Assembly: GCA_003194525.1 (NCBI GenBank)
Contig: NBIV01000179.1
Coordinates: forward strand, 1-64,000
DNA length: 64,000 nt
Reading direction: 5' to 3'
Source of the DNA: Gracilariopsis chorda
Taxonomy: Eukaryota > Rhodophyta > Florideophyceae > Gracilariales > Gracilariaceae
Positions 1-64,000 of the stretch are shown here, piece after piece. The position numbers and the translations under genes are program-made. Under the pieces are notes generated by a model, which was not told the origin of the DNA, did no database searches, and saw only the letters and a program-made list of their open reading frames with translations. Numbering within the stretch: position 1 is the stretch's first letter; every line of letters begins with the position of its first letter.

Positions 1-149
1 TTAAACTCCCGTTCTTCAGGCATGCAACGGCCTACGTAGCAATCAAATACATTTCCAAGGTACGTAGTCATTTCATCCAAAAACACCTCGTACTGGACAC
101 ACAGAACCACCATTTGTTTCGACGGCATCCAACAGGCAACGGTCCCCTC

Positions 150-2030
150 ACGTTCCTCATTCTCCTACTTCAGTCGGATCTTCAGCTTTCACACCATAGT
201 TCACAAGCTCCTTCCCGTACTTCCCTTCGATCTTCCTTCTCGCAGTCAGTAGGATATCCTCCACAGCAAGCGCGGGAGATACTTTGCATACAATTTTGAA
301 AACAGCATTTGCCGCTTCCCTCTCTCCCCACATCTTCTTTCAATGCCTCTACCACAGAAGCAATCCACGCATCCAATCGCTCCAAATGCATCACACTTCC
401 ATCTACATAGCTCGTCTCCGTTCCCTGCACGGTCGCTCCTTGTGTACCCCATAAATTCCCTCAACACCTCACAACTCAATCGGTTCTTGAAGTACAAGTC
501 ATCTGGTTCTTCTCCATACTTTTTCGAAGTCTCGTCATAACCAGAGAAACATATTCTGTCTAAACCAGACAACCTCCACGCACATAAGATCGGATCTCCC
601 CTCTCATCTTTCGGCAACAATTTCTCTTCCGCCTCCTTCATCTGCTCTTCATACGCCACAGCCACCTCTTCATCATCCTCCTTCCGCGGTTTCCTAGCAA
701 GTAAGTGTACCCCAGACCAAAGAATAACCTATCCCTCGCATTCCTTTTCCGCACCCCGACATATCACTAAGAGCCTGTTTCATGCGCCTCCTCAAACACA
801 GATTCCTCTCAACTCTTCTTCGCAGTCAACTTTAATCCCCATGGCTTCCAACCTCCTCCAAATTGGTTTCTCCAGCTCCATCCGCACCACATCAGATACA
901 ACATCTCATCGCTTCCTCCTTGAAAAGACTGAGTGTAGGCCTTTGGCCCCCATGACTTTCTTCCTAGCGCCAGCTCTATAGGTTATCCAAAGGCACCATC
1001 TCCTTCTCGTCGTATAATCAGAACACTGTGCTTCCTCCCCGGTCCCACCTCTTCAGCCCTGTTCGACCAGTTTCGCTCCGAAACTCTCCTTCCGAGGCAC
1101 AACTCACTGGTCTCCTGCTTCGCATATACCAATATCTTCTCATAAACTCTCGAGGCTACTCCAAATGAAACGTATATCAACTTCGATTTCGTACCGTTTC
1201 CGACCACTCTTGATGTCTTCGCCACTCAGTTTTCCTGTTCGACCAGGAATACTCTCTCGTAATGACGTCAGCAGCATCTCTTTCTTCGTAAGTTCATCTT
1301 CTAGCCTCTTCATCTCCCTGTTTGCCAGGTTCAAGCTAGTTGGAGGCTAGTGTTTGCATCTCTTGCTCTTCTTAGTTCCCCCTTCAGCTCTCCAAGCTTT
1401 GTCAACAGCTGATTCCGTCCCATAAACTTTGCCTCTCATGCTCCGTTCTCTTATGTCCGACTTCCTTCAACGGCTCAATTCCATCTTCATCCTCCTCCTC
1501 CTCATACCTTTCCTTCTCCCAGATCCGATCTCCCTTCCCACCACCACCTACCCCTCGTGCACTGTATCGACTCCCTTCGTATAGCTTCGTCAGTGTATCC
1601 ATATTCGACACTCTTCATCGCATTATCCCGATTGAGCCGGGAAGAGGACCCTTGGCTTGTTCTGCGTGCCGGGACTCTGCGAGTTCGGCCTCCATTTCCA
1701 CAAACAACGGCTGATTGCTTCGTATTCTCCTTCCCTCCACGTCCCTCCCCGCTCCCACGTCGTACTGCAGCTTGAAAACGAACAGGACTCTTCTTGCGTT
1801 CCCCAATTCCCCCCGTACCTTGGTGTACTTCGTCTTACGGTGTGTCACTCAACGTGTTCCTTTGAGGCAAGAGTGCTGCCCTGCTCCTCATTCCTCTCTA
1901 AACACTGTTTGGATGCCTTCCATTTACGTCTCTCCTCGACAACACCGCCGTAACTGCAACTAGACCTTCGCCTCTTCGGTTTTCTTTCGGTTTCTCCTTC
2001 TTCCTCTTCCTCACTTTTTACCAAAAACAC
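150..2030 (-). pseudogene. Decayed protein-coding gene of unknown function
   Basis: The plus strand is pyrimidine-rich and the minus strand carries a chain of overlapping short open stretches (150-430, 246-665, 983-1225, 1140-1334, 1402-1611, 1615-1848, 1845-2030) that switch frame but keep one coding-like composition, rich in Glu, Lys and Arg. The last part (about 150-660) reads most like protein, with segments such as YGKELVNYGV and EALKEDVG before a stop near 152. The part around 1140-1334 is coiled-coil-like, and 1402-1611 has an acidic run. I recognise no domain. The most likely reading is one or two minus-strand genes broken by many small shifts, more than five in all. A multi-exon gene is a weaker alternative, because the frames change over very short distances. 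The stretch 2031-2880 has only weak minus-strand open frames (2047-2277, 2231-2665) that I cannot support as genes. Confidence 0.4.
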
Positions 2031-2881
2031 CCTGTGAACGGCACTATTACGAGTAACTGGACCTCTCGGCGGTCTTTTCCTTCTTCCTCCTTACGACTTC
2101 ACTCACCGTACGGTCCGTCATAGTTGAGGTAGCTCCTTCCTGCTTTTTCATCTTCCTTCCCCGTTTGTACGATGGTACTTTCACGTTCGTCTCTCCGTCG
2201 TTTGCAACCCAGAACGCGGCGGACCTCTCTTCACATATACACCCCGGTTCTTGCTTTTTCCGCGCATCTGCTAGCACTTAAACTTCCCGCAATGGTCTTT
2301 CCGAGTCCACACTTGGCCTCCCACCATTTCCTTTGCGAGACTTCGACGTACCGCCTCCTTACTGTACCGTACGCGCTGCTGCTGTTTTCCCATCCGTAAA
2401 TAGGCGGTATTGAACCAAACCGCGGTATCGGGATGCGGAAAGTAGAAGTTAGACCAGGTTGGAGACAAAGGAAAGGATTTGAATTCGAAAGTGACTTCGC
2501 GGGATGAGGCGAAGAGCCAGAAGATGTATAAACTGTGTCATTCCGAAGCCCGAGAAAAATGGATTTTTGAATATCCTGCCATGAACGACGAGCTACCCAA
2601 AAACCTATGCCAAAATGGAGTATTTGGAAACCCTCATCCATATCTTTCACGATTCGTTTCCACACACTCCCTCAAATCCTTAAGGACATGTATAACATAT
2701 GTTTATCCTGTTCCTCTTTCTTTCTATTAATTCATTTGAAGTAAATGCCATTTAGCACCTCTATCCAATTTCACAATTGAAAGCTTTAACAACGAATAAG
2801 ACAGGAACTATAATGTGGAGAATAACAAAATAGAAGTCTACTCAAAATAGTGCTTCACAAAGTAACACAGGTAAGAAGACT

Positions 2882-3421
2882 TCAAGCCGTGCTTCTAAAA
2901 CCGTAATCATTCCCGTAACGAAGAAACAACTCTTCTCCTTCCTTTATATCGTGTATTGCTCTCGCAGATAGCAGAGTGTATTCCATAATCCTTTGCTGCG
3001 ATAAAGTAGAGCTCACCGGACGTATCTGAACATTCGCCTTTCTTCGTATGTTGGGTTCATCTTCTGCTAAGTTTTTCTCCTCGTTTCCGCCCAGGTAGTG
3101 GGGATCATTAATATAGCCTGCCATGCAAAAAGGTGCAGGAACAATCCATATCCTCGCTGTCTTCGTTCCTCCATTATAGGTAGGCAGAGTTTCAAAACCA
3201 ATGCCGCTACCTACCACTTCCATGGAGAACTTGTTGAAAAGCGAAACAGTAGCTCCCATGAGCCCCTCCCCATACGTAACATGTTGTTGGGGACGTTTAC
3301 TAATGTCATGATACACAATAGTCCCATAGAAGTGACAAACAGCCTCTCCTTCTGCGAAATTCCGTGCACTAAAGACTCCGAGCCCGCTAGATGGGTGCTT
3401 CACTGAAGACTTCGCCACCAC
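2882..3421 (-). CDS. SET-domain protein (candidate lysine methyltransferase)
   Basis: SET proteins transfer a methyl group from S-adenosylmethionine to lysine, usually on histones. About 179 residues are open. The SET hallmarks appear in order: a GLGVFSARNFAEGE start near residues 13-26, followed by CHFYGTIVY; an AGYINDPH segment followed by an EPN core near residues 101-124 (family form: NHSC...PN); and a closing AIHDIKEGEELFLRYGNDY near residues 155-173. The usual RFxNHSC core is altered (YINDPH), so activity is uncertain. No pre-SET or post-SET cysteine cluster is visible. The open stretch does not begin with ATG, and a short open stretch lies just upstream in the same direction (to about 3574), so the N-terminus is unresolved and the frame may be broken once. 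It lies 175 bases downstream of the methylase-like gene and points the same way. Confidence 0.75.
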   Translation of the reverse strand: MVAKSSVKHPSSGLGVFSARNFAEGEAVCHFYGTIVYHDISKRPQQHVTYGEGLMGATVSLFNKFSMEVVGSGIGFETLPTYNGGTKTARIWIVPAPFCMAGYINDPHYLGGNEEKNLAEDEPNIRRKANVQIRPVSSTLSQQRIMEYTLLSARAIHDIKEGEELFLRYGNDYGFRSTA

Positions 3422-3595
3422 GCACCATTAACTTGATGCATCTACACCACGCAACAACTCTGGCTCTAACTCGTTCAGCTTTGCCTGAGTGCTTTGCGGC
3501 CACAGATGTAAAGCCTTAGTACGATACTTGCCGATAAGATCCATATCACCCCATAAAGTCGATAGAAAATCCATTATATGGAAAGGAAACCTTTG

Positions 3596-5680
3596 TTACT
3601 GCGGGAAATCCTTCGGTGCTGTCCATTGCATTCCTCTGGATCTCTTCCTGAACACCGTGTCCACATGAAGTGCCGCCTGTACAACAGCATTCGTACCGAT
3701 GCGTTCATCACATTCCAAGTCACCGACTTTGAGGGAATTGTCGGCAATTAACTTTCCCATATGCACTATACCGTTATGCTTCGCGTGTATGAAACAATTA
3801 CGATACTTCTCACCGCCGATGAACTTTCTGGGCGGAACAAGTTCCATGCACACGAGTGCTGTGGTAAACATTTCTGAGAAGAAATCCATCACAAGGTCTC
3901 CAGGTTGAGAAAAACGTGCTATGAGCTCTTTCATCAACTGTCTCGACTTCTGCTCCGGGCGAATCTGACGATTTACAAATCTTTGCCCATCCCGCACCTT
4001 CCAGTAAAGTCTCTCTCCTGGGGCATGATGGGGAACCTGATCGATTACTCCGACATGTCCAGGGTATCGGCTGGCAACATGGTTGAACTTACGGTAGTTC
4101 ACCATTGTCTTCTGCTCCGCACAGGGAATGCCATTCCGAACCGCATGCACTACCTGCTCCCCTGCGGGGAACAAGCTAATTTTGTTGCGACTAGGGAACG
4201 CCATTGGGTTTGAGCGATGGCGCAAACACAACAGGGACGTCTTATCCACGGTGAAAGACTTCTTCATCCTCCCGTCTGCATCAACGTATTGGCAGTCGGT
4301 CAAAATCTTGTACCATATCTGGAACTGAAAACCTGAACAGAAGACGAACAAGTGTCCGCCAGGACGCAGGCAATCCGAGTTGTGATCTGCAAACGAAACC
4401 ATCTTCCGGTGACTGATGCGATCGTATTCGGTATCCCGAATTTGATAAGGCGCGTCTGATATAGAGAGTTGAACTCTCCCCCTCGGAGATATGGTGCCTC
4501 CCGGAACATTTTCATGAACGTCCACCAGCTCTTCGGAGTCCACGCAGTAGAACGCAAAGTTCTTGTCCATCACGGACTCCAGAATCTTCATATCCTTCGC
4601 AGTCACAGGCCCCAGCGTCCCATGAGGAGGGAGGATGTTCACCGAAACGTCCACCGTTGCCTGTATCTCCGCAGCAGCGGGAGCACTAGGCGTGGCAATT
4701 GCGTCATCACTGCTACTACCGCTCCCATCCGTTAGTCCGGAGCCATTGGAGCTCTCACGGAGCTGCTTTCCAACGGTCTGCACGCTCTTCGTGTGGCTCT
4801 TGGTTCCAGGAGTGGCGGATGGTTTGGAATGTACATCCGTAGGGCGCGACCAAGCTTTGCTGGGTTGAACTTTATGCTCTGCACAAGCTTCCTTCACTGA
4901 TTTGACAATATCTTCGGACAAGGAGTCAAATCGAACCGGTAGGTTCGTGCCGCTTCGCGTAAACGTAGATAGCACTGGCCATTGGTCGGTTTCACTCAGC
5001 TCATACATCTTCTTGTCCAGTACAATACGCCGAAGATCCGAGACGAATTCTCTGGCCAGAATACGAATATTGCGGTCTACGTTATCCGAAAAAGCAATAG
5101 CCCAGGGAACAACATTGTCCTCGGATACCGTCGGCTTCATTTCTTGTCCCAGCTTATACGCGGCGGTTTTGGGGCTGTAACCAATCGTTCTGGAGTGAAT
5201 ATGAGAGAGCTTAAAAGTATCTCTGTTGATAAGGAGATAAGGAAGCATCATCTGCTCGCAGTCTCTGAAACCCAGAACGACAGCGAACGCCTCCCTAGCC
5301 CTGCATACGTGCTGTACGCCGTACGCCATACGCTGACCGTGCATGCGATTAGACATGGTGAAACTTTCCACGTACTTCACTGCCTTCACCTTCTTTCCGT
5401 GTCCGAGGCGTCGCTTCCGTTCCCGACCCGTGCTTTCAATCTCGATGTGCTTTACCACCGACAGGTACAGCAGCTGTTGGAATCGAGTAGCAGGAACGGT
5501 CCTAAACCTTCCCCTTCCCTTCCCCGTAGCGGCTCCGCGAAAGTACCTCTTGAAGATGTCATTGTTGGACACCCTTTTTACCATCCCTGTTCCACCTCCG
5601 CGCCTCCCGTCAATGGTCCACTCGTAAAAGTCCCGTATACGCCTGTCTTTCGACCCGTCTTGTTTATCGAACAATGCCAC
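3596..5680 (-). CDS. DNA N6/N4-methyltransferase-like protein
   Basis: A 694-residue open stretch. Residues 1-265 are a basic region of unknown fold, about 265-345 is a Ser/Thr/Ala-rich linker, and 350-670 resembles the beta-class N6/N4 DNA methylases (Pfam N6_N4_Mtase type), which methylate adenine or cytosine amino groups. Motif IV is SDAPYQI at 408-414 (family form DPPY), followed by a LRPGGHLFVFCSG strand at 438-450. The SAM-binding motif I comes later, at 594-608, as GDLVMDFFSEMFTTA, in the order expected for the beta class. Motif I departs from the usual DPFxGSGTT form by losing the glycines, so it may be inactive or bind differently. It has no ATG at the start of the open stretch; the first in-frame ATG is residue 33. 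A small frame (5696-6046) sits directly upstream. It diverges from the ParB-like/oxygenase gene, which suggests shared control. The bacterial-type methylase fold in a eukaryotic setting suggests transfer. Confidence 0.65.
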   Translation of the reverse strand: MALFDKQDGSKDRRIRDFYEWTIDGRRGGGTGMVKRVSNNDIFKRYFRGAATGKGRGRFRTVPATRFQQLLYLSVVKHIEIESTGRERKRRLGHGKKVKAVKYVESFTMSNRMHGQRMAYGVQHVCRAREAFAVVLGFRDCEQMMLPYLLINRDTFKLSHIHSRTIGYSPKTAAYKLGQEMKPTVSEDNVVPWAIAFSDNVDRNIRILAREFVSDLRRIVLDKKMYELSETDQWPVLSTFTRSGTNLPVRFDSLSEDIVKSVKEACAEHKVQPSKAWSRPTDVHSKPSATPGTKSHTKSVQTVGKQLRESSNGSGLTDGSGSSSDDAIATPSAPAAAEIQATVDVSVNILPPHGTLGPVTAKDMKILESVMDKNFAFYCVDSEELVDVHENVPGGTISPRGRVQLSISDAPYQIRDTEYDRISHRKMVSFADHNSDCLRPGGHLFVFCSGFQFQIWYKILTDCQYVDADGRMKKSFTVDKTSLLCLRHRSNPMAFPSRNKISLFPAGEQVVHAVRNGIPCAEQKTMVNYRKFNHVASRYPGHVGVIDQVPHHAPGERLYWKVRDGQRFVNRQIRPEQKSRQLMKELIARFSQPGDLVMDFFSEMFTTALVCMELVPPRKFIGGEKYRNCFIHAKHNGIVHMGKLIADNSLKVGDLECDERIGTNAVVQAALHVDTVFRKRSRGMQWTAPKDFPQ

Positions 5681-5695
5681 ATATCGATAAACCTG

Positions 5696-6046
5696 TCAGA
5701 AGTACTGCGTCGGACCCTGTACAGAGGTGCAAAGATAAGCAGTGACCTCTTCGTCGCTGTAGGAGGTGTGGGAGGAACCAAGGAATCTTTCCAACAATCC
5801 GACCACTTCTGAATTCGCTCGACGATTCTGTAGCATAAACTTTACAATCTTCTCAAATGTGACATCGCGTTTAGGGACCCCGGAGCCTCTCGATTCCGCG
5901 TACGCATCACGGACGGACATAAACACATTCCAGATGGTTTTGAAGCTTTCCGAAATGCTCATGTCTGAGGGCGGGTGCGCAGGAGCCCTATGCCCTATCA
6001 CGGGTGCACCTGAGGTACTCCCCTGTTTAGTGGAGGGGAACGACAT
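5696..6046 (-). CDS. Small open frame upstream of the methylase-like gene
   Basis: From the ATG at 6046 the frame encodes 116 residues, with a Ser/Pro-rich start, a DVTFEKIVKFMLQNRRANSE helix and the helical stretch EVVGLLERFLGSS near the end. No known family is recognised. The frame lies only about 15 bases upstream of the methylase-like open stretch and runs in the same direction. It may be a separate small protein, the displaced N-terminus of the methylase gene (which would make that gene broken about once), or an upstream exon. The open stretch continues upstream of the ATG to about 6181 without another start. It is the first minus-strand frame to the left of the palindrome cluster at 6333-6488, so its promoter probably lies in that interval. 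Confidence 0.45.
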   Translation of the reverse strand: MSFPSTKQGSTSGAPVIGHRAPAHPPSDMSISESFKTIWNVFMSVRDAYAESRGSGVPKRDVTFEKIVKFMLQNRRANSEVVGLLERFLGSSHTSYSDEEVTAYLCTSVQGPTQYF

Positions 6047-6332
6047 GGGTGGAATTTCGGCGGGAGATGCACAGATGCACGAAAGATTGCGTTCGAGTTT
6101 GAATGGTTGCGAAGGAGATGCTTCGTGGCAACCGAGGAACGAAGATGCCGGTTCTGATGATTCACGTCCCTCGAACTTCAAATAGATTTGATTTCGAAGT
6201 GTGTAATGGAGCAGGGAGGGAAACTTCGGAGGGTTTTGTTTGGAATGAGGGAGTTGGGCACTGCAGAACAGACGGAGAAGGTGAAACTTCGAGAATTCGT
6301 CGCAGTTCTCACAGTTCAGGTTGTCGGTCTAA

Positions 6333-6488
6333 CGGCGCAGCTGCGCCGGGTGGATGCTCTTGACATTGTCGGTCGACAATGTCCAGCACGGACACCAGAA
6401 TGTTGATTTTTGATTAAATAAGGGGGGGTCGTTCTTGACACTGTCGACCGACAATGTCAAGACCGACCACCCGGCGCAGCTGCGCCGG
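6333..6488. repeat. Symmetric nest of four palindromes between divergent genes
   Basis: Four palindromes are visible: 6333-6348 (16 bases, perfect, core ggcgcagctgcgcc), 6362-6383 (22 bases, half-site gacattgtcg), 6437-6458 (22 bases, same half-site with one mismatch) and 6471-6488 (18 bases, perfect, same GC core). The left pair and the right pair are also inverted copies of each other, so the whole is an inverted repeat of about 55-base arms around an AT-richer 53-base centre. It sits near the middle of the spacer between the two divergent transcription units. It could be a protein-binding operator or centromere-like site for the ParB-like protein encoded beside it, a foldback or MITE insertion, or a bidirectional regulatory hairpin. 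Confidence 0.85.
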
Positions 6489-6745
6489 CCTGGGGATCGG
6501 TGCCAGCAATGAATCGTTGACGCGTGGCAGGAGGGGGGTTAGAGAAGAGGTGGAAAGGGCGATCGGAATGCTTCCTCCGCAAAGATCTGTGAGCGAACTC
6601 ACCGAATCCACTTCTTCGTGCCACCTTAGCACCTGGTCCGACTGAAAGGACGCAAAGAGAACCTCTGCCTTCCCGCAGGGTTGAATTCAGCTGTCAGCAC
6701 GCGCTGATTTTCGCGGCCGTCTGCACCAGATTACGCGATTCCGTG

Positions 6746-6775
6746 TCGCTTATCGAAAGGTCGCTTATCGAAAGG
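6746..6775. repeat. Perfect 15-base tandem duplication before a start codon
   Basis: The 15-base unit tcgcttatcgaaagg occurs twice in a row, ending about 10 bases before the ATG at 6785. It lies in the presumed 5' untranslated region of the basic protein gene. It may be a regulatory duplication or chance slippage. Confidence 0.7.
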
Positions 6776-6784
6776 TTTCCCATC

Positions 6785-7630
6785 ATGGTGCGCAAGACTG
6801 CAAAGGCGGACAACAGGCGGCACACTAGGAGGTCTACCAGACCCAGTGCCTCTGTGAGGAAAGCGAGGGCAACACCGTCCAATAGCGCAATGCCAACAAC
6901 GCGCAGCGGCATAAAGCAGCCCAGTGACCCATCCTGGGGGCCGAACCCAAGCGAGAAGGTGACCCTGGTCGTCCGTCTACCGAATGGGGAGAAGAAGAGC
7001 GTGGGGACTGTCTTTGTCAGAGGTGATTCCGGTGCTGGTGGGCACTTGGTGAGGACGTTGCATGGGCACGAACTGAAGGGGAAGCCGACAGAGGACCTTG
7101 TCGTCATATGGAAGGTGCTCATTGAGGATGGCAAAGATATGCAGTACCCGTATCAGTTCAAGACGAGTGACAGCGTGCCGAACACTCTGGGAGATATAGA
7201 GAGCAACGCTTTCTACTGCTGGGACGTGAACATGATGCAACCTTCTGGTGGCGGAGCCTCCACTCCCTCCACTCCCGCTGCGAAACCGTCTTCCGCCCAG
7301 ACTCCTGCTGCGACGAAGAATCCGTCCACCAAGAAGGTGAAGCAGAACACCGCAACAAAGGCGAAGGCGAAGAAATTGACGCAATTGGTGAGCTTGAATG
7401 ACGACGACGGTGATGAAATACACAAGGGTGCGTTGCACTCCAATGTGAAGACGACCACCTCCACCGGAAAGGCGAAGGTGGTCAGACTGAGCGATCTAAA
7501 GAAAGGAAACAGCGCGAATCCCACTGTCACTCCGGCGAAGCCTCCACTAAACCCTGGAGCCAGCAGTGGGGGATGTGCGTCGCAGTTACAGACACCGGAG
7601 ACTGCCGTTTCTGCCCCCCCAAAGCGTTAA
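6785..7630 (+). CDS. Basic, largely disordered protein with one compact central domain
   Basis: The frame encodes 281 residues from the ATG at 6785; the open stretch extends a few codons upstream without another ATG. The N-terminus (first 45 residues) is Lys/Arg/Ser/Thr-rich. A compact region follows (about residues 50-130) with alternating strands and a YPYQFKTSDS loop, ending in FYCWDV. The rest is a Pro/Ala/Thr/Lys-rich tail with KKVKQNTATKAKAKK-type clusters that would suit nuclear import and nucleic-acid binding. I recognise no family. It is the first plus-strand gene to the right of the palindrome nest and lies just upstream of the ParB-like/oxygenase gene, so the two probably share a promoter region or function. 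A DNA-binding accessory role is inference from charge and context only. Confidence 0.6.
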   Translation: MVRKTAKADNRRHTRRSTRPSASVRKARATPSNSAMPTTRSGIKQPSDPSWGPNPSEKVTLVVRLPNGEKKSVGTVFVRGDSGAGGHLVRTLHGHELKGKPTEDLVVIWKVLIEDGKDMQYPYQFKTSDSVPNTLGDIESNAFYCWDVNMMQPSGGGASTPSTPAAKPSSAQTPAATKNPSTKKVKQNTATKAKAKKLTQLVSLNDDDGDEIHKGALHSNVKTTTSTGKAKVVRLSDLKKGNSANPTVTPAKPPLNPGASSGGCASQLQTPETAVSAPPKR

Positions 7631-7815
7631 CAATGGCTGAGGGAACTGCTGGCAACGCAATTGATGCAGGCAGTGGTGCTCAGAGTCAATTGGCGTATCA
7701 GACCCAAGTTGCAGAAGCAATTATGGAGGCAGGAAGCAGCGCACCGATGGAGGTTGTATTCCCAGAGCAAGGTGGTGGGGAATAAGAAGGAAGTGATGAT
7801 GATGAGGTTCAGTTC

Positions 7816-10800
7816 GTGGGTTCGAAAGCATTGGCTTCAGACGCCGAAGTTGACTTGTTCGATAAGGGAGATGACCTACCTCCTGATGATGTCGACGACA
7901 GTATGCTGAATTCTTCGTTTGATATGAACGACTACACATACGATACGTATGTTGTCGACATTGACCTCATTAAGCCTCCGGATGACGGTGTGCGAGAACT
8001 GGACCTCACCCACAAGAAAGAAGTAGAGCAGCAAATAGAGCTCTACGGAATCTTGGGGTCCGTTGGGAATCCGAGTGTCACTATTATCGGTACGAAGAAG
8101 CCGGGTGATGACTGGTTTGAAAGGAACCGAATTGTGGTGGAATTTACTTTGGTTGACGGGTTACACCGCTTGAATGTTTATCTCGACCAGAGGAAAACGA
8201 ATGAAAAACTTCAGGATGTCTGCCACCGGCTCAGTGTATCGTTTTGGAGAAGACATGATGGGCTGCCAATGACCATGTCTCAAGTGATTTCGATTGGAAA
8301 CGCGCTGAATGATACGGTTGCTGCGGCTAAAGTGATGTCATTTCGAGACAAGCTCTACTCCATTCATTCGTTTATGAAAACGATTGAGAAGGAGACGAAG
8401 GTGGACTTCAAGAAAGTCACGCGCACAATGCTACGTGGTGCACTGTTGAAGCGCAAGGTGATAGGGACTTCAAACCCCAAAAACATGTTGCAGTTTGCGG
8501 ACATGGGTTTGAGAATGTTCACCGACGAAGACTTCATATCGAGAATGAAGGAAATGTGCTTCAAGTACCCGGAGCTGAGGATTACGCACTTTTCCAGTGA
8601 CAGGTTCTTCAATCTGAAGGGGGACAGGATGAACTTTGCGTTGGAAGCCTTACAGGAACACTATGACGTGCGAAGAGCATCAACAGGGACTGCTATGGGC
8701 AGGTTTCAAAACATGAGGTTGCATTTCTTCAGATGTTGTGAGCAAGCTTACAACCTATTTGGAGAAGTGGCGAAGACGAAGAACATAGGGCTTCACACCG
8801 TGTTCAAAACTGAGGTTGTGATAGGATCCCTGGTTGTTCCTGTTCGAGATTATGTTGCCAGAAACACCGCACGCCTGGAGAGGGCGGCCACTCCTGCCAT
8901 GCGGGAAGGAAACATATCGAAGAGGCTGACGAATCTGAAGAAGAGACTGGGAACGACGTTCCGTATGGACTTTCAAAAGCCAAATCCAAGTCCTGTCCCT
9001 CCCGCACCTGTACCTGTTCCGATGACACAGGGGCAAAGCGCAGTTCAGGGTAGTAATTCGAGCTTGCTCGCGAGGGCGAGTAAGAAGAAGGCTCTGGGCC
9101 ACTTGAAAGACGGAGGTGCAACGGGGATGGTGTCTGCGGGATCTACGCTGGAGAAGAGGAAGAGAAAGGTCCGGAAAACAAAGAAACCGGCAGATGAAGA
9201 CTCGGAAGACGAAGAGGACGCTGAGGAGCTGTTGTTTGAATCGGTGAACGCCGATGCGAAAAGGCAGAGAACCGATGATGTTCCTTACTTTTTCATCAAC
9301 ATTCTGAAGCAGAAGCGAGGACGTGAACTACGCCACTTCTTAAGAAAGAATAAGCTACTGCTTTTCAGTGACGACGAGGGGGGAGAAGACGAAGACAGGA
9401 ACGATCCAAACAAGAAGACGTTTGATGATGAAGTGCCTCAGATTCTTCCAGAAGGATTGGTCAAGGCCGAGGAGGATACCAATGTAGGGGACTTGAGCTG
9501 GCTCAAGTATGTGAGCATGTTGCCCAGCAGGTGGCCCACCGCAACTGCAGATGGTGTTAAGGGCATGTACGCGTGGATGGACAGGATACATCATCCCAAG
9601 AAGCACCGTTGCCATTTGCTTGGGCCGAACGACATGAGGGGTGTTCATCACGCAGTTTTCTGGCATGGTGCGTTCCAGGAGCTTTTGAGCGAATGGAATA
9701 GGGAAAGGAAAGCGTCTGAAGAAGCAGCGCCGATTCTCAGCGATTCGGAAGCGAAGAGTCTCTGGGAGCGGGCGGTGGAGGAGGACTACTACGCCATGGT
9801 GTACTTTGCGAAGAAGACAAGCGAGTTGAAAGAGCGAGTGTTTTGTGTGCTGGAAGGTTTCGGAACGGATGAAGGAATGAGGAGCAGGCTCCATGCCATG
9901 AGTGACTTGATGGATGGTGATGTGAGTGAGAAGCTGCTTGGATTCTTCGAGGAGTATTTCAATCGCCAACAAGATCTTCGAGAAGCAGAGAATCAAGAGT
10001 TCTGGAACCCCATTTCCAATGCTGGGGAGGCAGCTGATGAAGCAGACAGACTGTCTGGGTCTACGAGGTATATGACTACACGGAGAGGAATCGTGGATGA
10101 AATGGAAAGAATGACGGAGAATCACTGGGTGGTGAAGAGGCGGGCGTTGTTGGATGCACGTATGGGTCAGATCTGTGTATGCCTAGGATTGGAAGATAAC
10201 CGAGTGGCGGTGCATAAGATGTTTGTGCCAAAGACTGGGGGTAGAGTGTTGTGTACTGGACGCGGCTGTCTTAGACAGAAGCTACATACGGACTTTCAGA
10301 CACTGACGATCCCGGAGAAACTGAACGAAAAGAATCCGGGGTATTTTATGATAGCCTCTGGCAAGTATTCGTTTCCATTGTGGGTGTGCGAGAGGTCTCA
10401 CAAGCATTTTGCGACAACAAATGTGGAGTTGGAAGCGGTTTCTGGAGGATACGCGACCAGGAAGTTCTTAATTCCACCGTTATCTATATTCATTGGAAGA
10501 GGAGATGTGTCCCATGCGGGGGCAGGGAGTAGAGATGCGATCATGGCACAGAATTTTCTGTTCCGTTACCATATATACATGGTACCAGAGTACTACAAGC
10601 TACCGGATGCGGTTCAACTTCAATCGAGTTTTAGACCCAGGTTTTTGGAGGAAGAGGGCTTAATACGGAAGGACAAAAGCGGAACGAAAGGAACCCTTCT
10701 GTTGCCAGGAGTTGGGGATAACAAAGAGGGCTCCGCTGATGACAGACTGTCACAAGAACCTCTAGAAGACGACGAGGACCCCCAAAATGAAAGTGATGGC

Positions 10801-10902
10801 GAATATGACCCTAATGAAGATGGAAATGATAATGCGGACGACGCCATTTATACTCAAGAGGAGGGTGAGAAGGGAAATGAGGATATGGAAGAAGATAATT
10901 AG
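7816..10902 (+). CDS. ParB-like domain fused to a 2-oxoglutarate/Fe(II) oxygenase-like domain
   Basis: A 1028-residue open stretch. Residues 46-125 resemble the ParB/Srx N-terminal fold: a VVDIDLIKPP strand, a helix with EQQIELYGIL, and the box VEFTLVDGLHRLNVY, whose DGLHR at 114-118 matches the ParB GxxR-type phosphate-binding box. Residues about 420-475 hold a KRKRKVRKTKK nuclear-type cluster and an acidic run. The C-terminal part (about 790-945) shows H824-x-D826, H900 (in GDVSHAGAG) and R917 (FRYHIYMVP), spaced as in double-stranded beta-helix 2-oxoglutarate dioxygenases, which hydroxylate or demethylate bases, proteins or small molecules. The tail is strongly acidic. The open stretch has no ATG before residue 30 (7903), and a short open stretch with a well-placed ATG at 7633 precedes it, so the N-terminus is uncertain and the gene may be broken about once. 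It diverges from a DNA methylase-like gene, which fits a modify/oxidise pairing, but that role is inferred. Confidence 0.65.
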   Translation: MGSKALASDAEVDLFDKGDDLPPDDVDDSMLNSSFDMNDYTYDTYVVDIDLIKPPDDGVRELDLTHKKEVEQQIELYGILGSVGNPSVTIIGTKKPGDDWFERNRIVVEFTLVDGLHRLNVYLDQRKTNEKLQDVCHRLSVSFWRRHDGLPMTMSQVISIGNALNDTVAAAKVMSFRDKLYSIHSFMKTIEKETKVDFKKVTRTMLRGALLKRKVIGTSNPKNMLQFADMGLRMFTDEDFISRMKEMCFKYPELRITHFSSDRFFNLKGDRMNFALEALQEHYDVRRASTGTAMGRFQNMRLHFFRCCEQAYNLFGEVAKTKNIGLHTVFKTEVVIGSLVVPVRDYVARNTARLERAATPAMREGNISKRLTNLKKRLGTTFRMDFQKPNPSPVPPAPVPVPMTQGQSAVQGSNSSLLARASKKKALGHLKDGGATGMVSAGSTLEKRKRKVRKTKKPADEDSEDEEDAEELLFESVNADAKRQRTDDVPYFFINILKQKRGRELRHFLRKNKLLLFSDDEGGEDEDRNDPNKKTFDDEVPQILPEGLVKAEEDTNVGDLSWLKYVSMLPSRWPTATADGVKGMYAWMDRIHHPKKHRCHLLGPNDMRGVHHAVFWHGAFQELLSEWNRERKASEEAAPILSDSEAKSLWERAVEEDYYAMVYFAKKTSELKERVFCVLEGFGTDEGMRSRLHAMSDLMDGDVSEKLLGFFEEYFNRQQDLREAENQEFWNPISNAGEAADEADRLSGSTRYMTTRRGIVDEMERMTENHWVVKRRALLDARMGQICVCLGLEDNRVAVHKMFVPKTGGRVLCTGRGCLRQKLHTDFQTLTIPEKLNEKNPGYFMIASGKYSFPLWVCERSHKHFATTNVELEAVSGGYATRKFLIPPLSIFIGRGDVSHAGAGSRDAIMAQNFLFRYHIYMVPEYYKLPDAVQLQSSFRPRFLEEEGLIRKDKSGTKGTLLLPGVGDNKEGSADDRLSQEPLEDDEDPQNESDGEYDPNEDGNDNADDAIYTQEEGEKGNEDMEEDN

Positions 10903-11022
10903 CGATGAGAGATACATTCTAGTACCGCCGTAAATAAAGCATTGTCTCATATATATCATGATGCACATAAGAGCTAGGAGTCGTCCTTTTCTTTCCTCAT
11001 CAGAAACATATGTATTAACCTG

Positions 11023-11685
11023 TCAACGTTTCTTCTTCAAGAGACTTCCTCGCTCCACATCTTCACTTTTGTCTTCCATTCTTTTCCTCGTCCCTAGGCA
11101 GCTTCTATGAGCACCGCATGCTCCACCGGCCCCGTGTTGTGCTCCGTTCACTCTGTTTTTCAAGTGCACCTGAATATCAACGGCCTCTGTAAGCTGCATT
11201 TCAAGCACAGTCACTCTGTCTTCTAGAGCATTGTTCTTTCGATAAACTGCTCCTATTTCCCTCACCAAGCACTCCACGATCCCTTCCACATGATCCACCA
11301 TCAAGACCCCTGCCATTTTCATCCGATTTCGCACAATAGTAACCACGTCCAGTGGAATCCCACCATCAGAAAGGCTCCAAGACAGGCCACCATACTCAAA
11401 CACTACATCTGTCATACAAGTATACAAACTCTCCTTCAACGAGGCACTTAAAGCCTTAACCCGGGCCTTCATATCCTTTCTGAATCTGTGCTCCGGTCCA
11501 CCACCTGCATCTCCTCCTCTATTCGCAGCCAGTACTCCAACTCCCAGCTCTCCTAGCCCAACAGTCTTCTTTTTCTCTTCTGTTCCCTCATAACCATCTG
11601 CTTCATCTCTGGGCGGCATTTCGGGGACTTCCGTGTGATTCAAAAGAGTGAGCAGTTCTTCATCTCTAATGTACCCACTCGACAT
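11023..11685 (-). CDS. Coiled-coil protein with basic C-terminus, unknown function
   Basis: The frame encodes 220 residues from a clear ATG at 11685 to a stop at 11023. The N-terminal third is polar and Gly/Glu-rich. The middle has predicted helices (RKDMKARVKALSASLKESLY; VVTIVRNRMKMAGVLMVDHV). Residues about 150-185 form heptad-like coiled coil (NNALEDRVTVLEMQLTEAV), and the end is basic (LLKKKR), which would suit nuclear localisation and oligomerisation. It runs convergently with the ParB-like/oxygenase gene; the stops are about 120 bases apart. No family is recognised. The spacer 11686-12192 is AT-richer and holds nothing I can support beyond short open stretches. Confidence 0.55.
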   Translation of the reverse strand: MSSGYIRDEELLTLLNHTEVPEMPPRDEADGYEGTEEKKKTVGLGELGVGVLAANRGGDAGGGPEHRFRKDMKARVKALSASLKESLYTCMTDVVFEYGGLSWSLSDGGIPLDVVTIVRNRMKMAGVLMVDHVEGIVECLVREIGAVYRKNNALEDRVTVLEMQLTEAVDIQVHLKNRVNGAQHGAGGACGAHRSCLGTRKRMEDKSEDVERGSLLKKKR

Positions 11686-12192
11686 CGGGAAAATAGCTTA
11701 CGCTCTGAACAAAGCCGCGATATAGTACGCGAGATATTTAGTATCGACGCTAACCCGTCCTCAAATATTTCGGTCTCCAATTTTCTACTAAAACCGTACT
11801 TCTGCGACATCTAAACAGCTTTCCACGTACGCAGCTTGATATGTTAATACTACAATATGCGCCTAACTGTGTTTCTGAATCAGAATGAACCAAATATATT
11901 TCTTACCGTGTATGGAGTCGTCTACAAGGAGAACCTTGGCATTAGATATCTTACTTCAAGCTCATTCGCTTTTAAAACGTACAATGAACTCACTCGCGTA
12001 CATTAAAAAGTGGTATAGGTATAAGAAAAACCTTTACAATGGGGTATAGAAGAGAAGCGTAGCATGTAGCTCACATATCCTAAATCCTGACAGCTGTGCA
12101 AAGACGTCGACTGGAAGGGAATGCGGAAGATAGAAGATGAAGAGGCTACGACAACGAAGGTATTCTGTATTGTTGGTCTGTTGTTCTAGAAG

Positions 12193-12465
12193 TTATTCGT
12201 ACGGAAGGACCCGAGAGGTTGGGGCTCTGGGGTTTGTTCCGATAGCTGCAATATATCGCTTGAATCTATATTTGATTTCGTAGTATATAGCGCTGGAGCA
12301 GACGAGGAGAAGAATGAATAAAGTGTTAGTCACTAGTGGAGGGAAACCTCTGTGGGTTGAAAAGGCAGAAGGTTGGATGGACTCCGAAGTGAAGTGCGCG
12401 AAGAAGACGGGCACAACTCGACGAAGAAAGTTGCGAATGGAGATTACGATGTCGTCCAGGAACAA
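12193..12465 (-). CDS. Short membrane-segment frame downstream of the multi-pass protein
   Basis: An open stretch of about 90 codons, with no ATG at its start, contains a basic amphipathic part (IRNFLRRVVPVFF) and one strong hydrophobic segment (TLFILLLVCSSAIYY) followed by a positively charged run (KYRFKRY). It lies immediately downstream of the multi-pass membrane protein frame, on the same strand and in the same reading frame. The likely reading is that both belong to one gene interrupted once by a stop, which would add a fifth membrane helix. A separate small gene or last exon is possible. Confidence 0.4.
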   Translation of the reverse strand: MFLDDIVISIRNFLRRVVPVFFAHFTSESIQPSAFSTHRGFPPLVTNTLFILLLVCSSAIYYEIKYRFKRYIAAIGTNPRAPTSRVLPYE

Positions 12466-12483
12466 TGCTCTTCGGAGAGACTT

Positions 12484-13392
12484 TCAGGCCGTTGACGTAA
12501 AAATTTGTATGATGTTGGAGAGATAGTGTGGCGAATATGGGAGAAGGACTATGTTGTTGAACGGGTGGCCTGTGAGGGCGTACACGGCCAATCTTTCGAC
12601 AAAGTAGACTGTTAGGGCGAAGAAGAATCCACCGGGAAAGAACGCGATGGAGGCGTTCCGTATAGAACGGCTTACGGAAGCTGGCGTTGGTAGCAGTTCG
12701 TAGGCGGCGAATATGTTCGCGTTCAGGGCGAGGAGTCCAGCTATGGCAAATCCTGCGAGTCTTGCGCTGATGGTGCTCAGTCTGCCATAATGTTGAGGGG
12801 GGTTCATTGGGCACAAAGAGAGGGAGCCGAACAACTCCTTGTAAAGGGAGAATGCAAAGTCGAACAACAAGATATGGAGTACTGTCGCGATGATACTGTA
12901 CAGTATGGTATATCCAGTCTCCGCTTCACAGGAGGAATGGCCGGATAGAAGGAATTTGGTGACCACTGGTTTCAAAACACCGTAGAGAGTTCCGATGGCG
13001 AAGGAGAGGAGGGAGGTGAAAATTAGTAGAGAAAGAAGACTTGCCATATGGAATGGATTGTTCGAAAGGGATTGAGAGGAACGAATGTAGTTGGATATGT
13101 GTCGAAGGTACGGGAGGTCTTGTCGTAGAAGGTGATTTTGCAAGAACCGGGGGTCAGAGGGGTTGTCGCGCAGGAGTTGGTCAATGTTGGTCATTTCGGC
13201 TTTCACTTCATCACTTAGAATGGATGCTGCGCCTGAAAGATATGACTTGTTTGTGTCCCTGCAGTACTCTAGCTTCAAGCAATTGTTGAAACGAAGGTAG
13301 GTTTTGTTGGGGAGAATGTCGAACGTGAGAGTTGCTCGAACGTCATTGTGGAGGAAGACGTATTGTTGGGAGCGAAAGTTCTCGAACAACAT
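12484..13392 (-). CDS. Multi-pass membrane protein of unknown function
   Basis: From the ATG at 13392 the frame encodes 302 residues. The open stretch extends upstream to about 13490 and there contains a hydrophobic segment (SLSLLFFINSSA) that could be a signal anchor, but without an ATG. After a soluble N-terminal part of about 110 residues come four hydrophobic helices: SLLSLLIFTSLLSFAIG, TILYSIIATVLHILLFDFAF, ARLAGFAIAGLLALNANIFA and FFPGGFFFALTVYFV. I recognise no transporter or receptor family. The next frame on this strand (12193-12465) continues the same reading frame, so the full protein may be about 95 residues longer. The spacer 13480-14030 to its right is between divergent genes and shows no feature I can name. 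Confidence 0.5.
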   Translation of the reverse strand: MLFENFRSQQYVFLHNDVRATLTFDILPNKTYLRFNNCLKLEYCRDTNKSYLSGAASILSDEVKAEMTNIDQLLRDNPSDPRFLQNHLLRQDLPYLRHISNYIRSSQSLSNNPFHMASLLSLLIFTSLLSFAIGTLYGVLKPVVTKFLLSGHSSCEAETGYTILYSIIATVLHILLFDFAFSLYKELFGSLSLCPMNPPQHYGRLSTISARLAGFAIAGLLALNANIFAAYELLPTPASVSRSIRNASIAFFPGGFFFALTVYFVERLAVYALTGHPFNNIVLLPYSPHYLSNIIQIFTSTA

Positions 13393-14030
13393 GTTTAGAG
13401 GTGCTAGGTCAAGGGCGGAACTGTTGATGAAGAACAGGAGAGAGAGAGAACGGGCAGGTGTGTCTGATTTTATATGCAACAGAATAGCTTTATTGAACTA
13501 GATGATGGCGACTAGATGAAGGAAGATTAAAGGCAGGACCAAACGGTTGTTCTATGCGTTTTGAACGCGTTTCTGTTCATATTCAATGCACGATATTGAG
13601 AAGTGAGGAAGAAGGAGATGAGAAACACTTTCTGGTAGAAGTGGTATAAGAGGTCCAGAATGTGCGCGGAAAAGGGGGAAAGGGTTATGAAGAAGAAATA
13701 ATGAGGTTTATGTAAATGGAGGCTGTGGGATGGCGGTAGAGGTAAAGAATATGAGTTTATTGGGCATTGAAGGGGTACATCTGGGGTGTAGAGAGGGGGT
13801 GACGATATGAGAGAGGTTATTGGGTGGGGTAGAAATGAAAGTAAAAGCGAAAAGTGCTAGATATTTTGAAATACAGTGTATGGGGTTTTTGGAAGGGGGT
13901 AAAATGGCGGGGAAGTGAATGCGCGGGAGCGGCTGGCGCGTGAGGTTCACACCGGGGGCTTTCCACTTATTTCGATCTCTACCGATTCTTTTGATCCTTG
14001 CCGCTTTCTTTGAGCTGTGTTGTGTTTGAG

Positions 14031-14873
14031 ATGACGAGTGGCCGCCGATCGCGCAGCTGGGGACAGTTCCTTGCGGAGATTGAGGAAGCCGTGGCTGTGG
14101 GGATGCGGAAGAAGCGGGAACAGGAGGAAGCGGAGGAGGATGGGTTGGAGGGAGTGCTTGCGTTGTGTTCTAGGGCGATGGTGAGGGAGGTGGGGAAGGA
14201 GGTGGAGAGGGGTGTGCGTGGGATGGGGAAGAAGATTGCAGCGTTTGTAGTTCGAGAGTTGGGAGGGTTGAGGGAGGAGCAGGAAAGGTTTCAGGCACGG
14301 CTACGGGAGGTGGAGAAATTGGTGAAGGAGGGAGGTGGAGTTGGGGAGAGTCGTGGTGGACGGCGGGGCTCACCCGTGACTGTGACGCCGAATGGTAAGA
14401 TGACGGGTGGTTTTAGGTATATGAGTGGCGATGGGATAAGCTTTGGACCTGGAGACGGGGGCTTTGATGGGGAAGTCGAGAAGGAGGGGGTACGATTTGT
14501 GGCCGAGACTGCGGAGAGCGAGGGGGAGGTGTGCAAGGGGAGGGTTGGGGAGAAGAGGCCCATAGTGAGAGAGAACTTGAAGGGATGCAGTAAGCGTGGA
14601 GTGGGTGGAGGGAAGGAGGCGAAGAAGGGCGCTAGGAAGGGGACTCGTGGGCTTAGGAGTGTAGGAGAGGCGGCGAGGTGGGCAGAGAGAATCTTGGGTG
14701 ATCAGCGCAAGAGGAGGTGGGAGGTGGATGGTGAGGTTGATGAGGAGAGGCGTTGTGGACGTTTGGGGAAGAGAGTGAAGAAGGAGAAGGAGGAGAGCGT
14801 ACCGGACGACTTCTTCAAACTGACGTTCCCGGAGACGGAGACGCAGCCGCCTCTCGGTGGAGAGTGGTTTTGA
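14031..14873 (+). CDS. Gly/Glu/Arg-rich coiled-coil protein, unknown function
   Basis: The frame encodes 280 residues from the ATG at 14031 (TSGRRSRSWGQFLAEIEEA start); the open stretch extends 11 codons upstream without an ATG. The N-terminal 100 residues are strongly helical and charged (MRKKREQEEAEEDGLEG; LREEQERFQARLREVEKLVK), typical of coiled coil. The middle is Gly-rich, and the rest is basic with clusters such as GKEAKKGARKGTRG and GKRVKKEKEE that would suit nuclear import. No family is recognised. Its charge pattern resembles the 220-residue frame at 11023-11685, so the two may be functional cousins. The interval 14874-15330 holds nothing I can support. Confidence 0.5.
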   Translation: MTSGRRSRSWGQFLAEIEEAVAVGMRKKREQEEAEEDGLEGVLALCSRAMVREVGKEVERGVRGMGKKIAAFVVRELGGLREEQERFQARLREVEKLVKEGGGVGESRGGRRGSPVTVTPNGKMTGGFRYMSGDGISFGPGDGGFDGEVEKEGVRFVAETAESEGEVCKGRVGEKRPIVRENLKGCSKRGVGGGKEAKKGARKGTRGLRSVGEAARWAERILGDQRKRRWEVDGEVDEERRCGRLGKRVKKEKEESVPDDFFKLTFPETETQPPLGGEWF

Positions 14874-15334
14874 TGGGTGTCGTCGTGATATGGGTTGGTA
14901 AGAGCGGTTCTTAACCTCCAGACCCGTTATTCACATCTAGCGAATGACATACAAAACTCCACGGTAAACTAGCGACGTCTTTTGCGTTCGTTTTGCATTC
15001 ATAATATGGAAGACTTTGTGCTAGAATCGGATGCAAAAACTAGCTGGCACTCTAAAAAATTTACGAAAATTACCTCTGCATTCGCGATCCGTCATTTTCT
15101 GCAGAAGTGTTGGACGACATATTTCAATCAGACCAAACTAGCCCCAAATACTAGCGTTCCGAGAACACAGACGCAAGGGTCATTCTCCTACAGACCTCCC
15201 TCCTTAAGACTTGACGTCCCGTCGGATTCCTTTCCGATTGAGCGTTTGCTTTCTATTTGCATTCCCACTGATTGCCTCAGCAAATGAGGAGTTTTCTCCG
15301 AAATGCACCATTGTGGCATGTCCTTCAAACCCAA

Positions 15335-16130
15335 GGGGAAATTTTTGGCCTTCCAAGGCCGGCCGGAGGCTCTGTCAACTTTCCCTCAACGTCGCTGCTA
15401 GTTCCAGACGTGGCCCACTCCATACGACCTCTTTGGAGGGCTGAAGATACAGTACCATGCCCATTGGTCGGCCCTGAATTAGTCCTTCTTAGGTAGAGCT
15501 CATCCTCAGTGGTCGACGTCGATGTCGATGTCGTCACATCTTCCCTATGAACCGCTTTCATGACCTCCTTGGGGCCCTCTGTCCATGTAGGGCAAGGGCA
15601 CACCACTGGTCGGTTCAAACAACCCAGCCACCGAGCCAAGTGGTAAACGTTAGTGCAAAACCATTTGAACCACTCACTGACATCATCTTAGTACCAACGG
15701 AGCTCATAGAACCAAAGGGGAATGACTTGGCCTGCCAGGGCCGGCCGGAGGCCATGCCAAATTCTCCTTCACACACGGCCAGAATGTGCAGGGAATGAGC
15801 CTAGATGGTCATGGAGGGCTGTAGAGTACGCCACAGAAAGAACCTAAACCGTTAGACCGGTCCGGATTGCTGCCATCAACCTTCTTCGCCCTCTGGAAAA
15901 GCAGCCCAAAGGCCCACGTACCATCCATGGTGGTCAGCCACATTCCCATTCTGTGCTCCCAAAAGCCAGTCCGTAAAGCAGAACAGGGCGCGCACCAAAG
16001 GGACGCAACTCTGCACCAACTATGTAACCAGTGGAACACAATTCTCTCATGTGAAAGCACTTAACCCGCCAGGGTCGGCCGGAGGCCACGTTAGAATTTC
16101 CTCCTGGGCCACGAAATCCGTGCCGAATCC
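15335..16130. repeat. Degenerate tandem repeat with a ggccggccggaggc core
   Basis: The motif ggccggccggaggc (third copy gtcggccggaggcc) occurs near 15357, 15740 and 16070, about 350-380 bases apart, each with similar flanks (aaggggaa before, aac/aattctcc after; ggagggctg downstream in the first two). This looks like a diverged tandem repeat of about 370 bases, probably part of the non-coding 3' flank of the neighbouring Ty3/gypsy element. The intervening sequence to 17.0 kb has no supported gene. Confidence 0.55.
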
Positions 16131-17074
16131 CGGCCAAATGGCTTGCAAAGAGTACTGACGCTCTTCGCATGACCCAATCTGGTTGTAAGACCCATCGGGT
16201 TCTTGTCTTCAGCGTCCAGTGACCTCAGGAAAAAACCTCTCCATATGGCCCAAATACAACCATTTCGACCATGTAGTCCGGTGACTGTTTCTTACCCATC
16301 CAGCGCTTTTCGATCCACAAAGGTCTTGCTCATATCTAAGTTTGGGTGATTTCGAGTGGATGAAAGTACAATAATTAGTCAAGCTCAAGCGGACTGGGTT
16401 GTACGAACTTGTTCCACCTTTGGGGTCGTCCAAAAACACCTGCCCAAATAGCGTCAAAAACGCACATTTTGGGGATGCAACTTGGTGCGCCTCATACAAA
16501 TCTGTCTGGTGGTCGTCCTTTGCACATCTATGGCCATTAAAGTTATAAACCGATGCTGTTTCATACTTGTATATCAAGGGACTTGGAATCAAAGGCCGCC
16601 CAAAGGAGGGAAATCTTCCATTGTGAATTGTTCCAGTGTCCTGGAGCATCAACAACCAAATGGTCATACCGTCTTTTGAAACGGTCTCTAGTGTCCCAAT
16701 AACCCACGAGGCCGACCAAACCGGCAGGGGAACTGCAGAAAACTGCAGGAAAATGACCTCAGCTCCAATGGCCAAAGCATGTTTTCGGCCCATGAGGTAA
16801 GAGTTCCTACACAAGTCCCTGGGGTTTGGGTGCACTTTCCTTATAGGTGAGCCGTCCATGCTTCGTTCCTGAGGTTTTCGGCCTTGATGACCCAGGGACT
16901 TCGGGGTTATGTGAAGTACCATTTGGCCATAATCGCGGCGGGACCTTAGGAAGAACATGCTTGAGGCCAGCGAGTGGGGGTGAGCGAGCAGCGTTTCCGT
17001 GCGCCATGGCAGACGGCGGCAAGCGGGAGACGGTTTCGTGGGCAGGTACAGTGTTCCTATTGGGTGGAGGCGGA

Positions 17075-17584
17075 TTAGGGCCGTGTTGGCACAAATTTGT
17101 GGCCAGGGATACCCCCCTCCTTAAGGCCATGCTCCGTGTGGCCTGTCTTTGACCAATAACGGGCCACAAAGTTGTCTGGGATGTCTGAACTCAGGAGCCA
17201 TGTATCGTCCTTGGGCTCGTAGCCGTACCAGCGGACTTTGTAGCGCACTTCGCCGTCTTCGGTCAGCCCAGCGGAGACGATACGGTCAAGAACATATTCC
17301 CGTTGTTCGTCGACTTCGGCGTTCTCCGGCAAGTCCATTTGGTCCAAGGGGCCGTATCTATCAGCGTCCGAAGGTACAGCGTCGGGGGTCGGCGTAGCGA
17401 TTTCCATAGGGTTGGGTACTTCTTCAGGAAGTATCATTTCGTGCAGGGGAACGTAGCAATCGGGGGAAGGGCCTTCTGGATCCGCGGAGACCTGCGGTTC
17501 CGGTTGGACCGTAGGGTCATTGACGAGTAATTGCGTAGGGATGGAGGTTGTGGGTTGAGATGAAGGGAGAGCGCGCGAGTCCAA
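17075..17584 (-). pseudogene. Chromodomain tail of the minus-strand Ty3/gypsy element
   Basis: Part of the broken Ty3/gypsy element. A chromodomain is visible (YVLDRIVSAG, then YKVRWYGYEPKDDTWLL), preceded by a Pro/Asp-rich linker. In chromoviruses this domain binds modified histone tails and steers integration. Confidence 0.8.
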
Positions 17585-17742
17585 TGGTTCAGTTGAAGGT
17601 GAGTGTGGCGCCAGAGAACTAGGTCCATTGTGCTTGTGTCCTGGAGCCCATCTCCGTCGATATTAAGCGTGTGCTCGAGGGAGTTAAGTACCTTGAAGGG
17701 CCCAGTGGAATTTGGCAACAGCTTCTTGGTGATTTCTTCGTC

Positions 17743-18567
17743 CTAGGGCTTTTCTTTCGGTGGTCTGTCCAGGTGGACGTAATCTTCCACGGCCACGTGC
17801 TGTGTAAACCAAACGGACCGATCGAAATCGGCCTTATAGAGCGCTTGCACTTTGTCCAACGTGGTCTTTGCGGCCTTCAAGATAGAATCAATTCGTTTCC
17901 GCGAATACCGCTTGGCCTGAGCGGGAGTCACTTCCTCCATTATGTCCGGAGGTGCTTCTAAGTCCTGTAGGTTAACCATGTACGGCGCAGGGGCACGTAC
18001 GAGTGTGAGGTCTAAAGGAGTTGTACCAGTGGACTTATGCACTTGATTATTATATGCATACACCAGCGGCTGGACATAGTCATCCCAGTCCAATTGGTGC
18101 TCGGAAAGGTAGTGAATTAGCCTCTTGGACAGGGTTCGGTTAAACTTTTCGGCTTTTCCATTGGTCTGAGGATGGTGCGCGGTGGTGAGGAGATGTTTTA
18201 GACCCAAGGCCGAGCACACATGCTCAAAGAATTTGGAGATAAACTGAGAGCCATTCTCCGTAAGCAGATAGAGCGGCAGTCCATAGGGATAAATGCAATT
18301 GACAAGAAAATCCATGGCTACATCCGTGGCGGTTGTTGATTTGAGCGGGATTGCTCGGGTCAATTTGGTAAAACGATCAGTAATCACCAAAATAAATCGG
18401 TTACCGTGGGTCGATTTGGGAAATGGCCCTAGGATATCCATAGCAATGAACTCCAAAGGCCCGGCCGCTGGGAATAGCTTCAGTTTCCCTTGATGTACCG
18501 CTCTTGTCCCTCGGATGTTTACGCATGCTGCACAAGTCCTTGCGGTCTCCATTATGTCATTGGCCAT
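17743..18567 (-). pseudogene. Integrase part of the minus-strand Ty3/gypsy element
   Basis: Part of the broken Ty3/gypsy element. The retroviral-type integrase core is recognisable from AMDILGPFPKS, from TENGSQFISKFFEHV, and from HHPQTNGKAEKFNRTL, followed by the GPY-like C-terminal region. Integrase inserts the DNA copy into the host genome. Confidence 0.85.
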
Positions 18568-21314
18568 CAGGGATCAGTAAAATATCTCCCCAGGGTCTGA
18601 TACATCTTAGTTCCTCCAGGATGGCCAGCCAACCTCGGATAGTGCGCGAGGTAAAGAACGCGTGCCCGTAAGGCCTTAGGCACTACCCGCTGTATCGCCC
18701 CGTCCAATGGTGACCTGCGACATAATATGCCTCGGCGGTCATAATCAAATAGCGACCCAGGGGTCCCTACTTTCTCTCCTATCTGGGCGCAGTATTCGTC
18801 CGTTTTCTGGGCCTGAAGGAATTCCTCGAGGGGTATTGGTGTAAGATCCGCGCTTTCCAAATGGGCCATATGGATATCCAACGTTGGATATTCCCAGTCC
18901 ACGGCGCATAAGATCGCTGCGCCGTGTCAGTCCGTCCATCCGGCCATTCTCAACTCAGCCACCAGTGGTTCCTCTCCCTCGTCATCAGTGTACTGTGGTC
19001 CGTCCCAAATGGTGCGAATCTTATCGTCCAGGGTAGTTTGGTCCGTACCATCGGTCATGATGCGTGACAGTGCATCTGTGGCCTGATGTTTCAGCCCTAG
19101 CCTATAGGTCACTTCGTAACCGAATTCGGCCAGGTGCAATCTCCATCGGGCCAGACGGGAGGATGCATCCGTCATGTTCAGTAGCCAGCGGAGGGAGTGG
19201 TGATCTGTTCTAATGGTAAAGCGAGTTCCTTCCAAATAAGGCCGAAGATGGAGCACTGACCACACGATGGCCAAACATTCTTTTTCCGTGGTGCTATAGT
19301 TCCTTTCGGCCTTGGTCAGGGACCTACTACGGTAGCCAATTGGGTGATATTCCTAAGGGGACTCCTGCTCTTGTAGAAGGAGATAGGCACAGCCCATTTG
19401 AGTCGCAGATGCGTCCGTATCTATGATGTACGGTTTATTGCCCTTGGGTAGCGCCAAGACCGACGGATTAACCAAATGGTCCTTGAGGTTTTGGTAGGCT
19501 TCATACTGCTCGTCCGTGAGGTCGTCTAATTCCAAAGGGGTCCCTTTCTTCAGCATCTCATTGAGAGGTGCTGCAATTTTCGCGAACCCTGAGAAAAACC
19601 TACGGTAAACATTACAAAGGCCAAGGAATGAGAGCAATTCCGTATGGGTCCTAGGGGTTCGTGCTTCTCGTATGGCCTTTCTTGTACCTTGGGCCACTTG
19701 GAGTTTACCCAGCCGGACCACATGGCCAAGGTAGTCCACGGAGGGCTGGAAGAAGAAACACTTCTTAAATTTCAGTGTGACGCCAGCCTGCTGGAGTAAC
19801 CTAAGGACTGCCCTCACATGTGCGAAGTGTTCCCTAATGGGCCTGGAAAAGATGATCACATCATCTAGGTAGACAAAGGCGAATTTCCATTTGACCCTGG
19901 ACAAAATGATGTCCATGGCGCACTGGAAAGTAGCTGGCGCATTCATAAGACCAAAGGGCATCCGTGTAAATCGAAATAATCCTTCGTGAGTCGTGAAGGT
20001 AGTCAGCGATTTCACCTTGTCGTCCATGGGAACCTGCCAGTACCCACAATTGGCATCCAACATGGTGAGAATTTGCGCTTCCCCAAGGGAATCTAGGCAG
20101 TCGTCCATACGGGGGATAGGATAAGTATCCCTCTTGGTCACCGCATTTAGTTTGCGGTAATCAATACAAAACCTTACGGTCCCGTCCATCTTGGCCACTA
20201 GGACAAAAGTGCTAGCCCATTCGGCCTCAGTGGATGGTGCACGCTCAATGACCCCAGCGGACTTCATTTTCTCCACCTCCTGGGCTTCCACCTCTCGTAC
20301 TTTTAGGCCAGTCCCATATGGATGCTCATATTGGGGCGTGGCCCCGTCCTTAAGGTCAATTCGATGCCTTGTGGCATCGATCTCGCCCAGCGTTCCACTC
20401 CAAATGCTAGCAAAGTCCTTGAGGAGATCAATGACTTGTTTCTTATATGGTTCAAAGTCATCGCCAAGGTTGACGTCGTTTTCCCAATTGGCCGGTGGTT
20501 CACCCCCAAGAAGCAACTTCTCCGGATCAATCTCCATGATTGCCACTGGAGCAGGCATAGATACCCCCACCACTGCACCCTTGGGTAGCCTTGTAGGCTT
20601 CTCACGGAAGTTGGTCATGGTGACCGCAAAGGGCCGGTTGGGTACCACATTCATTACTCCATTCACCATGAGGGAAAGGTGTTTCGTTACCAACTTAGGA
20701 TGGTTTTGCAACAAAACCAGACCTGAGGACTCGCATACCGCTGCAGCGGCTACCTGGGTCATAGGCGGTATGACTATCGCTTTTGCCATTCTGACCTTGT
20801 TGGACACGGTCCTCGTGGGAAATTTGACCTTAGCTGGGGCATCCTCGGGTCCAGGGCGCGAACGAACAATCGCCAATGGTGGTCCTCGATGGAAAGTGAC
20901 CCTCTTTTGGCCATGATAGATTGCCTTTACATATCTATCAATAAAGCTCGTCCCTAGGATCCCTTCTGCCGGCAGGTTCGGACATACGAGAAACCAAGTC
21001 TTAACATTTAGGTGACCCAATTGGACGTAAAGCGGAAGTATTCCGCGAATTTTCATCATCCTACGTGATGCGTCGGTTACCTTCGGTGACTTTTTTTCCT
21101 GTATCATCCTTTCCCAGCCCAATGGTAAGACCTTCGAATGTACCAGACTGGGGCCTGCTCCAGTATCCAGTACGGCCGTAAACGTCCTTGTGGTATTGGC
21201 CTGTAGTCCCAAGGTTCCCTGTACCTTGTAGTTATCCTTGCTCAGGTCACAAACAGCGTCCTCCAGGTCTTTGCATTGGTCCACAGCATACACCCGACTC
21301 GAGACCCCTGTCAT
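18567..21314 (-). pseudogene. Protease, reverse transcriptase and RNase H of the minus-strand Ty3/gypsy element
   Basis: Part of the broken Ty3/gypsy element. The stretch reads, from high to low coordinate, an aspartic protease (AVLDTGAGPSLVHS), reverse transcriptase with the FVYLDDVIIFS catalytic box and the RFCIDYRKLNAVT segment, RNase H (IDTDASATQMG; TDHHSLRWLL), and the start of the integrase zinc-binding region. Confidence 0.85.
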
Positions 21315-21675
21315 TTCGTCCTCTGGTTTCTTTCTCTTCTCAGCTCCTGTGGTCGACGAGTCCGATGGTTTGAGGTGGCAGTTATAAGAGGGACGATACG
21401 CCTCTATGCGTCCTTCTGGTCGTTATCCTGCGGCGTGGGCACCGCAAGATCGCCTTTTCCGTCCAGGTGTTCGACGCTATACCTTGGGCCTTCAACCATG
21501 TTGACCTCAGGTTGCCTCAAAGGTGTGGTCAGGGGAGTCATATACTTTGAGCTCCCTGGCGTTCCAGTGATTCTCGGAGGGAAGGTCTTACGGAAGTAAC
21601 CCTCGGATCAGCGCACCTGATAGTTCTCCTCCTTTCGCGCCATAATTCCCTTGCGGGTGTCCTCAGGCATATAAT

Positions 21676-23581
21676 TTATGGAGTCACACGGCCGGGCCGT
21701 GGAAAGACAAATATAACAGCCCTGATTGGACTTCGTAATAACGTCCTTCCTGGGGCAATCGCAGAATAACGGGGTGTCGCCGGGGTCGATGGGGTCGTCG
21801 TTTCTGACGAAAAGGCCGATGGTGCTCCTGACGGGGCTGAGGAGAAGCTCACCGCAAGAGCATCCGCGATGTCAGAATTTCCAAAGGCCGAGTCAGACTC
21901 TGACGGGGACTCTACCATGTAGACCTTCACTTCTCTGGTCAGGGGACCTGCGCGACCACGAGTATCTGCATCACCCCTTCGGCGGGAAGTCCTATAGGCC
22001 TTGCCATATCCTTCGGCATACTTCACCAGTTGACACAGCTTCAAGTCCGGATGGGCAGTGTGGTGGTTTTAGAAATGAGTCCGTATCACAGGGAGCAATC
22101 CCGCGATAAAATGTCGCTTGAGCCGACTCTCGGAGAACACATTCCCGCACCTGCGAGCTCTAGTCCAAAATTGGGGCGGCGTAGTCTGTTTCCGACATGC
22201 TGGAACTCTGGTAGTATCCAATTACGTCCTGATAGGCATCCATTATGTGGTCATCAGTCGCATCCGTTTCCATCAGGTAATCAACAACCTCTGGATAGGC
22301 CCTTAGGAGCTCCAGATCTCGGGCATCAATCGGGTTGGCCGAACCGGAGATCTTGGCAACCACTTGGTCCTTCGCTTGTCCATTTAAGAAAAACTGGAAG
22401 CAATAAAGCGCCGCTCCCTCATGGACACCATTCTGGTCACAGGCCACCTGGAACGAGCTCAAGAACCTAAGGACTGTAATGGGGTCCTTCCCAGAAAACT
22501 TACACGGGACGGTCAGTTGCATTCTCTTTGCCCACCTGGCAATCTACTTGGCGACCGAAGAGGTGTACCGCGTGGACCAATCTATCAAACGGTACGTGTT
22601 CACGTCTAAGACCTTCTGGAAAAGCTCATTAGTCGTTACCAATGGTTTGAGGCACCGAACATTCGCCCCATCGGTATCGGAAGAGTCCGACTAGTCCGAA
22701 TGGTCATCGCTCGAGTCCGAATGGTGCCTTTTTCAATGTTTCGTCCTCGACTTACGCCGTCGGCTGAGTCTCTTCTTCCTATGGGTCTCGGTATCTACGA
22801 GGTCCTTTTGGGCGAGCTCTTCATCGTTCTTGAGGTACTCGTCGGCGTACCGAAGGCTGTGTTGTCCATTGGTCTTATCTCCCACACGGCCTCTTTGCCT
22901 TTGGAGTCACTCTTCTCCAGGCGGTATATAACCCAATGGGCCTTCCTGTGCTGTAATCAGGCGAGGGGCTACTTGTATAGCTGCTCCCTGAGGTCCAGTG
23001 TGTGTTGACCGATGGAAATCCAATGGTAAACTTTGAGAAACAGCCCGAGGGCTGTGATATGTGCCTGCCTGGCGGGTGATTTCCCCTTGGTTAGTAGTGG
23101 CAATGGACTCCACGAGGACATCTGATTGCACAACCTGATAAACCAGTTGGTCTCCCAAAGAGGAGAGGAGCTCCCGTAATACCCTATCCAGTTGGTCCCT
23201 AAGGAACTGCTCCACTTGGTTTTCGCACCAAGAGCGTAGTTGCGGCCATAGGAGAGCGGCGATATCGTCCACCATACGGGGGGTGGTTACGGTAGCGGCT
23301 AAGTCCTGAGGCTGTTCTGCATCATTCCTTGAGCCTTGCGGAAGATTGAGCTGGTCCATCCTCTCGCGGAGGCGAGCGACCAATGGCGAATCTCTGGTTA
23401 TCCTTTCAGGATTGTTCACAGGGTCTATAACACGTCCACCGGAGCGGCTGCGGGTACTCCTACGGTCACTATTATTGTCCGCTTGGGCGGCCAATGGGGT
23501 TACGGCGACGGCGGGAGGTGCGGCTGCACCCGGAGTTCCTTGTTGGTCTTCGTTCCTTGGGTTGGGTTGTTGGTTATCCAT
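21676..23581 (-). pseudogene. Gag region of the minus-strand Ty3/gypsy element
   Basis: Part of the broken Ty3/gypsy element. It starts at an ATG at 23581 with a Gln/Asn/Pro-rich head and a coiled-coil-like segment. A capsid-like part follows (22160-22522, CKFSGKDPITVLRFLSSF), then a region near 21.7 kb with cysteines that may be a zinc knuckle. Identification rests on position and on the capsid-like helical part. Confidence 0.6.
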
Positions 23582-23599
23582 ACGGTCGGTGTTGCTTTC

Positions 23600-24950
23600 G
23601 AGCCAGTTGCGCCGACTAATAGTCCAATGGTAGAAGTCCTATGCGTAAGCTTCTTTCCTTAAGGTCCATACGGCTGTTCCTGTAGGCTTCTAGGTCGGGA
23701 GACCAGTTGTAGTAGAATACTAAGTCGTTTGGCCAACTGGGGTAGTAGTCTTCTAGGGGTTAGTAGCGGCATAGAGCCAACCACTGGCGTGACAATCCAC
23801 TGGGTCTATTAGTAACGCGGGCACCAACTGGCAGCGAGGCGCTATGGGCGGGCGCTATCTCAAGTCCCTACAGGTCGGGAGAATGGTAGCGATGGCTTGG
23901 AGACCTTTGGAGTCCTTCTGGCTGCATATGGCGGCAAGAAGACGGTGAGGGTGCTTGTCTTTACTCTTTGGAGATCTGCGGCACTCGGGCCAGCCTATAT
24001 AGCTGGCAAAGCGCTCTGACCTCCGGAAACTATCCAAAAATATTAAATAAAAATAGCTACATAATAAAACTTGAGGCCACAGTGCCTTGGCACTCTCAAA
24101 GTCCCCTGGTATCCCCTGCCTCGGCACCCAGCTTGGCCACGTGGGATATTTAGGCCAGCAATGGTCTGACCTCTGACAGCCCATACCTTTGGTTACCTCA
24201 CCACTCCACATGCCCAATGGTCATTCTCCTACACCCGAAACTCTTCTTTTCGTGTAAAGTCCACCGCAAAATTGCTGAAGAAGTGTAACTCCAAAGGCCA
24301 CATACCCGTATTCATGAAGCTCTGTTTGGGCCAACTGACTATTCAGAGACCTGTATCCCACGACTATAGGCTTAATGTTGAAAGCGATATTGCCATTGCT
24401 ATATAGTCCTGTTCGACTATGAGTGTCTCTAACCTCTCGGGTTGTCTCTTTGAATCTCTTGTTCATCGAGGAATTACGGGAATGAAGGAAATGCGAGGTG
24501 TGAGCAGGCCGTTGCAGAATAATAATGTTGATTTCTTTGCAGTACATGATCCATTCATCTCCTCTGCGTGAGCTGCTGTGATAGAGTGGGATCTGACCAC
24601 CTGGACAGTGCTACGCGCGCTGGACCAATTGGTTAGTGTGCCACGTGGGTTAGAATGGCTAACTAATTAGTTTACTAGTTTATTTAGGTATTTTAGATAG
24701 GTAGTGACACCCCGCTACTGTGGGGTTAGGCCATGCCACTAAGGCCGGGCCCATTGTATGCCAAGTAGCCGAGTGCACCTGAGATTGACCCTCACTTACC
24801 CTTAAGGTGGGTGCAGTGCTCCCTCACCGAGCATGATAAAGGCCACCACCTCTTGGCTAAGTGTGATACTAACTGGTTTCTGCAGTCAAACTTTTGGTTT
24901 AGCTAAGACTATTCAGGCTTTACTAACCCCTGTGCGTCGTACTACCAACA
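23600..24950. other. Non-coding leader/flank of the minus-strand Ty3/gypsy element
   Basis: No supported gene. The sequence keeps the style of the element (repeated caactgg and ccaatgg words) up to about 24.9 kb. It probably contains the 5' untranslated region and long terminal repeat, but I could not find a matching copy on the other side. Confidence 0.35.
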
Positions 24951-25042
24951 CTAGCAATTTGTTACGGTACGCCCGCCTGGTTATCTTGCGCTTCTAATGG
25001 TTTGGTGCTGCTACACCCATTTGGTTACCCAACTTCCACCCT

Positions 25043-25900
25043 TCAAGTCGAGCCCTCGTCGCATGCCAGCCAAAGGTTTTCCAATGAGACTACCCCGCTG
25101 GTACTTGACAATCGATTGGTTGTTCCACAGCTGCCACTGTCGATAATGAGCAAAATTACCTTTTCGAGTGCAACTGTCTTCGAGCGAACTCGTTGAAAGG
25201 TTGAAAAAGGTTTAGCATCAGGTCCGTGGTCATGGAACCCTTCTTGAAGGTGAATGTTTTCGTTTCTTTTGTAATTCAGACTTCGTCGCCCATCCATTGA
25301 AGTGAAAAAAAAAACGTTTGCCTGCATGTGAGGCATCGGGTGGCTTCTTCCTGGCCGGCATAAACCTTATTCTAGCAACTACAAAAAGGATACTGCTATC
25401 ACACTAGAGGCAGATACATCCATTACCGTCGTAACATGAGATCTTTTTTCTTTAATATCATGAAATCTTTCTCCCATGTTATTATTTGGCTTTGTGAATA
25501 CCTTAGCGCAATTGTCATATGTCAGGTTTACTCTCGTTTTATCCAGACCCCAAATTTGGTTGGAGTTTTTGAACTAGTCTAGATGTTGCTTGTTGAAGTC
25601 TTTCACTTATTTAACTAACTTGCCGACGTCATTGATAAATTTCCTGCTTAAATACTTATAGATATGGTTTTCAGATCCTCGTAGGGTTATTTTAAGGTCG
25701 TTAGCTCAGAAATAGCGAACTTGATCGTCGTATGAACGTTTATTCTTGTTCCTTGTGCGTTTTTCGTTGGCTGTATTGCCAATTTAGTGCTTTAAGTGTT
25801 TATTTTCTAACGCAAATTTTTGTTTTGCAGCATTTTTGACGGACTTAATCAACGTGTTCTGTTCTTATATTGTGAGAACAAACGGCTAGCCAGCATGATG
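25043..25900 (-). pseudogene. Decayed DDE-type transposase (pogo/DDE_1-like)
   Basis: On the minus strand, pieces read like the DDE_1 superfamily: WGLDKTRVNLTYDN (first acidic region, near 25.53 kb), EKRSHVTTVMDVSAS (the typical VTVxxxVSAxG strand, near 25.43 kb), FTSMDGRRSLNY (near 25.28 kb), and KVILLIIDSG (second acidic region, near 25.14 kb). The order and spacing fit the family. The relic has several stops, and no terminal repeats were identified. The similarity is from recall of the family pattern and is tentative. The interval 25.9-26.6 kb shows nothing supported. Confidence 0.4.
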
Positions 25901-26603
25901 TAAAATGGAGTTCAAAAGCTTGTCATGCCAAATGCTCTTCTTAGTTTTACTAATTTTGCGAATATGTTAAACAATTGCAGTTGATAAGCCATGCGATGTA
26001 ACTACGTTAGCAAAGTTTTGCTTGTGCTTGAAAAGTTTTGAGGCGTGTTAGCTAGCGATTTTTTTTGCTCTTTGTTGGCGCGAAGTTTGTTTCGTATTGC
26101 TGTTTGTTGCTCCATACTCTTGAGCAGGCTGTGGAGGGCTGAAATTGTGCGTGAAATCGTTACTAGAACTGCTGACACGGGGGAAGCAGCATCAACACCT
26201 TGTTTACCAAAACTAAAAAAAGAAGTGAGAATTTGACAACGTATGGCTCCAGCTTTTTGTAAAATTACCGCATTTGTAGAATAACCCCGCCAAGGGTTAG
26301 TCCCTGGCCACTCGACTGACACACGAAGTCAGCCAGAGCCGCTGGTTGTGCTTTATTGGTAATCTGACTGTCAGATTCGGTGAAACGTGTACGTCTACAC
26401 GTCTTCCTGGCGAGAAGGCAATGAAAAGTGCACTCGTACACTGATAAAAATTTAAAAAGGTCCAACAGACCAGCGGCATTGCTATTGAAGAGCAAGGCCA
26501 GTGAGGATCTATTGAGTAGCTCAGAAGATGTACAAGTGTAGGGTTTTTGCATTGGTAGTAGTAAAAAGACAAAGTAAAACTCAAAAAACAACATACTTAG
26601 ACT

Positions 26604-28122
26604 TTACTATGTGAAATTTAGCATAAATTCACGAAATTCAATAAGTCCAAAAACTTTGTACGCAAAAAAACACAACCAATAGCCAAACGGTCCACTATTT
26701 GCATCCAGCACGCATAGTAGACGATTATTGATAGAACGGTACAGTTTCCGTATAAAAACTTCCTCGATATTGTTCCAAACTGATTCAATTTTAGCACCAA
26801 GCTCGTCCACAGTATCAAAATGCTTAAAAACTTGATACACGTCCCTTACCATACATCCCCACACATTTTCAATTAAATTCAAGTCCGGACTATGAGCCGG
26901 CCACTGCAAAATATCAACTTTCCTGCGTACAATCCACTATTTTGTAACCTTAGAACGACGGATAGATGCACTATCGTGCACTAAAGTCCAACTTTCACCT
27001 AGTGTTTCTGCAGCAAAAGGTAAAACATTCTCTTCAAGTAGTTTCACATAGTCCGTAGAGTTCTAGTTACCATTCAATTCCACTACTTGCAGCGCACCAT
27101 AGTAAGAAATAGCTCCCCAAACCGTGACCGATCCACCTCCCATATTTTGTTTAGAACACCATCTTGGTTAGGTACGTTAATCGTGCCAATACATGCAGTG
27201 ACCAGAGAGGCCGCCTAAATTGAACTTCTTGTCATCCGTAAAAATAACTTTCTTCCAATCGATAGCCTTAGATTGAAGGTATTTTCTAGCAAACTCCATC
27301 CGTTTAATTTTGTGTGCCGCTTTCATGTGAGGGCCTTTCATAATTTTTTTGTACTTCAGGTGTGGAACTTTACGAAGTATCTGCTGTATTCAACTAGTTG
27401 TTACGAGGAGTTGCATGTCGCGAAGAATGTCATTTGCACTGAATGAATTCTCCAGTTAGAGCTTTGCAAACAATCTGCCGTTCTGTTTTTTTGTAAGCTT
27501 TTGGTTATTAGCTCGCAAATACTTTTGGCTGGATTTGTTGGAGTTGTTTAAGACATTTTGCACGGCTTCTCTAGAGCGGTTGATAGCCTCTGCAATGTCT
27601 CTTTGGCTGACTTGCTCGTGATGTAGAGCTAAAATGATGCCTTTTCCCTGTCCGTAAGGGCTTTGCCGCGGGGCATTTTTTGCAACTGTTGTTTAGACGT
27701 TCTTTGTTCTGAACTGTGACACCGTTTGGACTCGTTCTAGTAGGCTTGGTGTTAGCGCTGCACAAGAGCGGCGCCGACAATATTTATTATTGTGTGTCTG
27801 TGTGTCTCTGTCTTTCTTTGTTGTTGTTCCTTCTTGTTCATTCTGCAACCGAGGGCAGTGAAGCAAACCTACTTATATGCTTCTCGGTTGTAACAGAAAT
27901 CTTACACGTGGCAAGTAGCTGGAGGTTTACTTGCCATGCTACACAATAAAATACGGAATAGCAATGACATTGCTAACTTATGTCATTGCTGTCATACACG
28001 TGTAGTACACGTATCACACTTGGTTTCATTTACAAACGGCAAAAAAGGGCGCCAAAGTACAGTAAACAAGTGTTTGGATTTATTGAATTTCGTGGATCTA
28101 TTTCGCATTTCACATTGTATTG
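26604..28122 (-). mobile_element. Tc1-family (DD34E) DNA transposon with terminal inverted repeats
   Basis: Imperfect terminal inverted repeats of about 55 bases lie at 26604-26658 and 28068-28122, sharing the core cacgaaattcaata. Between them is a minus-strand Tc1-type transposase relic. The size of about 1.5 kb is normal for Tc1 elements. The right end lies about 17 bases from the 3' end of the neighbouring Helitron. Inverted repeats differ at several bases and the transposase is broken, so the copy is inactive and moderately old. Confidence 0.85.
26607..27676 (-). pseudogene. Tc1-like transposase, broken
   Basis: Starts at an ATG at 27676 (PRGKALTDRE). A helix-turn-helix region follows (HHEQVSQRDIAEAINRS), which binds the inverted repeats. 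The catalytic triad is visible as VIFTDDKKF (first Asp), LVHDSAS (second Asp) and SPDLNLIENVWG (Glu), with 34 residues between the last two, which defines the DD34E Tc1 group. The enzyme cuts and pastes its own element at TA sites. At least one single-base frameshift in the N-terminal helix-turn-helix and several in-frame stops (for example near 27.06 and 26.94 kb) inactivate it. The expected length is about 340 residues, so it is nearly full length. Confidence 0.85.
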
Positions 28123-28138
28123 TGTACATATGTTCTTA

Positions 28139-28200
28139 CTAGGGTCTAAAAGGGAAAGCGGCCTTCGGACGCAGGCGGCGTTTCGCCCCGCGGCCAAAAG
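28139..28200 (-). repeat. Helitron 1 3' terminus with GC-rich hairpins
   Basis: Reading the plus strand, the end ctag is followed by aaagcggccttcgg and ggcggcgtttcgccccgc, two hairpin-forming blocks. Nearly the same pair of blocks (aaagcggccttcagccgc and ggtggcgcttcgcgccgc) ends Helitron 2 at 35751-35790 and recurs in every unit of the flanking arrays, which ties those arrays to Helitron ends. Terminal hairpins just before CTRR are a known mark of Helitrons. Confidence 0.7.
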
Positions 28201-28399
28201 TTTGCATAAGATATCTGCACAAATGATGGTTTACGCATAAACTAAACTATGTCAAACTAATGACGCCCCTCTGCAAAGTCTACAGCTTCTTGTAGAACAT
28301 GGTTTTTGATGCTCACCGGCATTGGATGGAAATCCTGCGCATTTCGAGTCGTCTCGTCTTCACTATGCAGCAGTAACACATCATCAGATGTTCTGACAC

Positions 28400-29650
28400 G
28401 CGAAAGTCGAACATAGACCTGACCCGGCGAAAAAAAGTTTATTCAAAAGTCAATTATCATTTTCTTCAGCGTTTGTCCTTGCGCGTTATGCGCAGTTGCT
28501 GCAAATGCCTATCTGATGGAAAACTGTCGACGTTTGATTTTCACATCTGCAAACTCGAAAACAGAGTCAATGCGGTGCAGTAAAAAGCTTTGCTGAATTT
28601 CCCCATGTTCATCAATGCCCGAAATTCGAATCACTCTGCGAGAAATGCTGGTAACGATAAACATCTTTCCATTCAGCAAGTGCGGATGAAGTACATTTCG
28701 AATCACCATAACAGGAACACCCAACTTCAGTTTCAAATGGTGGTGCGCGACTCCAGTTGGAGCGTAATTATACGTCAGTTCTGGTCCAATGATACTATTT
28801 GTGTGAAAGTTTTCACCGGTTGGCCCTCGGTTGGGAACGATCGTCGTTGCAGACTTCAAGTCAAACATCCTTCCTGGGAAATACTCCAATGCGTTCTGGT
28901 TATGTTCCTCCAGAAATTGGTTTGTTGGGGCAACAATCAATCGGTTGAGCTTGACATCCTCTTTCTTCCGTGTTGTAAACCATTTCCAAAGCAACTTTTA
29001 TGCTTCGTGTACATCTGACGTAGACATAAGCGGAAGCCTTGCTGATGCTGGAAACGTGCCACGACCAAGACTGAGCAAACCCTTTGCAAAAACTGGATCA
29101 TCTTGTTGACGAACCTGTTCTGTAAGGCGAAGAACCTTGACTCTTCTGTCCCAAAGCTCGCAAGAGTACCATGGAAGCTCCCGTAGGAGACTCACTGGAA
29201 TAACACGAATTGTTCCATCCATTTCGGATACTGTTCTTGTTCTTGGAACTACTGGAAGCAGTTGCATATAATCGCCTGCCATAACTACAACCATAATCCA
29301 ACGTCTTTCGAAGAGTTTCTTAAGTCCTTCAGTACGGTGTTCACAATCTCGAAGAGCATTTTCGGGCACATTGAAGCTTCATCAACTACCAGCAAAATAG
29401 TCTTCCGTACTAGTTCTGCTCTCTGTGATGGTGGTCCGTACTTGGAAAGTGTCCAAAGCTCTCTACTCTGCGAATCTTTGTTGTCATCAACTCCCAATCC
29501 AAGCAAACTATGCAAAGTTCTTCCGCCTTCATATAGGGCAGCAGCAATACCTGTTGTGGCTGTCATCTACACCAATAAGCCCTCGTGCTCAACAATATCC
29601 CGCAGCAAAGATAGGAGATAGGTCTTCCCTGTCCCCGCTCGTCCTTGTAA
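28400..29650 (-). pseudogene. Pif1-type helicase domain of Helitron 1
   Basis: Part of broken Helitron 1. Motifs visible on the minus strand include the TATTGIAAALY region after Walker A, LLVVDEASM (Walker B, motif II), GDYMQLLPVVP (motif III), LTEQVRQQDDP, and a PVMVIRNVLHPHLLNGK segment. The end of the domain, including the QGQTL-like motif, is degraded. The helicase unwinds DNA during rolling-circle transposition. Confidence 0.8.
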
Positions 29651-29743
29651 GAAGAAAACGCTTCCGTGTGTGTTGCGTCTTTCAGATCCTCCCATTCTAT
29701 CTCGGTATTGTATTTCTCTCATTATTGTGTCAAAAACTTGCTT

Positions 29744-30325
29744 CTAGCCTTCTTTCAGATCATCATATCTCTCTTTTAACCTTCGCCTGGACCTCGAAGA
29801 AGAGCTGCGACGTACTTCAGCTTGTTTCTCTGCTAATTGCAGTTCGCTCTCTCTGAGATGAAGTTGTGATTCAGTATGATGAAAGAACGGATCATTTCTG
29901 ATAAGCCGACCGCCATGTCTGTCCGAAATCTCAATGATTCTTCGAAGTAGTTCTTCCCTTCTTTGTGCTCTGTTTCCCTCGGTTATATCTGCAGTTAGTG
30001 CTCGTTCGTGCTTTTCAATCACAGTTTTAGGATTTATCCCTTTTTGAAAGGAAGTGACGACCAAGTAACGCAGCTCAGCAGGAGTAGCATGGTATCTTAC
30101 TGCCTCATCAAAAGCCGTTTCGTACTCGTCACCATGGGTATATAGTCCACGGGCTACTGCCGCTTCTCTATAAGTGGAGTAGGATTCGCTCCCAACACGT
30201 TTCGGATCATCAAAGGAGCTGAATGCAGAGTTCATGAGAAATATTCGCAGAGCGAATAGTTCGGGATTTGCGGGAGAAGCAAATCTAATTCGAGTCACAG
30301 TTCGATCATTTTCGGATCGTGGCAC
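29744..30325 (-). pseudogene. Linker region of Helitron 1 between Rep and helicase
   Basis: A 193-codon stretch with segments such as RIFLMNSAFSSFDDPKRVGSE and YHATPAELRYLVV, followed by a highly charged coiled-coil-like tail. The matching region of Helitron 2 (37559-38119) has the same order of segments, which confirms that it is part of the element rather than a separate gene. Confidence 0.7.
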
Positions 30326-31341
30326 TACTTACATTCGTGGACGTTCTCCATCCCGAGTGGAGTCAGACTCTGGTACAGAGCGGGGTAGCTTATCGTATAC
30401 ACGTACAGTCTCGTAGTATGTAATGTAGTCCAAGTCCATGTACCGGAGGGTCTTCTGAAATATTTTTCCAGCAGGGAAGACTTCAGATGTTTAGGCAGTC
30501 TTACGTTTCGAGTCAAAACCTGTCGCTTTCCACGGAGATGTATTCCAAGTGCCTGTACAGTTTGATTGATGCGAAAATGCCTGAACTCAAAGAGGTTCCA
30601 TGCAGCTTCAACTGCGCCCACCACTCTCGCTCTCATGTACGCCCTGATCTCATTTTGAAGCATGTCGCTCTGTGCAATTGATTGGCTTTCCGTTCGACTG
30701 GATACAACCAAATCCTGTTCTTTGGCTCTCTTGAAATCATACTTCATCAGGTATGCTACGGCGCTGCAACCTTGGGTTCTTTCAACATTTATGTGAGCCT
30801 TGTACTTCATTGTGAGATCTGGATTGTACGGAACCACTTTCAAATCTTCTGTCCTTCTTCTTCGGTAGGTCAATCGATTTGTGTACTCATTTATCGTTGG
30901 TTCAGCCACAATTTCTTGTCGATCATACCCAAATCTGCACCTCCCGTCAGAGGTACGACCACGGCAATATGGAGAGTGTCTGTGCATATTGAACTTCTTC
31001 ACCAATTTTCGGAGTTCCTGGTACTCAGTGGAGTCAACCCGAAGCAGTTCGGCTTTGATCAAAGTGTCAATGATCTCTGGATCTTCAATTATGCCCCCCT
31101 CCAACCAAAGAAGAATGTGATGATGTGGAGTATTTCTCTCCTGGAACTCAAGTTTGGCGGCAATCCCAATGCATTTCAAGCCAAAGTCCTCTTCTGAAAT
31201 ATTCTGTAGATCCTTCATGATTGAATTTGCATACTGGTTGTACACTCTTGCAATAAGATCTGGCCTATCAAAAGGACGGCATCTGTCTCCCTGTGGAGAA
31301 AATGCTCCGGGGTTTCCGTGGTCCCTACTAAGCCTTTTCAT
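30325..31341 (-). pseudogene. HUH/Y2 Rep nuclease of Helitron 1
   Basis: A 338-codon stretch with the metal-binding HUH motif at residues 73-75 (ERNTPHHHILLWLE) and the paired catalytic tyrosines Y197 and Y201 in AVAYLMKYDFKRA. These are the two marks of Helitron replication initiator proteins, which nick and join single DNA strands. A MHRHSPYC...GRCRFGY segment, also typical, lies at 119-139. The N-terminal part of the domain is cut off. Confidence 0.88.
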
Positions 31342-31422
31342 CTATTCCCGCCATACGTTCATTGTGACTGTGACAAAAAGCGTCAGGGAGCCCAGTCGAG
31401 CTCCCATTGCTTGCACATCCAG

Positions 31423-33066
31423 TCATTTTTGTCTCCAGAACGCCGGAGAGATTTTGTGATTACCGGGAAGGAAGAGTTTACCTGGAGGGCCAAGTTCATC
31501 TGTTCCGGTATGGGTTCCAGCCTGCAGCTCCCGTTCTTCAACCATTCTCATCTGTTCTGTTTCCAAGTAACGAATTCTCAAGTCTTCAATGTTTGTGCTA
31601 GTACGAAGCAGCCATTGCTGAAGAAGAGTACCAGAGTTCAGCAGCACATTATTGGTGTACAGTCTTCGCTTAGAGTGTTCTGCCCATGTTAGGCTCCTTT
31701 GGTCTGGGTTGTTCGCATCCCTGGATGAAATATATGTTGCTGTATCATACGGGACATGAATCTCCCCGTAAGGGTAGAGCACTGGAAAAGCTCCCTTCTC
31801 AGCTTCCATTGACTCAGGCTTCAAACGCTTGTACTTGGCAACTCGACGTCGAAGATTTCCGGTTAACATGTGATGGGATTCTCTTCCGCCTACCAGCTGG
31901 GCAACTGGGGCTTCCGACCTGAACAGTCAACTTGGCTCTACGACGAAAGCTCTCATTGCAAGAGGTCGGCCTCGGCTGTCTTCTGGTAACGGTCTTGCAC
32001 CAGAGCTCACCTCGATTCGGGCTTCTTGGGCACCTTGATAATTCCGGACAACTATTCCTTCCTGACTAGCGTCTGCAGAGATGTCCAGAGTAGATTCGTT
32101 CGCGTTTGATCTCCTGCGAACACTTTCGTCTGGTCTGAACAAACTTATATATCTTTTTCGTACAATATCTGGTCTTGGTTGCATGAGATCGTACAACTTT
32201 GGAACCAAGTATCGAATATTTGGGTTAGAAACCATTCGTCTTGTGAAAGAAGAAGAATAATCCCGTGAATTAAGATTGGGAGGACCTTCCGACCACAAAT
32301 ATGTGTAGCGCACGTCCTGGCCTGGAACAGAAAGAGACACATTGCCTTGAAGTCGAAGAAATGACGGACCTCCACCCCGAACGTACTTCATATCCATGAA
32401 TGTGACAACGGTTGCAAATAACACATTTAAGTGTGTTGATAGCGTTTGAAAAGAACGCAAGCGATATATGTCTTCAAGTTGCGAATTGATGTGCAATCGT
32501 CTGAAAGAAACTCCAAGCGATCTGGAGCTTCTATATTAACAGCATGTTCCTTCGGTCTCTGCACCAAGCAGAACTGCGCCACAATATTTGCACATACGAA
32601 TACGAAGCACCCACCCCGAATCTTTGAGAGGACACCGAGGTGCTCGACGGCCGTTTGCACCACACGTCCCACAACACGTTGGAAGTGCGCCAGTGATTAG
32701 TTGGTACATCGGATATGAAGAGCGTGGACGTGCAAGGGCTTTACGAATATTTTCTGCCCTTGCATCCCAGACATATTTTGCTCCATAGCGAATGCCTTGG
32801 CGAGGTCTCCCAGCGAACCGCATAACCGTCCTATCTCGTTCCTGTTGAATTCCGGAAGAATGAGAGGAGTTCAAGTATATCACTTCAGGGTTATGAGGTT
32901 CCATAACATTTTGAGGAAGCTCCGTTCTAATTCCTAAGTCCACCTGCGCAAGCTCATCGGTTGTGTATCGTTGATGCACGGGCTGTATATTCTCTCTTGG
33001 ACGACGGCCTGCTCCTGACCGGCAACCACCACGTCGTGATGGGGGTCGATGCGAAGAAGAACTCAT
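31423..33066 (-). pseudogene. N-terminal zinc-binding region of Helitron 1
   Basis: Starts at an ATG at 33066 with a Ser/Arg/Pro-rich head (RRGGCRSGAGRRP). A cysteine cluster follows (CCGTCGANGRRAPRCP; RMCKYCGAVLLG) that matches the zinc-binding head of Helitron 2, then the conserved stretch GPPNLNSRDYSSSF and a LYPYGE segment common to Helitron proteins. It is broken into three stretches. Confidence 0.7.
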
Positions 33067-33200
33067 GTCGGACTGAGAGAACCGGAGAGAGGTTGAGAGA
33101 TTTGGTAATCACCTTTCGATGGAACATGTACCGTCTCTGCCCCTTAAGTAGAGAAATGGTGTTGCACAATAGTTGCCCGCCTGACATATACGTATAGATG

Positions 33201-33432
33201 TTGTCTTCATTGTCTCAAGATGTTCCTGACACCATCAGTACCTGGATAGTTTACATACGTATTACTTTACTATGTACATATGCAATGCATTCTTATTCGG
33301 TCTTGGTTTCAGACTTCAATACATATCGAGTACGATTTACCTACGTACGCAACGTATAGATTGTTCCAATTCTTGTTATAGCGTTCTACGTTTCTAGAAC
33401 TGTACGGCCCACTTATACACTACATAGATTAA
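33201..33432. other. AT-rich spacer at the 5' side of Helitron 1
   Basis: No gene seen. The 5' end of Helitron 1 should lie here. Words such as tacgta and cgtac recur, but no boundary could be fixed. Confidence 0.3.
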
Positions 33433-33600
33433 AACTATTTTTGTTAGAAAGGTAGTTTGCAATACTGCGCAGCTTACGTATGCGCTACGTAAACTATAAC
33501 TATTTTTGTTAGAAGGGTATACGTTTGAAGTACTGCGCAGCCTATGTATGCGCTACGTAAACTATAACTATTTTTGTTAGAATGGTATACGTAGGTTGTA
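33433..33600. repeat. Tandem repeat of about 66 bases, 2.5 copies
   Basis: The word aactatttttgttagaa begins at 33433, 33498 and 33566, and tactgcgcagc followed by tatgcgctacgtaaac lies between copies. The unit is 65-68 bases. It sits 180 bases upstream of the small gene at 33781, so it could be in that gene's promoter or in the terminal part of Helitron 1. Confidence 0.85.
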
Positions 33601-33780
33601 CTATACGTAACTTATTTTGTTGCTTGAATAGGTTTGGTTTCTATTTTACCTATTGTCTAATGTGCTGAAGATTCTGTACTTAAGCTAGAGCATACCCTAA
33701 AGTCGCAGAAAACGTTTTTCCAAGCAGCCACCTACAACTTATTTTACTCTACTTCTTCTTTTCAACTATTTTCTAACACC

Positions 33781-34158
33781 ATGGCCGATTTGTCCCAAGC
33801 AGAGGTTCGCTACCTACAACTATGCCGTTTGCGCGACTGCAAGGATGCTATTCTACCGCGCTTGGGAACATTATTGGAAAAAATGTACATCATACAGGTT
33901 GCATTGAAGCACACTGATATGCACCGTGGCAATGTCAATTGGTTTTTTTTGGAAGTGATTTTGTGCTCCATTGGCCCAAAACTCGACACCGTGTACACGG
34001 AATTGGAAGAATACGGCGTGATTGGACGCAGCAAGGATTTGCCTGTTCGCTGGCCGTCAGAGATATCCACGTGTGAGACGGGTTCAACGGGGCTGATAGA
34101 AGTTGAGGCTGTGGAGAGTGACAGATTATACACGTGCTCGACCGATTCGCGCCAGTAG
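33781..34158 (+). CDS. Small unique protein of 125 residues, unknown function
   Basis: ATG in the good context caccATGG at 33781, running to a stop at 34158. The first 80 residues look like a compact helical fold (RYLQLCRLRDCKDAILPRLG; ILCSIGPKLDTVYTELEEYG), and the last 35 are polar and Ser/Thr/Glu-rich. No signal peptide or membrane segment is seen, and I recognise no family. It is the only apparently intact non-transposon frame between the two Helitrons, lodged between the 66-base repeat and the first array unit. It could be a host gene or a gene carried by one of the elements. An aataaa word at about 34200 could serve as its polyadenylation signal. Confidence 0.5.
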   Translation: MADLSQAEVRYLQLCRLRDCKDAILPRLGTLLEKMYIIQVALKHTDMHRGNVNWFFLEVILCSIGPKLDTVYTELEEYGVIGRSKDLPVRWPSEISTCETGSTGLIEVEAVESDRLYTCSTDSRQ

Positions 34159-34271
34159 GGCAAATCCTTTGATTACCATTGGCTAGTCGTTTGGAGGGAA
34201 ATAAATGTGCATTTAGTGATGTATTCTAAGGGGTCAACTTGCCCGTTGTCAGAGCAATCCTTGGGTAGGTT

Positions 34272-35800
34272 AGACAAGTGGAAACGGTCTTCGGCCGTGC
34301 GCGGCGCTGCGCGCCGCGATGTTTTTGTTGCTTTGTGTATTTTGTAGCGTTCGGAGGCTCTCCGAGCACTTTGCTCGCTTTTGCTCGCAATAGCGCTCGT
34401 AGAACCACGGGGCGCCGCGGCGCCTAGAGTAGGTAAAGCCGTAGGGGTTTGTGTTTAGGTGCCTAAATTGACTGTAGTGCCAGCCAATGATGAGAAAGCA
34501 CGACAAGTTGCTTTGCGTAACTGGGTGGCACTGCAGTCATTATGGGAGTGCCAGCCAGTAAGCAGCAAGCTTAGCTGCTGCTGCTGAATTTTTTAAATGG
34601 TAGGGAGGCGTTGCGCCAAATGGCAGTTTTGCATGCGCAAACGGGGGCGTGCAAAGCGATTTTGTGGCGCAACGCCTACCGTCAGTCAACAACACCCCCC
34701 TCATATATGAGAAAATCATTAAGAGTGGGGGTGTTGAGACCAGTAGAAGCGGCATTCGGCCGCGGGCAGTGCTGCACACCGCTGAATAGGTGTGACTTTG
34801 GGGGATCTGCAGGCTGCTTATGCTCGCTAACGCTCGCAAACGACCTGCAGACCCATGAGGGCCGTGGCGCCGAGAGTGAATATAGAATAGAGTAGCAATT
34901 GAGCGCCAGCGCGATTGTGATGGGCGGGCACTGCAGTTGTGCATGGAGAGTACAGTGGAATGTAATTGGCCAGCACTCCCAAAATGATTGCAGTGCAAAC
35001 CACTGTGCAGTGGGATGGGTAGCAGTGTTGTAGTGCCAGCCACTGAGCAGCAGCGGCAGTCAAGATGCAGCAGCAGACAATGAGCTCTGAGCTTTGTCGG
35101 TGCTGCTGCTGGTGCTGCTGGTGCTGCTGCTGGTGAATGTTTTGATTGGCGGGGAGGCGTGAAAATTGCATGCACTGAAGGGGGCGTGGAAGGGGATTTT
35201 TTGGCGCAACGCCTCCCGTCAATCAACAACACCCCCCTCATACATATGTAAATCATTATAGTATGAGGTGGTGTTGAGACAAGTGGAAACGGCCTTCGGC
35301 CGTGGGCGGCGCTGCGCGCCGCGTTGTTCTTGTAACTTTGTGTATTTCGTAGCGTTCGGAGGCTCTCCGAGCACTTTGCTCGCTTGCGCTCGCAATAGCG
35401 CTCGTAGAATCACGGAGCGCTGCGGTGCCTCGAGTATGTGGAGCCGTAGGGATTTGTGTTTAGGTGCCTAAATTGACTGCAGTGCCAGCCATTGATGAGA
35501 AAGCGTGACACGTTGCTTTCTGTAACTGGGTGGCACTGCCGTCATTATGGGAGTGCCAGCCAGTAAGCAGCAAGCTTTGCTGCTGCTGCTGAATGTTTTA
35601 AATGGTAGGGAGGCGTTGCGCCAAATGGGCGTTTTGCATGCGCAAACGGGGTCGTGCAAAGCGAATTTGTGGCGCAACGCCTCCCGTCAATCAACAACAC
35701 CCCCCTCATACATGAGAAAATCATTAGGAGTGGGGGTGTTGAGACAAGAGAAAGCGGCCTTCAGCCGCGGGTGGCGCTTCGCGCCGCAGTGAAGGATTCA
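34272..35800. repeat. Left tandem array of structured units (A-B-A)
   Basis: Units begin at a gacaag/gaccag word at 34273, 34738, 35278 and 35743, giving lengths 465 (type A), 540 (type B) and 465 (type A). Each unit holds several hairpins: a near-palindrome acggccttcggccgt plus ggcggcgctgcgcgccgc; in type A a run of small hairpins (tcggaggctctccga, gcgagc words); an inverted pair around gcagtgccagcca; 15-base arms gggaggcgttgcgcc and ggcgcaacgcctccc about 50 bases apart; and a caacaccccc/gggggtgttg stem at the end. CTG-triplet runs lie inside. The array ends where Helitron 2 begins. Confidence 0.88.
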
Positions 35801-35890
35801 TAAACAGCGGTGAGAAGAAAAAATGGGTGAAGAAAGCCAAAGCAGAAAGCAAGTAGTTTAATTCAGTAATGAAGAACGCAAGAAATATGA

Positions 35891-37480
35891 TTACGGTTGT
35901 GGAGGGATGCAGAACTGAATGGCTTCAGGCAGCACTGGGTTGGCGATGGCCACAGGCATGGCATGAATTGTGTGCGCATTTGTGGATGTAAGCTGTGGGT
36001 CATGCAGGAGTAGCACATGGTCGTTCCTTCGAACGCGCGACAATGCGACATACAACTGACCTGCGCAGAAGAAGTTGGATCGTACATACACAACCAAGCC
36101 ATCCAAGGTTTTTCCCTGTCCTTTTTGAACTGTAGCTGCAAACCCAAGACGAATGGGGAACTGCCTTCGAATCATGCGAATGTCTGCGAAAGAAAACTCG
36201 AAGTCGATACGATGCAGGAGCTGTCGTTCTAGCACCTGTCTGTTCTCGTCGAATCGAGCCACCTGCATCGTAAATTGATCGACACGCACGAATAAGAATA
36301 GCTTTCCGTTGACCACAGCGGGATGCAGCACGTTTCGAATGACCATAACTGGCACACAAATCTTCAAGTCCAAGTTATGAGGCGGTACTCCAGTAGGCGC
36401 ATACTGATATGCAAACTCGGGGACGATAGAACTGGCGAAGTCAAACTCTGGATTCTGTCCACGATCAGTTTGTACCGTTGTAGCTGACGGAAGAGTGAAG
36501 CGTTCACCCGGAAATAGATCTAAAGCTGCTGCATTATGTTCGTCGACCAACTGGTTTGTGGAGGCAATGAGCATTTTGCTGAGATCCACATCCTCCTTGT
36601 GTCGTGTTGTGAGCCACTTCCACAGGAATTGGTAGGCGGTTTGCATGCCACCGGTAGATCTGAGTGGTAGTGGAGTGTTGTTGGATATTGTGTTGCGTGC
36701 AATGGAACGTAACAGTGACGAAAATGCCGGATCACCGGCTTGGCGTACTTGTTCGGTGAGGTACAGCACTTGAACCGAGCAAAATGTCCACAGATCACTC
36801 TTCCACGGCAATTCGTTGAGAATGTTTGTGTACACTCGTCTCACATTTCCACTTGGCTTGGCCTCCATGTACACCTGCGGCACCACTGGAAGCAGCTGGG
36901 AGTAGTCGCCGGATAGAACGAAGGTCAAGCCCCCAAACGGAGGCGGGTTTTCCATTCCACTGCAACGAAGATCTTTGAGCAACGCATCCATGAGTTCGAA
37001 GAGCTTTCGTGAGAGCATGGACGCTTCATCCAAGACGAGCAGTTGTATGTCACGTAGTAGTTCCGCACGTTGAGATCGGGGACCGTACTTTGACAAAGTG
37101 GCTGTAGTGCTGCTTGTGCTGTCCCTATCAGCTACACCCAGTGCGAGCAGGCTATGTAAAGTGCGGCCACCTTCTTACAACGATGCTGCAATGCCTGTTG
37201 TAGCAGTCATTTCGGCGAGCATTCCTTCCGACTCAGCGATATCACGAAGGAGGTTGAGCACGTATGTCTTTCCAGTTCCTGCGGATCCTTGCACAAAGAA
37301 AACGTTTCCAGGAGTGCTTCTTCGCTCCTGCAGCGCCTGTCGTTGTTGCAATGCGGCAATGATGGTGTCAATAACTTGTCTTTGGCTAGTTTGTAAGGTG
37401 GCGTAACTTGACTGCAAAGTTGACGAATTTCGCACCACTCGTCCGTCTCGAGTTGTTGTAGCTCGATTCGCCTCAGTCAA
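35891..37480 (-). pseudogene. Pif1-type helicase domain of Helitron 2
   Basis: Walker A is intact (FFVQGSAGTGKTYVL), followed by TATTGIAA, then LLVLDEASML (motif II), GDYSQLLPVVP (motif III), YLTEQVRQAGDP, and near the end TVQKGQGKTLDG and LYVALSRVRRNDHV (motifs V-VI). It is nearly whole, with one break between 37175 and 37096. The C-terminus ends at 35891 close to the left array. Confidence 0.88.
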
Positions 37481-37558
37481 TGCTGTGTGATCCTGCTGTA
37501 AGTGTTAGGAGAAGAAGCTGTGATCGCGAAGCAGTCGTCCTCCGTGTCGGTCTGAGAT

Positions 37559-38119
37559 CTACACCACACGTCGATACATTTCTTGCTTTCGTTGCTGCTC
37601 ATCTCCTGTATGTATGTCGCTACATAGTGCCTCCCAGTTTTCGACGGCCATTTTTTCTGGGTCTGCGCCTTGTTGGTATAGTGTGACAACCAGACGTCGC
37701 AGCTCGGAGGGCGTGCTGTATATCTGCACTGCTTCTTGGAATGCAATATCAAACTCGGATCTGTCCGCGACCAGCCCGCTTACAATCGCAGTTTCACGAT
37801 ACTTTCCATACTGCTGTCCGTTGAAAGTCCTTGCGTCTTCATAAGAGCTCGAGCCATGATTCATGAGCAGTAAGCGCAGAGCAAAGAGCTCAATGTCCAA
37901 CGGTGAAACAACTCTGATGCTTGCGACACACTGCTCGTCTTCCGTGCGCTGTACCACGTACATGGGCGGATCGCAGTCGTCTGTGGGCACCTGAGTGCTG
38001 TCTCCGTCGTATTGGTTAAGCACGCGGGCTGGAAGTGTGCGATACAATCGAACTTTTTCAAAGTACGAAAGGTAGTCGAGGTTCGCATATGCTTCAGCCC
38101 TTGCAAAGTATCTCTCCAA
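37559..38119 (-). pseudogene. Linker region of Helitron 2 between Rep and helicase
   Basis: A 186-codon stretch starting ERYFARAEAY, with RLLLMNHGSSSYEDARTF and YSTPSELRRLVVTLYQQG, matching the linker of Helitron 1 segment by segment. It is part of the same broken reading body. Confidence 0.75.
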
Positions 38120-38231
38120 GGTAGACGGCGGCGATGCGAAATGCTTTTTGATTTGGACCTCTGAGCAGAAACGTTCGCTCTCCTTCCAAGTGAATGGCCA
38201 GTCGCTCTAATTGTGGTACGATGTGAACATG

Positions 38232-39164
38232 TCAAAACTCGAAAATTCTCCAAGCTGCGTTGACGGCGCCCACCACACGCGCTCGCATGTGTGCACGAAT
38301 GTCGTGCTGCGCCTGCGGCTCTTGTTGCTGGTCGTTGTGTGTGCCTGGCTCATTAGCACCACTCACAGTGAGCACCACCTCCTGAGCTTTGGGCTGCTTA
38401 AACGCGTACTTCATCAGATAATCCACTGCGCCCCCTCCTTGTGTGCGCTCTACGTTGATATGAGAGCGGTAATTCTTGGTCAGAGTTGGGTTGTACGGCA
38501 CAATCTTGAGATCATGTTGCCTTCTTCTGCGGTAGACCACGCGACTCGTGCATTCTTCAATGTACGTCTCCGGCACAATCATGTTGCGGTCGTATCCGAA
38601 CTTGCAACGCCCAGTGCGCTTCCGGCAATTGGGGGAGTGGCGGTGCCTGTGCATGGAACGAATAAGGGCAGGCAACGCGTCTTCTTCACCTGGAAGACGA
38701 AGTTCTGCACCAATGAGCTCGTTGATCACATCAAAGTCTTCAATCACGCCTCCTTCGAGCCACACGAGCATGTGGTGATGAGGCACATTGCGCTCTTGAA
38801 ACTCGAGCTTTGATGCAAGCCCCAGGCACTTCAATCCAAAGATGTGCTCCGAGTTCTTCTCCAAGTCCTTCATGAAGTCGTTTGTGTACTGGTTTTACAC
38901 CCTTGCAATCAGATCCGGTCTGTGAAACGGTCAAGGGCGGTTATTCTGTGACGTAAATGCGCTCCGATTGCTGGTATCTATACCAAGGCGCTGGATGTCC
39001 TCTCTCCAGATGTTCATGGTGATTGTAATGAAAAGAGAAGGCGGTCCTCTCCGCGCTACGATCGCCTGTACATCCATGCGCTTGTTCTTCCAGTACGCTG
39101 CTGAGTTGACCGAGTAATCGGGCAGAAATATGCGTCCCATTTGTGCGAACTGTGATGGTGACAC
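38232..39164 (-). pseudogene. HUH/Y2 Rep nuclease of Helitron 2
   Basis: The HUH motif is in ERNVPHHHMLVWLEGG (residues 28-43 of the 213-codon stretch), and the tyrosine pair is in AVDYLMKYAFKQ. MHRHRHSPNCRKRTGRCKFGY matches the Helitron 1 sequence (MHRHSPYC...GRCRFGY). A 77-codon piece (39164-38931) holds the N-terminal part with PSLFITITMNIW, a Rep motif 1-like strand. The two are separated by a break. Confidence 0.88.
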
Positions 39165-39200
39165 ATGAGCTGTTTGCTTTTGTGCTTGCTGGATCTCTTG

Positions 39201-41405
39201 CTATTGTACAATACGTGCCTGTTGTTCTCTCTCCAGGAAGCGTAGTCGCATGTCCTCAACGTTTGTGTGAGTGCAGAGCATCCACATCTGCATCAAAGGT
39301 CCACTGTTGAGGAGGATGTTGTCTGAGTACAAACGTCGCTTCGCGTTCTGAGCCCAGGTGAGCTTTCGGAGCTTCCACTCGTTGACGCTGAGACCTGAGC
39401 TTTGCTGTGTGTAGTTCCTTGCATCCAGGAACAGGCCGATGTCAAACGGTTCGTGCTGATCCCCGTACGGGTAGAGAAGAGGGAAAGTGCCCTTCTCTGC
39501 AAGTTTGGATGGCGGTTTTAGAAGTCGGTACCGCACTTGCGCATTGTTTGGGGCATTCGCAGTCGCCGCTGCTCCAGCAGCAGCAGCACTCGTCACTGCA
39601 GCGTGCTCTTCGGTTACGGTTACTTCTACCAAGCGCAGTACCTGAGACTCAACTCGGTACAGGCCAGTCGGATCAACCACGAGCGTTCTCATCATGGTTG
39701 GCCCCCCACCTGGAACATCTTCAGGGAGAGGGCCAGCACCTGCATGAGGAGTGCTGACTGCAGCAATTCGGGTTCCTTCGTATCCAAGTACGACTACTCC
39801 TTGTTCTGCTGCTTGCACGCTGATATCCATGGCAGTCTCCGCATTTTGTTGTTGTTGTTGCTGTTGCGTGCTAAGCAAGGATCTGTAACGTTCGCGCACC
39901 ACGTCTGGCTTCGGCTGGATCACATCATACAACTTGGGTACGATGTCTCTTTCGTTGATGTCCTGAATGAACGCACGCATATTGGCACGAGCATAGTGAG
40001 ATGGATCTAAGGAAGGCGGACCAGTACCCCACAAAAAGCTGTAGCGCGTGTTGTTCTGGTTCTGCGTGGGCAGAGCGAGAGCTGCGTTGCCCTCAAGTCT
40101 GAGAATGGAGGGACCGCCTCCCGTCACATACGACATGTCCATGAACGCTTGCGTCGTCGCAAAGAGCGTATTCAAGTTGAGGAAATGGCTGTGAAAGGCT
40201 CTCAGGCTATAAAGACTGCAAACCAACTGGCTGCTATGCCTTCTGCGGAACGTAACGCCCCACCCTGACATTCTTTTCATTCCACAGCACACTCCATTGG
40301 TCTCTTTTCCAAGCAAAACGCATCCGCAGTACTTGCAGCTATGAATTCTCAATGTCCAGCCCGCGTATGGGCAGGAGGAGAGCGTGTGTGCGTGCTCGCC
40401 GCATCTTCTGCATCGCCTTTGGCCCGCAGTGGAAAGCGTCTCAAACTCTGGAACGCTTTCCCGGATGGATGGATCATTCCAAGCTTTATCAGCCGCGGTA
40501 TCCCACGCATAGTACACGCGATACAGTCCTCGATCCGGACGTCCAGCACACTGCATGATCGTCGTATCAAGCTGTTGCTGATGCTGCGGCTGGTGTGAAG
40601 GAGCCGGTATGATCTCACCCTCTTCCACCTCCATCGGAATGGGCACCTGTTGTTCTTCCTGTTCAGCTTGTGGCAGCGCAGGCTGCGGCGGCGGGTGTGA
40701 GGGAGCCGGGGTGATCTCATCCTCTTCCACTTCCATCGGGACTGGCATTTGTCCTTCCTCTTGTTCAGCTTGTGGCCGAGCAGGCTGCTGTGGCGGCGGT
40801 GGTGACAGCGGTGGCTGTGAAGGAGCAGGGATGATCTCATCCTCTTGCACTTCCATCGCAACCGGCATCTGTTCTGCAGGCATCGGTGGGAAAGGGGGAG
40901 GCATCGGAGGCGGTGGAATGTGACTTGGAAATCCTCTCACAAACTCCAGAAACCCAGGAATTGGGCACGAAGTGGGTAGACCTATGGCAACGGATCCACT
41001 GGCTCCAGCGGCGCTTGTGCTATCTGCAGCTGCAACCGAAGTAGGTGCAGGAGTAATTTCGTCCTCTTCCACGGCTGGAACAATGGGTCCTTGCACGTGC
41101 GCTCCGCTCTCATTTACCGGCATGTCATCTGGAGCGGGAGGAACTGGTAATCGTCGAGGTCGTCCAGCTCCTGGCCTTGCGCCGCCCGAGTTCACTCTGG
41201 CCACTCCCGAATTGGCTCTGGCACCACCGGAATTGGCTCTGGCGCCTCCAGAATTGGCTCTGGCGCCTCCAGCGTTTGCTCGAGCACCTCCAGCATTATG
41301 TCTGGCTCCTCCGGAATTGGCTCTGGCTCCTCCAGAATTTCTTCGAGCACCTCCAGAGTTCGGTCTGGCCCCACCAGAGTTTGGACGTGGACCTCCTCGC
41401 GTCAT
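39201..41405 (-). pseudogene. N-terminal repeat and zinc-binding region of Helitron 2
   Basis: A 734-codon stretch from the ATG at 41405. Residues 1-80 are a run of about a dozen seven-residue repeats of the form GGARxNS ending in GARPGAGRPRR, basic and flexible. Residues about 90-280 are Pro/Glu/Gln-rich with a recurring MEVEEDEITPAPSH unit. A zinc knuckle of CX2CX4HX4C form (CRRCGEHAHTLSSC) and a second cluster (CKYCGCVLLG, then CC) lie near residues 335-375. The remainder (LLYPYGDQHEPFD and on) matches Helitron 1. Such basic repeat heads are unusual for Helitrons. Confidence 0.75.
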
Positions 41406-42060
41406 TTCAATTTACCAAAAAAAAGAAAACAATTCTATTTGTTTAAATAAATCGGTAAAAAATTTGCCAGAGTTTCAGAATAATTTCCAATATATCAAAA
41501 CGTTGAGTGTGAAAAAATGGTTGCAGTTTGTTGCTTTGCACCCACCGGGCCTAGTCGCATGCAGCAATTAAAAGAAATTGCTGCAAGGCTTATATTTACC
41601 CGATGCAGTCGTGCGCAGGACAGGGACTCTCGACACACTCCTGTTGGATTATGACGGGCGGAGTGTGCCCAGCCGGTTTTCAAGCCGTTTGATGTTCAAC
41701 CCGCGTCCGGTTATAAGGATTGGTCTGCCTTTACTCACACACAGAAGTGTACTGTCCGGCCCCAAGAGGTACGACACGGTGGCCGCCCCGGACCCTGCAC
41801 AGCAAGCTGGTATTAGGTCCGGTAAACCCTCACACTTCCTGATCGCCGTCAAACGACCAGTATACCACAGACGAGCACCTGACCTTTCCCAGATCCGTGG
41901 TACTTGGTGGGTTACTCTTGTGGCGACCTGCACACGAGCACGGCCTTGCCTACGTCCCAGGCCAGCAAACAGTGCCCAAAATAGCAAAAGGTTACGACAC
42001 TGCGCTATTGGCCAAGCCTGAATGGGATGCAAAATAGTGGTTAGGGTCAGCAAGCGAGTT
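41406..42060. other. Unexplained segment between Helitron 2 coding start and right array
   Basis: This interval should hold the 5' leader of Helitron 2. From about 41580 to 42020 the sequence is more GC-balanced and unlike both the Helitron and the array units. It has long open stretches on both strands but none I can support. It may be a captured fragment of host sequence. Confidence 0.35.
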
Positions 42061-42200
42061 GCATTTGGCACTGCGCCAGTGCAGTATATACATCTGTTGC
42101 AGGCATGTCTGCAATGAAACTTCAGAATACACTGCACTGGCGCAGTGCAATTTGCCACGTGTTGGAATGGCGCAGTGCAATTTGCCACGTGTTTGAATGA
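42061..42200. repeat. Inverted repeat plus a 30-base direct duplication
   Basis: Arms of about 27 bases at 42061-42087 and 42127-42154 share the core cactgcgccagtgcag. The block tggcgcagtgcaatttgcca is repeated at 42138 and 42168. This marks the start of the right array. Confidence 0.8.
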
Positions 42201-44280
42201 ACAGCCTGGTGTTGCTGCTGAGTGGCTGGCACTACAATTTGATTGTATTGCAAGCCATTCAGCAGCCATTGCACAGTCAACATGCAGCAGCAGCAGCTAA
42301 TTAACTGAAGACTTTGCTGCTGCTGCTGCTGCTGAATTTTTTTAATGGTGGGGAGGCGTTGCGCCAAATGAGCGTTTTGCATGCACAAACGGGGGCGTGC
42401 AAAGCGAATTTGTGGCGCAACGCCTCCCGTCAGCCAACAACACCCCCCTCATACATGTGTAAATCATTAAGAGTGGGGGTGTTGAGACAAGTGGAAACGG
42501 CCTTCGGCCGTGGGCGGCGCTGCGCGCCGCGTTGGTTTTGTAGCTTTGTGTATTTCGCAGCGTTTTAGGCACCTAAAAACAAACCCTTACGGCTTTACCT
42601 ACTCTAGGCGCCGAAGCACCCCGTGGTTCTACGAGTGGTATTGCGAGCACAAGCGAGCAAAGTGCTCGGAGAGCCTCCGAACGCTACTAAATACACAAAG
42701 CTACAAAAACAACGCAGCGCGCAGCGCCGCCCATGGCCGAAGGCCGTGTCCACTTGTAAGCGTGTAAATACTTATAGTGAAGAGACAAGTGGAAACGGCC
42801 TTCGGCCGTGGGCGGCGCTGCGCGCCGCGTTGTTTTTGTAGCTTTGTGTATGTAGTAGCGTTCGGAGGCTCTCCGAGCACTTTGCTCGCTTGCGCTCGCA
42901 ATAGCGCTAGTAGAACCACGGGGCGCTGTGGCGCCTAGAGTAGGAAAAGCCGTAGGGGTTTGGTTTTAGGTGCCTAAATTGACTGCAGTGCCAGAAAATG
43001 ATGAGAAAGCGCGACACGTTTCTTTTTGTAACTGGCTGGCACTGCATACATTATGAGAGTGCCAGCCAGTAAGCAGCAAGCTTTGCTGCTGCTGCTGCTG
43101 CTGAATGTTTTAAATGGTAGGGAGGCGTTGCGCCAAATGGGCGTTTTGCATGCGCAAACGGAGGCGCGCAAAGCGAATTTGTGGCGCAACGCCTTCCGTC
43201 AATCAACAACACCCCCTTCATACATGTGTGAATCACTAAGAGTGGGGTGTTGAGACAAGTGTAAACGGCCTGCGGCCGTAGGCGGCGCTGCGTGCCACGT
43301 GTTTGTTTTAGCTTTGTGTATTTAGTAGCGTTCGGAGGCCCTTCGAGCACTTTGCTCGCTTGCGCTCGCAATAGTGCTCGTAGAACCACAGGGCGCTGCG
43401 GCGCCTAGAGTATGTGGAGCCGTAATGGTTTTTGTGTAGGTACCTAAGTTGACTGCAGTGCCAGCCAATGATGAGAAAGCGCGACACGTTGCTTTTTGTA
43501 ATTGGCTGGCACTGTAGTCATTATTGGAGTGCCAGCCAGTAAGCAGCAAGCTTAGCTACTGCTGCTGCTGCTGAAGTTTTTAAATGGAAGGGAGGCGTTG
43601 CGCCAAATGAGCGTTTTGCATGCACAAACGGGGGCGTGCAAAGCGAATTTGTGGCGCAACGCCTCCCGTCAGCCAACAACACCCCTCTCATACATGTGTA
43701 AATCATTAAGAGTGGGGGTGTTGAGACAAGCAGAAGCGGCCTTCGGCCGCGGGCGGCGCCGCGCACCGCTGAATAGGGGTGACTTTGGGGGATCTGCAGC
43801 CCGCTTATGCTCGCTAACGCTCGCAAACGACCTGCAGACTCATGAGGGCCGCGGCGCTGACAGTGAATATAGAATAGAGTAGCAATTGAGCGCCCGCGCG
43901 ATTGTGATTGGCGGGCACTGCAGTTGTGCATGGAGAGTACAGTGGAATGTAATTGGCCGGCACTGCCAAAATGATTGCAGTGCCAGCCACTGATATTGTA
44001 GTGCCGGCCACTGATACTGTAGTGCCAGCCATTGAGCAGCAGCGGCAGTCAACAAACAGCAGGAGCCAATAAGCTTTGAGCTTTACTGCTGCTGCTGCTG
44101 ATGCTGCTACTGCTGCTGTTGGCGGTGGTGAATTTTTTGAATGGCAGGGAGGCGTTGCGCCATAAGAGGTTTATGCATGCGCTGAAGAGGGCGTGCGGGC
44201 GTGTTTATTGGCGCAACGCCTCCGTTCAATCAAGATGTAGGTGCTCATACGCTTGTAAATGGTTATAATGGAGAGACTTC
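42200..44280. repeat. Right tandem array of structured units (partial, A, A, B)
   Basis: Unit starts at 42486, 42784, 43254, 43725 and 44275 give a short rearranged unit, then 470 (A), 471 (A) and 550 (B). The sequences match the left array unit for unit, including the type B-specific part with atctgcag and gaatatagaatagagtagc. Copies differ at a few percent of bases by eye, so the array is fairly young. In type B a tagtgccagcca(c/t)tga word is itself tandemly repeated near 43976-44036. Confidence 0.88.
42566..42977. repeat. Large inverted repeat (foldback) inside the right array
   Basis: The stretch 42566-42760 is an inverted copy of 42783-42977, with about 22 bases between them. The inverted arm carries the unit's hairpin blocks in reverse (cgcagcgcgcagcgccgccc, then ggccgaaggccgt). 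Such near-contact arms of about 195 bases could form a cruciform. Confidence 0.85.
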
Positions 44281-44418
44281 GCACTTTTGGCCTTCTTGGT
44301 GCCGTTAACTGTAATAGTCTTTACGCTCAGAGGCACTACTCAACCGTCGATCGGCCTTACTTTTCACGAGCAAGGCCGGTGGCTTGGTGGATTTATTTGA
44401 ATTTCGGGGACTGTAATG

Positions 44419-44791
44419 TTTCAGAACACTCTCAGAAGACGGCAGCTCGGATACCGCTGACAAATCTCAACAAAGCGAGAGCGACAGCGAGGTTTCTGGC
44501 CCTTCTGACAATGAAAAGAATGACCGCTCATTCGTGTTAAACTCCGACTCTGCAGAGTCGGAAGAGGAACAGAGCGACGACTCTACTGACGACAACAACG
44601 ATACCACTGATGACGACTGGATGGAAGGAGAAGTATTTCGCCGACGAAACCCGGCTGAAACGCGTGTTCGTGGGCGACATCGCGTGTCAGCTGTTGCAAT
44701 TTCAGCCCGAGCGCTGCGAGCTGCGCGCCGAGAGAAACGTCGTATGGGAGATCTCAGAAGAAGACCAAGTCAGCCAGACAATGTCACATGA
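44419..44791 (+). CDS. Acidic Ser/Asp/Glu-rich frame, possible exon or fragment
   Basis: A stretch of about 124 codons without an early ATG encodes a strongly acidic, serine-rich run (SESDSEVSGPSDNEK; ESEEEQSDDSTDDNND) and then an Arg-rich end (RALRAARREKRRMGDLRRR). This bias is hard to get by chance and suits an exon of a nuclear protein. A tttcag word at 44420-44425 could be a splice acceptor. No upstream exon was identified, since the array abuts it. An aataaa at about 45043 may be its polyadenylation signal. The interval 44800-45260 shows nothing else. Confidence 0.35.
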
Positions 44792-45269
44792 AAAGACGAT
44801 CCCGTCGCCTTAGAAGCCAGTCTGTTATGTAAAACTGGGATCACCGGGTGTGCTGGGAAAGTTCCGCATGCATTCTGCGCTGATCGCCTAGGCAATCAAT
44901 GTGCCAATCGACAGATGTACTCGCTTGGACTTTTGCTTGACCAATCGCAAGCTTAGCCTAGCCTACTTGCAACTTTTTGCGTTTTCCACCTCGCAAGTGT
45001 TTCGTTGAACATATAGGAAGTACCACGTAAAGGGGATACACAAATAAAGTGGCATCCATTCCACTTCGGTTTGGTGTGTATTATCGTTTCAATCGTCAGA
45101 GCACACGTATTGCCCAACGAGAACAGACTTTAGTACTATCTTTGCCACATAACAATCTATAGAGTTAGAAACGGGCAAACTACCCTCGATACTGCATACT
45201 CCATTGCCCCATGGGCCTCTTGCCTCTGGGACTTACGGGAAGCTCAGGGCTTCGTCCTCGAAACAGTCA

Positions 45270-47417
45270 CTAGGCGAAACACTTCGCCATGGATTCAAGG
45301 GTCTTGTAAACGCATTTGCCTTCCCAGCATACCTTCGTGCTGCACTCTGATCCGGAAGTACACGGCTCACACTCCTTCTTGAAACACTTGGCGCGAGATC
45401 GATCAGTGTCGTAAACGCATTTCCCAGACATACACCTTCTCGTGCTGCAGTCGAAGTCGCCCTTGCAAGCACCGCATTCCGCAGTGAAGCACCTGTTCAA
45501 AGAAGCGAAGGACCCATCAGTACATTTCGCTCCCCAGCACTTGCCCACTGCACATTCGTCGTTGCGTAAGCATCGGTCACATTCCTTCTTCAAACACTTC
45601 GCCTTCGATTCCGCGGTGTTGTAGATACATTTCCCGGCCTGGCAAAGGTTCGTGCTGCAGTCAACATTCCCCTTGCAAGTCCCACACTCCGGCACAAGAC
45701 ATCTCTTCAGCGATACATCAGATCCATCCGTGCACTTCCCTTTCACACATTTGCCCTGTGCGCATTCACTTCCGTTCTGGCATGCATCACACTCCTTCTT
45801 GAAACACTTGGCGCGAGATCGATCAGTATCGTAAACGCATTTTCCAGACCTGCATCTTCTCGTGCTGCAGTCGAAGTCGCCCTTGCAAGCACCGCATTCC
45901 GCAGTGAAGCACCTGTTCAAAGAAGCGAAGGACCCATCAGTACATTTCGCTCCCCAGCACTTGCCCACTGCACATTCGTCGTTGCGTAAGCATCGGTCAC
46001 ATTCCTTCTTCAAACACTTCGCCTTCGATTCCGCGGTGTTGTAGATACATTTCCCGGCCTGGCAAAGGTTCGTGCTGCAGTCAACATTCCCCTTGCAAGT
46101 CCCACATTCCGGCACGAGACATCTCTTCAGCGATACATCAGATCCATCCGTGCACTTCCCTTTCACACATTTGCCCTGCGCGCACTCACTGCTAGCACGA
46201 CATCCTTCACATTCTTTCTTCAAGCACTTCGCCTTCGATTCCGCGGTGTTGTAGATGCATTTTCCCGCCTGGCACACCTTCGTGATGCAGTCCCCGCTCG
46301 TTTTGCAAGACCCGCATTCCGGCACAAAGCACTTCTTCAAAGATAACTTCGACCCATCTGTGCATTTTCCGTGCCAGCACTTGCCCTGTGCGCACTCGTT
46401 TCCATTCTGGCAAGCTTCACATTCTTTCTTGAAGCACTTAGCTCGCGACTGCGCAGTATTGAACACGCACTTCCCGGAGATGCATAGGTTCGTGCTGCAC
46501 TGCAAGTGAGATCGACACCGGCCGCATTCCGAAGTAAAGCATTTTTTGAAAGAAGCGACCGAGCCGTCGGTGCACTTTCCGCCGCGGCAGTGGCCATGTC
46601 GGCATTCGTTGCTGTGGTTGCATCTCTCACATTCCCCTTTGAAGCACTTGGTTACTGACGCTGGATTGTTGTAGATGCATTTTCCAGACCAACATCTCTT
46701 AGTGATGCAGTCGAAATGGGACCTGCACGAGCCACATTCGGGCTTGAAACACTTCTTCAATGACGTGCTCGAGCCATCGGTGCACTTTCCTCCCCAGCAT
46801 TTTCCTTGAATACATTGACTGCCAGATGAGCAACGGGCGCATTCGGATTTCAACAACCCACACTTGATCATTGACGCCTTTGTGTTGAATATACATTTTC
46901 CAGATCTGCAGAGTTTGGTGCTGCATTGAAGATTAGATCGGCATGGTGCACATTCGCGAAGGAAACAGCGGTTGAGAGAACGCTGGGAGCCGTCGGTGCA
47001 CTTCCCTCCCCAGCATTTTCCTTGAACGCAGTGAGTACTGGAAGAACAACGAGCACACTCCGGTTTTAAGAAGCACTTGCGAATAGAATGGGTAGTATTG
47101 TACACACACTTTCCTTTCCTGCAGTTTCCAGTGATGCATTGATTTGAGTATGAGCAAGTCGCACACTCAGGACGGAAGCATTTCTTCATTGAAGTCTCGT
47201 TGGGATGAACACAGCGTCCGTTCCAGCACTTGCGGCTCTCACACTGATACGAGGCATAGCAGCGAGAGCATTCTTTGAGGCGGTAGTAGTGCAGGTAACG
47301 ATCGGATGCGAGGAGGTCTGTATTGTCCTGTTCAGTCGTAGAACGAGCGAGAACCGAAGTTATGGCGAGGGTGGTTGAAATTCCCACGAGGAGCGCGATG
47401 TTGCGGCGGATGGACAT
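45270..47417 (-). CDS. Secreted cysteine-rich tandem-repeat protein
   Basis: The frame encodes 715 residues from the ATG at 47417. An N-terminal signal peptide is clear (basic start, then ALLVGISTTLAITSVLA). The rest is about 20 modules of 35 residues, each with six cysteines in the pattern KCFxxECxxCxxxxxCxxxxCxxGKC. Modules alternate between type 1 (ends GKCIYNT) and type 2 (ends GKCTDGS), giving a 70-residue higher-order unit. Small disulfide knots are likely, and the protein is probably extracellular or cell-wall bound. No catalytic domain is seen. I recognise no named family; it resembles in style the disulfide-rich repeat proteins used in adhesion, matrix or defence. A TATA box lies about 95 bases upstream. 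A 420-base internal duplication is nearly identical, so repeat number is changing. Confidence 0.85.
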   Translation of the reverse strand: MSIRRNIALLVGISTTLAITSVLARSTTEQDNTDLLASDRYLHYYRLKECSRCYASYQCESRKCWNGRCVHPNETSMKKCFRPECATCSYSNQCITGNCRKGKCVYNTTHSIRKCFLKPECARCSSSTHCVQGKCWGGKCTDGSQRSLNRCFLRECAPCRSNLQCSTKLCRSGKCIFNTKASMIKCGLLKSECARCSSGSQCIQGKCWGGKCTDGSSTSLKKCFKPECGSCRSHFDCITKRCWSGKCIYNNPASVTKCFKGECERCNHSNECRHGHCRGGKCTDGSVASFKKCFTSECGRCRSHLQCSTNLCISGKCVFNTAQSRAKCFKKECEACQNGNECAQGKCWHGKCTDGSKLSLKKCFVPECGSCKTSGDCITKVCQAGKCIYNTAESKAKCLKKECEGCRASSECAQGKCVKGKCTDGSDVSLKRCLVPECGTCKGNVDCSTNLCQAGKCIYNTAESKAKCLKKECDRCLRNDECAVGKCWGAKCTDGSFASLNRCFTAECGACKGDFDCSTRRCRSGKCVYDTDRSRAKCFKKECDACQNGSECAQGKCVKGKCTDGSDVSLKRCLVPECGTCKGNVDCSTNLCQAGKCIYNTAESKAKCLKKECDRCLRNDECAVGKCWGAKCTDGSFASLNRCFTAECGACKGDFDCSTRRCMSGKCVYDTDRSRAKCFKKECEPCTSGSECSTKVCWEGKCVYKTLESMAKCFA
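45369..46200 (-). repeat. Near-identical 420-base tandem duplication within the cysteine-rich gene
   Basis: The sequence from about 45369 repeats at +420 (45789) with only a few differences through about 46200; 420 bases is exactly four 35-residue modules (140 codons), so the frame is kept. The other modules of the gene are far more diverged, which shows that this duplication is recent, or that the copies are held alike by gene conversion. Confidence 0.9.
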
Positions 47418-47508
47418 TGTTACTTTGTGTTCCTTGCAGCTGTGAATCCCTGATCTGATGAGTTCCGAACGATGTGTGAGGGAGTGAGCTGGACGAGCGC
47501 CCAGGATA

Positions 47509-47519
47509 CCTTTTTATAG
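47509..47519 (-). promoter_or_regulatory. TATA box of the cysteine-rich gene
   Basis: On the minus strand TATAAAAAGG lies about 95 bases before the ATG at 47417. The same ten bases occur before the secreted protein gene at 51121-51702. Confidence 0.7.
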
Positions 47520-47529
47520 AGGATAGGAT

Positions 47530-50500
47530 CCAGTTCCACCCACTGTCAGTTGCACTACGTTCTTCTGCTTCAGACAGAGGAATGCAATCGTGGGAGTTGT
47601 ACGCCTCTCGCTCAAAGGTTATGAGTCATAACAAATAACTCTCCGCATACAAGAAAGGGTTATATAATCCTTCGCCTTCGGATAGAATTCAAGAAGTTAT
47701 GAAAGCATCCCAGGGGTCAAGTGCAAACAAAGAGAGAGTGTGCTCTTTTCGTTCGGAACAGTAGCTATCCAAGCACTCAATGAGTATCACAAGTGGAAAG
47801 GAGTACGTGGTTGCGGTACAGCACCATGAATCTCGAATGCATTCCGTACAAAAGTCGTTTGGCATACCTAGATGATAGAAGTTGTACGTGAGAGAGATTT
47901 GCGAAGGGTATCACGGCACCTTCTGCACCACCCTGAAGTATCCCGCTGTTCTGTTTTCATTCCTTGCATTTGAGGTTTATTGCAGCGATAACGGTGGAAC
48001 GAAACGGCTCTGCCATTCCGACGATACTGTTGTTCTGATAGGGGAAGGTTCATTTCTGGTTCCCTTAATAGCTGACGCTATGTAAGTATCACTGGCTCTG
48101 GAGATTCGATGCAACAAGTACTTACAAGGGAATAGAATCACTACGTCCAGCAACTTTAGCACCCCTCGGCCTCCAAGAAAAGCCGTGGAAATGGTTTGCT
48201 TTTGTTGCAACATATCCACCCCTCCAGTCGATTAAGAAACACTATACCTTAGGTAGCGAGTGTTTCCGTTACCCTAGGGCTTTCCGATGCTTGTGACATA
48301 TCTCGATTGAACTGAGTGAGCAATAATTCAGATCATTCTAAAGCCAAGATCTCTTATTCTGTCCTCTGCTGATTGTTTCCTTCACCTTAGCGTTGACCAA
48401 CAAGCAGCGTCTTCCAACTTGATGTATACCAATTCTTTAATCAAGGTGCTGTACTGCCCGATTTATAGTAGCATCAAGGTCATTGCCGGAAAATTGGTAT
48501 GTATACTGGGCATGAGGCCGTTGGCCCCAGTATGCAGAAACGTTTTCATCGGAAGCCCTTGCCCTCATTACAGGGCACAAGCTGATCCGCCTACATGAGA
48601 TAGGCCCGTCTTCTCCTATGTGTGATAAGGGAAACGAAATGAACTTGAGACTGAGTTTCTGCAAGGGAACAACGACAGACCGGCCGCAACAACAACAAAA
48701 CAGACGTGCCGTGTCACTGACTATTGGTTGGGTGGTGGTGTTTCTGGGCGAACGAAGCCTAATTCCGACTCTAACGTACTATTTAAGAAGCTATTGCGAA
48801 GGGTAGCAGTTTTTACCGCTACCTGCCACGAAGGCCAAGTTCCCGAAGCAGACTCCATTGCGCATCCATTTTGAATTCATACGTCATATGTAGTCGTACG
48901 TGGGAATCGTACTTCAGTATCCAAAAAGTCGCGTACTAACCTTATGTAAACCCAATCCACCGGAGTAGTCTAGCTCCCGACCGACTTGTGCCGACTCTGT
49001 TGTTTGTACATTGCTGCGACGTTCTCCCTTTTCGTTATCGATCATGAACGGAAACCTCGTGTCTAACTTTCAGCCAACAACATCTGTGTTCAGTCCCTTT
49101 TGAGACCAATAATTGAGACCATTTCAAGGGGCAAATGTCCTTTTCTTCTTCTTCTTTATGGGCGCACATTGTCTAATTGCGACGCTGTGGTAGAGCTTAT
49201 CATAATTCCTTCTCAATCTCTCAACAACTAAGGTTAACCGCTAGCTACTCCTCTTGAATGACAAGTTCTCTCTACCCCGTTACACCGGTCTTAACTTTCG
49301 ACTCAAAATATTCTTGACGGCTGTTGCTTGCTCCCACCCTGCAGCAGCCGTGTTACGCTCACCAACTGGTATTTCAAGACGTAGTAGAATGGTACAAAAC
49401 TTCTGCGGGGAGACCCGAATGTATAATCCATTTCGTTCTGGCGCGTTTCGCCTCTTCCAGACTTTGCTCTGCTAATCCTTCCTCAACTCGAGAGAACGCC
49501 AGGTAAGGGGTACACCACGACAAGGCGGATTCCATGTACCACGAAATGTTTTATACGGCGGATACCTGTGTTCGCGGTGGTTTTATTCAAGCTTGTACCT
49601 ATTCTAGTTTTCTTTGAGACAGGAGATGCGTGGGCATGTGAGGAGAAGTCTGCTCTGACGCACAGTTGGACTACCCAAAGGTTTCTGCTGCGGTTTGACG
49701 CGAAACCAGTGATCTAGAGATGGAGGCCGGGCGTTTTCTGCAGAACTTATCCAGCTTTTGCCCGATTTAAAGGATTGAGAGAAAGCTGAGTAATGTCTAA
49801 ATCATTCACGATGGTGACTGCTCTTTGCGGTATTGAAAAAGCCTCATGATGAAGCTAAAGTTTATTTCAATCGCTGCAACGAGGTGACGGACTGTCAAAC
49901 ATTAACTGATCATTATCCTCATCTCAAGTCCTTTACAGGACCAGGTACTGGTCCTATCACAGACGCCGAATGACTCGAGGAAAGTGATATGAATGAATCA
50001 TCTTGTTTGCATCCATTTCAGCTATGATGTGGCGGCTCAATCACGGACATCTTGGTCAAACTGGCGAGGTTTCTTGGTGCTTTTATCTGTACTATTGGGG
50101 GATAAAGTCCGTTAAAAGGCTTGAGTGCGAATGTTGAGGGTCGCTCCCAATTCCCCATCCTGTAGCAGGTAAGCGGGGCAACGAGACAACCTTACATTTC
50201 AACGAACAAATCTTCCTAAACAATTACGGAAGGAAAAATCGGTGCTTATGTCAATAACACGAACTTCAAATCAGTGGCCGTCTCTCATTCAGATTTATAG
50301 TCGACCTTAAGTGTTAAAACTACGACGAAATTGATCCTTCTGATTGAGAACAACACAAAGATCTTGAGGTGGCTTGTATCGCGACGAAAATGAGCTACCC
50401 AGGGTACTTCAAACCCATTGACCATTTTGCTTTCTGAAAAAGCTCCAGACCCGGTTGGGATACTTATTGGAAATAAAGCGGAAGGCAATGGTGGAGGCAT

Positions 50501-50630
50501 GTTGTTTCAAATGTTTTTAGTGCTTACTCTTTCGGTTGAATGCCTTTCTAGTTGTGGTTCTGTCGGCTGCAGATGGCAGTCACAGAGTCACGATAACATC
50601 TCGGGCGGTGTGGCTTGAGGTCACAACACC
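47530..50630. other. Gene-poor interval
   Basis: No gene supported. Short palindromes near 48501-48533 (arms atactggg/cccagtat) and 48558-48580 (gccct/agggc) are the only local structures seen; their meaning is unknown. Confidence 0.4.
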
Positions 50631-50634
50631 CTGA

Positions 50635-50714
50635 GCAGCCATAGCTCAATCGGTAACAACCTTCGTGTGCTTTTTTTGCGGACCCGGGGTTCAGAGTTCG
50701 AACCCCGGCCTGCC
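50635..50714 (+). tRNA. tRNA-like sequence, probably a relic or SINE head
   Basis: An A-box-like block (tagctcaatcgg at 50642-50653) and a B-box-like block (agttcgaaccc near 50696-50706) have tRNA-like spacing, and the 5' and 3' ends can partly pair. The anticodon arm does not fold cleanly, and the T arm seems to contain a small duplication (ggttcagagttcgaacc). It is therefore more likely a decayed tRNA or the head of a tRNA-derived short element than a working tRNA. Confidence 0.4.
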
Positions 50715-51120
50715 GCGCTTCCACACGGTTCACTACACTAGTCAAGATATCTTTCTTGCAGAAAACGGCGGTCTGCCTCATTAGAAAGACGAACTGCTCA
50801 TCGTTTTGTTCCGCAAGTATTTCTGTCTTGATCAAGACTTTGTAGTGTATGGGTCTGGATGCAACATACTTAGTGACGCGAAATAGATTTTCAAAAGGCT
50901 TTCAAACCATTCATTAATGTTTCTTTACTCTCATTCAAAAGATAAGCTGATCGTATCTGTGTACAAAGAGGGGTACAAAAGCAGTTCTACATCATACGAC
51001 ATTCTTCGCGTATGAAAAGTGCAGAAACAAACGAGCAGACGACCACGCTTATGTTCGTCTGCCAACAATACCACTGTAGCTGTGGTCATGGACCGTGATC
51101 CTGAAAACTCGCTTGGATGT

Positions 51121-51702
51121 TTAGAATAAGGTCATGTTAAACAAGCGAGAAAAGCCTGGTACTGGGAGCAAAGCAATGCCCAACTCAGTCGCACCCTCAC
51201 AGATCAGCTTGCGCTTCCTGCAGAACCTCGCAACTTTCCGAACAGTACGGCCAACCCTCTTCACGGATTTCTTAACTCTCTTTCCAACCTTCTTCACGAA
51301 CTTCCTGAATCCACGTCTAAATGGCAAGAACCTATTTGTGGTCTCCAATGCATCTGTGTCGGGGTCACTTGCCTTTATTCCATCTTCTTCTTCCTCTGCA
51401 GCCGCATACTCCTTCAGAACTACAACACACTCATTGGCAGACAGTTTTCCTGCCCAATCACCCCACGCACACATACCGACTGGAACTTCGTCAACATCTT
51501 GCTGCAACTCTCCGCTTCTTTGAGAAGAGTACGTCTTGAAATTACTTCCCAGATGTATCATGTCCAGACAATATGCCACAACGGGGGGCACATCACATTC
51601 CTCATTGATGATATCTGTCTCATCGATTTCGTGCACACGTGCTGCCGATGCAGAGAAGACGATCAAGAAAGCAGAGAAAAAGCAAAGAATTAGAAGCTTC
51701 AT
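51121..51702 (-). CDS. Small secreted protein with polybasic amphipathic segment
   Basis: The frame encodes 193 residues from the ATG at 51702; the open stretch runs upstream, but this ATG starts a textbook signal peptide (KLLILCFFSAFLIVFSASA). A mature part with an acidic stretch (EYAAAEEEEDGIKA) follows. Near residues 125-160 lies a dense basic run (RRGFRKFVKKVGKRVKKSVK, then RVGRTVRKVARFCRKRKL), and the end is hydrophobic (GIALLPVPGFSRLF). The basic run could form an amphipathic helix of the kind found in membrane-active defence peptides, with the acidic part acting as a pro-region. That role is inferred; no family is recognised. A TATA box lies about 125 bases upstream, identical to that of the cysteine-rich gene. 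Confidence 0.7.
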   Translation of the reverse strand: MKLLILCFFSAFLIVFSASAARVHEIDETDIINEECDVPPVVAYCLDMIHLGSNFKTYSSQRSGELQQDVDEVPVGMCAWGDWAGKLSANECVVVLKEYAAAEEEEDGIKASDPDTDALETTNRFLPFRRGFRKFVKKVGKRVKKSVKRVGRTVRKVARFCRKRKLICEGATELGIALLPVPGFSRLFNMTLF

Positions 51703-51800
51703 GATGAGATGGCCTAGAATTTGGAAGAACAAAGAAAGATCGATGGAAAAAGCAGTTCGCAACGTGGATTGAACTTGATGTGCGAAGACTGGGTTTTGGA

Positions 51801-52295
51801 ATGTTGATTTCGCGACAAGGCATGCCTTTTTATACCCGTTCAAAACGCTGTGCCCGCGTTTTCCAACTCGATCTTCAACGTGAAACCGTGTGTCCCATAC
51901 CGAAACTTGAAAACTATGGTTTCATGATGGACTACAATGATGCGGTAGATGCAACTTTCAGTTTCATATGTAACAAAGTTCGCTACCAAACAGTACATGA
52001 GACAAAACTTGGCAGGCCTGTACTGCAGTTCTTGATTGCATCTGACGTACACAATAATTCATTCAGAGCCACTCTGCGTCATCCCTTTCAGAGCATCCTA
52101 CACAAATACTTGGAAGAATATGGGATGACCTTACTTGTTCGCACCATCGGTGATATTGCGCAATTGCGTCTCTGTTCGTGTATTAGTGATACCCGACAAA
52201 CCAAAGCTGCACAGTGTGCAAAAATGCTTACTGGCCAAACATTCTTTGCGGTGCAAACTTTCGATTTTCGTGCTTTAGTGTTAAGCGTGAAGTAG
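51801..52295 (+). CDS. Hypothetical frame of 164 residues
   Basis: An open frame from the ATG at 51801 with a plausible protein composition (LENYGFMMDYNDAVDATFSF; HKYLEEYGMTLLVRTIG) but no recognised domain. Its start overlaps the promoter of the divergent secreted-protein gene, which argues against both being used together. It could be a chance frame. Confidence 0.25.
   Translation: MLISRQGMPFYTRSKRCARVFQLDLQRETVCPIPKLENYGFMMDYNDAVDATFSFICNKVRYQTVHETKLGRPVLQFLIASDVHNNSFRATLRHPFQSILHKYLEEYGMTLLVRTIGDIAQLRLCSCISDTRQTKAAQCAKMLTGQTFFAVQTFDFRALVLSVK
51826..51835 (-). promoter_or_regulatory. TATA box of the small secreted protein gene
   Basis: TATAAAAAGG on the minus strand, about 125 bases before the ATG at 51702, allowing a 5' untranslated region of roughly 95 bases. 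Confidence 0.7.
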
Positions 52296-52299
52296 AGCC

Positions 52300-54265
52300 C
52301 TACCGTCGCTATCTTTTCTTTGGAGGAAATGGAGCTTAGGAATATTGATCGATGTGTCGTAATTAGATCAAAAACGAGAAGGAATAAGAAGAGTTTTAAT
52401 CGCCCCAAAGGTTGAAATGACAACCAGTTGACACGTGTATACTTTTTTTTTAGACGTTTATGACGAACCTCTCAGAGAACCTTCCCGAGCGCCAGGAGTG
52501 TCTCATGTCAACAGAAGTAAGGTTGCTTGTTGCTTTTGCTAACTAGTTTACAACAAGAACGTCGCCTAGGTGCCAAACGTCTTGCCAAAGATGGGACTTG
52601 AAGGCATTGCCTCCTTTTCTCTCGCGTGCTGAACGCTCGCATGGATAGCATGCGCTACTTCCATGGGCACTGTTTGAAAACAAGTTGAAGTATCCAAATC
52701 AAAACCCCATGAGGTAAGGCAATGCACATTCTACACAGTTTAATTGTAGCTGAGTTGTAGATTCCATACTGATGACCTGGATTATTGTGTTAAATAGTGG
52801 AAAGAATATTACTTGTGCCTGTTCAGAGGCTGTTGTAAAGAGTTGCCTCTCTCCGTGCATCTTAAGGTGAACTCCATTCTCCGCCCTTTGAAAATTTGAA
52901 TAAATGAAATACCCAGGGAAAACCAAGAAGAAAATTGAATCGGAGAAGCAATATGCTGGTACGGGTTCAAAAGTCCAGGAACATGGTTTCGCAGCTCTAT
53001 GTAGATATCTAGCTTGTGAATATCATTAGACTCAAATTGTGCACTTCAAAGCTCATGATTTCCAACTTGGAGCACCCAGCGATACACATGACTGCTTCAC
53101 TGCGTTTCTTTTCTGCATTGTTATACTAAGAATATGGACTACCGAAACCTGAAAAGCATTGTATCAGAACAATGCGATGATGTCCAGAAGACGGAGCTGA
53201 CATGTAAATGGTAGCACGTCATTCATATAGAGGCGCGCGTCAAGCGGAGACTATCTGATGGCAATGAAATCCGATTCCTCCTGCCTTACTACATGCAAAT
53301 CGTGAAAGGCTTTGTCTGACTCCGGTATATGCGTCGAGTTGGCACTAGTGCCAATTGGTGCCAACCACATGCCCCGTCGTTGGGTCTGTAGTCCTCCCGA
53401 GAACTAATATTATCTTCCCAGATTTCCAGAATGTTGACATACTATTCCGCTGTCGTATGCCGCCAGAACTGAAGCAGCTGTAGAGTAGAACCATTGGTTT
53501 CTTTAACCTATTTCGAATAATCTCCATTTCTTGTGGGCAGTTTCTTTCGTCTTGTCGGGAAATCGCAGCGATTGAAGCAGTCAACATGCGGAAGAGCGAT
53601 TCAGTCACAGTCTCTCGTGACGCCAGCGCCGTAAGGCTTATTGTCCCTAAAAACGCAATAGAAACGACTACAGGTAACGTAATAAATGCACTCTATTGTG
53701 CTTTGTAGGGAGGGCGGGTAGAACCTGACACCAAATCTTCCTGATGTTCAGCAGCAGTGAAAATGCTGTTTTTCTGTTCCGCGCAAAGTGCGGCTGCGTT
53801 ACGCAACACCGCAGTATTTGAAAGCCCACCCTCTTAAACAAATCTGTTCGGTAATGATGCTACAGCTTTTGGGTTGCCGGTTTCCGTCGCACAACATATT
53901 ATAACTGCAACCCAAATAACTGCACCAGAATCTGATGCCCTACCCAAAGACGCACTACTTCGAACACACCGAATTCTGATCCACCCAAACAGAGTGCAGA
54001 ATCTGCGGATGAAGCCATCGATATGCGGCCCGTGCTTGAAACGCAAAATCTGTAATCCTCGCCCAGCTCCCGAAAGTGCTCCAATAAAAAATCATTGCCC
54101 TTTGCTCAATAGATCAGTTGACCATAAGGGAAGGCAGGTGAGCCGACTGCATTCTGTTACAGCCCTACCGATATACGAACGGTAGACTGCGACATCGAGA
54201 GGTAGTAGAGAGTATCGGTTTCACTAATTACAGGTAAGGGTTACAGTTTATATATCAAATTCTAT
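52300..54265. other. Gene-poor interval
   Basis: No gene supported. Short open stretches (53345-53608 minus; 53874-54185 plus) are within chance length and show no recognisable domain. Confidence 0.4.
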
Positions 54266-54269
54266 AGGA

Positions 54270-54950
54270 GACATTCATTGTGATATTAATGGATGTGACC
54301 AATCCGATGGGGATGGGATTGCTCCACTTTGTAGCAATTCCAAAGTTAATGCCAGACCTCTCGCAATCCGCAATCCAATTGCAATCTCTTTGCTTCTAGT
54401 TGCAATCCCAAGAGCAATCTACGTTGTTCGATGCAGCCCTAGCAACAACCTCACGATCTCACTGCACTGCTTGCTCGCTCGAACAAAAAAACCGTTCTAG
54501 AGCTGCTTAAGTTATTTGCTTTATAACTGTGAGCTTTCCATTTTTTGGCCATGTATACGGTGGATATTGCTCACAAGCCTCTACAATTTCTTTTTGTAGA
54601 TTTGATCGACTGACGATATGGTTCATTTATCTCACAAAAGAGTAAAAGAACCATGGGCAGTGTTTGTAATCTTTCTATATTTTGTAACGGTAATGATGTT
54701 GAATTGATTTGTGCGCTGTGTCAAACTATGATGTACAGCCGTGTGATTTGCTGGTAAGGGCTAAATCTGATGGGTTGCAATCTTCTAATCGGATAGTAAG
54801 ATTGCTTAAAAAAGAACCACCGAATTGCAATCTTGATCAAGATGAGCAATGCGTGCTTGCTCGTATTTGGGATTGCCGTCTTTGATAATGCCATCTTTGA
54901 GATTGCCCTCAATTGCCATACAATCGATTGGAACACAACCCTGGTGGTAT
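54270..54950. repeat. GATTGC-rich repeat patch, possible MITE pair
   Basis: The word gattgc or its complement gcaatc occurs about a dozen times, mostly as gcaatc on the left (54330-54420) and in both orientations on the right (54760-54930). Two similar ends are seen, gatgcagccctag at about 54432-54444 and aacacaaccctgg near 54931-54943. Clustered short words near ends of this kind are typical of non-autonomous hAT-like elements, but full terminal repeats were not proven. The interval 54950-55500 shows nothing further. Confidence 0.4.
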
Positions 54951-55559
54951 TAATGAAAGATGTTTCTCTCCACCGCTACTGCTGCAACAACACACGCATC
55001 ATTGTGAGCTGAGAGCATAGTGACTTTCGCAGCTCAACAAAGGATAGCATTTCCCAGTGTCCCAAGACTCCAGTCATGCACGCGACGCACTGCGCAGTTC
55101 GAAGCCGATGTACGCTCCCTAATCTTATAAGGCAAACATACCAATACGTGCAGGGAAGGATTTTGACTGCAACTGATCGTCATAATTAAGACGTAGGTGA
55201 AGTGCGACTTTCTGAGGCGTTGTAGATTCCATGGTTTTATTGTTGTTGTTGTGTACTTTTGGACATCAATCTTAAGGCACGGTATACGGTGGTGTCATTG
55301 GAAGCTCCTCTCCTCCCTGTTGCAGTACTGACTGAAGTGCAATCCTCATGGAGGAAGACTCAGCGATGCCCTGTGGACTTGGTGTTTTTGCCGCTTTCGC
55401 GTGTTTATGATTACTACCGCTATTAGCGGGTGTCTCAGCCCTCAGCGGGTCTGCACTGTGCACTGTGCACCAGGGTCACACCTGTGCATGCGCCGTGCGC
55501 CGCCCAAGGCGTGAGTGGACAACGTGTCACACGAATCGTCAGGAGGAGTTTGGAACCAC

Positions 55560-56355
55560 AGTGTGGACACTTATTTAATTTATATTTATTATTTATTATT
55601 TATCTACGCTACAGTAGGGAGATTACTACACTATATAGTGGCTCGGCGACCTCGCCTTGACACTGAGTAAACTTCCCAAACCAGGGTTCTTGGCTCTAAG
55701 TCTTTTCCGCTTTCGCGAGTCTTCTACACTCCTCGGAGGTAAAGCCGCGTTACTAACGGTAGACCTATCCACCCTGCGTCACCAGTAGTATCACCGCCTT
55801 GGGCGCTTGTCACTTAATTCACTGCCGCCGTATTCCCACCCCTGTGTAGGGTTCCTTTGTACCTTTTTCCGTGGGCCCGTTGGCACACACCCCCGTTGCC
55901 CCCAATCGGGCATTCTACGTATTTACCTTACCCCACTCTCATCGTTTCTACCCTTTTGTGTGGTTGCTCGTCACCGCTGACGCGTCTCTCTCGTGCCGGT
56001 ATCCCGTGACGTCTTCCCCAACTTAATTGGACTCGTACTCCTTGGAAGGGCTGTTTTCCCATTCGTGGTGATCCTAATCCTACCGTTTCAACTCTCTCCG
56101 CTTGGCGTGAGGGTGAGCCTCGGCTTTACAACCCGACTTCGTCGTGCTAATCCGGAGAGCCTCCGTTCGCTGTGTTACCCTATCGAGGGGAAGATCCGAA
56201 CGTCTTCATGTGTTGTCCGGCTCACGGGTATTGCACTACAAAGTGGTCTCCCGACCTACAATCGGAAACGGTTAGGTTTTGTATTACCTCTCCTCCGAGA
56301 TTCACTGTCCAAACTTTTGGTTTCTTATCACTTCGTGGGAGTTTTTGGTCTACCC
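55560..56355 (+). other. Probable 5' LTR end and leader of the plus-strand Ty3/gypsy element
   Basis: AT-rich, then GC-rich non-coding sequence upstream of Gag. It most likely contains the end of the 5' long terminal repeat and the primer-binding site. No boundary could be fixed because the 3' copy is outside the window. Confidence 0.35.
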
Positions 56356-58240
56356 ATGTCTCAACGACCACCCTCCGCCGAACCCGCTGTCACGCGGAGT
56401 CGTTCCGTCAGTGACGTGGAGCAGGCAGAGATCTTGAAGGTCCCCGCTGGCCACCCTCGACGTGCCACTTTGAAAGGCAAGTCGAAGGGCCAAGACTCGT
56501 CGAGATCCCAGAAACCCCCGCCTAAGGCGTTGAAGGACGCTCCCAACTCTGGTGTCGACCCGGCTTCTGCCGATGTAGCTGCACCCAGGAGGGGAGAACC
56601 TGATACCGACGCACCCCCTAGTGTCCAAGCGCAGCTTGATGAGGTGCGTGAAGCACACAATACCCTCGTGGAGAAGTTTGAAGTCCTGCGTGTCAGGTTT
56701 GATACCTCTTCTATGAAGGATTTGGCTGAGAACATTCCCCTTTTAAGGGCGGATGTTAAAACTGTGTTGGAATGTTTTGGTGGTCGTGCCAACTGTGTTG
56801 AGAATGTGGAAACCCGATTTGATCGTGTCAGTGCCCATCTGAGGACGTTGGAGTAAACTATCTTGATGGATGACGACGTACCGGGTGAGGCCGCTGCTTT
56901 CTCGCAAAAAGCGAAGAGCGAGAAGAAATTTTCTACCCGCCGCACTCGTAAGAAGCAGCCCAAGCACGATCCCGACTCGTCGGATTCCTCCCTGTCTTCA
57001 CAGGATTCTCACCATTCTGATGGTTCGGTGTCGTCGGATTCTTCGTCGGACGATGATCATCGCCGACGCCCGTCCCATTCTAAACGGTCTTCTTCCACCC
57101 AAGGTGTGATTCGCCCCCGGAGGAAGGGGAGGAAACAGTTAGGGTTGAGGGAACTCAAGTATACTAATCCCCTCTACAAGAGGTTGGTATCGTACCGATA
57201 TTATCGTCTTGAGGACTCCTCATTGGATCGTACACCCCGTGGTACGGGTAAGGTGAAGGACTGCATAAAGCGTATGCAGCTTTCCCTTCGTAACCAGTCC
57301 TTTTCTGGAGAAGATCCCATATTGGTGTTAGACTTCCTCGGAAGGTTCGTTTCCGAAGCGGACATACTTGGTATGAACGAAGGACAGGCGTTTATTGCCC
57401 TACCGTATTTTCTACGTGGCCTTGCCGAGGATCAATACAACTCTGTAAGAGCCTCCGAAGGAGGTGTAACGTGCTGGCCGGAAGCGGTTCAGTACCTCTT
57501 GCGATCCTACGCGACGAACAACGCTATTCAAGCGGCTATTCTCGCTTTACGCGATACCCGCCAGAAATCTGGAGAGACGGAAACCGAATTCTCGGTACGC
57601 CTTAATAAGGCTTTCCACAGGTGTGGCAATGATTATTCCTCTGGAGAGCGCTGCACCATGTACATCGATGGATTGGATCCGGCAATCCGTACGCTGGTGG
57701 CCCGATATCGGGAGGATCGTCGTAACACCACCTACCTGGAGTTGATTCAACACGCGCAAGCGGAAGGTGATGCACTTCGAGCTCGTATCCCTGCATCGAA
57801 GTCTCGTTCCGCCAAGGCGTTGATGATGGAAGCCAGTTCACCATCTTTATCGCTAGCAGCGAGTGGACGCCCTTCCAGGGACTACGATAACGTGTACCTC
57901 GCTCAGGCCGGTGCTCAGTCTATTCCGACCACGGAACTGCCGTCCACGACGGATGCATTCTACGACACAGCTCAGGAGCATTCCCTGCTGTATGTTGACG
58001 GACCATGGTGCCCTCCGGCAGAGTCGTCCCGGATGGAGGGATACCCGCCCAGCGGTGAGACACATGGATGCTCGTTCCGGTCAGCCGCCCCCACGCTCTG
58101 GAGTCATATGCCACATATGTTACGAACACGGTCACATTTCACCGGACTGCATCCTCACTTTGAGAGAAGTAACCCGAGTGATCAGTAAATATGAAGCCCT
58201 TACTCCAGCGGAAAAGCAGACCGTTCCGATTGCATCGTAG
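56356..58240 (+). pseudogene. Gag region of the plus-strand Ty3/gypsy element
   Basis: Begins at an ATG at 56356 with a Pro/Ser/Lys-rich head and a coiled-coil part (QLDEVREAHNTLVEKFEVL). A capsid-like helical region follows (57240-57800, GEDPILVLDFLGRFV), and near 58100 a zinc knuckle CHICYEHGHISPDC of CX2CX4HX4C form. Confidence 0.75.
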
Positions 58241-58698
58241 TTACGAGCGAAGACGGACTTCCCCCGGAATATCCCGGATACGAATCCGAGACACGCGTTG
58301 CTTTCCCCTGCTGAGCAGGTCACTAACCCCCGTCTTGTTCGACAAGACACCCCCGCTAGCGCTCCACTGCTAGTGTTTCAGGACTCTGAAACCCCGCCTC
58401 AGGCGGATCGGGCTCAGGAAAACTGATTTCGGGAGTCTCTCCTACGGGAGAGGCGCCCTCAGAGTTGAGGTTGAAGGCGCCCGAGGCGTCACTGCCTCGC
58501 TCCCCGGTCAAAATCCTTACTAGGAAACAGGCCGTCTCAGACGTGAACTCTGAACACTTTGATGTTCTGCGTCGACCGTGGAAACGTGTTCGAAACAACC
58601 GGTTCCCGGACAGAGTTTTGGTAATGGCCAAGAGAAACTACAAGGTATATGCTGACCTTGGCCTTTCCACCCAGTTTATGGTGTGAGTTCTTACTGTT

Positions 58699-59706
58699 TT
58701 GGACACAGGTGCAGGCCTGAACTTCATCGTTGAGTCGCTCCTGCCACCGTCGTTGCAGTCTCAGATCCGCCATGGCATGATACCGGATGTCGCGGATGCG
58801 AATGATAACCCGTTATCAACGGTTGGGACAATCGACCTGGTCGTGCGCCTCGGCTCCTTTCTTGTGAAACTTGACTTTATTGTTTGTCGGAAACTTGCCG
58901 ACCCTTTGATCTTGGGATGCGACTTCTGTGACAGATTCGTCGATGCAATCAGGCCCCGTCTAAGACGTGTGGAAATGGAAGACGGCTCCTCCGTTCCGAT
59001 CTTACGTCTTCCTCTACGACGTGCCTCGAAGAAGCACGTTCCATTACCTGCTGCGCAGGAACCCCCACCGGCTTCCCGGGACTCTACAAAGCTCCGCTTT
59101 GCCGCGTCTGTCCAACTTCCACCGGAATCCCAAGTTTGGGTACGAGTCACTTCCCGCCAACACGGTTTACGAGTAATTCAACCCCATTCATCCCTATATG
59201 ATAGGTATCAACTCGCCGTGGCGAATGGAGTAGCTCAAATTGAGCCCGACAAACCGTTTAACGTGTCGGTCGCCAATCTAGGCTCTACGCCCCAGTCACT
59301 GGTGAAAAACCAAGTCAATGGTTCGGTAATGCCCCACCCCACCGCGATGGTTCCCACGAGAATGGCCGCCGCCGATGTCCTCGGTCTCGTTCACTCTAAG
59401 GAGGAGGAGGACACTGCCGTCCAAATGCCGAAATGCTCGGATGCTAAGCCCGTTCCAACGAGTTACGACCGGATTGATCCCGTGAAAGAACTCGAGGAAC
59501 TCGACCTCGGTCATGTGCCGGAATCGCACCGTGAACGTCTCCGTGAGATGCTACGGAATTTCACCACGATGTGGGATGGCTCCCTAGGGGAGTTTACTAC
59601 AACGGAGCACCAGATTGACTTGCTACCTGATACCAGGCCAATCGCTCAGCACCCCTATAGGGCAGGCCCTAAAGCTCGAGAAGAGGAAGAATTCCAAGTG
59701 GAATAG
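58699..59706 (+). pseudogene. Protease and start of reverse transcriptase, plus-strand Ty3/gypsy element
   Basis: Contains the aspartic protease site (DTGAGLNFIVESLL) and the LILGCDFCDRFV strand typical of retropepsins, followed by the RT-proximal linker with TTEHQIDLLPDTRPIAQHPY. Confidence 0.8.
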
Positions 59707-59838
59707 ATGCTCCGAGCTGGAGTAATAGAACCGGCTCAGTCGCCGTGGGCATCCCCAGTGGTACTGACTCCGAAACCGGATTGATCCTGGCGCTTTTGCA
59801 TCGACTACCGTCGACTAAACGCCGTAACCATCAAGGAT

Positions 59839-61340
59839 GTGTACCGGATCCCACGACTGGATGAGTACATCGATTCACTCGGAAATGCTACCGTTTTCAC
59901 GGCTCTAGACTCCAATTGGGGATACTGGCAGGTGCCCGTCAGGGAACAGGACCGCGACAAGACTGCTTTTGTCTGTCACTCCGGACTCTACCGTTTCAAA
60001 CGGATGCCTTTTGGTTTGACCAATGCTCCCGCTACTTTCCAGCGTGCTATCGACATAGTACTGGCTCGCATCAAATGGCGTACATGCCTCGTCTACCTGG
60101 ACGATATCATAGTATTTTCAGATAATCTGGATGACCACCTCACGCACGTGAGATATATCATGACCACGCTACATGAGGCTGGAGTTACTCTCAAGTTGAG
60201 GAGATGTGAGTTCTTTACAGATACAGTGAAGTATCTGGGCCACATAATCCGCCCTGGGCGTGTGATGATCGAGGAAGCTCGAGTTAAGTCGCTCCGTCAA
60301 GCGAAGGAACCCGCCACTCAAACGGAACTACGCTCCTTTCTAGGATTATTCAACGTCTATCGATGGTTTATCCCGAATTGTGCGGACATCTCAGCACCCT
60401 TGAACGTGCTCTTGCGGAAAGGCCAACCACCGAAATTGGAACCCTTTACGTCCGTCGAGACGGAGGCGTTTAACTCCCTCAAGGAGGCTGCAACATCAGC
60501 ACCGATCTTATCGTTACCGAAACCTGGACTACCGTTTACCGTAGACACGGATGCTACTGACTACCAAGTGGGTTGCGCTCTCTTTCAGACAACTCCGGAA
60601 GGAGAACGAACCCCTATTGGGTACTGGTCACGCTCACTGAATGTTCACGAGTGGAATTACTCCGTCTCGGAGAAAGAGTGTCTTGCAGTTGTGTGGGCAC
60701 TCTCCACTCTCCGCCCCTATCTTATGGGTGTGCGCTTCACCGTTTACACGGATCACTCGTCATTACGATGGCTCATGACAGTCTCTGAACCGTCAGGCCG
60801 CTTAATGCGTTGGAGGCTCCGCCTGGCGGAATTCGACTTCGAGGTGATCTACAAGAAGGGCACAAAGAACGCCCAGGCGGACGCGCTGTCGTGTTTACCC
60901 ACGGATGGTGAAACTCTACCCGCTGGGGACGAGGACATTCCTTGCTTCGTCGTTGACGGTCGAGAACCGGAGAACACGGACCGTGAACCCGATAACTCGG
61001 ATGAAGAACCGGAATCGGATGATGAACTGGACGCACTACTCGTCTTGGACGATGCTCAGAAACCCCCACCGGGTAATTTCGTGCCAATACCCCCGGAGAA
61101 GATGGTCAGAGAACAACAAGGTGATCCCTTCTGTACTCAGATTCGCGCCCGACTTAATGGCGGTGCGCAACTCCCTTTCGAGGTGAATGATGTTGGATAC
61201 CTCGTCAGGACGGTTCAAACAACCCCACAGGTAGTGGTACCGCATACTCTACAATCTAGAGTGTTGCACTTGTCGCACTATGCGAAACTTGGTGGACACG
61301 CCAGTGGACGGAAACTTTACCTCACGTTGCGACGGAGTTA
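59839..61340 (+). pseudogene. Reverse transcriptase and RNase H, plus-strand Ty3/gypsy element
   Basis: Visible are FTALDSNWGYWQVPV, the LVYLDDIIVFS catalytic box, YLGHIIRPG, RNase H (VDTDATDYQVGCALF; YTDHSSLRWLM), and a Glu/Asp-rich linker before the integrase zinc finger. Confidence 0.88.
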
Positions 61341-63335
61341 CTATTGGCCAGCCATGGCTCTGGACTGCTACGCGACTGTGCGGTCATGCACGGAGTGTGC
61401 CAAAAACCGCGTCAAACTCCGGAAGCACTCAACGAAGTTGAAGTTATTTCCAGCACGGGGCCCCTCGAGTTTGTCGCAATTGACCTCTTGGGACCGCTGC
61501 TCACCACAAAGCGTGGACATAAGTTTTTACTCGTTATCACGGATCGTTTCTCCAAGTTGGTTCGCACCGTACATTTACGGAAGATATCCGCTTTCGCCGT
61601 GGCGCAAGCCTTCGTCACCCATTAGGTATTTGTCTACGGACCACCGGTTAACATTCTATCCGATAACGGAAAGCAATTCGCATCGCGATTCTTTGAAGAC
61701 GTGTGTCGGATTCTCGATATCAAGAATCTGTTCACAACGACCTACCACCCCCAGTGTAATGGGCAATTCGAGCGGTTTGACCGAACGCTGTTAGCCTCTC
61801 TCCGTTCTTAAGTTGCTGATCACCCCAAAACATGGGACCTGTACACTGACGCCTTGACGTTTGCGTATAACACACAGGTACACCGTACAACGGGTTTGAC
61901 TCCATTTGAATTGGTACTTTCGCTTCATCCGCCCGCCGTAGCAATGGAACCCCAGCCTACGCTGGCAAACTTCCCTTCCGTGAAGGATTATCGCCAACGA
62001 TGGAAAGCGTGGCTTACGAAGTTAATCCCGGTCGCCCGGAGCTCCATGGCACGAGCACAGGCCGCGTACAAGAGAGATTTTGACTCTCGTGTACGAGGTA
62101 CAGCACCGCCAATTACGGAGGGTGACTACCTCTTCATCCGTAAGGAGCACTGGAGCCCTGATAAGGAGAAATGGCATAAGCTCTCACCCGTCACGGACGG
62201 TCCCTACAAGGTCATGTCAGTGGATAACGACACCTTAGTGGTGGAAATGAACGACGCTCATGAGCGGATTTCCCGCGATCGCGTTGTTATGGCACCGCCA
62301 CCCTCCGTAGAGGTTGCTTACCAAGATGAGAACCAACACACCCCAATGGAACAACCCACATCTGTGCTTAACAGTCCTTCTGTGTTGCCACACCCTTCAA
62401 GGGGACTGTCAGATATACCGTACTTATCGGACGCAGGCCCAAATGGCCTTTCTTCTCTAACACCATCGCGCGGTGTCTATCCCTCCAGTTTGGGCGCCTC
62501 TACCACTCCCCATGCGGCTCCGTCTAAGGAGGGGGAGGAGGACCCTAAGACTGAAACCGCCTCGTCGCGTCATGACAACCGTGTTGCACGAACCTCTGGA
62601 CACATCAAAAAGGATAATAGTGGATCGAGAGTTCCATCTACTGCCTTGCCATCTTCGCATTTGCGCGCTACAGCTACCGCTGCACCCTCTCGAGGAAGTT
62701 CTACCGCATCTGCGCCAGATCGCACTCCCCACCGGGATTCTAGTCGTCAAAATGCACCACGCAGTGGGACGTTTCTCGCCAAAGTGAAATCTTCGCAGGA
62801 AACTAATCGCGTTCGCGTTACTGAACCGGCTGTGCCGTCAAGCGTTGATCCGCATTCCGTGGGTCACGGTTCGTCAACAACAGCTACGCTGGATAATGCA
62901 GAGCAGGCCCTCGCGGGATCCTCTGAGCCGACTACACCGGACGTGGTAACTCCTACCGCACAGCAGAACACACCGGCCAGGCCGGGCAAGCACACCATAC
63001 AGGACGGAAGGAAAACGACCAGTAAGCTGGATTCTGGTTTAGGACCATCGCGCAGTCGCGAACTCACTCCGAGTGTCTCGGTTGATCCCGACAGTGTCGT
63101 CAAAGTCGCACCGGTCACTCCGGAAGGAAAGCACGTCAAAGACGGAAATACTTCGTCGCCGAAGCGAGCCAACACACCGGCGGCGCTGTTGCAACCGCCC
63201 TCACGTGAGGAGGCAGAACGCAACACGGCGCGGGCAACCCTCGACCATCCGTTGCAAACGGCACGTGACCCCGATACCGTACGGACGGCAAAGGCACCAA
63301 TCACCCCCCGAGGCGAGGCGACGGGCACTGTATGA
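61250..63335 (+). pseudogene. Integrase and long Ser/Thr/Pro-rich tail, plus-strand Ty3/gypsy element
   Basis: The HHCC zinc finger (HLSHYAKLGGHASG, then CTECAKNR) and the catalytic core, partly readable (FVAIDLLGPLL; YNTQVHRTTGLTPFELVL), lead into a GPY-like region (DGPYKVMSVDNDTLVVEM). A very long low-complexity tail of about 330 codons rich in Ser, Thr, Pro and Arg follows, which is unusual before a chromodomain. Confidence 0.78.
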
Positions 63336-63638
63336 CGCACCGTGGTGCAACTGAATTCGTCGTCTGAAGCACCCCCGTCAAGACGGATATCTACACACAA
63401 ACCTGTGGTTCGCGACCCAGATGCTCATCTTCCAGATGCGTTAGAAGCCCCTCAAAGGGTGTCGTCAATAGACGCCCCCTCAAGAAGCGAAGAAACCGCG
63501 AAGCGGGATACTTTAACCCACAGCAAGGGTCCCGATACGCACCGTCAAGTGGTCGACGCAACCGGCCGTGCCGAGGACCTCCAGGCCCGCGAAGCGGATG
63601 AAACTAGCCGGTAACCGGTTAATGACCCCTCTAAGGGC

Positions 63639-63965
63639 TTGGAAAGGCAGTACCAAGCCATGCCCCTTCCAGGGAAGACAGTCCAACACCCACCAGTGGT
63701 GGTAGAGCCTGCCGTGCAGGACGCGATAATGCGAACACGGCGAGACCGGGAAGTCTATAAACAGGAGTTTGTTATTGAACACATTTTGGAACATTCTTAC
63801 CATCAAGAGGGTTACATCCAGTATCGCGCACGCTGGTACGGTTTCGGGCCCGAATATGATTCGGATGAGCCGATAGAGCACCTCCCACGTTCGAAAGTGG
63901 TGTCATATCATCGCAGAACACGAACGGGAATCCCGGCATCGGTGATAAACGCCCAAGTAGGATAA
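63639..63965 (+). pseudogene. Chromodomain of the plus-strand Ty3/gypsy element
   Basis: Chromodomain signature EFVIEHILEHSY, then IQYRARWYGFGPEYDSDEP, at the 3' end of the coding body. It probably guides integration to particular chromatin. Confidence 0.8.
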
Positions 63966-63975
63966 GCAAGCCACT

Positions 63976-63998
63976 GCGGTGGAAGGAAGGAAATGAAG
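63976..63998 (+). promoter_or_regulatory. Candidate polypurine tract
   Basis: A purine-rich run (ggtggaaggaaggaaatgaa) lies just after the last coding part, where Ty3/gypsy elements have the plus-strand primer directly before the 3' LTR. Confidence 0.5.
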
Positions 63999-64000
63999 CA

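Follow-up and report, generated by a model that had tools for sequence, protein, structure and literature searches.

Single epigenetic enzymes are already known as transposon cargo. The transposon-borne TET/JBP and SET genes treated in Kojima 2025 (PMC12730594) set a precedent for such cargo, and the anti-silencing VANC proteins are described as having targets that vary between related elements (PMC5735166). Here we analyzed a stretch of 64,000 nucleotides (the window; contig NBIV01000179.1, positions 1 to 64,000) from the red alga Gracilariopsis chorda. New at this locus is the predicted combination, in one element family, of a DNA methylase and a SET domain in one protein, a dioxygenase without a TET/JBP profile match and a palindrome that varies between families. 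In the open-licence literature we found no description of this enzyme combination on a transposon, nor phytanoyl-CoA dioxygenase, transposase and DNA transposon together.

The locus belongs to a DNA transposon with a Plavaka transposase, terminal inverted repeats (TIRs) and 2-bp target site duplications (TSDs). The 8-kb stretch at 2882..10902, singled out in an initial annotation of this DNA, is the interior (cargo half) of this large Plavaka-type (CMCT) element, of which the window holds positions 1..15173, the left end and the transposase lying beyond the contig start. Alignments with four copies of 95.8-97.0% identity (C12, C435, C228 and C330) and one of 84.6% (C105) end jointly at window positions 15173-15177; in the same comparison, C1065 is covered only to 14258 and C249 only to 7496. 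An outward-facing TIR end at 15152..15173 (plus strand), ending in ...GAACACAGACG, marks this right boundary. The TIR, of ~22 bp, has 212 genome matches with at most 2 mismatches, against 0 for a reversed control. The termini of the element are CGTCTGTG/CGTCGGTG, i.e. CGTC(T/G)GTG...CAC(A/C)GACG. A 2-bp target duplication, where Plavaka elements typically have 2 or 3 bp, flanks 19 of 20 TIR pairs (C3 being the exception), compared with 35 of 380 mispaired ends; read by eye, C228 and C330 carry the duplication and C12 does not. The Plavaka transposase PF18759 (cut-off 26.3 bits) scores 52.7 and 72.1 bits in near copies and 76.8 and 76.6 bits in distant ones, there within ORFs of 1138 and 1160 aa. 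Neither the PlavakaA (TGT..ACA) nor the PlavakaB (CATCA..TGATG) termini match the element ends, which places the element in neither fungal sublineage. KDZ (PF18758) has 0 matches in the genome, but the controls also gave 0, hence this result is uninformative. The element length of ~21 kb is an estimate that sums distances from two copies, C1065 and C12; the 20,544 bases of a TIR-bounded element in C98 fit this estimate.

Judged by its domain matches, gene A is a beta-class N6/N4 DNA methylase joined to SET in one protein. The SET protein of the initial annotation is borne out: at 2882..3427 on the minus strand, PF00856 matches the C-terminal part of gene A with 29.3 bits (E 1.2e-6; cut-off 22.4 bits). 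The methylase at 3596..5695 (minus strand) matches PF01555 (N6_N4_Mtase) with 43.4 bits (cut-off 26.7 bits), and its motif IV precedes motif I, which is the beta order. The beta-class assignment of the initial annotation is thereby confirmed; its DPPY motif does not apply to the window, where motif IV reads DAPY, as in the seven related copies examined for it, with DPPY found in C53, C332, C745 and C550. The consensus of the class at this motif is (D/N/S)PP(Y/F/W). The window methylase also matches the phrog_67 DNA methyltransferase (E 2.1e-11), and the nearest solved structures are DpnA, other methyltransferases and CcrM. In the C53 copy of gene A, N6_N4_Mtase scores 66.8 bits and SET 23.3 bits. 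Methylase and SET form a single 1065-aa ORF in relatives, with SET behind the methylase in C53 and C550. The window gene is split by a stop at 5696-5698, which cuts off the N-terminal part (5696..6328, minus strand; sister copies are open for longer), and by further stops between methylase and SET. NHSC.PN is the canonical SET motif; in four aligned sequences it is absent from the SET domain of gene A, with YIND(P/S)...AN in its place. Some members of gene A may therefore be inactive, given this noncanonical motif and the DAPY of the window subfamily.

Gene B is a continuous 1417-aa ORF in C550, uniting a basic N-terminal part (6593..7630, plus strand) with a main part (7786..10902, plus strand) that holds the region of a VDG.HR box N-terminally, a low-complexity middle and a C-terminal dioxygenase domain. 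The window copy has the two in different frames, the change falling between 7630 and 7786. The four proteins counted initially are thus represented in relatives by two genes. The dioxygenase domain (9829..10644, plus strand; HTDF ... GDVSHAGAG ... RYH) has a confident AlphaFold model with a double-stranded beta-helix fold and is without a Pfam match; a structure prediction from only 5 sequences gave a pLDDT of 34.8. Among the matches listed, the folds closest to the AlphaFold model are enzymes of the KanJ/SnoN type, with AsqJ also near, and viral 2OG enzymes are among the neighbours as well. The window domain holds the HTD, H229 and the R of RYH (HxD...H...R). In an alignment of 17 rows, H229 is invariant and D155 nearly so; the histidine of HxD is replaced in L075, L083 and P0010, and the R in L012, L080 and L085. 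The agreement of predicted fold and motif supports the view that gene B ends in a 2OG-Fe(II) dioxygenase. The oxygenase core proposed earlier within 7786..10902 is thus upheld. No TET/JBP match in Pfam appeared for the window gene B (E<=1), for its copies (E<=5) or for 12 members of the domain (E<=10). TET structures were also absent from the 50 fold matches listed, an absence that is not informative. The window proteins P0002 and P0005 had no match at E<=1e-3 among 5.8 billion proteins, and a 12-row dioxygenase profile retrieved 8 relatives from a protein search.

The VDG.HR box resembles ParB by eye only, and the ParB-like box of the initial annotation found no profile counterpart. Profile searches of gene B against Pfam and PDB gave no ParB, and the gene B regions matched nothing in PDB. 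ParB_N had 0 matches in this genome at E<=10, with 11 of 14 control genomes positive. As a candidate, the box was also compared by tblastn with phages and plasmids, where the best match (E 1) was unconvincing, and it was set aside without sequence-profile support.

Decayed pieces of a third gene, C, lie at 185..1225 on the minus strand. In C53 this gene is an 821-aa ORF without Pfam match, and C31 carries an ORF of the same length; window positions 259-503 share 69.8% DNA identity with L021 in this gene. Near the right end, a 292-aa ORF (13995..14873, plus strand) looks coiled-coil-like by eye, its Pfam matches being weak, uninformative and all under cut-off. Gene C, the transposase, the TIRs and the many copies were absent from the initial annotation.

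The two divergent arms with palindromes between them were read correctly at the outset. Genes A and B are separated by a palindrome nest (6333..6487) that has 58-nt arms, 90% complementary, with inner TTGACATTGTCG/CGACAATGTC units and a single-strand fold z of -8.33. In both families read it lies upstream of gene A, and copies that have gene B show it between the two genes; the position is shared by the two families, while the sequence differs in each. Of 110 typed palindrome sites, comprising 59 with 0-1 mismatch (2-mismatch rows were dropped) and 51 from 100 of 105 rows, 109 have an element feature no more than 15 kb away, a zone that covers 7.1% of the genome at most. Among 21 TIR-bounded elements without A or B matches, 18 retain the nest, in 11 arm-length classes; these 21 derivatives were selected for lacking such matches and may share ancestors, so that the classes do not amount to 11 independent events. 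Derivatives without a match to either gene contain the exact palindrome core, and in C210 the half-sites stand 17 bases apart. Shared position and retention in derivatives hint that the palindromes may serve as the recognition site of the element, which lends the initial proposal indirect support.

Transposase, gene C, gene A, palindromes and gene B follow one another in this order in two families whose A proteins are ~35% identical. The gene set and order sought elsewhere in the genome thus recur in two families of element copies, the genes being transposon cargo rather than unrelated ordinary host genes. Copies of the C53/C550 family are 99.66-99.79% identical to one another, indicating recent movement of this family; together with the transposase, TIRs and TSDs, this identity bears out the suspicion of a mobile eukaryotic system. 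Between subfamilies of gene B, dN/dS is 0.10-0.14 in five comparisons with dS of 1.1-3.3, and on these codon ratios the subfamilies have diverged under purifying selection. Young pairs display ratios of 0.40-0.60 for gene B and 0.51-1.0 for gene A, pointing largely at decay after insertion. The window copy is itself decayed, with stops in A and a frame change in B, but these breaks may instead be spliced.

An expected neighbour within the set distance was found for 19 of 35 gene B matches and 21 of 59 methylase matches, many of the remainder being broken, cut or unscored copies. Excluded before these counts were 13 of 85 SET matches (the strongest, host-type, with C33 and C26), 24 of 83 methylase and 24 of 59 gene B matches (additional fragments, largely from copies already represented) and 2 of 114 Plavaka matches; 153 listed TIR matches of 212 in all were used. 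In 17 of 31 TIR-bounded elements there is a transposase match and no match for A or B, and the cargo is accordingly dispensable in cis.

The reading we favour, at even odds, is that the element encodes an editing of DNA or chromatin marks through which it evades or tunes silencing. The transposase would move the element, while A and B would act on the DNA or chromatin of the element itself, with the palindromes as nucleation sites. A would write a DNA N-methyl and lysine-methyl state, the opposing mark being removed or converted, and the resulting mark state would let the element escape or tune host silencing. The cargo would work in trans on deletion derivatives that retain palindrome and TIRs. 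The initial idea of a system that writes and oxidises marks is in keeping with the N6_N4_Mtase and SET domains and with the 2OG fold, though no TET/JBP profile matched. In a more specific form, which we regard as unlikely, a family-specific palindrome resembling parS or a VANC target would nucleate a possibly ParB-like B with its dioxygenase, together with A as one polypeptide for both marks; from there the proteins would spread over all copies, even derivatives reduced to the site and the ends, and confer a private chromatin state.

The palindrome nest might instead be a mere bidirectional promoter or terminator hairpin or a deletion hotspot, its retention then being uninformative on recognition. 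We hold this to be quite possible, though short of probable. Long palindromes provoke deletions, the nest sits between divergent genes, and the 21 derivatives were preselected with possibly shared ancestry; a family-specific sequence at a constant position, and an exact core in derivatives without either gene, are harder to reconcile with a simple hairpin. Another rival is self-restraint: A would mark the DNA and histones of the element for repression, as copy-number control or host-friendly silencing, with B as the counter-enzyme. This would resemble the 4mC-H3K9 loop of bdelloid rotifers, but with the transposon as carrier. The physical joining of both enzyme types in A would suit this improbable alternative, as would bdelloid N4CMT, which is described as placing 4mC on transposons and for which SETDB1 is proposed as partner (PMC8885841), but a transposon has little to gain from silencing itself, and recent activity is seen in a family that has A.

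The enzymes might, further, be captured passengers whose substrates are small molecules or proteins of the host, hitchhiking without any chromatin role. The closest solved dioxygenase folds among the matches listed are the small-molecule enzymes KanJ, SnoN and AsqJ, and many TIR-bounded copies are without A and B matches. Fold neighbours do not reveal the substrate, however, and the union of DNA methylase and SET in A, as well as gene order and purifying selection maintained across deep divergence, make passive carriage decidedly unlikely. An endogenous virus or virus-derived locus, initially left open, is highly improbable. Giant viruses carry methylases, SET proteins and 2OG oxygenases, and viral 2OG enzymes occur among the fold neighbours; against this stand the TIRs with 2-bp TSDs, the transposase, and the lack of any capsid or polymerase domain above cut-off in those element ORFs that were run against Pfam. 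Scans seeded by short peptide patterns turned up nothing related to A or B among viral contigs, and nothing related to A among contigs of prokaryote genomes.

If active, the element with mark-editing cargo would represent a self-contained device coupling DNA to histone marks. It would amount to an epigenome writer found in nature and targeted by sequence, on which one could ask if transposons survive by writing marks, by erasing them or by making them private. On this reading, 4mC or 6mA should be present on transposons of Gracilariopsis chorda.

To our knowledge, VANC is not an enzyme of any of the families considered here. Arabidopsis VANDAL elements, as presented in PMC5735166, share with our reading element-encoded anti-silencing and cis targets that vary by family, and serve as a working analogy only; those targets are often tandem repeats, in contrast to the palindrome nest here. 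The Plavaka-flanked giant repeats of Amoebidium (PMC11244446) likewise pair a Plavaka transposase with large gene clusters that are poor in introns, but many of their described cargo genes are tyrosine recombinases and they form tandem clusters, unlike the present element. Bdelloid rotifer N4CMT, with the SETDB1 variants (PMC8885841), is likewise a eukaryotic N6_N4 amino-methyltransferase of bacterial type that is coupled with the methylation of histones; it is described as encoded by the host and as having a chromodomain and the motif SPPY, whereas the methylase here is SET-fused, transposon-borne and carries DPPY or DAPY. The oomycete HarbingerS and MuDR elements (PMC12730594, section 4) are also DNA transposons with a SET gene, but belong to other transposase superfamilies, and their description in that section does not mention a fused DNA methylase. 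Closest are the fungal Plavaka elements with TET/JBP of Kojima 2025 (PMC12730594), which, as described there, have the Plavaka transposase, TIRs, 2-bp duplications and 2OG-Fe(II) cargo in common with ours. The red algal element differs from them in its termini, its lack of a TET/JBP profile match and its host genome, and goes beyond them, so far as that account describes them, in its methylase-SET fusion, gene C and palindrome nest.

The window covers the initial 64 kb of contig C179, and its first 15173 nucleotides belong to a mobile element within a eukaryotic assembly of 91.3 Mb. Alignments to copies on contigs C12, C435, C228 and C330 (95.8-97.0% identical) and C105 (84.6%) share a common stop at 15173-15177, and an outward-facing repeat, ...TTCCGARAACACAGACG, is present at both element ends. 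With up to 2 mismatches allowed, this terminal inverted repeat (TIR) has 212 genome matches vs 0 for the reversed control. Identical 2-bp flanks occur at 19 of 20 TIR pairs tested, compared with 35 of 380 mock pairs made up from two different elements; read by eye, C228 and C330 carry 2-bp target duplications and C12 none. The window copy is truncated at the contig start. Measured over the near copies C1065 and C12, the left end lies ~5.6 kb outside the window, to the left of its start, giving a full element of ~21 kb. Right-end flanks look alike at loci L035 (C3, the one tested pair without target duplication) and L017 (C228), reflecting either duplication of a segment or two insertions in one kind of repeat. 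Near the element left end, L029:240-1230 holds degenerate tandem repeats of ~345 bp each.

The element part missing from the window encodes a Plavaka transposase (PF18759). Two near copies match at 52.7 and 72.1 bits, and distant copies have it in ORFs of 1138 and 1160 aa (76.8 and 76.6 bits); genome-wide, 114 matches were listed. In one distant family, the compared stretches of copies C53, C332, C550 and C745 show 99.66-99.79% identity, indicating that this family moved recently. Identity among window-family copies is about 96%. A viral origin, left possible by the initial annotation, found no support, pattern-based scans of viral contigs yielding no relatives.

The data show the element's mobility, its enzyme domains, gene order and palindromes, and selection on its gene B. 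On the minus strand, the SET (PF00856, 29.3 bits) and DNA methylase-like (PF01555, 43.4 bits) proteins of the initial annotation both proved real as domains but not as separate proteins, since C53 carries them in a single 1065-aa ORF (gene A), both over cut-off (methylase 66.8 bits, SET 23.3 bits). Stop-free 1065-aa frames are present in C53, C332, C745 and C241; in the window copy the frame is interrupted by a stop at 5696-5698 and by others that separate the methylase from SET. DpnA and CcrM, both adenine methylases, are among the nearest solved structures. The DPPY motif IV read earlier holds for the C53-type family but not for the window copy, which has DAPY, as do the seven related copies whose motif IV was read. 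Six near copies share FSGTF as motif I; C105 has FSETI there, and the window copy FSEMF. The usual SET motif is NHSC.PN; gene A keeps the general pattern, with YIND(P/S)...AN at this position.

In C53 a third gene, C (821 aa, without match in a Pfam search), comes after A and shares its strand. It has an ORF of equal length in C31, and is recognisable as pieces at window 185-1225. The C550/C31 family shares its arrangement (TIR, transposase, C, A, palindromes, B) with the window family, where it was assembled from several copies; A proteins of the two are about 35% identical. Among the matches used, SET lies within 1.5 kb downstream in 21 of 59 methylase matches, a divergent A or SET within 8 kb in 19 of 35 B matches, and Plavaka within 20 kb in 34 of 59 methylase matches. 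Many copies are disrupted, truncated at the end of a contig or unscored. The 31 TIR-bounded elements include 26 with a Plavaka match, 6 with methylase, 3 with SET and 3 with B; 21 lack methylase, SET and B matches, and 17 of these have Plavaka.

Gene B, on the plus strand, ends in a 2OG-Fe(II) dioxygenase domain and is under selection. The ParB-like box once assigned to it fails by sequence profile. Eight relatives of the dioxygenase domain (P0010-P0017) occur in public assemblies, so the family may reach beyond this genome. Separately, an identical near-total B deletion (window ~6628 to 10808) is found at L013 (C12), L017 (C228) and L019 (C330), copies that retain the palindrome region and have mostly lost the SET region too.

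The palindromes noted between the divergent arms were confirmed at 6333-6487, with 58-nt arms, 90% complementary (folding z -8.33). At the matching position upstream of A, C550 has two, with arms of 43 and 47 nt, 100 and 94% complementary (z -15.6 and -15.2), and in C53, where B is absent, the arms measure 47 and 26 nt. When the C550 stretch was compared with the window by blastn, gene B pieces alone aligned, indicating that the palindromes of the two families are unlike in sequence. The window-type unit has 53 forward and 53 reverse genome matches; for the other half-site the numbers are 51 and 54, and controls matched nowhere. A cis-acting role is favoured by their siting near elements (109 of 110 typed sites have an element feature no more than 15 kb away, zones covering at most 7.1% of the genome) and by their retention: a listed palindrome occurs in 26 of the 31 TIR-bounded elements, and in 18 of the 21 that lack both A and B matches, in 11 arm-length classes. 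Shared ancestry or deletion hotspots are a possible source of this retention.

Elsewhere, the window contains LTR retrotransposon polyprotein pieces at 19353-21422 (minus strand; RVT_1, RNase H and protease domains) and 58687-61794 (plus strand; weak protease followed by RVT_1, RNase H and Integrase_H2C2). At 30325-37174 (minus strand) a Helitron-like N-terminal domain scores 33.6 bits and a PIF1 helicase 76 bits; both are probably pieces of a Helitron. The sole phycobilisome-domain match in the assembly (28.1 bits; L078, C193:122113-122385) adjoins a peptide-deformylase-like ORF, named by eye, and hints at a red algal host.

Returning to the cis-acting reading of the palindromes, A and B may act on the chromatin or DNA of the element itself, with modification nucleated at the palindromes; the element would either write a protective mark or restrain itself. 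Transposons carrying epigenetic cargo are already known, and the combination found here is unusual. Those with TET/JBP or SET genes are interpreted as counter-measures to silencing (PMC12730594), and VANC proteins with varying targets offer a functional precedent (PMC5735166). The bdelloid N4CMT-SETDB1 loop (PMC8885841) illustrates how a bacterial-type amino-methylase can be coupled to histone methylation; in gene A both the amino-methylase and the histone-methylating activity would sit in a single polypeptide.
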